64,000 nucleotides of DNA from positions 1,116,001 to 1,180,000 of the forward strand of contig NC_091670.1 in assembly GCF_042453785.1 (NCBI RefSeq), in the 5' to 3' direction. A model generated the notes under the pieces. The model ran no database searches. It was not told where the DNA came from and saw only the letters and a program-made list of their open reading frames with translations. Below, in pieces: positions 1 to 64,000 of the stretch. This stretch comes from Malus domestica (lineage: Eukaryota; Streptophyta; Magnoliopsida; Rosales; Rosaceae). Position 1 is the first letter of the stretch; each line of letters opens with the position of its first letter. The position numbers and the translations under genes were made by a program.

Positions 1-6
1 GGACGA

Positions 7-657
7 ATGATCAAATGGGCGATAGCATTGGTTGAGTTTGACATCTCCTACCAACCAAAACCAGCCGAAAAAGGTCAAGCAGTAGCAGATTTCATCGCCG
101 ACTTCACATATCCTGTTGACATTGCTTCTACACCTGAAGCAGTAGCTTCATTACCATCGGAAGCTCAGAAAGTAGAATCAACGACCTCAGCATGGAGTCT
201 GTATGTTGATGGCTCATCCAACCAACAGGGCTGTGGAGCAGGACTAGTCTTGACTACGCCCGACAAAGTAGCAATGGAGTATGCTCTTCGTTTCAAATTC
301 AAGGCATCAAACAATGAGGCCGAGTATGAAGCCCTTCTAGCAGGATTACGTTTGGCCAAACACATCGGGGTTAAACAAATTGATATTTTCAGTGACTCCC
401 AATTAGTGGTCAACCAGGTTACCAACAACTTTGATGCTAGGGACAGCTCCATGGCAGCATATCTTGCGCAAACACAACTTTTGCTCAAGCACTTCCACTA
501 CCAGATCACCCAAGTTCCTCGAGCGGCAAACAGTCATGCAGACGCCCTGGCTCGCCTCGCCTCAGCTGTGGAAGACAAGATTGGAAGAAAAATTCATGTC
601 GAACTGTTGGCCAAGCACCATGGTCGCAGAAGTATGCAACTTACAACAGGGGGATAG
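7..657 (+). pseudogene. Ty3/gypsy RNase H region (frameshifted from integrase)
   Basis: The frame encodes the end of the first RNase H/connection region and a second, plant-type RNase H. The conserved acidic motifs are all visible: YVDGSS, NNEAEYEAL, FSDSQLV and the C-terminal NSHADALARLAS. It would degrade the RNA strand of the RNA/DNA hybrid during reverse transcription. Sequence similarity to the polyprotein is kept to about position 611 (HVELLA), after which the frame reads nonsense and stops at 657. The integrase continues in another frame, so a small deletion of a few bases near 612-622 has broken the polyprotein. The ORF is open at its left side only because the window begins there. 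Confidence 0.85.
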
Positions 658-1894
658 TTGGATCACCCCGATCTATACTTTCCTTGCTCATGGCACCCTC
701 CCAAATGATAAAGTCCAGGCTAAGCAAATTCGATACAAGTCTACCCGCTACCTAATCATCAATGATCAACTCTATAAGCGAGGTTTTAGCCTGCCATACT
801 TAAGGTGTCTTACGCCTGCCGAGGCGGAAATCGTCTTTCGGGAAATACATGAGGGAGTCTGTGGAGATCATGCTGGATCTCGGTCCCTAGCACACAAGAC
901 TTTTCGCCAAGGATATTACTGGCCAACACTCCACCAGGATGCCATCAAAGTATCCCGCTCATGTGACAAATGTCAGCGATATGCAACTATTCCTCATTCC
1001 CCTCCAGAGCCTCTTACTCCTATGATCAGCCCTTGGCCCTTCGCCCAGTGGGGACTTGATTTGATCGGCCCAATGCCGGCAGGGAAGGGCAAAGTCTGTT
1101 ACGCAGTCGTTGCAGTGGACTACTTCACAAAGTGGGCCGAAGTAGAACCCTTGGCAACCATTACTGAGGCAAAGATAGAAGACTTCGTGTGGAAGAACAT
1201 CCTTTGTAGATTCGGCATTCCCAATGCGATAGTCACTGACAATGGGCGACAGTTTGACAACAAGAAGTTTAGGTTGTTCTGCTCTAAGTTCAACATCAAC
1301 TTATGCTTTGCCTCTCCAGCTCATCCCCAGTCTAATGGACAAGTTGAGGCCATCAACAAAATAATCAAGCGCACTTTGAAAACCAGCTTGGACAAAGCTA
1401 AAGGCTGTTGGCCAGAATTTGTACCCCAAGTTCTTTGGTCATATCGCACTTCATATCGGACTTCAACAGGAGAAACTCCATTCTCACTTGCCTTTGGCAC
1501 AGAGGCGGTTGTCCCTGTTGAGCTCGAGCAAGCAACATTCCGAGTCCAGAACTACATTCAAAGTGAAAATGACAAACAACTCACCCTCAACTTGGATTTA
1601 GTCGAGGAACACAGAAACCAAGCTCACTTGAGGAATGTCGCCTACAAGCAGCGCATCTCGAACTATTATGACTCTAGGGTCAAGCCTCGTTCTTTCAAAA
1701 TAGGAGACTGGGTCTTAAAAAAAAGATTACTCTGCGACAGAGTCCCGAGTGAAGGCACACTTAGTCCAAACTGGGATGGACCGTATGAAGTCATTGGCAT
1801 CAGTCGCCCTGGCTCTTACACACTTAGAAGCTCCGATGGCAAGACCCTTGGCCATCCATGGAACGCTGATCACTTGAAGTACTACTACAAATAG
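612..1894 (+). pseudogene. Ty3/gypsy integrase
   Basis: The downstream part of the polyprotein begins in a new frame at about 612 (PSTMVAEV). It shows an HHCC zinc-binding N-terminus (HEGVCGDH ... CDKCQRYA), a DDE catalytic core (LDLIGPMP, IVTDNGRQFD, NGQVEAINKIIKR) and a C-terminal module near LSPNWDGPYEVIG. It ends at a natural stop just after HLKYYYK. The integrase would insert the element cDNA into chromosomes. All three catalytic acidic residues are present, so this domain is little decayed. Only the frame break upstream separates it from RNase H. This copy is probably not autonomous but is young enough to be read easily. Confidence 0.88.
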
Positions 1895-2103
1895 ACTCAC
1901 GATGTACAAATGTTGAGCTATAGCCGTTCGGCATCCTATGTAATGAAGGCCATTTGGCAATGAATTCAATAAAGAGGTAATTTAGCCAACTCAGCCCTCA
2001 CTCTTTTACATTCATAGCAAGCGATGCCGGAACCCTTCTCAATCAGAAAGCAATCCGTCTTCCACAGTCACTACAAAACAAGCAAATGAAGACCGTGTCA
2101 AGC

Positions 2104-2105
<2 letters not shown>
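1895..2105 (+). other. post-pol non-coding leader of the 3' region
   Basis: A short stretch between the integrase stop and the poly(A)/minisatellite block. No ORF or RNA gene is seen. Confidence 0.5.

Positions 2106-2138
<33 letters not shown>
2106..2138 (+). repeat. internal 33-nt poly(A) tract
   Basis: Thirty-three consecutive A residues lie 210 bases after the integrase stop and directly before the minisatellite. It could be a slippage-expanded A-rich repeat unit or a relic of a polyadenylated insertion. No target duplication was seen. Confidence 0.9.
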
Positions 2139-2139
<1 letters not shown>

Positions 2140-2520
2140 AGCTTCATCCAAAAAGCTTCACCCGAAAAGCTTCACCTCCAAAGCTTCACCCACAAAGCTT
2201 CACCTAAAAAGCTTCACCCAAAAAGCTTCACCCGAAAAGCTTCACCTAAAAAGCTTCACCCAACAAGCTTCACCCGAAAAGCTTCACCTCCAAAGCTTCA
2301 CCCACAAAGCTTCACCTAAAAAGCTTCACCCACAAAGCTTCACCAAAAAAAAAACTTCACCCGAAAAGCTTCACTTAAAAAAGCTTCACCTACAAAGCTT
2401 CACCTAAAAAATCTTCACCTAGAAAGCTCCCTCTACATACTTTCACCATCAAAGCTTCACCATCAAAGCTTCACCTAGAAAGCTTCAACACCAAAGCTTC
2501 ACCTACAAAGCTTCAACACA
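2139..2520 (+). repeat. 14-bp minisatellite built on AAAGCTTCACC
   Basis: About 25 tandem units of 14 bases share the core GCTTCACC and vary in the four to six bases between cores (CCGAAA, CTCCAA, CCACAA, CTAAAA). Nearly every unit carries a HindIII site (AAGCTT). Order degrades towards the right (GCTTCAAC, CTTTCACC). It is part of the gypsy 3' UTR. A single further AAGCTTCAAC-like unit appears near 4,096. Confidence 0.92.
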
Positions 2521-3042
2521 AAACCTTGCTCCAAATAAACAAATTTTGTTCACAAAACCCAAGATGCCCTTGAACTTGTACAAAAACATTTGGGTAAACA
2601 TAAACATTTTTTGTTTTACACCCACAAGGGCCCAAAATTTTCCTTCTTATTTATTCACTTATATATGTTCCCAAACATATTATAATAGATCCAACAACAA
2701 GCCAAAGTCCCAAGTTTCATAATGGACAAAAGTACAAGCAATTCATCAATAATGAAGGTGCTACAAAAATTGGAATCTGCCCCAAAATAGAAATCCAACC
2801 CAAGAGACTTTTTCTCTCTCTCCCTCTTCCGCCTCCTTTCATCTATCAAATTTCTGCAACCTCTGCTCTTCTCCAATGGAGCTGAATTTTGGACACCCTA
2901 TAGTTCTTGAGCATATGAACAACTTTCAAGAAGGAACCATTTCTGTTTGAGCGACGGAAATTAAAGTGTTGAAGCTCCAAACATGATAGTCGGCTTCTTG
3001 CAGATTTCGAAGCTGTTGTGATGTTTCGAAGATCTGGAAATA
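2521..3042 (+). other. gypsy 3' UTR, no recognised feature
   Basis: AT-rich sequence between the minisatellite and the 181-bp repeat. A CT-rich patch is present near 2,810-2,840. Nothing coding is recognised. Confidence 0.5.
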
Positions 3043-3665
3043 TTTAACCGTTATTTCATCCTGAATTTTTGATATGTTATGAAAGAGTCGATGAGGAACA
3101 ACTTCAATGAAGAAAGCATACCGATCTGAACAAGAGAAAATGGAGTTTCGAAGCTCACAACAAATCTGACGGGTTGACAGAAAAATAATAACCCGTCATT
3201 CATCATACCTGGATTTCTGGAGTTATACTGCTCCGAGGGATCTCAAATTTGGATATGTTGTAGTTCACAAGCTGAGGAACAACTTCAATGAAGAAAGCAT
3301 GCTGATCGGAGCAAGAGAAAATAGAGTTTCAAAGCTCACAACAAATCTGACGGGTTGACAGACAAATGATAAACAGTCACTCATCATACCTGGATTTCTG
3401 GAGTTATACTGCTCCGAGGGACCTCAAATTTGGATATGTTGTAGTTCACAAGTTAAGGAACAACTTCGATGAAGAAAGTATGTTGATCTGAACAAGAGAA
3501 AATGGAGTTTCGAAGCTCACAACAAGTCTGACGGATTAACAGAACATTGATGAACAGTTACTCATCATACTTGAATTTCTGAAGTTGTACTACTCCGATG
3601 GATCTCAAATTTGGATATGTTGTAGTTCACAAGATAAGGAAAAACTTTCATGAAGACGACTTTGC
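3043..3665 (+). repeat. 181-bp tandem repeat, about 3.3 copies
   Basis: The phrase GAGGAACAACTTCAATGAAG and its variants recurs at about 3,093, 3,274, 3,455 and 3,636, exactly 181 bases apart. Each unit contains a common order of sub-motifs: GGATATGTTGTAGTTCACAA, AACAAGAGAAAATGGAGTTT and TCTGACGGGTTGACAG. Copies differ by scattered substitutions. A period near 180 bp is typical of plant centromeric and other satellites, and Tat-group 3' UTR repeats are a known source of such satellites. Confidence 0.9.
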
Positions 3666-4270
3666 AATCTGAGCTATAGAGAAAGGTGTTATCTTGCATC
3701 CACTCAGGCTGATTAGTGGAAACGAAAAGCAATTCCACCAAAGAAAAGATGAAAAAGAGAGAAAAGCCACTAATTGCACTTGATCTTGTCTAGTCAATAG
3801 CATGCAACATCAAACACACAAAAGTTGGAAATATTTTTAGATAAAGCATATACGAATGTGTGACATCGAAACAAGAATTCGTTACTTTGACAAATTAGTA
3901 ACACGCGAGACACCTCATTCGGCAACTCTCTTCGCCTGAAGACTTGGGGGACTCCCACCATATGCTACTGCACCTTGATACTCGGCAGTCTCACAACCAC
4001 TCAGTGACTTGGATTTTTCAAGTCTCCAACCGAGAAGTTTTCCTCACTCGGGAAATTAAGGGAACACTACCTCAAACTACATGCTTCACTCACAAAGCTT
4101 CAACAATACAGGTTTCAACAAAAGCAAAAATTCAAAGAACTTTATGAAGAAGGCTTTGGTGTATTTAACACAATATGTTGAAATGAAGCAAAGCTTATTT
4201 ATTAATATTTTCGATAAGCCACAAATATGTACATATACATGAGTCAAAATAAACAAACAAAAGGGAGCCT
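3666..4270 (+). other. gypsy 3' region with an LTR-like motif block
   Basis: Contains GACTTGGGGGACTCC at about 3,942 and a CCAACCGAGAAGTTTTCCTC block at about 4,027. Related blocks recur at 6,859 and 7,080 in the presumed 3' LTR region. This suggests duplicated LTR-type sequence inside the 3' UTR. No protein is recognised. Confidence 0.45.
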
Positions 4271-4945
4271 TCACAAAGGTTGCTTAGGGGAAGTCTCAGC
4301 AGTCGGTAGAGCCCCAGAAAGAGAAAGCACCAGAGGGTGGTTATCCGGAGCCTCAGTACTTGACAAAACCCCAAAAGGAGGAGGCATTGGAGGTTCATCA
4401 TTTGAAGCTTCATTACCAGGTACAGCCCCAGAGGACGAAGGCAATAAATGCCTTTGGAACAAACCCACAAACCGCTGATGATCAAGTAAAACCTTACCAT
4501 CAGATTCCTTCATCTGGTCAAGCTTCCTCTTCATGTTTGTAGCATAGTCATGGGCGAGCCGGTGCAACTGCTTATTCTCATGCTTGAGCCCTCTAATCTC
4601 CTGTTTGAGACTCATCACTTCAGCAGCCAATGATTCAACTTGGCGGGTTCTAGCAAATAGGCGTTGGGCCATATTAGACACAGAATCTGCACACTGAACA
4701 CTAAGAGCCAAAGAGTCCTTAACAGCCAACTCATCAGACCGTTTGGAAAGTAGTCTGTTATCTTTGGGAGTGAGAAGGTTCCTGGCCACCACTGCAGCGG
4801 TCATATCATTCTTCATCACAGAATCCCCAACGGTAAGAGGACCAGTAGGGGATATGAAGGATGGGCGCCATATGTTGTCTGGAGAAGGCGTGGCTGTCTC
4901 TTCTCCAAGGTTCAAGTCAAAACGACTGTCGGAGGGTCCAGACAT
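4271..4945 (-). CDS. antisense ORF of Tat-type retrotransposon (coiled-coil protein)
   Basis: An intact 224-residue ORF runs opposite to pol, between integrase and the 3' LTR. The first in-frame ATG is at 4,945; the codon two upstream is TTG. Residues 1-60 are polar with an acidic FDLNLGEE segment. Residues about 92-165 form a heptad-like coiled coil (RQVESLAAEVMSLKQEIRGL and on). The tail is rich in proline, serine and alanine. No catalytic or membrane segment is seen. Antisense ORFs in this position are known from Tat-lineage elements; their function is unknown. Conservation of an open frame amid repeat-filled DNA suggests selection at the family level. I do not assign a function. Confidence 0.7.
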   Translation of the reverse strand: MSGPSDSRFDLNLGEETATPSPDNIWRPSFISPTGPLTVGDSVMKNDMTAAVVARNLLTPKDNRLLSKRSDELAVKDSLALSVQCADSVSNMAQRLFARTRQVESLAAEVMSLKQEIRGLKHENKQLHRLAHDYATNMKRKLDQMKESDGKVLLDHQRFVGLFQRHLLPSSSGAVPGNEASNDEPPMPPPFGVLSSTEAPDNHPLVLSLSGALPTAETSPKQPL

Positions 4946-5085
4946 TTTCAAATGTGTTGAAGAGGGAAGAGGTCAGACAAATCAAGATCTTAGAAGTGCA
5001 AGAAATGAGCTTCTACTGGTAGAGATTCAAGTGTGCTGTGGAACTTAATGCCAGCCTCTATAAAAATCTGCACTCGACGGAGCTT

Positions 5086-5265
5086 CAGAAATCGAAGAGG
5101 CGTTTGCTTTCTCAAAAGCTGGACTGCTCAGAGACCACGAGGGCCGATCTCAGAAATCGAAGAGGCGTTTGCTTTCTCAAAAGCTGGGCTGCTCAGAGAC
5201 CACGAGGGCCGATCTCAGAAATCGAAGAAGCACCTGCTTTTTCAGCCTCGTCAGCACCTGTCACA
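5086..5265 (+). repeat. 65-bp tandem repeat, two full copies plus a partial
   Basis: Units start at 5,086 and 5,151 with CAGAAATCGAAGAGGCGTTT and differ at one base (GGACTGC against GGGCTGC). A third, diverged unit starts at 5,216 and fades after about 30 bases. The near identity of the two full units points to recent duplication. Confidence 0.92.
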
Positions 5266-5385
5266 TGCACAATCAGCTTTGCGGAAATTACGGGCACTCT
5301 GTTGAAGATTTCTGGTGAAGTAGAAAGCACGTGAATCTTACTGATCAATCATCGCTCTCCATATGCACCATCAACTCCTCGGGTA

Positions 5386-6005
5386 CCACATATAACTTTG
5401 TCAAAGATCTCTGACAAAGTTTAGGCACGAGAATTTCGAAGTTCCAGCTACCCTACTATTACCCATAAGGGTAAAGGAACAGCACCACTGCTTGACAACT
5501 GGAAAGTCCCTATGTGTGTCGACCTCCGTGTTTTGCGGCAGGACAGGTTGGCAAGAACGTCCAACCTTTACTCACATTCGAGAAAAGACTCCCAACATAA
5601 TTACTTTCTCAAAAACCGGAGTAGCACCGCTTTCCGAATCTCGAGAGTCAGATCCTCGACGGGATTGCTTGTTCGAAAACCGAAGAGGCACAACTCTCAG
5701 AACTTCGAGAGCCAGATTTCCTTAGATAAAGCTTGTCTGTAATCTCCACACGTAATATCAGCTTTCCAGATACCACATACCACTTTTTCAAAGTGCTCTG
5801 ACAAAATTAAAACACGTGAAGCTGGCAGCTCCCACTACATTGCTGTGACCAAGAAGGGTAAAGGAATAGCATTACTACTTGTTATTGGGAAATCCCTATA
5901 TACATTGACCTCCCTCCTCAACGGACAGGCAAACCTGCAAAAATGCTCAACCCTTTCTCGCATTCGAAAAGGCACCCTCAACATAACCTCTCGAAATACT
6001 CAGCT
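5386..6005 (+). repeat. diverged ~385-bp tandem duplication
   Basis: The block starting TACCACATATAACTTTGTCA at 5,386 recurs at about 5,771. The following parts (GGGTAAAGGAA, TCGACCTCC, CTCACATTCGAGAAAAGACT) recur in the same order about 385 bases on. The copies are clearly diverged with small indels. Confidence 0.7.
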
Positions 6006-6049
6006 TTATTTCCCCCCGATAATACCTCAGCAAATAAGCCACACCAAGA

Positions 6050-6690
6050 ACAAGAGTATCTCATATCATCAGGGTCGAAAGCAAGAGTATCCCATATCAT
6101 GCTTTCTCCCTGTCTTTGTCTTTGTCCTTGTCCACACCTGCAGGACAAGGAGAAAGAGAGCAGTCAGTCGGAACCTGAAATCAAACCTCCAATTTGGAAC
6201 TGACTGCCTGGAGCCTTTGCCTGGTTGCTTACTTAGCATTGCTCTCGAGTACTCATCCTCAACTGCTGTCAAGGTCACGAATTCCACCGGCAAATACCTC
6301 ATGACAGTTGATCAGATATTGGCTCTTTACACTGAAGCTGCCAAGCGTGGATGAGTCACTATGAAGGAATGTTCTGAAGGACCATTTAAATGCAAAGGTT
6401 GCACACCACTTCTGCCATGCAAAAGATTGAAGCAGAAGGTTCAACGGTGAGCTGAAACAGATCACTACAGCACGACACATTTCCATACCACATTCATTAT
6501 TCCGTCAACAGCAAAAGTATCCCATATCATCAAGGTCGAACGTACTCTAGATTTGATGGACTTGTTTTGACCCTCAAATTTTTGAGTCGGCCTTATACTC
6601 TGAAGGGCACCAGAAAACCCTCCAGCACAGTTCAAGAATAAGCCTGTGGAAAGTTACTTCTTCAAAAGCAAAAGTATCTCATATCATCTC
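6050..6690 (+). repeat. dispersed GCAARAGTATCYCATATCAT motif, four copies
   Basis: A 20-base phrase of the form CAAGAGTATCYCATATCAT occurs near 6,051, 6,080, 6,511 and 6,667, often followed by CAGGGTCGAA or CAAGGTCGAA. It is a dispersed repeat of the gypsy 3' UTR. Role unknown. Confidence 0.7.
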
Positions 6691-6849
6691 TTATCCATTT
6701 GCTTCTCCTTATCCTGGCAGTTGAATGAGAGACAAGGAGAATGAGAACAATCAACCGGAAGCCGAAGTCAAACCTCTGATCCTGGGTTGCTTACTTGGAA
6801 GTTTGACTGCTTACCTTGTCTGTCACCTCTTTCGGCAGATCTCCTAGCT

Positions 6850-7632
6850 CGGCGACTTGGGGGACTCCTACTATAGGGTTTGTATCACACTTGACTAAGC
6901 CCGAAACTACAACTAAGCTTCAAGTGAAATTGATACATTACCTTGTGCGTCAACATCAGCTAAATACACCATTCCCGGATGAAGGAAAGGTACTTCCAGA
7001 GAAGGGCAGATGAAGATCAGACCACACTTCGGTACTTAGAAGTTTCGTGATTACTCAAGGGATTGGATCTTGCAAGTCCCCAACCGAGGAGTTTCCCTCA
7101 CTCGGGAACTTAGGGGAGCACTGTTTGTACCATACTTGACCAATCCCGAAACTACCGAGCACCGGCCAACGCTATACTGTCAAGGACCCAGAAGAGTTCC
7201 CCTCCGACCAGGAGGCCAATCACTACTGACACGTGTTAAGATTAGAAGCCAATCAGAGTGCAGCACGTGTCAACATCAAGAACCAATCATAACATGACAC
7301 ATGTCAATGTGACAAAGCTACAAGTTTTTCTATAAATAGGGGTCATTCCCCCACAATATTGTCGAATGCCATTTGTGTTAAATCATTCACAAGAACTCAC
7401 TAAATTGAGAGCTTGATCCTTTGTACTTGTGTAAGCCCTTCACTACTAATAAGAACTCCTCTACTCCGTGGACGTAGCCAATCTGGGTGAACCACGTACA
7501 TCCTGTGTTTGCTTCTCTGTCTCTATTCATTTACGTACTTATCCTCACTAGTGACCGAAGCAACCAAGCGAAGGTCATAAAACCTGACACTTTCTGTTGT
7601 ACCAAAGTCTTCGCTGATTTTGTGCATCAACA
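6850..7632 (+). mobile_element. 3' LTR region of the Tat-like element
   Basis: The segment contains CGACTTGGGGGACTCCTAC (purine-rich core), a TATA box TATAAATAGG at 7,331 and an ending GTGCATCAACA at about 7,632, after which unrelated gene-fragment sequence begins. The left limit is uncertain because no second LTR is available for comparison. The TATA box suggests transcription starts near 7,360. Treat the left edge as approximate. Confidence 0.5.
7331..7340 (+). promoter_or_regulatory. TATA box of LTR
   Basis: TATAAATAGG preceded by a G/C-mixed block with CACGTG-like motifs (GACACGTGTTA at about 7,228 and GCACGTGTC at about 7,263). Confidence 0.55.
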
Positions 7633-8239
7633 ATCTCTAATGCAAAAAGAACTTGAAAGCAGACATTTTTGGACAGATGCATCTTCCCCAGCAAGCCTTG
7701 CACCTCATCAAATCTCTGCTGCTCCATAAATGAATTAATGAAGATGATCATCAAGAGAAGATCTTCCATTTCTGTTTAAGTATTCCTTCAAATAGTTTTT
7801 CCCTATCCTCCTACACAACAACATTAGTAAACTCAATAATTTAATGATTATAGTAATGTAAAACAAGATAATTTTAATACATAAGAATAGAACCTCCAAC
7901 AATATGCAATTGAAATATAAGTTTTTCCACTATAAGAACATCACCGTACCTTGAAATTCTGGACATCAGTAAGTGGATAAGCAAGACAAAAGTTGGTACT
8001 TACAACAACAAAAGTTGATAATTATCCTAAATAATGTCATTTTGGCCTACAAGAGATCGCAAACCAAGTCACATTTTCACCAAGGATGGGAAGTTCATGA
8101 GTTGGAGGGCAAACATATTTCATAGTGGTCAGAGAAAGTAAACTTCAGAAAGAAAAAGAAATGTGCAAGGTTTTGAGAGGATAGATGTACACATGTCTCA
8201 CCTGGCTTGCAACAAGGAGAACTGCATTGGCATTTTCTT
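7633..8239. other. sequence between the gypsy LTR and the gene fragment
   Basis: AT-rich sequence. An open minus frame of about 60 codons near 7,640-7,769 was not matched to any family. Possibly 3' part or 3' flank of the decayed gene to the right. Confidence 0.3.
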
Positions 8240-9698
8240 TCTTGTAATTTATCTAAATGTGTTTTTGTCACCATTGCAACCCGATCAATGTATGGCTCGG
8301 TATATTTCTTAGCTTCCTGCAATAACACAGAAATGCCATAAGAAAGAATTCCATCCACCAAATCCATATATTTAAAAAGTTCGCTTGAGGGGCTCACCTG
8401 AATGTAAGGATCTGCCATATTTTGTGCCTTGAAAACAAGTGGTCATATAGAACTCTTTGATGAACGATATACATCAACAGTTTTTGTAGTGACTAATCAA
8501 ATGTTTGGTTCAAGATAGGCTTTGAATTCCAAAGACTGTTTCTTCAACCTTGGGATCCAGTTCTTCAAATTAAAAGAGGAAGAATTAGAAAGGTTGCCAA
8601 CTTGGTTCAATATCTCAAATAGAAAAGTTGAATGTACACTAATTGTTCAGAAAAGAGGAAGATGTCAAACACCAAAGCTGAGTCTAATGACTTCAGAATT
8701 TATTAGTAAGATAGGCTCTTGCTGCTTTATGTTCCTCTTCAGAACTCGAGTTTTGAAACTCAAATTTTGCCACTTAATCCCATAAAACGCAACTTGTGTC
8801 TCACTTTGTATTTTGTATTATATGAAGAAGAGTTGGGGATAACATATTGTTCTGATTCTTTCAACGATGATCCCAGCCCAACCCTTACCATGAGCTTTCA
8901 TTTTTAAGGCCTGAGGACAAACAAATAAATGAATACTTGGCTATTCCAGTTTATTCACCTGGCAAGTGAACATCTTTATTGGAGAAGTTTAACGAATAAA
9001 GTTTGGAATATCAGACACACCTTTTCAATTCCCAGATTGAAGGCTGGTCTTCCAAGCTCATTCCAGTAAGTCACAATGTACGTCTGCACATAAATATTGT
9101 GTCATGAAATTAGACTGACATTGTTATCCAACTAATCTGCGTGGATTTACCTGAAAATAATCTACATGAACTCCAAATGTATGTGGAAGCCATCCTCCAT
9201 GGACCTGATCATGGGTCATAGCAGGATTTAACTATTGGCAGTATGGTGAACTTAATTTTAAAGTACTTGTAAATGGTAACAAGAACATGATACGCTTCAC
9301 TGTTATTCAAGCTTAAAAGTTTGCATATGATTAATAAGAGATGGGGCCATAACAGAATCCACCTTTAGGCAATTGATAAATTTACTAATTGACTAGTCTC
9401 ACTAAACGAGGTAAAGACACAAGAATTAAACCTAAAGTGATAACAACAACGTTACCAACAACAGCAGGCATTAGAAAATTATAGCATTACCATTTCCTTA
9501 CCTTAGTCAAATCTTCAAATATCGAAGAAATCCCAAACTTCTCCTTCACCATTTCTTTCTGAGATATCAAAAAAATTAATACCATATAGCAATTGATAGT
9601 TTCAGGTAGCAAATAAACGGACAACAAACCTCTGCAACTTGAAGATCATGTTCAGTTTTCCGAATTCCAGTCTTTTGTTCATCATTTACTTTTCAAAG
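8240..9698 (-). pseudogene. At2g24420/At4g31340-like coiled-coil gene, decayed exon series
   Basis: Five consecutive exons with GT-AG boundaries can be read on the minus strand. They are 9,698-9,630 (VNDEQKTGIRKTEHDLQVAE), 9,558-9,502 (KEMVKEKFGISSIFEDLTK), 9,204-9,151 (VHGGWLPHTFGVHVDYFQ), 9,083-9,021 (TYIVTYWNELGRPAFNLGIE) and 8,427-8,398 plus 8,316-8,243 (MADPYIQ, EAKKYTEPYIDRVAMVTK). The WLPxW-VH...YWNExGxPA order and the later PYIDxVA segment match my memory of the C-terminal half of the plant family annotated as DNA-repair-ATPase-related or myosin-like. The first exon has a one-base loss (frame breaks at EK|VNDE). The N-terminal coiled-coil exons, the exon between 9,021 and 8,427 and the membrane-spanning tail are not seen. 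It is a fragment or pseudogene, not an active gene. Confidence 0.6.
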
Positions 9699-10065
9699 CT
9701 GAAAAAGAATAGAAAGAGAGATTAAATTGGCCAATTAAATTACACTAAAGTCTGCTTTTACAAAGAAATTTTGCACCCATGGAAAATTAAACTTGATTAC
9801 AGATTGTCTAGTTGTATACACCATGTAGGACCTTGACCGCAGAACTCCACAATGAAGGGATATCTGATCTACAACTCCATAGATATTTAAAAGCTTTCAG
9901 AACTAATCAAAACAATTCAAAATAACATCAAATCCTACGAGAAAACAGCTTCTCTTAAAAACACGCGATTACTAAAAGAAATAATATTGTATATCCATGG
10001 CACCTGAACAACCAACACATGTTTACAAGTATACAATTGTACTTTAAAAATGAAAGGAGATAAAG
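9699..10065. other. spacer between two gene fragments
   Basis: AT-rich sequence. The missing 5' exons of the minus-strand gene are not found here. Confidence 0.5.
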
Positions 10066-10605
10066 ATGAAAGCACTAATCATCCTCTTCCTCTTCTCTTA
10101 CCTCTCATTCTCTCCCTCCTCATTCCAAGTCGCCGACTCCCAATTCGAAGGCTACGGGACGAAATAAATGAGGACAACGACGACTACTCCTCACTCCCTC
10201 TTTCAACTCGCACCCGCCTTTTCCTCACCACCGCCTCCCAACCCGACTCACCTTCTGATCTCTCCCTACCAGACCCGATTCCCAACCTGATTCCCGATTC
10301 CCGATTCGGACTCACCATGTATCCATCTTCCCAAACCTTCCTTCACCAGCTTCGTGTATTGGGATGAAGATGAGTTCGAATGCCTCCCACTCCAACCCTA
10401 GAAAATGCCCCTCAATGACCCTGCAGTTACCAAAACTGCGATTACCTCCTCCGATTCCGATTATGATTCCAAACTCTCCACCGATCCCAACACCCCGCCG
10501 CTCCGAGATCCTTTCTTGTGGAGATCGTGTGCGGAGGGTTCCTACCAAGGTTTTCTGGCAACGATGGAACTCAAGAGCCTCCACGATTTGATCTGGGGAA
10601 GGTAG
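10066..10605 (+). pseudogene. CCDC47/At5g49945-like (PAT complex subunit) 5' fragment
   Basis: The ATG at 10,066 opens a signal-peptide-like stretch (MKALIILFLFSYLSF...) followed by FQVADSQFEGYG, then breaks frame. The acidic and proline-rich region continues in a second frame (INEDNDDYSSLPL), then YWDEDEFECLPLQ in a third, then EIVCGGFL, which is joined directly to YQGFLATMELKSLHDLI. In the plant CCDC47 homologues these last two segments are separated by the transmembrane region and more, so an internal deletion is implied. CCDC47 acts in the ER membrane in multipass-protein biogenesis. This copy has several frameshifts and stops near 10,605, so it is a dead fragment. Recognition is from remembered family motifs. 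Confidence 0.62.
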
Positions 10606-10763
10606 TGAGAGAAAGGAGGTTGGAGAGAGAGAGAGAGTCTAAGGGAGGCAGAGAGAGAGATGAGAGAACGGGAAGGAAGGGGTGCGGTGTGGGTGGGTTT
10701 AGGGGAGAGAGAGAAAATGGGGTCTGGGGCCACAAGTATATGACAAATAATAAAAAACAAATA
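10606..10763 (+). repeat. GA-rich segment
   Basis: Purine-rich run with GAGAGAGA tracts at 10,624 and 10,652, followed by sequence that continues after the hAT insertion at 32,456. Confidence 0.6.
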
Positions 10764-11477
10764 ATTGTGCCTAGACCTGGCAGTTTTTGACACGACACAG
10801 TGACACGATACGAAAATAACATGAAAATAACGGGTTTCGGGTCAACACGATAACTTATTAGGTCATTATCGGGTGACCCGTTAAGAACCCATTAATAACG
10901 GGTTCTTAACAGGTATACATGCGAGTAACACGTGGGTAACCAGTTTCGACCCGTTAAGAAAAAAATTATTTTAATAATTTTAAAGTTTAATTACTAAAAG
11001 ATTTATTATAAAATACAATAGTCATATTAATATATACAATATATTCTATATTAAATATATAGTTTTGTATTATTGTTCTATATAAATTATAAAAAAATTT
11101 AAAAAAAAGTTTTAGTCATTATTTATTTTTATTATGAGAGTTCCTTATTATCATTACTAAGATAAATTTTACATACCATATTCTTGTCCAAAATTAAAAT
11201 ATACTAGTATAGTATTTGTATATGCAAGAACTAAGAAGACATACATACAAGTATGAAAAATGTGAAAGAATATATAAACACTCGTGATTTATCATCATTC
11301 CTCCACGAATAGATCATTGTTACACTTATATTATCGTTTAGATTTTTAAAATCCTTCAAACCCTCATGAATAATGTTTTTTATTTGAGGGAAAAATTAAT
11401 AAAATTAATAATAATTATTGTAGAAGTGTAAAAAATGTAAAAATATATATATACAATCACTCATATATAAAAAAAAT

Positions 11478-14131
11478 GTAAATGCTTTAAATTAAAGATC
11501 AAATTTATTCATTACATTCTTATAAGGTCGAGGAGTGTATATGTACAAAATCATCAAAATCGAAGCTAAAATAACCGTTAAATTGTGATTTTTCGTTTAT
11601 AACCGTCAACAACTTTTGTTCCGTTACGTAATCTCTGAATGTTTGTTTTTTACAATTTTTTACGTTTGCAATCTCGGAATGTGTACAAATAAGTTTGACG
11701 GTTTGATCGTTGAAAAAAGTTTCGTAGAATGCATATTGCATCAAAACGGTATATTAAACAAACACTTAGGGTTAATATTATACTTCTATTAAGTATAAAA
11801 TAAGTTTTTGTGGTATCCACTAGTGTAAATACTTTAAATTAAAGATCAATTTATTCATTACATTCTTATAGGGTCGAGGAGTGTATTTGTAAAAAATCAT
11901 CAAAATCGGAGCTTAAATAACCGTTAAATTGTGATTTTTCGTTTATAACCGTCAAAATCTTTTGTTCCGTTACGTAATCTCTGAATGTTTGTTTTTTATG
12001 ATTTTTTACGTATGCGATCTCGGAATGTCTACAAATAAGTTTGACGGTTGGATCGTTGAAAAAAGTTTTGTAGAATGCATATTGCGTCAAAACAGTAGAT
12101 TAAACAAACACTTAGAGTTAATTTTATACTTCTATTAAGTATAAAATAAGTTTTTGTGGTATCCACTAGTGTAAATACTTTAAATTAAAGATCAAATGTA
12201 TTCATTACATTCTTATATGGTCGAGGAGTGTATCTGTAAAAAAATCATCAAAATCGGAGTTAAAATAACCGTTAAATTGTGATTTTTCGTTTATAACCGT
12301 CGAAAACTTTTGTTCCGTTACATAATCTCTGAATGTTTGTTTTTTACGATTTTTTACGTGTGCAATCTCGAAATGTGTACAAATAAGTTTGAGAGTTGGA
12401 TCGTTGAAAAAAGTTTCGTAGAATGCATATTGAGTCAAAATAGTAGATTAAACAAACACTTAAAGTTAATATTATACTTCAATTAAGTATAAAAAAACAC
12501 TAGTGTAAATACTTTAAATTAAAGATCAAATTTATTCATTACATTCTTATAGGGTCAAGGAGTGTATCTGTAAAAAAATCATCAAAATCGGAGCTCAAAT
12601 AATCGTTAAATTTTGATTTTTCGTTTATAATCGTCGAAAACTTTTGTTCCGTTACGTAATCTCTGAATGTTTGTTTTTTATGATTTTTTACGTATGCGAT
12701 CTCAGAATGTGTAAAAATAAGTTTGACGGTTGGATCGTTGAAAAAAGTTTTGTAGAATGCATATTGCGTCAAAACAGTAGATTAAACAAACACTTAAGAG
12801 TTAATTAATCTATTAAGTATAAAATAAGTTTTTGTGGTATCCACTAGTGTAAATACTTTAAATTAAAGATCAAATTTATTCATTACATTCTTATAGGTCG
12901 AGGAGTCTATCTGTAAAAAATCATCAAAATCGGAGATAAAATAACCGTTAAATTGTGATTTTTCGTTTATAACCGTCAAAAACTTTTGTGCCATTACGTA
13001 ATCTCTGAATGTTTGTTTTTTACGATTTTTTACGTATGTGATCTCGAAATGTGTACAAAAAGTTTGACGGTTGGATCATTAAAAAAAGTTTCGTAGAATC
13101 CATATTGCATCAAAACGGTAGATTAAACAAACACTTAGAGTTAATATTATACTTCTATTAAGTATAAAATAAGTTTTGTGGTATCCATAGTGTAAATACT
13201 TTAAATTAAAGATCAAATTTATTCATTACATTCTTATAGGGTCGAGGAGTGTATATGTAAAAAATCATCAAAATTGGAGCTCAAATAACCGTTAAATTAT
13301 GATTTTTCGTTTATAACCGTCAACAACTTTTGTTACGTTACGTAATCTCTGAATGTTTGTTTTTTATGATTTTTTACGTATGCGATCTCGGAATGTGTAC
13401 AAATAAGTTTGACGGTTGGATCATTGAAAAAAGTTTTGTAGAATGCATATTGCGTCAAAACAGTAGATTAAACAAACACTTAGAGTTAATATTATATTTC
13501 TATTAAGTATAAAATAAGTTTTTGTGGTATCCACTAGTGTAAATACTTTAAATTAAATATCAAATTTATTCATTACATTCTTATAGGTCGAGGAGTCTAT
13601 CTGTAAAAAATCATCAAAATCGGAGATAAAATAACCGTTAAATTATGATTTTTCGTTTACAACCGTCGAAAACTTTTGTTCCGTTACGTAATCTCTGAAT
13701 GTTTGTTTTTTACGGTATTTTACGTATGCGATCTCGGAATGTGTACAAATAAGTTTGACAGTTGGATCGTTGAAAAAAGTTTCGTAGAATGCATATTGCG
13801 TCAAAACGGTAGATTAAACAAACACTTAGAGTTAATATTATACTTCTATTAAGTATAAAATAAGTTTTTGTGGTATCCACTAGTGTAAATACTTTAAATT
13901 AAAGATCAAATTTATTCATTACATTCTTATAGGGTCGAGGAGTGTATCTGTAAAAAATCATCAAAATCGAAGCTAAAATAACCGTTAAATTGTGATTTTT
14001 CGTTTATAACCGTCGATAACTTTTGTTCCGTTACGTAATCTCTGAATGTTTTTTTTTTACAATTTTTTACGTATGCAATCTTGGAATGTGTACAAATACG
14101 TTTGACGGTTGGATCGTTGAAAGAAGTTTTT
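11478..14131. repeat. satellite array, eight ~343-bp units
   Basis: Units begin with GTAAATRCTTTAAATTAAAG at 11,478, 11,825, 12,171, 12,505, 12,849, 13,192, 13,539 and 13,885, spaced 334 to 347 bases apart. The eighth unit is cut at about 14,131 where it runs into GAAGTTTTTGGACAGCC. Landmarks in each unit are GGTCGAGGAGTGTAT, GATTTTTCGTTTATAACCGT, TTACGTAATCTCTGAATGTT and GACGGTTGGATCGTTGAAAA. Copies differ by substitutions and short indels. Four units keep an open minus frame of 74-77 codons over the same bases. It lies wholly within the hAT-like element. Confidence 0.93.
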
Positions 14132-14893
14132 GGACAGCCAGCAATAGATAATTTTGTAGTAGTGAAACCTTAAATTTAGTTAACCGTCGATTGTCATTTA
14201 CGCTTTATTCTTATTACTGAATTTCATTTTTAAAATTTTATTTTTAGAAAACATGATCATCTGCGCGGATGTAAGAAGATGATATCACGTTTCGATATTT
14301 ACGGTTAACTGAAATATGAGTCAATGTCATATAATTTGTAGAAACTTTATAAACATCAAGCAATATTTTCACTAACCATAAAACCCTAAATATAATATCA
14401 ATGATCCAAACCATTCATCTACCTGCACCCTCTAATAGATCATGTTTTCAAAAAAGAAAATCTAAAAAAACGAAATTTGATGAGAACAATGAAGCATAAA
14501 TGTAAACAACAATCAACGGTTAAATTTTGATCTATGATTTATATGATTATAGTGGCGAATTTCGAAGTTAAGCTCTTCATGAAAGTTATAAAACTTGTCA
14601 TTACGAGTGTTTATATATTTTTTTCTATATTTTTTTACACTTCTACATTAATTAAAAAACTATTAAAGACTTTAGGTAAACGAAAATATACTTAAAACAA
14701 AATTGCGTTTTTATGTTTTTGATGTGATAATATGGAATGTATATACTTATTTAGTATTATGTTTTCATTTGATTATTTATTGGTTTAAAATATATTTTCC
14801 TTAACGGGTAACGGGTCGGGTCATATTACCTGTTAATATTATCGGGTCGATTTCGGGTCGGGTCATTTTACCCGTTTATTTTAACAGGTGTTA
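14132..14893. other. hAT-like internal and subterminal sequence
   Basis: AT-rich, ending in GGGTCGGGTC-type subterminal repeats (14,800-14,880). No gene recognised. The TGTTA at 14,889-14,893 is the left duplication of the nested LTR element. Confidence 0.5.
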
Positions 14894-16323
14894 TGATGAG
14901 TAGATTTTATATTATATATTTTACCCTAATCTTTGTATATTTTGGTTAATATTTTGGAAGAATTTTGATACTTTGAATTGTATTTTCAATATAGGACTTT
15001 GGATTTCCTCTGGAGAAAAACAGGACCAAATGGACGAATTTTGGAGTAATTCTAGTTGGAGAACGTTCATGAGTCACTTAGCTTAATCGTATCAAAATTT
15101 TGGATTTTTCCACCAAGCGGTTATTTTCTGGCGATAAAATAAAGAAGCAGTGCGCAGTGCTGGAAAATGGCGTTTTTGGGCTTAAATTGCATTTTTGGAG
15201 CCCAAGATGACCTCGAATGGGTTCGTGGCCTTCTGGAGAAGTGTTCAGAATATTCCAAACATTAAATCCAGCTATATTGGGCCATTTTTGGAGCAGCTTA
15301 TGGGCCAAAACGTGGCTGTTCAGATTTTAGACGAATTTTATCATTTAATTTAGGGTTATGTTTCCTAGGGTTTGTGTGGAGGCTTAGCAGATATATTGCT
15401 TGGCCGTCTACAGTTTTTGGGGACAATATTTTTTTTATGCAATTTTGGAGACAGAGAGAAGTGCTAGGGTTTTGGAGATTTTCTACTTGAAGGTGTTTTC
15501 AATCCTTTTCTTAAGAATATTTTCTATGATTTCAATTATGAGTATGCGTAACTAATTCCTTTTGCTAGGGCGAAGCCTTGAGCCTTAGCATGAATATGTG
15601 ATTTTTATTTAATTGCTTATGATTGATTGCATGCATACTTTGAATTGTTAATCACCGGGATAAAAAGTATCTAATTGCTTTAATGGCTGATCACCATTAG
15701 GATCTTTAGAAAAGTAATTTGATGCAATTTTGGTCAGAAGGTTCCCTGAAATTGACGCTGGCTTCTTGTGATTAATAATTGTAATTTCGCTTAGGATGAA
15801 TATCACGTCTTAAGGATTGCATGGTTTTTCAAAGGATTTTCATAAAGCGTAATGAGTCTTTCATGTTCAGATTTGATCCGAACGTCCGGACGGGTTGCAT
15901 GTTAGATATACGTTATATGTTGGAGGTTCCAAGTAGAATATGAATTAGGAAAATCTAACCTTCAAAGTGGCATGTGTAGATTATAAGTAATTGGTAAAAA
16001 TTCATAGGATTGCTAGGTGATGGTGGAACCCTAGTGTTTTCTTAATTTGATTCTCCCAAAACTGTTTTCTTCTCTCTAGCTCTAATATTGCAGATTGTTT
16101 ATTTTAATTCATTAATTTCGTTTTTATTTTAATTAGGTTATAAAATCAATCACCTAAACTTCTACTTTACAATAATTAAATGGAATCTGATTAGTTTTGA
16201 ATTATTTAATAATCCATGTGGAGACGACCTTGCGAGATCCGTTTATACTACAATAACTTCGTGATTCTTGCAAGTAAAATAGGAGAATTAAGCCCGTTCA
16301 CATGAGTAGTAAAAATCCTATCA
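14894..16323 (+). mobile_element. left LTR (1,430 bp)
   Basis: Starts TGATGAGTAGATTTTATA and ends TAAAAATCCTATCA. Bases 15,231-16,323 are repeated at 31,271-32,363 without length change. The start and the ATCCxTGTGGAGACGACC block near the end are typical of plant gypsy LTRs read in this direction. Confidence 0.88.
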
Positions 16324-16329
16324 AGAAAA

Positions 16330-16364
16330 TGGCGCCGTTGCCGGGGATCGAACCCGGGTCACCC
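16330..16364 (+). promoter_or_regulatory. primer-binding site with 35-nt tRNA-Asp complementarity
   Basis: TGGCGCCGTTGCCGGGGA begins six bases after the left LTR. The match to the complement of plant tRNA-Asp(GUC) continues through TCGAACCCGGGTCACCC, that is CCA end, acceptor strand, T arm and variable loop, to the anticodon stem. Ordinary primer-binding sites match about 18 nt. The tRNA sequence is from memory. Confidence 0.75.
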
Positions 16365-19264
16365 AAGACAACTAGCTAAAACTCAACCATGACAAAACTT
16401 CCACCTTCAAGTTGGCAATCCATAGCAAATTTAAAAAACTAGAACATTTTTTCAAAAGTTCCAACCAATCCCACCACAGAGTCTAAACCATTTAGAATCA
16501 ATTAGAAAGGAATTCACAAACTTCATTTGGTGTAAAGTGAACCACATAGTTAAAGGGACTCGACTAAAACCCTTACCTCTAGTCTTTCTTTATTTCACAC
16601 ATACTAACTTTAAATATAACTCTCTTTCTTTTTTTTCTTTTTCAATTATTTTTTCTCTTTTTTTTTCATATATAACATTTTTTTTTCAATAACAGTAGTG
16701 GTCGTGCAATGTTGGTTCACTTAAGCTTTCGATCCAACCCATGTAGCGAGCTTTAGGTCAATGACACCCAAACCACTAGGGCTTTAGGGCACTAGGTGTA
16801 GAACACCCCTAAGGACTTATTAACTCGAACTGAAAAGGCTACGAAACCAACTAACCATCCTGCCCCATGCCAAAACTCTACCGTTTGACGCGAGAATCAC
16901 TGCTGATTAGGCAGGACTGGCCCGGTTACTAGGCAAAACCTCGGGTGAGACAATTATTACTTTATTCACAATAATAACTGACTTTACTTAAAACAAAAAT
17001 TAAAAATAAACTTAGACTAAAAGCAAGTGTTTCAATCTCACTCCCCACAAACCATGTTGGTGTGATGTGCAAAGTTCAAAGTATAATTCATGAATTAGTG
17101 TCTAAGCAACGATAAATAGAAAAGACTCTACTGTGGGATTAATCTTCACCATGTCCATTTGTTCCAACATTTAAAATAATCTATGGATATTAACTTAAGA
17201 AGAATGAAAATTTTATCCTGACACAAAAATTAAAAAAAACTAAAATTTACTTTCCCACCCCCAAACTTATTTCACACGTTGTCCTCAAGGGTGTGGAAAC
17301 AAAAAGAAAACTAAAAAAACAAAAGAATAAAACACAAAAACTCTAGTGGACACTTTAAAAAAAACGACAACACTATAAGAAGAAATAAAAAAATAACAAA
17401 TAAAATAACAAATAAAATAAAAATCAAAGAAAGAAAAACACCTGGCAAGTATGTCAGCCCACTCGCAAAGGAACATTGGATTCCTTTCTTTGAAAGGCAT
17501 GCAATTGGCATGCCATGTGAAAAGTGGCGTGCAGCTGGCATCAGTCTACTGTCTCTGTCAGTCATCAAACATAGAGCCCAAACGGCTCTCTCCCCTCTCT
17601 TCAAACCCTGTCCTAGGGAAAGAAAAGGTCCATAGGATGCGCCCACTTGTCATGCATCAGAAAGAGAAGGTCCATAGGATTCTAAATCAAGGGTTAAGAT
17701 CAACCCCATATGCCCATCTAACTCTCTCTAGAAAGTCTAAAAATGCTTTTACTCTCTCCATTTCAAAGCAAGTCCTTCTGCCTCCAATTTATTTTTTTCG
17801 CATTTCTCTCGGATCCCATGTCTCTGCTCTCTCTCCTTCATGGCTTCTCAGACCCCATTTCTCTATAAAATAAATAATACCTTTTCCCCCCACATTTTTC
17901 CCTCATTTCCACAGTTGCTTCTTCATATTCGCTAAACGTGGCATCCGTGCTGCAACCAACAGCCCAGCTATCTACACACCTCCGTGTTTCTCGAACACAA
18001 CCATGGTGACAGGAGTGGAAAAACTGATAGGCAGGAAGGTAAATCCCTGCTCAAATCTTGTGGATTTCCTGTTCAGATTTATGTGTTTTAGAGAACTGGA
18101 ACAAAAACTAACACATGCATGTGGTTTTATCAGTGTGACGACCCCTAATGGTTTCAAATCCAAGACAACAACACAAGAACACACCCTGAGTCGCCAGCTC
18201 TGCTCAACCAAGGATCTGCAAATGTTGAGGTAAAACCCGTAACCCTTTCGATGGATTGACGCTTATCTGATATTTGAATAATATAACCACTGATGGGACT
18301 GAAAAATGACACTTAAATCCAGCGTATAACCGAGAGAAAACAAGCTTAAGTTGCCGGTCTAATGGTCCCAGAACGCAAACTAAACGGCAAATGTCTCGAC
18401 CGCTGCAAATCATGAAGGTAAAGATCTCGTTCTTTTGCAGTTGCTAAACTCAACATTTACATGTTCAACGACAGTTCATTATAATGCCATATTTAACCTG
18501 TGTGTACTCATATTTTCGCTCTTTATGAAGGGGTATACGAATCCATGATAGAGCCAAAGAAACAGAAGTAAACACACAAGTTCAATGGATGAAAACAGCA
18601 CAGGCCGCATGACCCAGATCGGTGCATCTGGGAGGTAAAATTCGAATCCCTGCAAGTGTAGTTGTTGTAGATATGGTAATAATAATAGTTGTACTCAGTT
18701 CTGTGGTGTACGGATCTGTGATTTAATTGTGCTTCCTCCATGCATCGCAAAACTGAGCTGCAGAAAATTAACTGCTCTAAATTATGTTTCTGTGCTGGAT
18801 CTGCAACAATCTCCCCCAAACTTGCATCTGTGAATGTCTTGTTATGTTGACTGCTTTAAATTTCCAGCATAGTGTAGATGTGGTTGATGTGAACGTTAGA
18901 CTTGCTGCTGGGTGCAAGATTCCAGCATAGGACGCGCTTTATTTTCCACGTTCGCAACCTGCAATTAACCAATATGCGTATATTAAAAAAGGAGCTAAAA
19001 TCAACATGCGTAAATGAAGAAAGCGACATATTTTTGAATTTTTCATGGTCTTTTTATTTTTTTTGTTTTTGTTTTTGTTTTTGTTTTTTTAGTTTTTTGT
19101 TTTTTGAAAACTTAGGTCTATATATATGCATCTAGAATTTAAACTTATAATAAAAAAAATCAAACAAAAAAAAAAAAATAAGGAAAGAGTTTAGAAAAAT
19201 TGGGTTGCCTCCCAACAAGCGCTTTATTTTAAGTCTGTAACTAGACGTTGCAGAACTCCGGTGG
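16365..19264 (-). other. non-coding 3' part of gag-protease element (read on minus)
   Basis: No protein is recognised. Two phrases common in plant gypsy elements are present on the minus strand: GCGCTTGTTGGGAGGCAACC (19,222-19,203) and TTGAGGACAACGTGTGAAAT followed by AAGTTTGGGGGTGGG (about 17,288-17,252). Both usually lie downstream of gag-pol in the coding direction, so this stretch agrees with the minus-strand reading of gag. Long T- and A-rich runs occur at 16,620-16,690 and 19,045-19,175. Confidence 0.55.
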
Positions 19265-19894
19265 CTAGATCACTGGTGCCTTCAGAGTCAAAGACTCGCT
19301 TTCACCAAATTTCCCTATGCATGGTTTTAGTTGATATTTCTTGACCTTGAGCAAACAACCCCTGCCCAAAATGATGGGTGTTGTCAAATCCTCATCCATG
19401 TCCAACACCATAAAATCAGCTGGTAAATATAAGTTGTCAACCTTCACAATAACATCTTCAATGACTCCTCTAGGATAGGTAATTGAACGGTCAGCCAATT
19501 GAATAATACTGGAGGTTGGCTTCAGCTCTCCTTCACCTAAACGTTTAAAAACAGAATAAGGCATTAAGTTTACACTTGCACCTAAATCAGTTAAAGCACT
19601 TTTAAAATCAGAATTGCCAATAGTACAAGAGATAGTAAAACTCCCTGGATCTTTTTTCTTTGGAGGCAATTTATGCAATAAGACCGCACTGCATTGTTCT
19701 GTTAAAATTACTTTTTCGGAATCCACAAGCTTCTTTTTCTTTGTACAAACGTGCTTCAAAAACTTGGCATAAGATGGAATGTTCTTGATTGCATCAATTA
19801 ATGGAAGATTAATTTGAACTTTAGCCAAAGTCTTCAAGAAATCTGTCAACTGTTGATCTTTAGCTTTAGGCTTCAACCTTTCGGGATAAGGCAT
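19265..19894 (-). pseudogene. gypsy aspartic protease domain
   Basis: An open 209-codon minus frame carries a retropepsin-like domain. A substrate-binding strand segment FTISCTIGNSDFKSALTDLG precedes the active-site triplet as DLGAS, then NLMPYSVFKRLG, QLADRSITYPRG and PADFMVLDMDED. It ends in ILGRGCLLKV where ILGRPFL is usual. In gypsy elements this cleaves the gag-pol polyprotein. Its upstream region (KPKAKDQQLTDFLKTLAKVQ) is the gag-protease linker. The frame stops at 19,265 without a reverse transcriptase. The fold motifs are intact but the polyprotein around it is broken. Confidence 0.85.
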
Positions 19895-21344
19895 AGGAGG
19901 CTCATAACACGTTCTGCAGTTTTTGTGGTAGCTTATGCAGTATTTTCGGATCTGTCTTGGGGCTGCCCAGAATCTGCAGAAATTGCAGAATCTGCAAAAA
20001 TTTCAGATTTAGTTTGGGGATGTTCTGCTGCCCGCGAATTTCCAGCGGATTTTTCATTTCTATTGTAACTTTTGCCAGACCGTAAAGTTCGTATAGCATT
20101 GCATTCTTCTCGTCCTCTTAGATTAGGTACTGTTTGACTAGGAAATGTACCCGGTGCTCTTTCTGAAACCTGCAAAGCAATCTGTCCCATTTGTTTTTCC
20201 ATGTTTTTCATTGCTGCCTGTATATTTTGAATTTCTTGAGTGGTAGTATTTGCCAATTTTTCAATTGCAACCTCCCAAGCAACCTTAGGTGCAGCAGGTT
20301 GCTGTTCCTGCTGTTGAAATTGAGGCCTAGAGTGCTGGTCTTTGTCCCACCTTAGATTTGGCTAATCTTTCAAACCTGGGTTGTAGAAATTAGAATACGG
20401 GTCATATCTAGGACGCTGGAAATTGTTAAATGAATTAACCTGCTCCACTATAAACTCCGGATAAGCATCTTTATGTGGACAACTCAAAAAATCATGATTT
20501 GTCAAGCTGCAAATGCTGCAGGCAGCTTGTAAAGGCTGCTGTACAGCAACCTGTGAACCCGAAATTCTTTGTAATAACATGTCAAATTTTGCATCAAATC
20601 TTTCAAGCTTTTTCTCCATTTTTTCAATTTGTGCCGACACATATGGTGAACCATTAGACATCTCAAAAAAGGATCTAGATTGTGGCTGCTCAACTGCCCA
20701 CTGCTGAGTATCTGCTGCCATTTTTTCAAATAACAAATAAGCCTCTTGTGCATTTTTATCTTTGTACGAACCTCTGCATGAAGCGTTGACAAGAGTTTTT
20801 GTAGTCATATTCAACCCTCTGAAAAATATATGCATTTGATCAGTAGTGTTAATACCTGAGTGTGGACATTTTCTAATCAACTCTTTGAACCGCTCCCACG
20901 CATCATGAAACTCCTCATTTGGCTTTTGGGCAAAAGATAAAATCTGAGTTCTCATGTCAAGAGTCTTAGAAGCCGGATAATGCTTGTTTAAAAATTTTTC
21001 ACTAAGTTGGGCCCAAGTTGTAATGCTTCCAAATGGGAGTGTGAGGAGCCATCTCCTTGCTTGATCTTTTAGAGTATAAGGAAATAAGCGCAGCTTAATA
21101 GATTCGGCTGAAAATCTCCTCACCAAAATGTTTTTGCACCCATTAAAAATTCTGCAATGTGCATGTTAGGATCATCAGATGATAACCCATGAAACGTAGG
21201 TAGAATATTCAACATGTGCTGTTTTATTTCAAATGCAGTCCCTTCCTCCACTGCCGGATAAGTAATGCAACTTGGTATATTTGTGGTATGGGCAATCAGT
21301 GACTCACCCAGAGGCAGACCAGCCTCTGGAATTACAAATGCCAT
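19895..21344 (-). pseudogene. gypsy gag (Athila-like), broken
   Basis: Starting at the ATG at 21,344 (MAFVIPEAG...), the capsid region reads to about 21,121 (AEFLMGAK), loses frame, and resumes at about 21,123 with VRRFSAESIKLRLFPYTLKD, ARRWLLTLPFGSITTWAQLS and PNEEFHDAWERFKELIRKCP. These are hallmark retrotransposon gag segments. A zinc-knuckle-like CSICSLTNHDFLSCP follows. The frame stops at 20,362 and resumes in another frame (TTTQEIQNIQAAMKNMEKQM, then ECNAIRTLRSGKSY) before the protease. At least two frame breaks and one stop show it is not functional. Confidence 0.85.
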
Positions 21345-21425
21345 TTTTTCTTTGCTGTGCAGGTCCCCAGAAAAGAATGATTGCAGAAAAGTCTCCTGCA
21401 GAGGACGAACCCTCTGCAAAGTTTG

Positions 21426-23241
21426 TGAAGGATTTATTTTGAAAAACATGTTCATTTGAATAACATCTATAGCATGCAATTAACAAATTAAAGGCGGAAT
21501 CATGCTTGTATGCATTCAAAAACAAAACATTACCCATGAAATTCAAAGCCTAGTAGATTGGTGAACCAATAATCAACTCAAAACAAAGTGAGTTGAAATT
21601 AATACCTTTGTAGATTCCTCTTTGCATAAGCAAAGGCTAATCACCCAAAGAGATAGGGCCTTCATTCCTTGCTTCTTAGATCCATGGATTTGGATGGAAG
21701 AATAGGTTCTCCAAGTTCCCAAAATTGAGAACCTCTAAGTCTCTTCACCAAGGTTTGATTGTAGAAGAAATGAGTGACCTTGGAGTAGTAGGATTGCTAG
21801 ATGTACCCTCCAAGGTGTTGGCCTCTTTAGAGAGAAAATGGAGAGACAATTCTCACCCATTTTCACCCAAAATAAACCCTTAATCACATTATGAATATTT
21901 GGCTATAAAGTCCTTTATATAGTCCCTTCAAATAAGTGACCTAAAGAACAAAAAACCCTAATTCATCTACATGGCCGGCCTACTTTGGGATTTTTGGGCT
22001 TTTGGGCCTTTGTGAATCTTTATTCATTAAGTTGTCATACATCTTAAGTCAATGGGCTTGACATTCGAAGCCCATTGGGCCTTAAGGTCCAAAATTATCC
22101 CGAGGTCTTTAACGAACTTATTCGTTTGATTAATTAACATATTAATTAATCCTTGCCATAAATAAATGATTAAACCATTTAATCATTCTTACTCATTTCC
22201 GTTTAATCTTCAATCTCCACCTTTTATGGTGTGCGATCCATTAGGTTCCTTTTAGCGAGGCAGTGGGCGATTAAAACCATTTTACATCGATTGTGAATTG
22301 AAACAATTTTCAATTCTCCCTTTAGTGGTTATACACGTATAGGGCTTCCACAAACCATGGTTGACGCCTAGCAGCATGTCATGGTTACCCAAGCTAATCA
22401 GAAGAGGTTAGAGAACCTATTCAGTTCGGGATTACAAGTGCAATACGGTCCTTCTCTAATCTAATACTCTTGACCACATTGTTTGGTATGATAGTTTATT
22501 TACTCATGTCTACTATCCAATGTGAATCGTTTGCTTATATGATTTCCTTGAATGTGATTTGGAACGCATTCCCCAATCTTATTCATACTCTGGCCAGAGA
22601 TTCCAAATCATATCATAGAGTATTCTCCCTCAACTGTTTGAAGGTTAGAGATCCCTTGTTGCGCATTCACTTGTCTCCATAGCTAAGTGGCTTAACCCCA
22701 ACGATGCCGTGACACCCCGAGGGGGTGAATTAGACATAATCAAAGATTAAGGACTTAACCACAAGACAACTGTGATGCCTCAGGTCAAAGGACAACTTTG
22801 CATTATCCCAACCATGAGTTCTCATGTGACATGGAATATAAGAACTCTTCGTTGATCACGTTCAGTGAACTCATTCTCTTATTGAGCACCTACGTACTTG
22901 TCTTGATGTCACACACACCAATGACTCGAGACTAGTCACTCTCCCTGAGAGAAGACACAGTACGTACTGATCTTAACGGACTGTCAATGCCCAATTGGTA
23001 ATCCTATGATCAGGAACATTTAGGATGTGTCTACGAAAGAATGGTCTCATTAATCTAACTTCATTAGATTGCATTCTCCCAATCACATATTCCTTGGACT
23101 TTATCGTTTAAGCATATAACATTTATATGAGACGGCTCAAACAATAATCTTTGCCCTTTATATGTTAAACTAGATTAGTTTAACATTTGAAATGTCCGTA
23201 AAGTATCATCATATGATTGGTTTTAGGGCACATTTCCAACA
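21426..23241 (-). mobile_element. copia-like element LTR (3' LTR in element orientation)
   Basis: On plus it starts TGAAGGATTTATTTTG and ends GCACATTTCCAACA. A TATA box ACTATATAAAGGA is read on the minus strand near 21,923, which agrees with the minus orientation. Confidence 0.93.
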
Positions 23242-23261
23242 ATCTCCCACTTGCACTAGAG

Positions 23262-23520
23262 CCAATCAGCATTGGTCATCAGTGATGATACCTCTTCTGT
23301 AGTCATTTCATAAATGGCTGAAAAGTAGGCCTAGACAATGGATATCTATATGTTATCCATAGAAGCAACGTTGAGAATATCGACTTCACCATTATACATG
23401 ATTCTCAATCATGAGGTTCAGTCTCTCATTTGTGTTCGGATCTTGATGAGCCCTTGATTCCCAGGCTTGAGCTATCGCCCCATTAGTGTCATACACTTTC
23501 TGGTTGGAACCGTATAGAGA
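23262..23520 (-). pseudogene. copia RNase H C-terminal remnant
   Basis: Minus-strand reading gives KVYDTNGAIAQAWESRAHQD and, after a frame change, NGEVDILNVASMDNI, interrupted by stops, ending NADWL before the polypurine tract. This matches the end of copia pol (DNxGAIAxAxEPRxH..., GDVxxxKVASxxNxADPxTK). Stops and frame shifts make it dead. Confidence 0.7.
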
Positions 23521-25999
23521 GTTCATAAATGAACTTTCCCATCCAAACAACATTGTTGTAAACTTCTATATGGCAATATATCTTGCATTCATAATGGAAC
23601 ACACTAAAGTCATTACTTTAATGTTTCCATCCAAATATCTCTTTAGTCATAATAAAGAGATATCTGTTTATTTCTTCATTCGTAATGAAGAAACATCCAA
23701 TGATGGATTAGATTCATAATCTAATACATTTACGCTTCCATTACGTTACTCTAATTCTTCCTCGATCTTTGAGGAATTTATCCTTTAGTATTTCTTAAAT
23801 ACTTAAGGACTCACTTGACAGTTGCCATGGTTCTGATCCTGGGCTTGTATTGATATCGTCTTGTACCGTTCTCGGTACAACTCATATCAATGTTTTTCAT
23901 ACAATATGAAATACATAAATCCCCTTTCTGTTTACGCATAAAGGATTCTATTTACGCATTATTTCTTTGGGAGTCAACAACTTCTTAGTCTTACTAGAAT
24001 TGTCCATTTGATTGAAGTTTATCATCATATGAGAAACTTCCCAGCATCTCTTGTCTATTATTGGGGATTGATACAATCCAATTATATCCTAAAATCTATC
24101 AATATAGATTTCATTCCCATGTATATAGACTATATCTCCCATATACATTCTATCGTTTATAGAATGCTTAAAGTCATAACTTTAACGAAGAAGAATTCAT
24201 TTCATTTCCAAAATTAATATATCATATATATTTTAAATTTTAGGAACATGATTAACTCCCACTAATCTTTTGTAAAACTCGTAAACAAAAGATTCATTTA
24301 CATCTTGATGAGAAATCAAACGATTTGATTCTTTTTCCTCATAAAATGCAAATAGCTCCCACTAACTTGCTAAGATCCATGATGGATGGATCTCTACAAC
24401 TTACATGTCTTGTGATTTATAGTTTTGGACATATATTATCAAGACTATCTTAATAATGGTTTCGGAAACCCATATTATGTCAAAACATTGAATCACCATT
24501 TTAGTTGTAGCTAGCAATCTTCGAATTAATTGAAACCAAGCCTACCTCAAAGATGGTTTCTTCAAAGTCAACCATTCTCTTTGATTGTAGTTACCTTAAG
24601 CTACCAATTAGCTATGAAGGTTTTATTATTTCGAGTCAAATGGTACTTTACCATTTCCTTGAGCATGTATCATATATACACTCAATGTAGTCATAAGGAT
24701 TTTCATTCTTATTTCTTTCGAATTAAGAGGTGCAACTCTATGACATAGTCATAAAGTTCAAACCATTCAACTGAGACGGTTTATAAATCCTTCTTGACTA
24801 CCTTGGAGCTTAAGGTATAGGAACTAGGTTGTTATATTTGTTGATTACTTTCTTGTCTCTCAAAGAACCCATTCTTCGAGTTCTATCTCTCGTTCATTTG
24901 CTTTTAGGCAAATCACATTGTAGAATTACAATGAACTACCCAACAAAACAACATTTGTTAGTTGGTTTATAGAAGCGATATCCAAAAGTTAATTTAAGGA
25001 TATCCTACAAGATTGTTATCAAACAAATATTGCTTATTAGCACACAACCTCAAATCTTAACATGCTTAAGATTTGTCTTTCTTTCCAACTACATCTTATG
25101 GAGTTATGAAAATTTTGGAAGATCTTCTAATTGACAATTATATTGTTTTTAGAAGTATATATCCTATATATGGGTAATAGATAACATCTAACGAACTAAA
25201 TCTTATTTGAGTTCGTTCTTCTCCTAATGGAGAAATACATTATCTTATGATGCTATTTTCCTTGATATCTTTCAAGGAAACTCATCTAAAGTGTTACCTT
25301 TCCTTGGATCAAATCTAAGGAGGTAAATACTTTAGATATCTTACTCATCTATTTACATTTCTTGAATTCTTTGAAACCTTTTGCAAAGTATTCGGACTTG
25401 TGTTTATTCAAAATAAACTATAGTCCAACCGAGAGTGATCTTCGGTGAATGTCATATAACATGAGTAGTATTATGTTGTGGACAAGTGCCACTAACATCT
25501 AAGTGAATTAACCTCAACAACTTTGTGATTCTTTCTTCTTTCCAAAAGAATAAAGATTCGAACATTTCGCCTCCATACAATTTTAACAAGAAGGTATTGG
25601 ATCCGGATCTAACGATCCAAAGCGTCCATCTATGACCAACTCGTAATTTATGTTTTTAGAGGTATCACAACTTTAGTTGGGATTAGTCACTACCTTGCAA
25701 CCTTTTGGGTTTTAAGCATCATTATTTTCTAAACAGTTAACACTACCATATTATCTCTACTATAGAGACAATCAATTAGATTACTATAATCCAATTTCTT
25801 TGGTAGTTCATATGAGGAAGTAAGTACTATCTGCTTTCGCAGAGATCTATATCTTATTCACGTTCCGTATGTGAAGCACCTTTTCTTCTCTCATATATCT
25901 TCTACTTCTTATTAGTCACACTTTTACAACGATTTGTAAAACATAGTTACTAATACGGAATCATACATTCAAGTAGAAGAACCAACTGTTTTGAACTAT
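23521..25999 (-). other. decayed copia interior
   Basis: AT-rich and stop-filled on both strands. CTCCCACT/AGTGGGAG-type phrases recur (24,256, 24,356). It probably derives from pol, but I could not read further domains with confidence. Confidence 0.45.
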
Positions 26000-26266
26000 T
26001 CAAGAACAATTTACAACACCTTCGAAAGGTGTGTTCTTGACACTTGCAAGACATTTCTTGCAAATACCCCTTCCAATTTCCATCCTTTCATAAAGAAAGT
26101 TTGTTCCCTTGGAGTTATTTATCTTCTTTATTTGACTTTCACCTTTGACTACATTAGTCATGGTCCCTAAACTCCCACTATCTCTCTTGAAACCCTTTTC
26201 AATTGTGTTATACACATCAAACAATTTGGAGAGTATGTGGTTATTGTTCACTACATAGTTTACCAT
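26000..26266 (-). pseudogene. copia gag zinc-knuckle remnant
   Basis: An 88-codon minus frame reads VNYVVNNNHILSKLFDVYNT at its start, resembling the VNYNMN...LxELxxMLxxAE segment of copia gag. It ends IGRGICKKCLASVKNT, resembling the GHWKRNCKKYLASLKN knuckle. The cysteines and histidine of the knuckle are partly lost. The call rests on two short similarities. Confidence 0.45.
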
Positions 26267-27028
26267 AAACTTAGTGAACCATTAGGATAGGGAAACAAAG
26301 GTAAAGTCCTTGCCTAGTTTCCGTCTCGTTAAGTGGTTTAACACTTCAACACTCAATGATTCAAAATCATCATAAGTCCATGTTAATGGACTATTTTTGT
26401 CAACCAACCATTATGTTCTAAACATAATTACAAACTTTCAAGAGTTGTACAAGGCAACTCTCATTTCTTCATACAACATTTGGAAGTGAAGAATCATGGC
26501 ACATTAAGTGTCCAAGCCTTTGTGCTTTCTTCTCAAGTTCCTTGTTCATGTAACAAAGAAACAAGCACTAAGTGTTTGCATTGATTAAGGGTTGTTCAAA
26601 GCAACTCTTATTTCTTCATACAACAATTTGTAATTGAAGAATTATGACATTAAAAGTGTTGTCCTCTTTATGATAGACCTATTCTAACATATTCTTCTAA
26701 TGATACATTATCAATAGGAAGATTGTGAGGATGAGACTACTTAGGTACATTTACAAGCCATTAAAGACAATCTATGGTTTTGTAGTACCAAGTCCGTAAA
26801 CTAAACGTTCGGCTTTTATTTGTCAAGTGTTGGATAACGTTTGCAAATATATTGGTAAACAAATACATAACGAATATAAATTGATTGATTTTAAGCCATT
26901 TGATTCGGGTCTTTAAATCAAATAGCATCACCCACTATTTTTGGCAAATTCCATATCCCTCATTGGAATTCGAGAGTTTTGGATGAAACTCTTAGTAGGT
27001 TATGGGAGGCTCACTATTACCAAGCCCA

Positions 27029-27244
27029 CCTCAGAATTATATCATGTTGGCTAGCGTTAATGATAATGAGAGAGTACGCTTACTCATTTGCAACTAATGC
27101 AAGTACCCATCTTATTTGGCCTCTAGAGAATGATTGCCTCAGAATTATATCATGTTGGCTCCATTGCACTTAGTTAAGTCATTTCCACCATGCTTAGTTC
27201 ATGTAGGGGTTCAAGCATAGCCTCAGAATTATATCATGTTGGCT
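27029..27244 (+). repeat. 24-bp motif in triplicate
   Basis: CCTCAGAATTATATCATGTT followed by GGCT occurs exactly at 27,029, 27,137 and 27,221, with unrelated sequence of 84 and 60 bases between. Identity of the three copies in an otherwise decayed interior is notable. Confidence 0.9.
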
Positions 27245-28543
27245 AAACTCGTTGCCTACACTCACCTCATCATATGCGTATAGACTCTTCCTGAGTATAA
27301 GCATGCACTTTGTACTTCCCCATTATAGGGTGAAGGCGGTGTACAAGTCATAAACGATTGGAGCCTACCACGGTGGAAGGCCACGAAAGAGTGTTCAAAG
27401 CACTCTCACGCTTTCAACTTAATATTGGGTTGGTTGAGGGTTTTAGGTCTCATCATATATCAATATACATTTTAATCTCTATTAAAACAATTTTGGTCCT
27501 ATTACAACTATTGGTCCATATGATTGTTTTAGTTGTACATAATACTCCCACTATGCTTTTAAAACGGTTTTTAAAGCAAGAGTATATGTTACTACTAACA
27601 TAAGGTTTGCATTCATTTAATGGACTATATAGTTGCCTTAGGGCCTTAGGATGACTATGAACCTTTGTTTAGATTCAACACGAGCCTTGTGTTGAATCTC
27701 GGTCTAGGGATGGAGATTGATTTTAGTTACGCGTTTAATCACATTAAGGCGTGTTGTCTTAGGGGCGTTGGACCCAATTACTTCATTTTCATGCATATCA
27801 TATAAAGCAAGAAAGAAATACTTCAAAGTAAAGGATGAGCTTATGCTCATTACAACATTTGCATAAAACAAATTACCTTAAAGTAAAGAAGGACTTATGC
27901 CCTTTTACAACATTTGATTAAATCAAATTACAACCAAAATCTAATCTACACATTCCCATGGTTCAAACAAATTTGAAACGCCTTTCACATAGCTCAATTA
28001 TATTAGGCTTAGGTTCATAATCATCCTTTAATTAATTAACGCTTTAACTAATTAATTGAATGCAACATTTTCATTTGGTTTTTGTATCCATAAAATTGAT
28101 TTAAGTGGAGCTAAACAAAATGAAAATCCAATTCTCATTTAAAGAGACAAAACAATTTTGTTCTCATCCTATTTGGGCCATCATGCAATAACCACAACTT
28201 TTTGGGCCATATTGCGAAAACATAAACTTTTGGGGTCACTTTGTAAAAACACAAAAGTCACTACTTCATGTAAATACAACTAGAACCCAAAATTTAAATA
28301 AATTCAAAAACTTCATTAAAGGAGCAAAACAATTTGTCCTTTAGCGTTTTTAGGCCTTAACGTCAAAACGTAAACTTTCGGGTCAAAGTACAAATACACA
28401 AAAGTATCAAAACTTTATGTAATTGCATAAAAGCCCCAAAAATACCCTATTTTATTAGGGTGGCCGGTTTTTAGGGATAAAAATGAGTGATGGGTGTTTT
28501 GATTTATTAGTTTTGTCAAAAACAATCAAGTAGTGCTTTCACC

Positions 28544-28692
28544 TTTCATAAAAATAATATATGTTTTGATGATTGATGTTTCCATCATCATTTATTCAAA
28601 TATTTAACACTTTAAATACTTTCATAAAATTAATATATGTTTTGATGATTGATGTTTCCATCATCATTTATTCAAATATTTAACACTTTAAA
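28544..28692 (+). repeat. 76-bp tandem duplication
   Basis: The block TTTCATAAAAATAATATATG through CACTTTAAATAC is followed directly by a second copy with one substitution. Confidence 0.9.
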
Positions 28693-29191
28693 TACATGAT
28701 AAATCATTTGAAAAACATATAACATAAACTTTATGAAATATTCAAAACTTTGAATCAAAACACAAAACCTTTTTGTTCTTGGCAAGAACATCAAGAACAA
28801 TGAAGAACATCCATGAAAACCCATAAGAGCTCCATGAATGTTTTCAAGCCATAAAACTCAAATTTTCACCATTCAAAATGGTGTTAACATCCTAGGGTAC
28901 TTAGGGGTTCCAAAAGTCACCTTAAAACATTTTTAACAAGACAAACATGAACCCAAAAAATCACCCTTTGGATTTGGCCGAAAATCCCAAAAATCATGGC
29001 ACCAAATTTTAGCTCCAATATTCATCCTCATATGAACTACATCTACAACATTTGAGATGGCAAATTTTCAAACAAAATTTACATTCAAAGAAGCAAGAAT
29101 AAAGCTTGTAACAATTACAACTTTTAAATCATAAACTTATGAACTACAAAACCCAAAAGGATTCACCAACTACTAGACCTACTAGACCTAG

Positions 29192-29203
29192 GCTCTGATA
29201 CCA
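29192..29203 (-). promoter_or_regulatory. copia primer-binding site (tRNA-iMet)
   Basis: Minus-strand TGGTATCAGAGC lies two bases after the 5' LTR. This is the standard initiator-Met complement of plant copia elements. Confidence 0.88.
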
Positions 29204-29205
29204 CT

Positions 29206-31021
29206 TGAAGGATTTATTTTGAAAAACATGTTCATTTGAATAACATCTATAGCATGCAATTAACAAATTAAAGGCGGAATCATGCTTGTATGCATTCAAA
29301 AACAAAACATTACCCATGAAATTCAAAGCCTAGTAGATTGGTGAACCAATAATCAACTCAAAACAAAGTGAGTTGAAATTAATACCTTTGTAGATTCCTC
29401 TTTGCATAAGCAAAGGCTAATCACCCAAAGAGATAGGGCCTTCATTCCTTGCTTCTTAGATCCATGGATTTGGATGGAAGAATAGGTTCTCCAAGTTCCC
29501 AAAATTGAGAACCTCTAAGTCTCTTCACCAAGGTTTGATTGTAGAAGAAATGAGTGACCTTGGAGTAGTAGGATTGCTAGATGTACCCTCCAAGGTGTTG
29601 GCCTCTTTAGAGAGAAAATGGAGAGACAATTCTCACCCATTTTCACCCAAAATAAACCCTTAATCACATTATGAATATTTGGCTATAAAGTCCTTTATAT
29701 AGTCCCTTCAAATAAGTGACCTAAAGAACAAAAAACCCTAATTCATCTACATGGCCGGCCTACTTTGGGATTTTTGGGCTTTTGGGCCTTTGTGAATCTT
29801 TATTCATTAAGTTGTCATACATCTTAAGTCAATGGGCTTGACATTCGAAGCCCATTGGGCCTTAAGGTCCAAAATTATCCCGAGGTCTTTAACGAACTTA
29901 TTCGTTTGATTAATTAACATATTAATTAATCCTTGCCATAAATAAATGATTAAACCATTTAATCATTCTTACTCATTTCCGTTTAATCTTCAATCTCCAC
30001 CTTTTATGGTGTGCGATCCATTAGGTTCCTTTTAGCGAGGCAGTGGGCGATTAAAACCATTTTACATCGATTGTGAATTGAAACAATTTTCAATTCTCCC
30101 TTTAGTGGTTATACACGTATAGGGCTTCCACAAACCATGGTTGACGCCTAGCAGCATGTCATGGTTACCCAAGCTAATCAGAAGAGGTTAGAGAACCTAT
30201 TCAGTTCGGGATTACAAATGCAATACGGTCCTTCTCTAATCTAATACTCTTGACCACATTGTTTGGTATGATAGTTTATTTACTCATGTCTACTATCCAA
30301 TGTGAATCGTTTGCTTATATGATTTCCTTGAATGTGATTTGGAACGCATTCCCCAATCTTATTCATACTCTGGCCAGAGATTCCAAATCATATCATAGAG
30401 TATTCTCCCTCAACTGTTTGAAGGTTAGAGATCCCTTGTTGCGCATTCACTTGTCTCCATAGCTAAGTGGCTTAACCCCAACGATGCCGTGACACCCCGA
30501 GGGGGTGAATTAGACATAATCAAAGATTAAGGACTTAACCACAAGACAACTGTGATGCCTCAGGTCAAAGGACAACTTTGCATTATCCCAACCATGAGTT
30601 CTCATGTGACATGGAATATAAGAACTCTTCGTTGATCACGTTCAGTGAACTCATTCTCTTATTGAGCACCTACGTACTTGTCTTGATGTCACACACACCA
30701 ATGACTCGAGACTAGTCACTCTCCCTGAGAGAAGACACAGTACGTACTGATCTTAACGGACTGTCAATGCCCAATTGGTAATCCTATGATCAGGAACATT
30801 TATGATGTGTCTACGAAAGAATGGTCTCATTAATCTAACTTCATTAGATTGCATTCTCCCAATCACATATTCCTTGGACTTTATCGTTTAAGCATATAAC
30901 ATTTATATGAGACGGCTCAAACAATAATCTTTGCCCTTTATATGTTAAACTAGATTAGTTTAACATTTGAAATGTCCGTAAAGTATCATCATATGATTGG
31001 TTTTAGGGCACATTTCCAACA
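29206..31021 (-). mobile_element. copia-like element LTR (5' LTR in element orientation)
   Basis: Same length as the left copy. By eye only two substitutions: ACAAATG against ACAAGTG at about 30,217, and TATGATG against TAGGATG at about 30,803. Confidence 0.93.
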
Positions 31022-31249
31022 GTTTGCTCCCTGCGATTCCTCCGTAAATTCTACTCAAGTTCTGGATCAAGTGGAATCAATTTCTGCACTGTTGAACGGG
31101 TGCTGACCATGCACAGATTTCTGAGATCTGCACTGCCGTACTGTTGTAATCTGTAAAAATAAAATAAAAACGAAAATTAATTTTTTTTTATATGTATGAA
31201 CAGCAATAACTAATTGAAAATCTGATTAGTATGGATTATTTTAAATAAT

Positions 31250-31266
31250 CCCCGGCAACGGCGCCA
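31250..31266 (-). promoter_or_regulatory. second, inverted tRNA-Asp primer-binding site
   Basis: Minus-strand TGGCGCCGTTGCCGGGG lies directly inside the truncated right LTR and upstream of gag in the gag direction. After GGGGAT it diverges from the left site. The adjoining plus-strand bases 31,203-31,249 resemble LTR bases 16,171-16,214. Confidence 0.8.
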
Positions 31267-31270
31267 TTTT

Positions 31271-32363
31271 TTCTGGAGAAGTGTTCAGAATATTCTAAAC
31301 ATTAAATCCAGCTATATTGGGCCAGTTTTGGAGCAGCTTATGGGCCAAAACGTGGCTGTTCAGATTTTAGACGAATTTTATCATTTAATTTAGGGTTATG
31401 TTTCCTAGGGTTTGTGTGGAGGCTTAGCAGATATATTGCTTGGCCGTCTACAGTTTTTGGGGACAACATTTTTTTTATGCAATTTTGGAGACAGAGAGAA
31501 GTGCTAGGGTTTTGGAGATTTTCTACTTGAAGGTGTTTTCAATCATTTTCTTAAGAATATTTTCTATGATTTCAATTATGAGTATGCGTAACTAATTCCT
31601 TTTGCTAGGGCGAAGCCTTGAGCCTTAGCATGAATATGTGATTTTTATTTAATTGTTTATGATTGATTGCATGCATACTTTGAATTGTTAATCACCGGGA
31701 TAAAAAGTATCTAATGATTTTAATGCCTGATCACCATTAGGATTTTTAGAAAAGTAATTTGATGCAATTTTGGTCGGAAGGTTCCCTGAAATTGACGCTG
31801 GCTTCTTGTGATTAATAATTGTAATTTCGCTTAGGATGAATATCACGTCTTAAGGATTGCATGGTTTTTCAAAGGATTTTCATAAAGCGTAATGAGTCTT
31901 TCATGTTCAGATTTGATCCGAACGTCCGGACGGGTTGCATGTTAGATATACGTTATATGTTGGAGGTTCCAAGTAGAATATGAATTAGGAAAATCTAACC
32001 TTCAAAGTGGCATGTGTAGATTATAAGTAATTGATAAAAATTCATAGGATTGCTAGGTGATGGTGGAACCCTAGTGTTTTCTTAATTTGATTCTCCCAAA
32101 ACTGTTTTCTTCTCTCTAGCTCTAATATTGCAGATTGTTTATTTTAATTCATTAATTTCGTTTTTATTTTAATTAGGTTATAAAATCAATCACCTAAACT
32201 TCTACTTTACAATAATTAAATGGAATCTGATTAGTTTTGAATTATTTAATAATCCCTGTGGAGACGACCTTGCGAGATCCGTTTATACTACAATAACCTT
32301 GTGATTCTTGCAAGTAAAATAGGAGATTTAAGCTCGTTCACATGAGTAGTAAAAATCCTATCA
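31271..32363 (+). mobile_element. right LTR, lacking its first 337 bp
   Basis: Aligns without gaps to 15,231-16,323 of the left LTR. The portion 14,894-15,230 is missing and replaced by the inverted primer-binding site. The outer end TAAAAATCCTATCA is intact and is followed by TGTTA. Confidence 0.88.
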
Positions 32364-32455
32364 TGTTACACGACACGACCCGTTAAGATATCGGGTATGA
32401 CACAAAAACGACACGAACACGGAAAACACGACACGAATGCCAGGTCTATTGTGCC

Positions 32456-32663
32456 CTTAGATGTAAAATATAGGCACAATAATATATTTGAGTTCATCTT
32501 TTTAAACAAAGTGGTCAGAAAATGTGTTTGTGTCCATTTTTTTTTATATTGGGCATAATATGTAGTGTCCTTTATTGAATGGGCACTGTTTTAATCCTTT
32601 TGTGTTGAAAGACACACAATTTTGTCCATAATTTTGTGCCCAAAGGCCATTTTTGTTGTAGTG
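32456..32663 (+). mobile_element. CACTA-type transposon terminus
   Basis: The sequence ends GGCCATTTTTGTTGTAGTG, the complement of CACTACAACAAAAATGGCC. Subterminal GTGCCC and GGGCA words occur at 32,451, 32,555, 32,580 and 32,636. It is continuous with 10,606-10,763 once the hAT insertion is removed. The other terminus was not found in the window and may lie left of the gypsy element. Confidence 0.5.
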
Positions 32664-34260
32664 ACAGTTAACTCATCCGACACTTCATCTTGAGCAGCTC
32701 CGATCTTGGCAGCTCCATCCTTGACTACTCCGTCTATGGCAGCTAAGAAATCAAACTTAAGCAGTTTCCTTATTTTTGGCAAACAACCCATACGTGGCAG
32801 CCCAAACCGTTGTCCATGCCACGCCACTTCCTCGGCCCATGCCGAGCCAATCCTTGGCTTTAATTAAGCCGAGCAGCACAAGTAATGGCCCCTGCCACAC
32901 CTCTTCCTTGGGCCATGCTAAACCGACTCCTGGCCCCTGTCAGTCGATGTACCGCACCACCCCGACGGCTGCCCCGTGGCAGCACCTCCCACGAAGAAGA
33001 CAAAGAAATCAATGGAAGACGGTTCTTTGCACGGGCAAGCAAAGAAGAGTGCTAGGGGAGGGGGAACAAATATCCTCTAGCTTTCTCTCTTTCTTGTAAG
33101 GATAAATAATTGCCCTTCAAAGTTGATTTAATCCCCTACTTAAGGTAGGATTAAATAGGCATTGGAGGCGATTTATTTCCATTTCCTAAAAGAATATAAT
33201 TCCAAGTCCTTGAGAAAATCTACATCAAAGTTGGAGATCTCTACACCTGCTGCCCTTTCCTGTGAGCAGCCCAGCAAGTATGGAGGCATTTGTGGAGCCC
33301 AAAATAATCACAAGGCGACACATGGATTTTTGGGAAGAAGAAGACAAAAATACTCTTGAGGCATACTAGGATTCTTACGGTCAAGCAGCAGACACTCATC
33401 ACTCAACCAAGTCAAAATTGCCCAAAATAGGTAACAATTCAAAGCCTATTTCATCCATCCTCATCAAATCATTTCTACAAGATAATTCCCAAAACATTCC
33501 TTTTAAATTATGTTAATTGGCTAATTAATAGATTTATTACCTAATTAATCTATTAATAGCCAATTAAACCACCAATTACTCCCAAAAAACACACATAAGG
33601 TCGGTCACCTTCTCTCCCAAGGGGGCCGGCCATGCCTTATAATTTCTACCTCATTTTCCCCTTTCATTAGCTAATCAATTAGGCAATTATTCTATTAATT
33701 GACTAATTAATTAGTTAATTATTCCATAACTCCCAATTTAACACAAATCAAGAACCTAGCCCACAAAGGGAGCTAGGTGGCCAGTCCTCTCTCATCCAAG
33801 GAGGTCGGCCACTCTCCTATTTAAACCACATCATCCTCCTCAAAGTCCACTTCCAACTCTCTTGTTAAAATTCTCACACTTTCTCTCTAAATTTTAACTT
33901 TAACATCAAAGATTCTCTAGCCAAAGCGCCCCCCCCCCCCCGGCGCCAATTCATCATGGGCGTATGAGGCTCTTGGCCTTGACCAAAGGTGTTAATTGTT
34001 TTGTAGGTGCAATTTTGTCCAAGATCAAGGAGGAGGAAATTTGCATCCACACAACCCCTTCAAACCGCACCAAAAAATCAAAACATCCATTCGAAACCTC
34101 AATTTTTGAAACCAATTTCAAGTTCGATTCAAGTTTTCAAACAATAATCAATACATCAAATCCGGAATTTCTCAACCCAAAAACTTCATTTGAAGACGAA
34201 AAACTGAAAAAATTCGAGATATATATTTGCAGAATCCAAATCAGAGAAACACAGGTATGA
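32664..34260. other. unclassified, possibly LTR-derived
   Basis: Locally GC-richer sequence with repeated GGCAGC, GCCATGCCGAGCC and GGCCGGCCA words, a 13-nt poly(C) at 33,929-33,941 followed by GGCGCC, and a palindromic TTAATTGG/CCAATTAA area at 33,500-33,730. It has the look of a solo or partial LTR, but I found no matching second copy or flanking duplication. Confidence 0.3.
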
Positions 34261-35238
34261 ACCTAGAAATTCTTATATTCTTGATGATTTCTTACTTTGA
34301 TTTACTACATATGTATATTTGCATGTTTGAGATTCTAAAAAATAAATTATGTTTCCAGTTCAGAGTATTCTGATTTGCATCCAGACGAAAACGAACAAAA
34401 AAAAAAGGGGGAAATAAAAGCAACATAGAAGAAATAGAGGTACATACTACAAAATTTATAATATTCTCGATGATTTTACAGTAATATGTAAGTTTGCATG
34501 ATTCGAATTCATTGAATGGGCAATGTTTCTGCAAAATGGTATTTTTTTACTTCACTTTGATAACGCTTGTTTTCTTATAACCTTTAAATAGTCTTTTCTT
34601 GACCTCATATGTTGGTTACTTTGCTTAAATAACTTAAAAATAATCAACATTCTATTACAATGGTTCCAGAAACAGTATAGTTTTTTTGTTTCTGTTTGAT
34701 TAACAGTATGGATCCATAATCAATATGGTGTTTTAGTTCATTTTCTTAAATAACATGCCCTAGTATGGATCCAGAATCAATATAGTGAAAAAGGACATTT
34801 TTGAAGCGTACCAAAAATACTCTAAGACGAAACTCTTGAAGGACGAAAGCTACTGCTTCAATTATATGTGCGCATCTCATCCAATCCCTCTTATTTGCAA
34901 CCTCCAGAACATACATCACATGGAACTTTATAACAAATTGTGGGGCATTTGACCAAATCAGCAAATATAATTGGGCAAAAGGAGTGATAGACTACTTGTT
35001 CAAGATGATTGACAAATCAAAGAAAAAGAAGAAAAATGGAGGATAATTAGCAATAACAAGCGGATGCACTGCTATTATTTTGGTAAAAAAATTAGAACTA
35101 TAGTTTTAAAAGCATGAATTCTATCTTATAAATTTCACAAGAAACTAATTCAAAGTTCTTATTTCATGCAGTATTGGATTTATCTTCACACCAATCTAGT
35201 GGAGACAATAAGTTGACGAGAAAACATGATTCCTGCAA
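34261..35238. other. intergenic, no feature seen
   Basis: AT-rich. Short open frames only; no domain recognised. Confidence 0.5.
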
Positions 35239-35466
35239 TTAGAAGATGGACATAACCAAGATATACAAAGCAATTCTTGACCTTTCGATTGCCTTGCGGA
35301 TTAGTGAGTTACTGGGTTCTGCCCCATAACGTACATCTTTGTGTCTACATACGACGACTCCGTTTCTACTCAGAGCCGCATATAGATGGCTCGCGAAACT
35401 CATGCGGGTGTCTTGGCCACTGAAACTGAGGTAGACATCGTACTCATTTGTATGCGTGGTGGCCAT
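35239..35466 (-). pseudogene. truncated TIR domain fragment of a TNL gene
   Basis: The ATG at 35,466 (MATTHTNEYDVYLSFSGQDTR) opens 75 residues. They cover the first half of a TIR domain, including the YDVFLSFRGxDTR strand (here LSFSGQDTR), SFASHLYAAL and a KAIERSRIAL helix. The similarity ends there, and the frame stops after YILVMSIF. The second half of the TIR (YASSxWCLxEL) and any NBS or LRR are missing. The charged loop after the first helix is altered (CRHKDVRYGAEP). It sits about 1.3 kb downstream of the complete TNL gene in the same orientation and is best read as a decayed tandem relative. Confidence 0.75.
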
Positions 35467-36787
35467 GGATCCCAACGGAAATCTCTGCTCTCTTCTCTCT
35501 CTTCTTTCTTATGGAAACTCAGACCGATCAAATCCAGATCTGAGAGTCTTCTAGCATAGGAATGGATAATGAAATGTCAACGGCTATACAATCGTCCGAT
35601 GCGCAGCAGCAAATCTCCATTAGTTTGACTTGAACTACATATAAGTATTGTTTTTTTTTTGTTAGATACATATTAATATTGTTCAAAGCTACATATTAAT
35701 AAAAAAAAATTGTTCATTAAAAATTAGTAAAAAGACTATTTAGTTTTTTATCTCAATAAAAAAATTAAAGACAGTAACGTAATTTTACAAAATAAAATTT
35801 TACTTTTTTGTTTAAACATCACTTACAAGTACTTTTAACATTTTTAATTTTTAAAAATTGAAAGAAAAAAAAAATTAAACTCTCCTCGCTCTCGTTCTCT
35901 GTCTCTCCTCCAATTTTAAAAACAAAAATAAAAACATTTCACACACATTTTATGTATTGGCATACTAGTATTTATTTACAATTCACGTTTTTCACAAACA
36001 AACTTACCACATTGATCTCACAAAAATAATTTGGACAGGATTATATAAAATCATAAAAGCAAATTTGTTGAAGATCTACTTTTGGCGTTTTAATTACACT
36101 TAGTTAAAACCGCATGTTTAAACTATTTTGCTATATACAACACTAAGGGGTTGTATTCAATATGGAACGGTATACCATATGTTAATATATAATTGGGTTT
36201 TTTTTTCCTTCGAATTGTATAAAAATATGTATTGTACCGTTCCACGTTCCAAGCAATTTCTCCATAATCAGGATTTTGAGCAATTTTAATTCTTTTTACA
36301 AATCCAAGGGAATTTAATTAAAATTTAAGTGATTTTCTAAAAATATAAGTGTATTCAATTATGATTTTAAAAGAGTTTAACACATTTCAGCATTTCAATT
36401 AGAAATTTAGTTTAAAATTTGAGGAATTCGAGTGAATTTGAGAGGTTTTGTAATGTATTTTAAATATTCTCAAATCTCACATCTCTCCCTAATTATTTGT
36501 GAGAATTCACTCAAAAGTTTCGTAATGTATTTTAAATATTCTCACGTCTCTCCCTAATAATTTGTGGAAATTCATTCAAAAGTTTACATGTGAATATCTA
36601 GAAGTCAAATAAACTCCATCAAAATCCATCAAAATCCATTAAAATCCCTCGAAATCTTAATCGTAAACAACCCATGAATAAGAGGAGGCTTGAGAGAGAT
36701 TTATGCGACCAAACCAATGCTGAATGTCTACTTACTTGATGCTGCGTGGTTAGGCTTAGTCGACCTCACTCCATCTTCATTGCTTTG
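35467..36787. other. intergenic between TIR fragment and TNL, with MITE-like sequence
   Basis: GGGGTTGTATTCAATATGG at 36,148 and AAACAACCC ending at 36,672 could be ends of a decayed MITE, but no duplication was found. A two-copy repeat of about 70 bases (TTTTGTAATGTATTTTAAAT...) occupies 36,448-36,588. Confidence 0.35.
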
Positions 36788-37388
36788 CTACTTGAAATGA
36801 GGGATTCCAAACATATTGGCGAAGCCGGCCAATGTACCCTTCAATCTACCACTTCCACTAGGTCCTTCTCCGTCACCATCGCTACTGGATTGGGTCGCTA
36901 TTTCATCCAACTCTTCCACAGCGCTCTCGTACACAACGTCCAACTCTTCCACATCACTCTCGTACACCAAACGAGTGCCGCAACTCTTCACCAAGCAGGG
37001 GCCTGAGCTTTTGAAATTAAATTTTAACTGATTGCAACTGTTTTGCCACTCTGTACCAAAGCTTATACCACGAGACACATAGAGTAGCCAGATATGATCT
37101 GACACGGGCTGGACATCCGAAGATAGTAGAGGCGCAGGGTACTCTTCCTTTCCATTGACTTCCAAAACACCAGAGAGCTCCCATCCGCTCCCACAAACTT
37201 TAAATACAGCGCACAGAGCATATCCCATCCACTTGTTATCACGCCATTGCGGAGTTAGGTCGACGGTTACTTCTGGTCCCATCCTTTGATGAGTGAACCA
37301 CCCAGGAATTTCCTTTCCAGGCATGACAATTTCATATCTATCTCCTGCATAAGGGACTCCCTGTACAGGTGAAACAGTGATGTCAAGC

Positions 37389-37435
<47 letters not shown>

Positions 37436-40400
37436 ACCTTAAGATATCTTTGGAGCATTGTAAATGTTATATGATTGTAGCTTTCTTTCTCAAGCATTCC
37501 AAAGCAATTGATGAAATTGAAGCATGATGAATTCAATCTGTCCAAATTTGATGGACATTCCAGCATTTTCAGTTTAGTACAACCATCTGCAGTTACTTGT
37601 AAATCCACATCTGACGAAAGAACTGGAAGGTGTTGAAGCCTCCAGCAACGACTCAAGTATAAATTCTCTAGCTTAGTGAGTTGGCTAATGCTTGTAGGAA
37701 GATTAACAAAATCGTTTCCACTTAAGTTCAATGATACCAAAGACGATAAGCAGCCAATATCACTGGGGATGTCTCCTTTACCAAGACTGTGACCACTTAA
37801 GTCTAATTCCATTAAAGAACAAAGGCCTGATAGAGGAGGCAAGAACAAACTGATGGAATGATGAAGGCTCCCTGTTGGCATTAATCTAAAAGGGAGCAAC
37901 ATATGCCATGGTTGTTGTGATGGCCCTTCCATTCCACGAAAAATCAATGCTTTAAGGTTTTTCAGAAGGGCAATGGAAGATGGGAATTCTTTTATAGCAG
38001 TTCCACTTAAATTAATCTTCTCCACAAACTCTAATTTCCCGAGGGTTTCTGGCAATTTGGCAAGATTTGAGCATCCAGAAACATCAAGACTTTTAATAGC
38101 CGTCAAATTTCCAATGGTACGAGGAAGACATTTCAGATTTTTGCAATCTCTCAAGTCCAACAAAGAAAGGCTGGTTAGATGTTCAATTGATGAAGGTATA
38201 CATTCAATACCGGTCCCATCTAAAGAAAGCTTCCATAAATGCTCCATAGGTTCCACAAAATTCGGTATCTTTTTAACGCTTGAGCAGCCAGAAAGAACTA
38301 GAACTTCAAGGTGCTCCATTTCAATCTCATCCGGAAGAAGCTCGAGACTTTTGCAGTCTTTAAGAGTCAAGAAAGTGAGCTTTTTGAGAGTTCTTATGGA
38401 AAAGTGAATCTCAACTAGACTTTCGCATCCTTCAAGATCTAATCTCTCAAGATTCTGAATCCCTTCAAAATCAGGGGTTCCAGTCAAACTTTTGGAATGA
38501 CTAACTTTAATGATTTTCAACTTGTCAAATTTCTGCAATGTTTACAAGAAATGAAGAATAATTAGATCCAGAAAACTCAAATCAGGTAATGAAGTATATT
38601 CTACATCAAGCAAGGTAATAATATTATAGATGTAGCCATATACCTTTTCTCCATTCCAGAGCTGTTTAATTCTACTATGACACATAATAAGTTCAACAAG
38701 CTCTGCCGGGTGGAATCCTAATGGGAGATATTGTAGAGGATAACCTCTCCATTCAAGAAATCTCAAGGAATTAGGGAGACGGTTTAGGCCTTCAGGAAGG
38801 CGCACGTTATGGACTTTGAGCAATCTAAGATTAACCATCTGAGAAAAAACTTCAGGAGGGCATTCGACCTCTTCTGAGGTAAGCAAGTCTAGGACAATAC
38901 CTTCAACCGTCGATGTCCCCTGATAACCAAGAATAAATAAAAAAACAAGTGAATTGCAGTATAGTCTGCACATTATAAGTAAAGGAAGATAAGTAAAACT
39001 AATAGGTTTTTTTTTTTTGTGCTTTTAATTGTTGGATTAATTTATATTTGATGTATTAGGTAAGCTCTTACCGTATTTTCCTTCAAAACACGAAAGATGT
39101 CCTTAGAAAGCCATAATCTGCTCCGTTCACCAGGTTCTTTAGATTGTTGACCAACAATTGCTTGACCCATTTTTTGTAACAAATCATGCATCAACACCAT
39201 GTTATCTGAAATTGTTATCAGAGACTTCTTCACAAGGACATCTATGCCAATACCTGGATTAAAACCACAACCATCTAGTATTTCAACTACTCGATCTTTG
39301 TACTCTCCTTTAAAGAAACATGCGATGTCAAGGAAAATATCTTTCTCTTGTGGATCTAAACCCTCGTAACTTATTATAAGTGTCTTCATAATTTTTTCAT
39401 TAAATATTAAATCATCCCCTAGTTTACTTAATTGACCTCTCCATGCATCTAGACCTCTTCCATTCAAAAATAACCCCAAGACTTCAAGAGCTAATGGAAG
39501 GCCTTTGGCATAACTCACAAAACTTATAGACAGATCCATATGACTTTTAGGCGGATTGTCCCTTTTAAGGGCTCTCAAGCTAAACAGTTTAAGAGCGCCA
39601 ACATCACTCAACAACGGCACCTCAAATCTTCTTTCTACACCATGTGAAATTAGAACCTGTTTATCCTTAGTCGTAATAATGACTCTACTCCCTTGACCAA
39701 ACCAAGCTGGGTTTCCACATAGCTTTTCTAACTGAATACTATCGTCCACGTCATCAAGAATGATGAGAACCTTTTTGTCACGTACGAAGTATCTCATTTT
39801 GGCGGCTTCACTGGGACTCCAGTCTTGTATATTTCTATTCATAAGGCTATTGGAGAGCTTCCTCTGTATACCGTCCAGACCGTGTGCCTTAAAATCCTCG
39901 CTAACTCTGTCATGAAAGCTTTTGACTTGAAATTTATGAAGAATCCTCTGATAAAATGCTTTGGCAATGGTTGTCTTACCTATCCCACTCATCCCCCATA
40001 TTCCTATAGAGAGAACATCATTTGACTCTTGTTCTAAAAGCACATCAAGTTGCTCCAGTTTCGACTCCATTTCAACCAGGTTTTCTGCAGGCTCCAATGA
40101 TATAGGACCTACTTCAGTTCGTACCTTTTCAACGATTTCCTTGATGAGCTCTGGTTCTTTCCTACAAGAAAAATATACAATGTTCAAGATATGACCTAAT
40201 ACACATAGAAATAAAAAAGTTAGAGACTATTTTTGTTTTCGTCCACCTGAAGTCCTAGTATCAAGTGGTCTCTGTGTCCATTTAATAAGAGGGTAGTTTG
40301 GTATTGGACCAAATTAGGGACGGTTTCGGAATAGGGGAGGATTAAAAAGCGCAGCAGTGTTGGATTTAAAAGACATGAATTCTTAACCGGAGCAATTTTT

Positions 40401-41404
40401 TCCCCTTAGATTCTCAAATGGACCAAATATATGGTAAAAACAAAAGGTCCTCTAGGATGGAACCGTAAGAATAAAGTTAAACAAAGTCTACAAGGCCTAA
40501 ATGCTTCCTCATTAATTAGTTGTGCTGTCATGGGATTAAGTAGTTATCAAGCACCTTCGTTACTGTCGTCGTACCCAGTGCACAAGGCTCCCGCTTTACG
40601 CAGGGTCTGGGAGAGGTGAATGTCGGCTAGCCTTACCCCCATTTATGGAGAGGCTGCTCCCAATGTGTGGGGGATGCAACACGAGGACTTCCCAGGAGGT
40701 CACCCATCCTAGTACTACTCTCGCCCAAACTCGCTTAACCTTCGTTACTGTGCAAAAAGTAAATTATATGAATTCTTCGATTTTCCTAAAACTTATCAGA
40801 TATTCTTCATGCATCAGGATTTGGCAGAATTGTATTGAACTCTAGCAAAACTCAACCGAATTATAGAAACATTGCAAGAATTGAGTGAAAAAAGAAGGAA
40901 TACTAACTTGTTATTTGAAATAGGCCCTTTGATTTTTGCCACTATTTTTAAGGCAGCTTTCCATCCATCCACCATCTCTTTGTCATCCTTATACTCTTGT
41001 TCGAGTTTAGTGAAGCCATTCCCAAAAATCCCAGACCGATCTCCAACATCGGAGGGTTCCACTGAGTAGAAAACTGGTATAGCTGCCCGTCTCTCTTCCA
41101 TGCATTCAAGAATCTTTACGAGTTCGTTCAGGCACCATTTTGAAGAAGCGTAATCTGGAGAGATGACAACGATGGCAAGCCTCGACCTTGCAATTTCCGG
41201 GAAGAGATCAGAAATTGGGCTTCCTATTTGAAGTTCGTCATCATCCAAGAAAGTTCTTGTAATTCCTTGTTCTTTCAATTTATCATGTAGATGGGCGGTA
41301 AAACCTAAGCGCGTGTCTGCACCCCTAAAACTCAAAAAGACATCATATTTCCATTCAAGAGCTGAAGGAAGAGATGAAGTGGCTCGTTGGGTGCTCGATG
41401 CCAT
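36788..41404 (-). CDS. TIR-NBS-LRR (TNL) immune receptor, five exons
   Basis: Exons at 41,404-40,908, 40,161-39,072, 38,919-38,644, 38,532-37,438 and 37,360-36,788 join in frame, all with GT-AG introns, to a 1,176-residue protein. Exon 1 is the TIR domain (YDVFLSFRGADTR, then SRLAIVVISPDYASSKWCLN). Exon 2 is the NB-ARC: P-loop GMSGIGKTT at residues 222-230, LIILDDVDD, GSRVIITTKD, GLPLALEVLG and MHDL at 490. Exon 3 holds the first leucine-rich repeats. Exon 4 holds about ten more (LxxLxxLxLxxCxxL), and exon 5 the C-terminal jelly-roll/Ig-like domain (MPGKEIPGWFTHQRMG) and an acidic tail. TNLs sense pathogen effectors and signal through TIR NADase activity. All core motifs are present with no stops, so it may be functional. 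One exon per domain is the usual TNL layout. Confidence 0.92.
37392..37434 (+). repeat. (GA)21 microsatellite filling TNL intron 4
   Basis: Forty-three bases of GA lie within the 77-base fourth intron (37,437-37,361), two bases from the donor on the minus strand. They make up more than half of the intron as a CT tract. Confidence 0.95.
40566..40738 (-). mobile_element. SINE with 5S rRNA-derived head, in TNL intron 1
   Basis: On the minus strand the element starts TTAAGCGAGTTTGGGCGAG and follows plant 5S rRNA for about 67 nt to GTCCTCGTGTTGCATCCC, including the A-box and box C (GGATGGGTGACC) of the 5S internal promoter. Then comes a SINE body found in many plant tRNA-type SINEs (GGGTAAGGCTAGCC, CCCAGACCCTGCGTAAAGCG, GGAGCCTTGTGCACTGGGTA) and a short GACGAC tail. 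A perfect 12-bp duplication CCTTCGTTACTG flanks it at 40,554-40,565 and 40,739-40,750. The 5S part starts near 5S position 48, so the copy may be 5'-truncated. Confidence 0.85.
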
Positions 41405-41889
41405 TGAAACAAGCTAACTGGATACGGTGGCATAGCAGCAATTAATATGGTATTAGTTTTTCAAGCAATCATCATAAAATTATTTGCAAAAACATGAATA
41501 TATAAATTGACTTGTGACCAGAAAAACAATTCAGCATTCATAAAATTATATTAGGCAATAACATGAATCAGAAAGATGAGCAATAACCTGGGTGTATGTA
41601 GAAAACGAAGTCACAGATCAAGTCAGAGGGGTCATGAGAGGAGCTGAAGATCCGTCAGAAAAAAGGAAACACTGTCTCTGTGTACTTGCTACAAGTCTCT
41701 CTGTATGTCGTCGTCAACGAAACTTCACCGCGTAAGCTTGATGGACGTGATTCAACTGCTTCTTCTATCCGACGGTCAAACCGCGTAAGCTCTATTTTCC
41801 CTCTTTTTTATTTTTATTTTTTATTTTATTCGTTTGGTGAACTGTAAGCTCCATTATTTTATTTTTGCGTGGCTCCATTATTATTTTTT

Positions 41890-42335
41890 GGCCAAATTGG
41901 ATTGTTCATCCCGTAGCCATAAGACACTTGCATGATGACATCCGTGGTGAAAAAATTAGGAATTAAACCTATGTGGTCTAGAATGTTAGCAAATTTAGTC
42001 CAAAAGTAAGATTTCTGTTAAAGGACTGTTAAAAGTTGGGGTAAAACTGTATTTTCAGTTCCAATTGACATTTAAAATAAATAATTTTTTTATAACAATT
42101 AACAAAAAAAATAATGCTTAATTTTTTAAATAAAAAAAAATACAGTTTCTAAAACTGTATTGGAACTGAAAATACAGTTTTACCCATACTTTTAACAGTC
42201 ATTTAACAGAAATCTTACTTTTGGACTAAATTTGCTAACATTCTTAACCACAGGGGTTTAATTCCTAGTTTTTTCACCACAGAGATCATCATGCAAGTTT
42301 CCTATGACCACAGGAATGAACAATCCAATTTGGCC
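41890..42335. mobile_element. Mutator-type MITE, 446 bp, long TIRs
   Basis: Inverted arms of about 180 bases (GGCCAAATTGGATTGTTCAT ... complementary CAATTTGGCC) enclose an A/T-rich loop of about 80 bases. A perfect 9-bp duplication TTATTTTTT lies at 41,881-41,889 and 42,336-42,344. Nine-base duplications and long inverted repeats are typical of Mutator-like elements. It lies about 490 bp upstream of the TNL start codon and may affect its promoter. Confidence 0.9.
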
Positions 42336-42344
42336 TTATTTTTT

Positions 42345-43525
42345 ATACTAATGCAGAGCACACCATAGTTGAATGTTTCTAACAAACACAAAATTTAATT
42401 GCAAGCACTTCTTTTTCTTCCAGAAACACAAAATTTAATTTTCTTTAAGTTGACCCAGTGCGTTCACTTAGACAACAGTGTTGTTTGAATAAAAATAACT
42501 CTTAACAAAAACTTTTTTATGGCAAACCAGAAATACACCTGAAGCTTCTTGAACTACATTATGTGGAATCAACACACTTAAATTTATTTAGAGTGTTATA
42601 AACTCCTTTAAAATATTGATTGTTCAAACCGATCATTTTGAAGCGCTAACTTATTAGTAAGCAAATACGTTTCTAGCTACACGTTTGAGCACATTTTGCA
42701 AGATTCATGATTATCCAAACCGATCATTTTGAAGGCCACCATTGAATAAGGATTATTCGTGTAAAATCTCACTCAAATTGAGCATTGCTTAGCTATCTAG
42801 CTAATGGCAACACTATAAGCAAACGAACATGGTAAATAATAAAGAAAATCAAAGGGCTCAATCATTCCAATTTAGGTAATTTTTTGCAAGAATGATTTTG
42901 TATTGATTTTTATTTTTTTTCTTCAGAAAACTATTAATCATCAAAGTCCCAAGGGAGGGCGAACAAGAAACCAAATCAGCAGGCCAAACAAAGGACCGTG
43001 GGCACTGCCGTTACACACTTCTAACAGAACGCAAAGAACCTTCCGACGTATGCCTCAGCCTTCACCCGGCAACGATTTCTGGCGAGCAACCGGGCAAGAA
43101 GAGAGATGCTACATCTCCAGAGACAATGCTACTTGTAAAGAGGAGAGGACTAACCCACAAGTTATGACAAACCTACCAATATTAAATTTCAACATCTCGA
43201 GTCCATGTGGTTGGTACGACAATTTGATCCATACATACATACATACATACATACATACAACAAAGACACACAAGAAAGAAAAATTTGGCCAACCGTTAAA
43301 AACAAACCGAGATCAAAGAAATCAAACAATAAGGTACATCAATACATTAAATTATATGCAATGCCTGCTGACATCTCGGAAATATACCAACTAAACAGCA
43401 TAGACAAACCAAAACTGAAAAAGTTCCTACCAATATTTATTTAGCAACAGGTAATCTCATGATCTCATGTGTAAGTGAGGAACAAGGTCCAGAGCCAGAC
43501 TGACCGATACGCTGATGGGCACAAC
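42345..43525. other. intergenic and probable 3' UTR of the TOM1-like gene
   Basis: No convincing ORF. The stretch 42,940-43,170 is less AT-rich and lies just downstream of the minus-strand stop at 43,526, so it may be 3' UTR. A (CATA)7 microsatellite is at 43,230-43,258. Confidence 0.45.
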
Positions 43526-46500
43526 TCAAAATGACCTATTCGGGTTTGAAGAAGATGACTTGGCTTTTGCAAAATCAACTAGATCCTTGAAAAGAGCATC
43601 TTCCTGTTTTACTTGTTTTGTTGGGGTAGACGAATTAAGGGAGAGATTCTGAGTCTGTCCCACTAAGTTGTCATAAGATGAACCAGATCCACTGCCTGGA
43701 ACGCCTTGTTTCTCAAAAAACTGTTGTCTCTGGTTATACCTGGAAGGCGGAGGTGGAAGGCTGACAGGAGATTGACCATTGCCAGGAGACTGAGGATTCC
43801 CCAGAGACTGAGTATCCCAAGGGGCAGGAGGGAGCCCATCTATAGATTTGCTTCTAGGAGCCGGTTCATCATATACAGGCTTTCCAGTGAATATAGGTGA
43901 TGGAGTTGTGTTTTGGGAAGAAGGGGGTGAGGGTGATAGTGGAGTCAATCGTGAGGTGGAGCTGGAATGAACTGGAGCTGCAAAGGATGTGGATTCTGAT
44001 GTTGCAGAGGATCCTTCAGATTTGTAGGCTTCTCCACTGAGATAATCAATCACACCAGGACCTAGAGTGATTGGCCTTTGCGAAGACGGTGGAGGAGGAA
44101 GAAGTGGGCTGACTTGCACAGGTTCAGCCTTGGCATTGGCTGATCTCTGGCCCTGTCCTTGTGAATTATCTCTTGATGACCTGCAATGCATCTTACCGAA
44201 TTTTACTAAGAGGATAAGAATATTAAAAGTAAAAAACTAACAGAACTTGCAATATTCATATTCTGAAGCGCACACATACAAGTAAAATTGGTAGAAACAA
44301 AAACAAGTGAGAATGAAATGACAATGCAAAATAAAACTTAGAAGTGCTCCTCTAACAATCACCTGTGCGCTAGTTGGGAAAATTCATCCTCAGACTCATC
44401 ATCCTCATGGTTCACATTCACAAGTGGCACAACTGAAGATTCTGCTCCTCTTACTACAGTTGTAGTTCCTTTCACAATATCGTCATGCCGAGAAATTACA
44501 CGCTGCAGATCATCGTTCAGTGCCAATCCCTGACATAGAAGCTCCTCATCTCTGAGAGGAGAGCAACCACAACTGTCACTATTGCATCAAATGTATGAGT
44601 AAAACTCAAATCCATATCAAATCACTTACGCAGTCTCATTCACAAGAAGCCTGACACGCTTTTGGTATGAACGGCACTGATCAACAAGGTCAACAATCAC
44701 TTCTTCCTTCAAACCCTGCCATAGTATTTCATTTTGACCATTTATGACCATTAAATTTGCACACATTAAGAGCCCGGATGGTAATATTACGATTTTGGTT
44801 CATTTTTTATTTTTAGCAAAAGCCGAAGAGGAATTGTATGGAGAAAATAGGGAGAAAGAAAGGGCTCAGATGGATGAGCATTAAAATGAATATGGAACGG
44901 TATTTAAACCAAAAATTAAATCAATCTCAACTATTCTATTTTCTCCTTCAAGTTTTTATTTCACCCATTCCCCTTCAATCATCCATACCTCCTCCCTTCT
45001 ACAAGCACAAGAAAAGTGCAGCCCTTAAAGGTACTAATTTTCGAGTAATTAACCACCTAATTCCAACTCTGCTAAAAGTCCCAACTTCAAAAAATTTTAC
45101 AATCACAGTAATTGACACCTCTGGATAACTAGCCTTATAAATAAAGTTTTGTTATCAATATATCTCCTCAAATAATTTACATACAGTGCATAAGTAAAGA
45201 AAAGTATGGACCATAAATATTCTCCACAATTGACCATATACAACTTTCAGAATTTTCTACTGTGGGCCCATATGAAACTTTCACCGCTAGAGAACTCCAC
45301 ACACAAAAACAAAAAAATAGAATCATTGGCCTCTCAACAAAAAAAAAATTCTAGAAAAACATAAATAAGAAATTATCCTTTAATAATACCTTTTTGGAAA
45401 GAAATTAATCAGACGTAAAAAAATAAGGTAGAAAATATATTACCTCAGGATTCTTAGCATCCAAGGCATTAAGCATTTCCATCAACACATCTGCAATTCC
45501 ACGAGCATTCTGAATCTCTGGCAAGCTGATTAAAGACAGTTCCAATCAGGATGGATCTATCATAGCTTCAATAATAATTCAGACAATTTTTACCAAAAAT
45601 AAAAAAGCATCCCAAAGCATAAAAAACAGATAGCATCTGTTACAATATCATTATGTTGGAATTGTCTGTATAGGTAATTATGGGGGATTCGGGAAAGATG
45701 GAATAACTATACAAAGAAGAGAAATGATTTGAAGTCTATTGTTCAATTTCTTATTAGCACAAAATTCAATCAAGCAAGGATGAATTCTTTCATAAATTAC
45801 AGTTACGGATCATGACATTCAACAAGCAGCAGCTGAAATAATTGTACAAGCATAAAAAATATATGCCGACTGACATCTCTTACTAAAGATTAAGACCCTA
45901 GGACTGACGGGACTTATAATAGTAAGGATGTAAGAGACATCCTCATGTCAAGGGGAGAATTGATGAATACTTGACAAGGTTAAGGCCTTTCAGATATATA
46001 GTCAAATTTTTCTGCAGTATTAAAGCATGCACAACACATTCAAATTTGATAATGAGAAAGGTATAAAAAAAAATTTTTTTTGAAGAAGTTGAAGAAATAA
46101 AAAATGAAAGAGAAACAATCGAATCGCCAATTTATGCAGTACAACATATGTAGAACATGTCATACTGAGGGTTTTAATCCTGGGACACTTTCCAATTGCC
46201 TACAAATATTTTTAACCTCTCTCATGCAATCAACACGCAAGTTTATAGTTGTGACAAACATGCATGTGAAGGAAACAATAATTGTTTGAACAGGGAATAA
46301 ATACCATACTCAAAAGGCCCAAAAAATGTATGTTTCCAAGAAAACCATATTCTCGGCTAGTACCTAAGGCCCGATGCATCCGACTGGAGAGAAGCCTGAA
46401 TGGCAGCATCATCATATGATGTAACAGGAGAAACTACTGGCTGGGTCTGGGGCGGAGTAAATATTGGTACACTGTTCTCTTCTCTTGGTGGAAATTCAAC

Positions 46501-48930
46501 TCCTGCAGACTGTCGGTTATTCATTAAGAGAGTTAGGGTGGAAGAAGAAACAGAATAAAGAGAAAATAATTAAAATCCACAGTTATACTAAATATTGAAT
46601 AGCAAGCTTATAAGTATTGCTGGCCAAACTGATGGAAATGTTATTTTGGACCTATTAAACATCATCAAAAGGTAGAAAGGTAAATGCGTTGAAATCTAAT
46701 TGTGTGAAAGCTGAGGCGTAGTTGCCTCTTTTGTCAGACAAGGCAAGGCATAAGCCTCTCGGACATGAAATCTTATAGGAAGCAAATAAATAATGCAATA
46801 CTAATAAGTTGAAGTGCTAGTGAGTAACTGAAGTATAATAAGAAATCCCAATATGACCACATATAAGTTATAACAGTCATTCAAGCATAACAACCAATCA
46901 CAAAAATAAAATACTCAATTGGTCATACAAATATTCAAAACCCCAAAAGATAAACTCAGTTCACCACAATACTTGTGATGAATAGAAACTAACATCACTA
47001 TCATACTGGTCCAACAGACTGATGTGATAAGGGACGCATAGCAGTGACTTGCACTAGAGGAGGGTTTGCAAGATCACTATTACTTCCATTGTTCACAACA
47101 TTTACTATCATCTGTCAAAGCTGAAGGCACTTGGGCTGAACATGTTTACCCATTAATCTTAACTTAACTAGGTCATATAATTAAACAGAAATGTTTAAAA
47201 ACATGGCCTATTAAGCAACTCAAAAGAAAGATGACAGCAAAGAATGTCACTGATTGGACCGGGTCAGACTGGTGATATCATAAATATATAACAACATGAT
47301 TCTATTCTCTATATACTATATCCATTCTTCGACAAATGAAAGAAATATCCTATAAGGCAGTTTTAAAAGGAAATACTTTTTAGAAGACGGTCTACTTTGA
47401 TTAGTAAATTGAAAATTAGTAAGATAGTTCCATGGGAACACAGCACAAGTACAAATGCAGTGTACATAGTACAGATTACAAACAAAAGCTTAACATGAGT
47501 ATAACAAAGATGTGATAAAACAATTACCCTCAATTCATTATATGCTGCATAATACTGGGGAAATCTTCCCCTTGGTCCCCCAAAAGCTTCTTGCCATGTA
47601 TCTATCAAAATTAGTATCTTTTCCCTAACATTCAAGTCTGGCTGCATAATGGAATTAGAATAACAAAGCAGAAAGAAAGTTAGTATCCTATTCATGCACA
47701 AACTGGAAAGAAAAAAGGAAGCAACAAGTTAGTGAAAACAGAAAACAAAAGGTTGGGAGAGAAATGCAGCACCTTCTTCTTTACTATTTTGACCATTTCA
47801 TGCAAGATATCACGCTCAACGATCTGCTGAAAAACATTCTCACCACAGTTCTTGCTCACAGTCTCCAATGCCTGCATCGAATAATAAATTAGGAGAAGGA
47901 AAAAGACACCATTGCTCAGAAATGGCTTGTTTTGTGCTGATGATAGGCTAATGCAAGGCAATCATTGAACCACAACAGGTCCATCATAAATCACAAATTT
48001 ATTGACATTTTCACATGTATACATATTTTGGGATGGGAAGGGTACCACAAGCTTTACATCATGAATTTAAAATTTTAAAAGAAAGATGCAAAAACATGAC
48101 AAGAAATAACACAAAAAATACTGAAAGTCTCACAAAGAAAAGGAATAGTACTAACAAAAAGAGCCAGGAGTTGTATTTTTGGATTTTTGCTGCCCAGGCG
48201 CTTCTTGAGTATCTTCAAGGCCTCTTTTGCTTGCCTGAAAGTTCAAACCAGTTCATTGGCAAAACAAAGCATTCCGAATATTTAAATTAGGAAAGAGATT
48301 CTATGGGAAAAATAATCCACAACAATAGAAAATAAAGAGGATAGTCTTCTGCAGAGTTTAAGAGCTAAGAAATGTCCAACATATAAAAGAAAGCCCGATA
48401 CACCAAGATGCTCATGGAATCTATTTGAAAAATAAATTACTCCTTCTACGAAGTTTCCAGTTCATCCCAAATCAATGTAGCGAAAGCATTCTACTACCCT
48501 GTCAATTTTTTAAAGTGTTACTTTTCAGGAGGACATGATTTCCTTATGAGATGAGCCACATCTCCATTTCAGGAGGAGATCTCCTCTTCTACCAGGAGCC
48601 AAGTATTAAACTTCGTGTGTATGTGCGTGCACATGTATATATGAATACATAATAAGCTCTGAGCACTTTAAAGTTTCAACCAACAACTACGATATCAATA
48701 TTTCAGAAAAGATTCAACGTACTCAACAATTTAAGAAATGCGAACTCTAAACGGGTGGATATACCTATATATAATATTCAATCTAAAAAACGAAATTGAG
48801 GGAAAACAAAGTAATCATACCCAGGGTCAATATTGATAATATCACATAATTCAATATTTATTGCCCAGTCTGGACCAATCAACATATCACTTGTTGCCCT
48901 CTCTGCACAGGCCGCACCATTACCAGCCAT
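43526..48930 (-). CDS. TOL: TOM1-like (TOL) protein, VHS and GAT domains, nine exons
   Basis: Exons at 48,930-48,821, 48,234-48,156, 47,871-47,773, 47,641-47,528, 46,509-46,364, 45,525-45,444, 44,715-44,630, 44,551-44,363 and 44,180-43,526 join in frame with GT-AG introns to 519 residues. The N-terminal VHS domain (residues 1 to about 134) begins [20 protein letters not shown] and includes [13 protein letters not shown] and DTWQEAFGG. The GAT domain (about 180-265) has [19 protein letters not shown] and [19 protein letters not shown]. The tail is proline- and serine-rich and ends with repeats of [15 protein letters not shown] type. TOL proteins bind ubiquitinated membrane cargo and pass it to ESCRT for vacuolar degradation. 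It most resembles the TOL3/TOL4 type; the subtype is not certain. Confidence 0.93.
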
Positions 48931-49588
48931 GTCGTAATCCCCTTCACGCAAGTCTTTATCCTTAAAACTTCCTAAATCAGAAGCCAAAAACAAGTTCAAC
49001 TACGTGCAATTCAACATTTGTGATGTAAAAGAACTTAATAGATGCTAGAAACGGAAGATCATAAGACACCTGTCAGGCTCAGGCTATCACTAATTAGCTC
49101 GATGTCAGTAATCTTGTTCAATTCCAAAAGTTCCACAAATTATTTCTTACCCACCAAGACAAAACTTATGAAAATCCCAATTCAATTACGATAATTGACA
49201 GCGGAACTATACAAAATTGATCCAGAAAATATTAAAAACCCGAAATCGCAAACAAATAGGGTCTATAAACAAATTCAACTATCTGCTCATCCCCATCACA
49301 AATACGTATCCCAAATCAAAATAACAAACAATCAGATAGTCAACAAAGTACGATTAACACAAATCCAAGTCCCACATCAAGAAACCCACAAAAATTTGTG
49401 CCCATAAAACACAGACAAGCAAAACCCAATTGGATATTAGTACTAAAATTGAAAATCAAAATTCGAATTAGCAAGATAATGGTCCTGTGCTTAAAGTTAA
49501 ACCCAGTTGACAAAACGATCAGAGAATAAGAGAAAGGAATGAGAAGATTTTGAGTATTTTGGGTGAGGATCTCGGGGAAAAAGCGTAC
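48931..49588 (-). other. 5' UTR intron and leader of the TOM1-like gene
   Basis: A donor-like CACAG|GTACGC is seen on the minus strand at about 49,588, and an acceptor-like CTGATTTAG near 48,973 lies just upstream of the ATG at 48,930. This suggests a non-coding first exon right of 49,588. Open plus- and minus-frame stretches here match no family. Confidence 0.5.
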
Positions 49589-49799
49589 CTGTGGAAACCC
49601 AATATCAAAGCGAATCAGAACCGACCGAAATGCCAAGATTTGAGAATTTGAGGAGAGAAATTGGGATAATTAGGGGAGTGGGTTTTCCTTGGGGAATTCT
49701 CGCTTTTCTTTTTCTCTCTGTTGGGGATCGTTTGCTTGTTTGGTGTAATGTTTATCTGCGTCAGCTTTTGCTGTTTAGAAATTAGAACCAAAACTTGTG

Positions 49800-51665
49800 A
49801 CTAACGTTGCCTACAAAAATATATTATAAGACAAAAGTCTCTTGTTTTTTTTATTTTTACTGCAAAGCTGAATTTTCCGGGACCACTGCGTTTGTCTGCC
49901 ATTATTTTGCTTTATTTAACTGGACTAAAAGTTAGTGCAGCCTCGTATTTATTATCCGCACAAAATTATTTTTAATAAGATTACGGGGAATTTGACTTTA
50001 AATTCTAAATTTTAGATTGTGTTATTCACACTTTTTTTTTATTTCTTACATATTTTTGTTAATTTTTGTCTATTAATCTTCTTCATCTCATTCGATTTAT
50101 AATTAAAAAAATTGAAAAAAGTGTGTGAGAAGTAAAAAAATAGCTTGTGGAAACACTGGTCTAAACTTTCCCCACATGGTTGTTGTGCATAAGATTTATA
50201 TTCTTTCAAAAAAGCTTTCTTTGAATTTTAAATTTTAAATTCTAATTTTTTTGCACGCGAATTTATCTTGTTAAGGAATAGTAGCCACACAAAATTTCAA
50301 ATTTCTATATTCATAAACGGCAATGAAAATTGATGTATGACAATTTAAAAGTTATTACTTTTATTTAAATTTCAAGATTATTTCTCGTATCTAAACGAAT
50401 GTATGTTTGTTAATTAATTTTCTTTAGCCAAAAGGAAACATCTTACAGTAATCTTGATTTGTGATGAAATAGAATCCAAAAGAATTAAAAATATAATTGG
50501 TTTTGCACGATGCTAGTAAACAACATTTTCTCTTTAAATTTTTGTTTCCTTCCCATGTAAATTGGAGGTTTTAATTTCCTAGGCGCTTCCTGTTTAGACT
50601 TTTCTTTGATTGCGAAATAATCCTGACCGTGAACGCATTTTGGAAGCGGCGACTGGGCCCACATGACGGTGCATTGGAAACGGCTGTATCGGTGTTGGCG
50701 TTGAATTCTTTGAGCTCTGGGTGTCGAGCAAAAGTCAACTGAACCTAAAATGATACCATGGTTGACTGGGTCAGCGGTCAGCCTCATCCCTCCAACTTGT
50801 TCATCCCTCCAACATTTTCTCTCTCATTTTGTTAACGAATATTAAATCATTATCAATTATAACGTATTTAACTGAGTCATTGTCAGTTATCAAATATTTA
50901 TTTCATTAATATTTTTTTTCATTTGTAAATGAAACGTTTTAAATTTGCGATATTGATGAATTCAGACTTTGTGAAGGCTTAGTTGTACTTGTTGCGAGTG
51001 GTATCAGAAGCCAATGCTTGAAACTTGGGGTCTCTCTCGTATTAAATGGTAGTAAGCCACGGATATTTGTTCAAGTTCACCAACATAAAAAGCGAAGAAA
51101 ATTGCACAGAGAATTTGATTTCAAAAAATTCTCTTTCGATGCACAAGAACTCTCCTTCCAATAACTTCATCGGTCTAAACAGAATAATTTAAGAATGTCA
51201 ACCAAATATTACCAAGTGGTCAGGGATTGGAATCGAACACAATGCTGAAATAACAGCAAAAAACGAAATAATTATCAAACGGACCCTAAGTGTTTCACTT
51301 CAAGTTCCAGAATGGAGATTTGTAAAGGGTGCTCACTGGCAGTGTTCTAAAAAGCCCCGTCTATAGTTTCGGAGTATATTTACTGTAATTGAAAATCAAA
51401 ACTCATTATAAACAAGGATTGTAGTAGCATCTTGAACGTTGATTTACTATTTGACGTTTTTCAAATAACTGTCAACAAACGAGAAGTAACAGTTTGGATC
51501 ATTTAGTTCCTTTGGTTTATCAACCTCTCATTTGTCTCAAAACATAACTATATTAATTATTCGTTTTAATGACAAGAGAAACTATATTAGTCATTTTGCT
51601 AATTGCAAATACTCATAAGTTGCAGCGGTGCAATCAGTATACAAGAAAAGAGTAGCAAAGTATCA
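49800..51665. other. intergenic, no feature seen
   Basis: AT-rich promoter-side DNA of the TOM1-like gene and 3' flank of the helicase gene. No repeat or domain recognised. Confidence 0.5.
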
Positions 51666-53315
51666 TCACCTCAGAGCCGGTATAGCCTTCTCTTCTTCGG
51701 TGATAACGAGCTTGCCCTCTGTGAACTCACAAGCTGCAATGGAAACACTGAGCTGCTTCTGCAGCTTCTTCACAACAAAAACCTGTGACTCTTCGCATAT
51801 TGTTACGACAGTGCCCTTCCGGCCAAGCCGACCAGTCCGACCAGCTCGATGTGCATAATGAATTGAGTCAGTTGGCAAGTCCAGGTTGACAACAAGATCA
51901 CACTCTGCCACATCCAAACCCCTCGCTGAAAGTTCATTTGTCACCAGGATTCTAACCTCCCCATTTTTAAACTTTTTCAGAGTTGTTGTTCTACCAAGTT
52001 TACCAAGATCCCCATGTAGCTCTGCCGCTACCATTCCACGAGCCTCCAGCTTGAAGACGGTATCTTTAAGCTGCTTAGTGTGGTTCATGAAGACTATAAC
52101 AGACTTGGCATCGAGAGCATGAACACATCTTCTCAACGCATCAACCTTGTGTTGTATCTTTGTGACACAGTAGTAGTGTTTAAGAGATGGAGGTAGGCTC
52201 TGTATTGCAGACTGACCTTGCAAATTCTGGGATGGATCGGAATTGGTCGATTGTCCTGACAAATTAATGGGCCCCGTTGGAGAAATAGATTCAATGGACA
52301 TGACTTTTTTGGCTTGGATGAGAAGTGGATCGTGCCCCCAGCTCCTGGCTGCCCGTATCACTGAGAATGGTACTGTGGCAGAAACCAAAACGGTCTGACG
52401 CTCAGCCCGCTTGGCAAGTGATCCTTTTGGTCCATGCGAGTCTCCAGTAGATTTCCTCCCAACATGTTCCAATATCCGGTGCATGTCCTCCCGAAAATTA
52501 AACGAGAGCAGCTGATCAACCTCATCTAAGACCAAGAAACGACAGCCGTGGGTGTGAAGCTTACCAGCTGCACTAATCTCCGAAAGCCTTCCAGGGGTAC
52601 CAACAACAATGGAAGGTTTATTTTTCCTCAGCGCTTCTTCCTGCCTTGTTCGATTTGCGCCCCCAACAAGCTGCTGCACCACTTTTTTGTGTGCAGGCCC
52701 TAATATCTTCTCAAACTCCCTCACAATTTGCATACCCAGCTCCCTAGAAGGAGCCACAATTACTGCTTCTATATCTGTTTTCTTCCCAGGTTCACCATCG
52801 CCCTCAGATGTTCTCGTCTTTAGAGGGCCCACTTCAGAAAGGATGGGAAGAAGATAAGCCAACGTCTTTCCTGAGCCCGTGTAAGATTGAATTACAACAT
52901 CATGATCTTCAAGAATTGTTGGAATTGCAGTGGCTTGAACATCAGTTGGAGTCTTGAAGCCTTCCTTCTCTAACCTCTCGATCAACAAAGGTGGAAGGCC
53001 GAGCTCAAAAAACGACTTCGCATTAAAGATACTCGAATCTATTTCAAGTGATCTGTGTGGCCCAGCTGCTTTCACTACATGGCTTCTAACCACCTTGGCT
53101 TTACTCTTCGGGACCTCTGTAAGCGACTTCAACACCTTGACTTCATTGATTTTCCCATTCTCCGGCGTTTCAAGATCGCCTTTGAAGCCAAGACTTGCAA
53201 GACTCAGACTACAAACACTTCTATGGAACCAAGCATTCCGAGAAACATGTGGAAACCTATGCAAGGAGAGAGACTCTCCAAAAATGAGCAACCTTGGCGA
53301 GATCAATGCTGGCAT
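51666..53315 (-). CDS. RH47: DEAD-box ATP-dependent RNA helicase 47 (RH47/ISE1 type)
   Basis: One uninterrupted coding exon gives 549 residues from the ATG at 53,315 (MPALISPRLL). The frame is open further upstream, but that part is not family-like and overlaps a probable 5' UTR intron. The N-terminus is basic, Ser/Arg-rich and acid-poor, as in an organelle transit peptide; the Arabidopsis relative is annotated mitochondrial. Helicase motifs in order: Q motif (FELGLPPLL...TPTDVQATAIP), motif I SYTGSGKT at 144-151, GTPGR, motif II as DEVD at 264-267, SAT at 312, ARGLDVAECD, and HRAGRTGR at 489-496. A 60-residue insert sits between the two RecA domains. In Arabidopsis loss of ISE1 alters plasmodesmata and is embryo-lethal. 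Confidence 0.92.
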   Translation of the reverse strand: MPALISPRLLIFGESLSLHRFPHVSRNAWFHRSVCSLSLASLGFKGDLETPENGKINEVKVLKSLTEVPKSKAKVVRSHVVKAAGPHRSLEIDSSIFNAKSFFELGLPPLLIERLEKEGFKTPTDVQATAIPTILEDHDVVIQSYTGSGKTLAYLLPILSEVGPLKTRTSEGDGEPGKKTDIEAVIVAPSRELGMQIVREFEKILGPAHKKVVQQLVGGANRTRQEEALRKNKPSIVVGTPGRLSEISAAGKLHTHGCRFLVLDEVDQLLSFNFREDMHRILEHVGRKSTGDSHGPKGSLAKRAERQTVLVSATVPFSVIRAARSWGHDPLLIQAKKVMSIESISPTGPINLSGQSTNSDPSQNLQGQSAIQSLPPSLKHYYCVTKIQHKVDALRRCVHALDAKSVIVFMNHTKQLKDTVFKLEARGMVAAELHGDLGKLGRTTTLKKFKNGEVRILVTNELSARGLDVAECDLVVNLDLPTDSIHYAHRAGRTGRLGRKGTVVTICEESQVFVVKKLQKQLSVSIAACEFTEGKLVITEEEKAIPALR

Positions 53316-54065
53316 CTTTAATAGTCCCCACCAGTAATTACTAATCAGATACCAGCGGATTGAACTCAGAGCTGGATATTCGGATTTGAGAAGAAACAAG
53401 AATTACATGATAGGACCGAAACAAAATACGTATCCTGGACAGCGTACTAACAGATACTTAATAACTATCAGTAAACAGCTACTGAACCAAAACTCAGATC
53501 AGTAAAAAATATGGAAACACTTCATCTGACATTAAAACGAAATGGAAAATGAACCATACCAACAGATTAGTAATCTTAAATTAGTACGAATTTACGAAAA
53601 CAGCATCGGAATTAGAAATTTCATGACCAAATTTAACATATCTAGCATCTATATACTACATAATCCATGAAAAATTTGAAATAATGGAAGCTAAAAGAAT
53701 CAAAACAGATAAATGTGTCCAAATATTAAATTTTGTTCTTCCGAATTTGACAACACAACAGATGAGATTAGAATTACATTTACAGCTGCAAATATATATA
53801 CAACAAACAGAAAACAGAAGCAATTCAGCAATTCAGCAACACAGCGAAGCTCAACTCAGAGCAGATTAGAAATCAAACCCTAAACTAGAAATGGAGAAAT
53901 ACCTTTTGTGGGTAACGGGTTACGTCGTCGGAATGGAAGGCGCCTAGGAAGAACTGAGGAAGAAGAAGAAGATAGGAAGGGCGGAAGAAACTGATTCAGA
54001 CGACAAGTTCCACTTGAGAAAGGGTTTAAGAGGGGGACTGCGGGAGGAGAGCTGCTGGGTTTACG
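53316..54065 (-). other. 5' UTR and leader intron of RH47
   Basis: On the minus strand a donor-like ACAAAAG|GTATTTC at about 53,902 follows a G/A-rich exon (about 54,065-53,903). Acceptor candidates lie near 53,350-53,375. It is read as a non-coding first exon and intron. Confidence 0.5.
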
Positions 54066-54451
54066 GATGAGGTTCTTCTACGGTTATGAATGGCTAAGGA
54101 TGGGCTTGGTGACTTGGGTCAGCTGGGCTTCCGATCCTAAAAATACTATGAAAATAAATAGGGTGGTTCTTTGTACATCAAAGTTTCGTCTCAAGACACT
54201 TTGGTTTCTTTTCGAAACACTATGGATGTCCAAAGAGAATAACTGGTTTCCTTAAGAAATTATTGAGCCATTTGTGGTAGTTTTGTATTGATTATAGAGT
54301 CATTTTTAAAAATAAAATTAATAAATGTTCAGAAACAAAACTTGAGTATACAAAGAACCATTCCTGAGTAAATTATGGTGTGGATGGAGGTTTTGGGCTA
54401 CTTGGGGAATATCCAAGGTCATTCATTTTGAGTTCAACAACATCAGTAGGC

Positions 54452-54651
54452 AAGCCGGATCCCCTCCGGATCCAAAGGAACTGAGTCCAAAAATCAAATG
54501 ATTTAGGCCATTGAAATTTGATCCAACGGTCACAATTATTATAACTTTTAGAAAGCCACATGTTTGTAGTCGTTAAATCAAATTTCAATCGTCCGGATCA
54601 TTTGATGAGTGGGCTCAGTTCCTTTGGGTCCAGAGGGAATCCGGTTCCAAT
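54452..54651. mobile_element. short MITE (about 200 bp)
   Basis: The left arm AGCCGGATCCCCTCCGGATC, then CAAAGGAACTGAGTCC, then CATTGAAATTTGATCCAACG pairs with the complement of the right end (GGAACCGGATTCCCTCTGGA, CAAAGGAACTGAGCCC, GATTGAAATTTGATTTAACG). Arms are about 85-90 bases with roughly 80% match. A TAGGCA word occurs on both sides but the exact duplication is unclear. Confidence 0.7.
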
Positions 54652-56279
54652 AGGCAGGGGATAGAAAAAGCTTTGTTGGCAGTTCCCTTTGTCAACCCTT
54701 TAGCAACAAGGCACCCAAATGTCAATGCCTTAATCTGGATCCACAGATAAGTGTTTGAGATGTGGTTTTGTGTGGAAGCAACATCGAGTAGAAAGTGTTT
54801 GGAATCTATCACATTGATTAACATGTCTTGTTTTGCTAGAGAAATTGTCGCTTATCCTCTCTAACAAACGAGGCCACAAAATATATTCATAGACTAAATT
54901 GATTTAGTTGGAATTTAGAATTATGAGGTCAAATTAGTGAAACGATTAAAACAAATAAACCATTTTGATATTCAACCTAATTCGGCCTTAGGCCAATACG
55001 ACATTCGGCGGCCTTGAGCCATTGATATTGTGCCCACTCTAAATATTTGGAATATTTGAATAAAAGTAACAAACTAAAATAAAGGCAAATGGCACTTTGC
55101 TGTCAAGGTTCTAGAACAAGTTGATCTGCGAAATAATAAAGGAAATAGAGAAATATAATAATCCTAGCAATTTAGTCCTACGGGTTCCTATCATGGAAGG
55201 TCATTTCGCATTATCATTTTCTCTTTTATATGTTTATCTTAACAAATTAAAAGATAATTAAAGGAAAAAAAATAAAGAACAAGACAGGTGCAGACGCTAC
55301 CTTTGTATTATAAGTTTATAATTACTTTGGTTGTTCCATGTGCATGTAATTGGAATAATGAAGAAAGTTCACATTTCACTATAAAATTAATTAGCGATAT
55401 GAAGAATAGTTCAATTTCTTATACGCAGATACAAGATTTTTTTTTTTTTATGTGAGATTCATCCTCAATAATTAGGCCATTGACAAAAAATGACAATAAT
55501 TCTTGTGATATCAATAAACTTCTCGTTGTTGTAAATATTATTTATTATGCGGTTATTCATTTTTAAATCAATATGATATATGTAATTAGTTAAAAAAAAT
55601 TATGTAGATTCTAAGCTCTTTATAATCTCTTTTTTTCTCTGTACTTTTATGCTTTAGTTTGAACACTTGCAAAGTGGTTAAGCAACAACCACATACATTA
55701 TTATTTTGTTCTCTGTATCAATAATTAGTTAGTGTTTGGTCAAAGCAGAATGGAATCATCACTCAGCTTTCCATACATTTTTTTTTCTTTTTTTATAATG
55801 TCAATAAAATTCCTCCTTCCATGCTTACAAGTGTGGCATGTTAAGGCAAGAAAAATATGTGCCTCCCTACCTACCTCAAAACATAGATCATTCTTTTCTT
55901 TCAAGTTACGTACAAAACATCTTCATGAACTTTTAAGCCAAGCTCAAACAATTTCCTTCTTTTATTTCCTAAGAAGAAGCCAACAATATCTTACATACTA
56001 TAGGTTCAAAGACTTGTGAAATCAACAACAGGAATACACATTCAGCAAGCACGATCTGATATTGGTGCTCGGTTACTTGACATGATCATTATTCTCAACA
56101 ACGCCTTGATATGTTTGAGAGTTTATTGTCTGATATTAGATACTCTCAATCATAGTTAGTAAATTTGAGTATAATATGCGTATTACACACACATGTACGT
56201 ATTTTCTTAAATTACTTTTGTTTTTCCGCACACGTCTTAATGATTCGTTGAATTACATATTTTTTTAAAACTCTAACAT
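54652..56279. other. intergenic, no feature seen
   Basis: AT-rich DNA. The only notable open frame (plus, 55,732-56,019) matches no family and is compositionally random. Confidence 0.5.
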
Positions 56280-56640
56280 GGTCAACACCATAGTTTGCCA
56301 AACAATCTGCCACCTGATTTCCTATACAATAAATGTGAGAAAACTAAATATGCATAGAAGATAGAATGGTACAACAATTTGCCAATCAACTGATAAATGC
56401 CAAGGCACCTGAGAAGATCCATTAAAAAGAAAATGTATTATCAAAGAAGAATCACACTCAATCCAAAGAGAATGCCAACCCCTCTCCAAAGCCATATAAA
56501 CATCATGAATAATAGCTTTAAGTTCTGCCTCCGAGGCACTATTAATGCCAAAAAAATCCTGCAAAGTATCCAAAACAATGACCAAGTGGTCACGGAAAAA
56601 TACCACCCAAATCAGCCGGAGAACCACACCGCCAATGTTA
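56280..56640 (-). pseudogene. LINE-type RNase H (RVT_3-like) remnant
   Basis: On the minus strand GINSASEAELKAIIHDVYMA, LERGWHSLWIECDSSLII and, after a frame change, SHIYCIGNQVADCLANYGVD are hallmark segments of the RNase H domain found at the end of plant LINEs and in related host proteins. Catalytic Glu (AELKA) and Asp (ECDS, QVADCLA) are recognisable. No reverse transcriptase follows upstream to 57,000. It is a 5'-truncated, dead fragment. Confidence 0.75.
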
Positions 56641-57069
56641 ACTTTAACTTAAAAAACACAAGGAAAAAGTCAAAGAACCTTGTGAATTCTGTGCATCTTT
56701 GAAGGACTTCCATGCACTCGAAGCACACTAAGAATGCAAAGCTCATCAACTAAGTATAACATAAAAACCCATAGCCCAAGAATTCACCTCACAAACATGC
56801 AAGCGAATTGCCACTAACCAACTGTAAACTTTTTTCCTTCAAAGCTGAAAATTTTTAAGCTTGCCAAAGTGAGTAAAAACTTGTCTCAATCATACCCCCA
56901 CCATAATAACAAATGTTGAGTACTGAAACCACGCCTAAAAGGATAACAAAAAAAAAATATTGGAGAATAACATAAAAACTTGAAATAAGGCTAACACCTT
57001 ACACCAAATTGCTAAAGAAAATGAGCACATCGATACAAAAGAGAACCCTCGGTGAAGCAAATTAGTAAA

Positions 57070-57460
57070 GGATAATGCTTTTGTCTCCCTAGAGGGGACT
57101 TGCTCGTCCCTCCATATATGATTAACGAACCTTTACAATCCGAACATCATAATCAGAACCATTCAATCTCTTTATCATCATCTAAAGATTGTATTTGCAA
57201 GAAATAATCAATTTGAAGATCGTTTAGTCACCCACATGTATAAAACAAATGGACGGTTAATCATGAAGTTGCTGCTTGGTACCAAAACCGTTGATTGGTT
57301 TAATACACATGGATGACTAAACAATCTTCACATTGAATGATTTTTTGCATATACAATCTTTAAATAAATATAAAAAGAATGAATGGTTCCGTTTACGATA
57401 TTCGAACTTTAAATGTTTGTTAATCTTAAATGAAGGGACTAGTCCCCATAATAAGGGGAC
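57070..57460. mobile_element. fold-back MITE (about 390 bp)
   Basis: Left parts TCTCCCTAGAGGGGACTTG, GATTAACGAACCTTTACAAT and AGATCGTTTAGTCACCCACA reappear complementary and in reverse order on the right (GGACTAGTCCCC near 57,445, TGTTTGTTAATC near 57,420, TGGATGACTAAACAATCTTC near 57,315). The arms span nearly the full element. No clear target duplication was identified. Confidence 0.65.
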
Positions 57461-57487
57461 ACAATCATATTCCATTAGTTAACTATA

Positions 57488-57600
57488 ATTCATTACAAAC
57501 CGTTGAAGCGTCTATATATATATTAATTCATTACAAACCGTTGAAGCGTCTATATGTATTAATTCATTACAAACCGTTGAAGCGTCTATATATATATATA
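57488..57600 (+). repeat. 36-38 bp tandem repeat, three copies
   Basis: ATTCATTACAAACCGTTGAA followed by GCGTCTATAT starts at 57,488, 57,526 and 57,562. Units differ in the length of the TA run that ends them; the last run is TATATATATATATATA. Confidence 0.93.
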
Positions 57601-57868
57601 TATAGCCAGAACAAGTAGACGTCGAAACATAAATCCAATTAAACAAAGGGGAATAAAAAATTAAAAACAAAAACAAAAATATACCAACTCTTCCAAAAAC
57701 TGCCAGAATATATACAAGCAACGGCAAATTTTCTTTTGCAATATTCTACTATATCTTTTAAAGCATATTTTTATTTGAGACGTAATTACACAAACACTTA
57801 ATTAAACACTTAATTAAATATTAATCTCCAGCTTGTATTGTATCTAAAAGGCAGGCAAGGCAATCCAT

Positions 57869-58123
57869 TCAATCCTTCCTCTTGTTCTTCTTGAACATGA
57901 TGAACGACCAGCAGCCGCTACTCTTGCGCCTGCAATTATTCAAGCAGAAAAACACCATTAAGAAAAAAACCAGATAAACTAAGGACAAAAAATTAGGATG
58001 AGTTGAATATTCTGTGGTGCGTTGGACTAAAGATTGAAAGTGATGTGTACATTTTGTCACCCATTCGATCATTCGAACAGTCCATTTATAAGTCATGGTG
58101 CTACTAAATATAAAAACATCTAT

Positions 58124-58164
<41 letters not shown>

Positions 58165-60126
58165 TCAAAATTGTTATATAACGTTACATAATGTTACATA
58201 TTATAAGAAAAACACTTCAAACTCAAAATTTTACAAAAGCAATTGGTATAATACAAAAGGAATTTCTTGCACTAAGGCGGCATATGAGTTTAATTTTAAT
58301 ATGTAGGAATCAGACATTCGAGTTTAATTTTTATAATCCTAGTTTTAAGAATCAATACAACAAGTTAACGGGGTCCCTAAAATATATATTTATTTTATTT
58401 ATAAAACTTATAGTCATTAGGATGTTTGTACTAATTTAAATTTTTTGTAGGCCCTACCTTGAAATTTTTCATAAACGAAAAATATCTGACCATGGTTCTA
58501 AAAATACTAGAATAATATATAGTTTTGTAAACGTCACAACAATTTTGTAATGGTGACAAATTCTAGAAGGCCCCCTTACCCAAAACTTGCACAACTTGTG
58601 CACCAAACAATCCTTTGTATATATCTTTCAATATTAGTCATGACATTTGGCAAATCAGCTTCTAGAATGTTAGTGAGATACATGCAACTCAACCACTCTC
58701 ACACGTTTTATGGCTTTACTTTCTTTGCTTTTCCCCTTTCTCTCTTTCGTTAATGGAGACTTTGATATTTAGGAAATTTAGATAAACTTTCCCCTTCACC
58801 CAAAATTTCTAAATGTTGACTTAGAGGAATTTGGCATGCACTGGAGCAATCGATATTGTATGACAATAATCTAACGGCCAAGAATCTCACTGTATAACGA
58901 CTCGTACTAAAAATATCCCAATTTAAATAGGTTTTGGTTTATAAGTTTTTAATACTTTTCTCATGAAATCAATAAACTCAAGATTCCCATGTTTCATCAA
59001 GAAAAATGACTTGCTCTGCAATTTTAAGACAATCATGGAAATAAGGAAGACGAAATGAAGACATAACTAAAAATTAAAGAGAATAGTTTCCAAAATAAAA
59101 TATAATAAATTAACTTTCCTTTATCGTTCTAATTCGCTAAAAAGTGTTACAAATACCAATTTTATAAATTAAAATTTAGATTAGATTAAATTAAAATATC
59201 GTTGGAATGAAATGAAACTCTATGGTAAAATTGATAACATACCTGCTGTTGCTTCTGCTGCTACGACTACTGCTGCTGCTGCTGCTGCCACTGCTTTTCA
59301 TGCTTCCACTATTGATACTAGAAACACCACTTTCACTCCTTTCTGATACAGAAACTCTCTTCATCTTCCACCATTCATTATCCACACCCACTCCCTTCAC
59401 AGATCCATCCACCCCCTGAGGCTTTGGAGACACCTTCGCACTCATATTATTGCTATTTGCACCCACCGCCAAACACTCACCCTTCTTCTTAATGCTCTTA
59501 TTGTTCTTCTTCTTACCCCCCAAAGAAATTGGCAAAACCATCTTCAAAAGAAACCCCCCACTATCTATACTCCCACTCCTCATCACCATTTTCTTCCTCT
59601 CACCATTGTTCTTCCTTTCGTTTACGCTTCCGTTTCCATTTCCCCTCCTGATCATCAAGTTCTCAGTACTTCTATTATCATCTTCTTCCTCTTGATCTCG
59701 ATCTTCTTCTTCACCACCCATTGTCCTATACTTATGCTCAACGAGATCCTTCAGTGAAAGCTCATAGCATGGCTCGGGCATGTTCTTCACCATCTCCATC
59801 AGCTCCCTCTGTCCTCTGGCAATCGCTTGTGTTCTCGAAGTCGGGGAAAGACTCCGGTAGTTGTTCACGCGGTTCGTCGTCTTCCACAACGGCGGCGAGT
59901 CAGACTCATCAAAGGGGGCGGCAGGAGTAGTTTCGACGTTGATACGGGCGTCCATGCTGTTCCAACTCCTGTAGTTTGCATAATTTTGAGCAGTTTTCTG
60001 AGCCCGGGAAGCGTAATTTACGGCCTGCCAAGAATCGTAGGTTGTTGTGTCCCCTTTAATTTGGTCGTCGGCGCTGCTGTTGAAGAGGAAAGGGTGTTCA
60101 TGTGTGTTTGTGTTGGGATCAAGCAT
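57869..60126 (-). CDS. plant-specific protein of unknown function, two exons
   Basis: Exons 60,126-59,243 and 57,929-57,869 join (AGCAG|GTATGT ... TTGCAG|GCGC) to 314 residues. The start ATG at 60,126 (MLDPNTNTHEHPFLF) is chosen because family-like sequence begins there; the open frame further upstream is low-complexity Lys and Phe/Pro. A conserved block lies at about 97-130 (SRTQAIARGQRELMEMVKNM then PEPCYELSLKDLVE). The middle is acidic then basic, with a GGKKKNNKSIKKK stretch. A serine-rich run is encoded by a TGC/GCT repeat near 59,275, and the C-terminus ends SGCWSFIMFKKNKRKD. No enzyme motif or membrane span is seen. The 1.3-kb intron before a 20-codon last exon is unusual but the splice joins perfectly. 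Function unknown. Confidence 0.8.
58132..58161. repeat. (AT)15 microsatellite in the intron
   Basis: Thirty bases of AT inside the 1.3-kb intron of the gene of unknown function. Confidence 0.95.
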
Positions 60127-60589
60127 GGTGTTTGTTTCCTGGGAAAATTTTGAGGGGAAAGGGAAGGAAAGTGATGGAAGAAGAAAGAAAATGGGGATTG
60201 TGTGAAGGGTAGGGTTGTTGTAGTTAGTGTGCTTGAAGCAGGGATTGCCAGGTGGGTGGGTGCTGGGAGTTATCACCGACCCTTTTTTTTTTTTTTTTTT
60301 TGTTGGTGTATTTGTGATTTTCTTGGCACCCAAGTTTTTAATGGGGATATCACGGCAGGGGGTCAAGGGGTTCTAGATGGGGGCTGTGCTGGGTGGATGT
60401 GATTACCTTACTTGTCCTCTCTATATTTTCTCTTTGTTTGTTCCTTTCTCTTTTGTCTTTTGAGGAGGAGCTAAGATGCTAACTTATTAGGCTTTTAATT
60501 CCTTTTTTCTCTACTAGATTTGTAGGCTATTTATTTCAATAAAATATTGCACTTTAAAAAAAAAAAAAAAATCGGTTTGAGCAGTACAT
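60127..60589 (-). other. 5' flank of the gene of unknown function
   Basis: Contains a 19-nt T run near 60,282-60,301 and CT-rich leader sequence on the minus strand, probably 5' UTR and promoter. No clear TATA box picked. Confidence 0.4.
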
Positions 60590-60597
60590 TATTTTTT

Positions 60598-61396
60598 GGG
60601 TCGTTTTCTTCACACCTCATATTTTGTTGATTACATCTCACATACTTAATAAATCCTACTTTTACCTTTTAAATTAAAATTTATCTTAATGCACCCCACA
60701 TTTTTTCCAATACTACCCTCACACCCACACTCTCAATATACACCTAACGCTCAAACTCTTTATCAACATCTAGGTTTATGTCAATTAAGTGTTTTGTTTT
60801 CTATCAATTAGGGATTTTAAGTTTCGTATTTGAAGAAATTGGATCAAAACCATCGAATGCAAACCAAGTTTTGCAAAAAATAGAATAGTGCCTTTGCAAT
60901 CTTAGCAAGTGAATTCAAAAGATTGTTCAAGAGAATTTCGGAAGTGCCTATCATCATCAAGTCATCACACTGAAGACTATTACTTCTATTGGTTCGAGTA
61001 AGGAGCAATAATGTGAGAATTATGACAAGTTGCCCTAAGTTGCTTCATAAGGCTTTCAATATTTGCTTTCTGTACATGCCCAACAAGCAACAGCAAACTC
61101 CACCATATCAAAAACAAACCCGTTCACTTTTCTCTGAAGAGATTTTAGCCAATCAAAGAAATATCATAAACACAAACTGATATGTGATAAATGACATTGC
61201 ATTGAATTGTGTCGTTGAGTTCAATAGCAGGCGAGAGTGGCTTCGAGAGCTTGAAAAAAATAATATACACTAAAAATGATTTGGAGGTGTATTCATAATC
61301 TTATGGGGGCTAAACAGTCTTTTTGTATTATAGTATATAAGTAATATTTTATGTGGGGTGCATTTAACAATATGTGGGGTGCTAATAGAAAAACCC
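60598..61396. mobile_element. TIR DNA transposon remnant, 799 bp
   Basis: The left end GGGTCGTTTTCTTCACACCT and the complement of the right end GGGTTTTTCTATTAGCACCC align over about 46 bases at roughly 70%, both containing two CACCxCA/CACAT words. TATTTTTT lies on both flanks (60,590-60,597 and 61,397-61,404). No transposase is read inside. Because the duplication is T-rich it is weaker evidence than usual. Confidence 0.55.
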
Positions 61397-61404
61397 TATT
61401 TTTT

Positions 61405-63325
61405 TATGTACTCAATTTTAAGTCAAGTTCTTTTAATATTTGCATCTACATGATATAATTATTATTTCAATCGTCAAATAGTGATTGTGTTAAATACATA
61501 AATTCATATAAATTATATCTTACCGTTAAATAGTTATTGTATTAAATCATGTAAGTATTATAGTCAATCTCGAGAATTTGAAGAATCTTAAAAAGTTTAA
61601 TTCCAATAAGAATTAATTAATTTTAAAATTCAGAAACCTAGAAAAAGGAAGAGTCACTAAGACAAGAGCTAGGTAAGCAACCGTTGGAGCAGAAGTTTCC
61701 ACCCTCCCCCTAATGAGCAAGTAACTTTCCTCCTCCCAGATACGACGAGACTAGGCCGGTCAAGAGATAGGAGATGACCATCTAGTTATAGCTCTTATTA
61801 TCTTAGTTGCTTTTTTAAAATGTGAAGGATTTTTTTTTATGAATTTGAGGGATTTTATAGTGAAATTTAGGCTTTAAGAAGTCAAGTCCCCCTCTCCTAT
61901 ATTTTGAGGGAGTCTATTCAAATCTGCATAGAGTCTACGAAAGTTCCTTAAAACTTTCTCAAACCCCATGAAAGGTCGTTTTATTAACACCACACATCAA
62001 CAATATATGAGATACCACTAAACAACCAGTCCATGAATTTATAACTTAAAATCCTTCAAAATTTAATTGAGTACACCTCAATTTATTTTATATTAGAATA
62101 TCGCTCCAATCAAAATATATTCATTTTTTCAATGATACAGTTACAAGAAGAGGTTATGAATTTACGCTAAGCTACACAATTAGAATGTTATAATAATTTA
62201 GTGTCGAACTTACTATCCACGAGAGTCTAACACAAAACTTAACATTTTATTTATTTTCTGAACAAGTAATATTAGCTACACTAAGGGGTGGAGGAGTGAA
62301 CTAAGCATCACAACAGACAAGTCATAATAATGTGTTTTAAATTCTTCTTTTGCGAGAATCAAATATAAAACTTTTTACTTACAAGTAAAGACTACTAAAC
62401 CGTAATACTAAGTGATTAAAAACGTCACACTTTAAGACCAGAGAAATAAGCTTGAATTGTAGTACTAAATGGTGGAGATAGCTGTGTACATTTGGATGGA
62501 CTGAAATGAGCCGCATGTCCCATTCCTTTGTCTTAATTTATTATTTCTTGACTTTTTGGTTTCGTGTTTTGCTACTATAAATGATATCCTGTAACGTCTA
62601 TATATATCTTAAAGTGGAGTTTATTATAGCTTGATTAATCTAATCATACTATAATTTTGTTGTTGCCTTTATAAAAAGAAAGAAGGAAAGAAATAAAGGG
62701 CAAATATCAAACAGCAAAAGCTCCTTCTGCCTGCTTAGTGCCTTGTAATTATATTGTCTGATTAGACAAACTTGGAGGAGGAGAGGTCCTTGCTTTAAGT
62801 TTCACCCTTCCTTTTAAGGCTTTACACGTTTCTCCACTTTTTGTGACTAACTACTAACCTGGCCCCACTTTCTTTAATATAATAATCTCCCTTTCTTCTC
62901 ACTCCTGAATTGGCTCCAGAAAACATGAGAGCCAAATACTTTTTTATTATCTAAATTATCTATAAATAGTATTTTCTTTTGTAAATTAAAAGATAGCGAC
63001 AAAATTATTTAACTTTTTACTACAGAAAAAATGTTATGTAATAATGTAATTTTATAAAATTAAATTTTGTTTTTTTTAATCTCATGTAGATATGATTTTA
63101 GTATATATTTAATATTAAAAGAATAAAACAAAAATTCTCGAGTAATTCTATTTTTGTCATCTAAATATATCATACTAATATTCCATCTTATATTGCAATT
63201 GAGGTAGACATCCACATCGATTAAAAAAAATCCTATGTTAAGGTGGATATTTATAATTTTACATCAATGATTTTACTAATAAAATTATTAAAAAATAAAA
63301 ATGAAACCTACTTGCTCATGTTTTT
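61405..63325. other. intergenic, no feature seen
   Basis: AT-rich. A slightly GC-richer patch at 61,640-61,780 matches nothing I recognise. No gene or repeat is supported. Confidence 0.5.
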
Positions 63326-63989
63326 GAGAAATTTTTTGAGGTACCGGGTACCCCAGTTGAGTTGGTGTTCCTAACGAATAAAAGTTTGACATGTAATTAT
63401 CCAAGTTTTTAATTAAGAAAATGTCAAACTAGCATTTTTTTTGTTAACAAATTTTCTAATTTACCCCAAACCCTAACAAAAATTGAGAATAATCACCCTC
63501 AGCAGCACCACCCACCCAGTGCCGCCAAGAACTCAGCCAAGACAATCACCCACCTCAATCGAAGTTGATAATTTTCACTGGAGAATGTCGAAGTTGATAT
63601 TTTCACTGGAGACTGATCGACGACACTCCGACCTTCAAATTAGATGTCGCCGACCTCCGATCAAAGCGCGAGGGTGGTCGCAGGCAACTTTTAGGATCTT
63701 TCTCCGACGTAAAGGAGGAGTAGAGTAAAAAATTGGAAGAGAAGGAGATAGAAAGAGAAAGGGAGAGGGAGAGAGAGAGAGAGAGAGATAGTGACGGCAA
63801 GGGGAGACGGAGATGGGTGGGGGTGGGGTGAAGGTCGGAGACTCAGGACGACAATCTGGGTTCAACGGTTTTGTAACTTTTTATGTTTTTTTTTCTATAT
63901 AATTATTTTCTGAAAATGTTTTTGTGTCGGGTGTCCATTGGTGGGGAGCACCAGCTGTCCTGAGTACCCAATACCCATAAAAATTTCTC
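63326..63989. mobile_element. Mutator-like TIR element remnant, 664 bp
   Basis: The left end GAGAAATTTTTTGAGGTACC and the complement of the right end GAGAAATTTTTATGGGTATT continue to match through GGGTACYC and GGTGYTCC. Flanks CATGTTTTT (63,317-63,325) and CACGTTTTC (63,990-63,998) agree at seven of nine bases. A GA-rich microsatellite lies at 63,747-63,789. No transposase. Confidence 0.5.
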
Positions 63990-64000
63990 CACGTTTTCAA

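Follow-up and report, generated by a model that had tools for sequence, protein, structure and literature searches.

A Malus domestica LTR retrotransposon with an interior inverted relative to its LTRs, probably malformed during reverse transcription

Within a 64,000-nucleotide window of the Malus domestica genome (NC_091670.1, positions 1,116,001 to 1,180,000) we confirmed that an LTR retrotransposon, here called the outer element, has an interior that is reversed relative to both of its LTRs (Table 1). Its left primer-binding site runs on into further sequence complementary to tRNA-Asp, and the whole is probably one integrated cDNA of a Ty3/gypsy-type, Athila-like element that was malformed at the second strand transfer. 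The copied scrap of primer tRNA left at the joint suggests that the error arose while RNA was being copied into DNA, before insertion.

Table 1. Positions of the outer element, its parts and the nested element in the window
Feature	Position	Strand	Remarks
Target-site duplication TGTTA, left	14889..14893		
Outer element	14894..32363		Flanked by TGTTA
Left LTR, full length	14894..16323	+	1430 bp, TG..CA; homologous to LTRs in other family copies
Spacer AGAAAA, LTR to primer site	16324..16329	+	
tRNA-Asp primer-binding site	16330..16347	+	18 nt
Further tRNA-Asp complement	16348..16364	+	17 nt; putative over-extension scar
Left joint, J1	16365..16365		Single base matching neither side
Inverted interior	16366..21425	-	gag, protease, non-coding 3' part; no pol
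gag-protease reading frames	19265..21344	-	Broken
Nested element duplication GTTTG, left	21421..21425		
Nested LTR element	21426..31021	-	Later insertion, outside the inversion event
Nested element LTRs	21426..23241 and 29206..31021		1816 bp, 2 differences
Nested element duplication GTTTG, right	31022..31026		
Inverted leader	31027..31248	-	Matches leader in 34 of 35 relatives compared, best 95.9%
Second tRNA-Asp primer-binding site	31249..31266	-	Inward facing; identical 18 nt to plus site
AAAA remnant of spacer; right joint, J2	31267..31270	-	
Right LTR, positions 338-1430 only	31271..32363	+	1093 bp
Target-site duplication TGTTA, right	32364..32368		

The outer ends are those of a regular LTR insertion. 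The earlier note had described the LTRs as direct repeats bounded by a TGTTA duplication, and both this and the loss of the first 337 bp of the right LTR at the junction were confirmed. The TG..CA ends and the 5-bp duplication point to a single integrase event, whereas the single primer site and LTR-collinear interior of such an insertion are missing. Both LTRs lie in the same orientation, the right one being truncated on its inner side. They differ at 17 positions over 1093 bp (98.4% identity) and are each other's nearest sequences, with identities of at most 94.3% in 40 other rows longer than 900 bp (rows shorter than 900 bp reach 95%). Fourteen rare or private states are common to the two LTRs, a private state being one found in at most one of the 50 compared rows. 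Six of the 17 differences are private to the left LTR, six are private to the right, and five segregate in the family; as these five are states present in several other copies, the two LTRs may derive from two RNAs or two cDNAs. A full-length left LTR beside a truncated right one would be unexpected from ordinary copying of an already rearranged parent, because copying equalises LTRs.

Sequence that suggests an origin in reverse transcription lies behind the left LTR, where a plus-strand tRNA-Asp primer site had been noted. U5 and spacer are followed at 16330-16364 by an exact tRNA-Asp complement of 35 nt, which continues beyond the 18-nt site and past the position of m1A58, a modification that we assume the tRNA-Asp of M. 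domestica to carry. No such extension was present in the 39 other family copies examined, in which the complement ends at nt 19 (37 copies) or nt 18 (two copies). The best fit for the 17 extra nucleotides is the expected remnant of an over-extended strong-stop end. A different source would be a chromosomal tRNA-Asp gene: once the element had integrated, recombination or repair synthesis would have copied it, and the same repair would have inverted the interior. A switch during repair is possible, given that 15 nt of the primer site also occur at the 3' end of every tRNA-Asp gene, and the CCA complement cannot separate a tRNA template from a tRNA gene because its TGG belongs to the element's own primer site. 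However, the extension sits precisely at the end of strong-stop DNA, extensions with the same start recur behind other LTR ends, and no flanking tRNA-gene sequence was seen at the joint, where the next bases are those of the interior; we regard this origin as scarcely credible. ARAGORN found no tRNA gene within the window. The 17 bases had gone unnoticed in the earlier note. They match the tRNA-Asp complement at another locus (L050), which ARAGORN calls as tRNA-Asp.

Excluding a nested insertion, the interior of the outer element consists only of 16324-21425 and 31027-31270. The intervening element is complete and young and had been overlooked; its primer site, on the minus strand just below 29205, presumably resembles initiator-Met. 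The earlier note had named a separately inserted interior with its own duplication as one of the findings that would refute it, which is true of 21426-31021 alone, and the nested element leaves the inversion unexplained. Of the minus-strand gag-protease that had been claimed, gag was recovered (PF03732, E 2.7e-21), but the aspartyl protease match (PF13650, 21.2 bits) fell under the Pfam cut-off of 24.3. The frames change around 21120-21165 and 19933-20002, and an in-frame stop lies at 20362. The inverted interior is homologous to six of the seven relatives fetched, in which it reaches to 75-77 bp short of the 3' LTR; it thus spans from the edge of spacer and primer site to 75-77 bp before the expected start of the 3' LTR. 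A second primer site at the inner edge of the right LTR was likewise found where the earlier note had put it. The comparison with relatives that the note had called for revealed an order of LTR, spacer, primer site and leader, collinear with the LTR, in 38 of the 39 other copies examined.

Nesting is common and one nested element is present, which raises the alternative that a second family element inserted inversely into the first and that its LTRs, along with a portion of the host element, were then lost in two deletions. The inverted interior, however, has neither a second LTR pair nor a second duplication, and the deletions would have to end at the edge of spacer and primer site and at an exact run of tRNA complement, itself 35 nt long and speaking against this course of events, which we consider highly improbable.

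On its sense strand the outer element reads GTTGTCT-T-GGGTGACCC at J1, the counterpart in relatives being GTTGTCTAG in four of six and GTTGTTTAG in two of six. Of 39 family copies given, 38 have a readable spacer, which is AGAAAA in 37 and ATAAAA in the remaining one. At J2, U3 at position 338 of the outer element begins TTCTGG, so that of the AGAA microhomology claimed for this junction a common TTCT stands, while two extra T do not fit; J2 can equally be a blunt join. As microhomology is little or none at both joints, a guided strand switch is not demonstrated. On the plus strand J1 departs from the end of strong-stop and tRNA sequence and J2 from that of primer site and spacer, both of which are natural 3' ends of reverse-transcription intermediates. 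That the joints are instead assembly artefacts, from repeat collapse or chimeric reads, is a reading to which the repetitiveness of the family lends some weight, but the left and right duplications agree, biology accounts for the extension at J1, and comparable extensions occur on other contigs, making such an error very unlikely.

We propose that synthesis of plus-strand strong-stop DNA began at U3 and proceeded normally across U5 and the spacer, and that reverse transcriptase then passed m1A58 of the primer tRNA-Asp, copying 35 nt instead of 18. The over-extended 3' end would have been unusable for normal transfer at the primer site and, with one extra base, would have been attached to the interior, in inverted orientation, at a point 75-77 nt short of the interior's 3'-LTR end. 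From there the interior would continue in minus sense to its own primer site and spacer. The latter form a second natural 3' end, made up of the primer site and TTTT, which would have been linked to another LTR copy at position 338 of U3. Because U3 began and U5 ended normally in the resulting molecule, integrase could have inserted it with a 5-bp duplication. Joining may have occurred by template switching in the particle or by host alternative end joining. We infer the order of these steps and the enzymes involved; the anatomy, the collinear relatives, the tRNA complement, the outer ends and the duplication are directly observed. Against the mechanism, it requires two aberrant joints in one molecule. 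The earlier suggestion that strong-stop DNA was joined to an inverted interior before integration is thus supported, by the collinear relatives and the 17-nt extension, as the best fit to the anatomy, though not as proof.

A two-step history was also weighed, in which a collinear, tRNA-extended copy with a second primer site, similar to L050, integrated first and its interior was later inverted in the genome, about 413 bp being lost where the right break fell. tRNA-extended arrangements in direct orientation exist (L050, L055 and L056), and inversions by end joining do occur in plant genomes. Against this, the left break must coincide exactly with a reverse-transcription joint and the right break must fall inside the same element, and a collinear family copy with the extension was not found among the 39 examined. 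We judge this history unlikely, and prefer malformation at the second strand transfer.

We provisionally take the family to be Athila-like from its tRNA-Asp site and the look of its proteins. Long LTRs and a tRNA-Asp primer site are common to the outer element and Athila-like Ty3/gypsy elements, from which it differs in that pol is missing, the interior is inverted and the tRNA complement extends to 35 nt. Copies of the same family carry gag-protease and the tRNA-Asp site, and one (L012) also has RT-RNase H followed by integrase, the Ty3/gypsy order (for L009 only the RT-RNase H part was given to the domain search). What becomes of over-extended strong-stop DNA has been learned mainly from HIV-1 work. 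A review of that work describes strong-stop DNA that reaches the far end of the tRNA as unfit for transfer (PMC13191261); copying past m1A58 into the primer tRNA is common to both cases, but there the product is an intermediate in vitro and in cells, whereas the sequence in the outer element has become fixed in a plant chromosome. Second strand transfer is reported to be mediated by alternative end joining (PMC12786077). For the same life-cycle step in yeast, PMC7472051 and PMC5371799 cite Lauermann and Boeke for strict inheritance by Ty1 and Ty3 of their own primer site, with no inherited primer tRNA sequence in Ty1; the outer element, in contrast, kept tRNA sequence beyond the site. The template-switching complex elements that Sabot and Schulman (2007; PMC1950507) describe from Triticeae, with three LTRs and two cores, are explained by switching between the R regions of two RNAs. 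They are likewise malformed cDNAs that integrated whole, are flanked by a duplication and have outer LTRs that closely resemble each other. Neither an inversion nor a tRNA copy is described for them, and the outer element lacks two complete cores and an internal third LTR, only two LTRs of the family having been found within 14894-32363. Among the listed papers on template switching, strong-stop DNA and inverted or tRNA-bearing LTR insertions, judged by titles and abstract openings except for those cited here, none described an element that had integrated with its interior inverted or with a long copy of its primer tRNA.

A genome pattern search revealed nine further loci at which a primer site runs on into more tRNA-Asp complement, its length being at least 34 to 75 nt, and the sequence beyond is direct, inverted or unresolved. 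One of them, L056, is a complete young element with the duplication CTTCC and LTRs more than 99% alike; it was preferred as an example to L050 because the left LTR of the latter starts with TT, not TG, and its flanking five bases are unequal (ATCCT versus CTCCC), its LTR comparisons showing one mismatch in 770 bp and one in 1495 bp. We tentatively suggest, at close to even chances, that in M. domestica several Ty3-type families have reverse transcriptases that repeatedly read the primer tRNA-Asp beyond m1A58, in many cases as far as its 5' end. Strong-stop ends that no longer fit would then be attached, through microhomology or end joining, to whatever lies nearby, whether the leader, their own U5, an inverted LTR or an inverted interior. 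If so, failed second strand transfers could be read off the chromosomes of this plant, although in yeast elements this step is reported to leave no tRNA sequence, and integrated copies with tRNA scars could be counted in sequenced plant genomes for the frequency of the event, the depth of read-through into the tRNA and the rescue of the bad end. A snap-back origin was rejected for L053, the arms of which are only 71% alike and hardly from one molecule. ARAGORN calls tRNA-Asp at six of the ten loci with an extended complement, and what looks like a tRNA-Asp gene with an encoded CCA, if it lies behind a U5 end, can accordingly be a reverse-transcription scar, a caution for annotation.

The outer LTR retrotransposon, as the earlier note had described it, carries TGTTA as a target-site duplication on either side and has a right LTR that starts at position 338 and so lacks its first 337 bp. 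At both outer termini it has the look of a normal product of integrase. Of the gag-protease region previously read on the minus strand of the interior, gag is clear (PF03732), while protease is only weak, its PF13650 match falling below the cut-off. The features of the element, its neighbourhood and the loci with an extended tRNA-Asp complement are collected in the table.

Features of the window (window positions) and, by locus, extended tRNA-Asp complements elsewhere in the genome
Feature	Position	Strand	Length or tRNA-Asp complement	Remarks
Tandem array	11466-14130		period ~346 bp	directly left of outer element
Outer element	14894-32363
Left LTR			1430 bp
Right LTR			1093 bp	left LTR sequence from position 338 to end; 17 differences
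Own interior, nested element set aside	16324-21425 and 31027-31270
Nested LTR element	21426-31021	minus	LTRs 1816 bp	2 differences; duplication GTTTG
Rfam snoR71 match	20854-20958	plus		51 bits; antisense within gag frame
Frame resembling TIR-NBS-LRR resistance-type gene	36788-41413	minus		named by reading translation
Frame resembling DEAD-box RNA helicase	51666-53402	minus		named by reading translation
L048			exact run 34 nt	then unresolved sequence
L050			exact run 75 nt	U5-end and primer-site repeats, then leader-like sequence and interior, direct orientation
L051			75 nt, three mismatches	then unresolved sequence
L052			75 nt, four mismatches	then unresolved sequence
L053			exact run 49 nt	then inverted LTR
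L054			exact run 72 nt	U5 repeat, then inverted LTR
L055			exact run 74 nt	then ~240 bp of U5 and second primer-like site
L056			exact run 55 nt	then leader-like sequence and interior, direct orientation
L057			exact run 72 nt	then U5 again

Relatives were sought in the 651-Mb assembly (19 contigs; the window lies at G000:C10:1116001-1180000) using an LTR-end/primer-site query, and 40 of the 225 candidates were scored, comprising our copy and 39 others. The leader was collinear with the LTR in 34 of the 35 readable relatives, and the remaining four, each with one change in the primer site, also ran collinear into the leader. Therefore 38 of 39 relatives are collinear at this point, unlike our copy. 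Within the fetched stretch, gag lies in the same direction in 29 of the 35 relatives as well as in all four others, and was not seen so in five collinear ones. In 37 of these 39 relatives the complement of the tRNA reaches nucleotide 19; in two it ends at 18. The sole non-collinear relative, L025 (G000:C14:28350611-28353911, minus strand), has an LTR and the 18-nt primer site, which then lead into U3 in inverted orientation (218 to 22), the two sides overlapping by GGA; 120 bp of its flank are duplicated with one mismatch, and the ordinary 5-bp duplication is absent. L025 is likely self-primed strong-stop DNA.

Downstream stretches of seven relatives were fetched for mapping of the inverted interior. 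In six, homology to our interior stops at 16366-16368, 75-77 bp short of their 3' LTR, the exception being L012, whose tail differs. Between the equivalents of 19365 and 19298, where our copy has ~66 bp, five of the seven hold ~3.2 kb, L010 has ~0.47 kb and no match is seen at this place in L015. This extra stretch codes for RT, RNase H and integrase in L012, and for RT and RNase H in L009, of which only that part was searched. Our copy is therefore pol-less, and its inverted interior spans from the spacer to just before the 3' LTR.

At our left joint the tRNA-Asp complement extends to 35 nt, versus the 18 nt of the primer site, which we take to end directly before m1A58 of the tRNA (tRNA numbering). 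Searching the genome for the 18-nt site plus seven further nucleotides of complement found at least ten places including ours, all on the forward strand as counted, with none on the reverse strand or in the control; ten is a lower bound, given the odd ten-to-nothing strand split. By eye, the nine other scars, seven of them viewed within 3-kb loci only, sit behind U5-like ends of three kinds, none from our family. These ends are shown to be parts of LTRs by a second direct copy in L050 and L056 and by inverted copies in L053 and L054, and are assigned in L048, L051, L052, L055 and L057 by likeness to those four or by the site alone. L056 is a complete element with an LTR of ~2133 bp, a CTTCC duplication and LTR arms 99.3% alike over 1495 bp and 99.7% over 698 bp. 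The LTRs of L050 are ~99.9% alike, but the left one starts with TT, and the flanks have no matching duplication. L053 and L054 are LTR-tRNA complement-inverted LTR palindromes with arms 71% and 92.6% alike, respectively, and L054 is flanked by 275-bp direct repeats that are 98% alike. L054 and L057, which may share one origin, switch at an 11-base likeness between tRNA end and U5, CTATACTACAA.

For the right joint, the spacer reads AGAAAA in 37 of 38 readable family copies, and the 45 rows compared have, in U3 near position 338, either CCTTCTGG or a version differing from it by one or two bases. The joint itself reads CCA-TTTTTT-CTGG. The AGAA microhomology proposed for it holds insofar as TTCT is common to both sides, but two added T are then needed, and a blunt join of TTTT to TTCT fits equally well.

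On the plus strand, both joints depart from places where reverse-transcription intermediates carry natural 3' ends. Before integration, a misfit strong-stop end would thus have been connected to the interior with the wrong polarity. A review describes HIV-1 strong-stop products that reach the tRNA's far end as unfit for second transfer (PMC13191261), and another describes alternative end joining as mediating second strand transfer via primer-site microhomology (PMC12786077). In yeast, as cited in PMC7472051 and PMC5371799, the primer site is reportedly inherited strictly in Ty1 and Ty3, and the primer tRNA sequence is reportedly not inherited in Ty1.

The leader directly behind the primer site (31200-31251) also resembles, in inverted orientation, part of U5 (LTR positions 1277-1322), scoring 48 versus a maximum of 33 in 300 shuffles and 38 for the best match on the other strand, elsewhere in the LTR; in RNA the two could pair into a stem that encloses the primer site. 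As for the snoR71 match, either the Rfam family contains retrotransposon sequence or the likeness is due to chance.

Assuming 1.3e-8 substitutions per site per year, LTR differences place the outer element at about 0.6 million years, which is an upper estimate if its two LTRs came from different templates. The nested element is probably non-autonomous, as its 6-kb interior has no stop-free stretch of more than 93 codons, and at the same rate is about 0.04 million years old.
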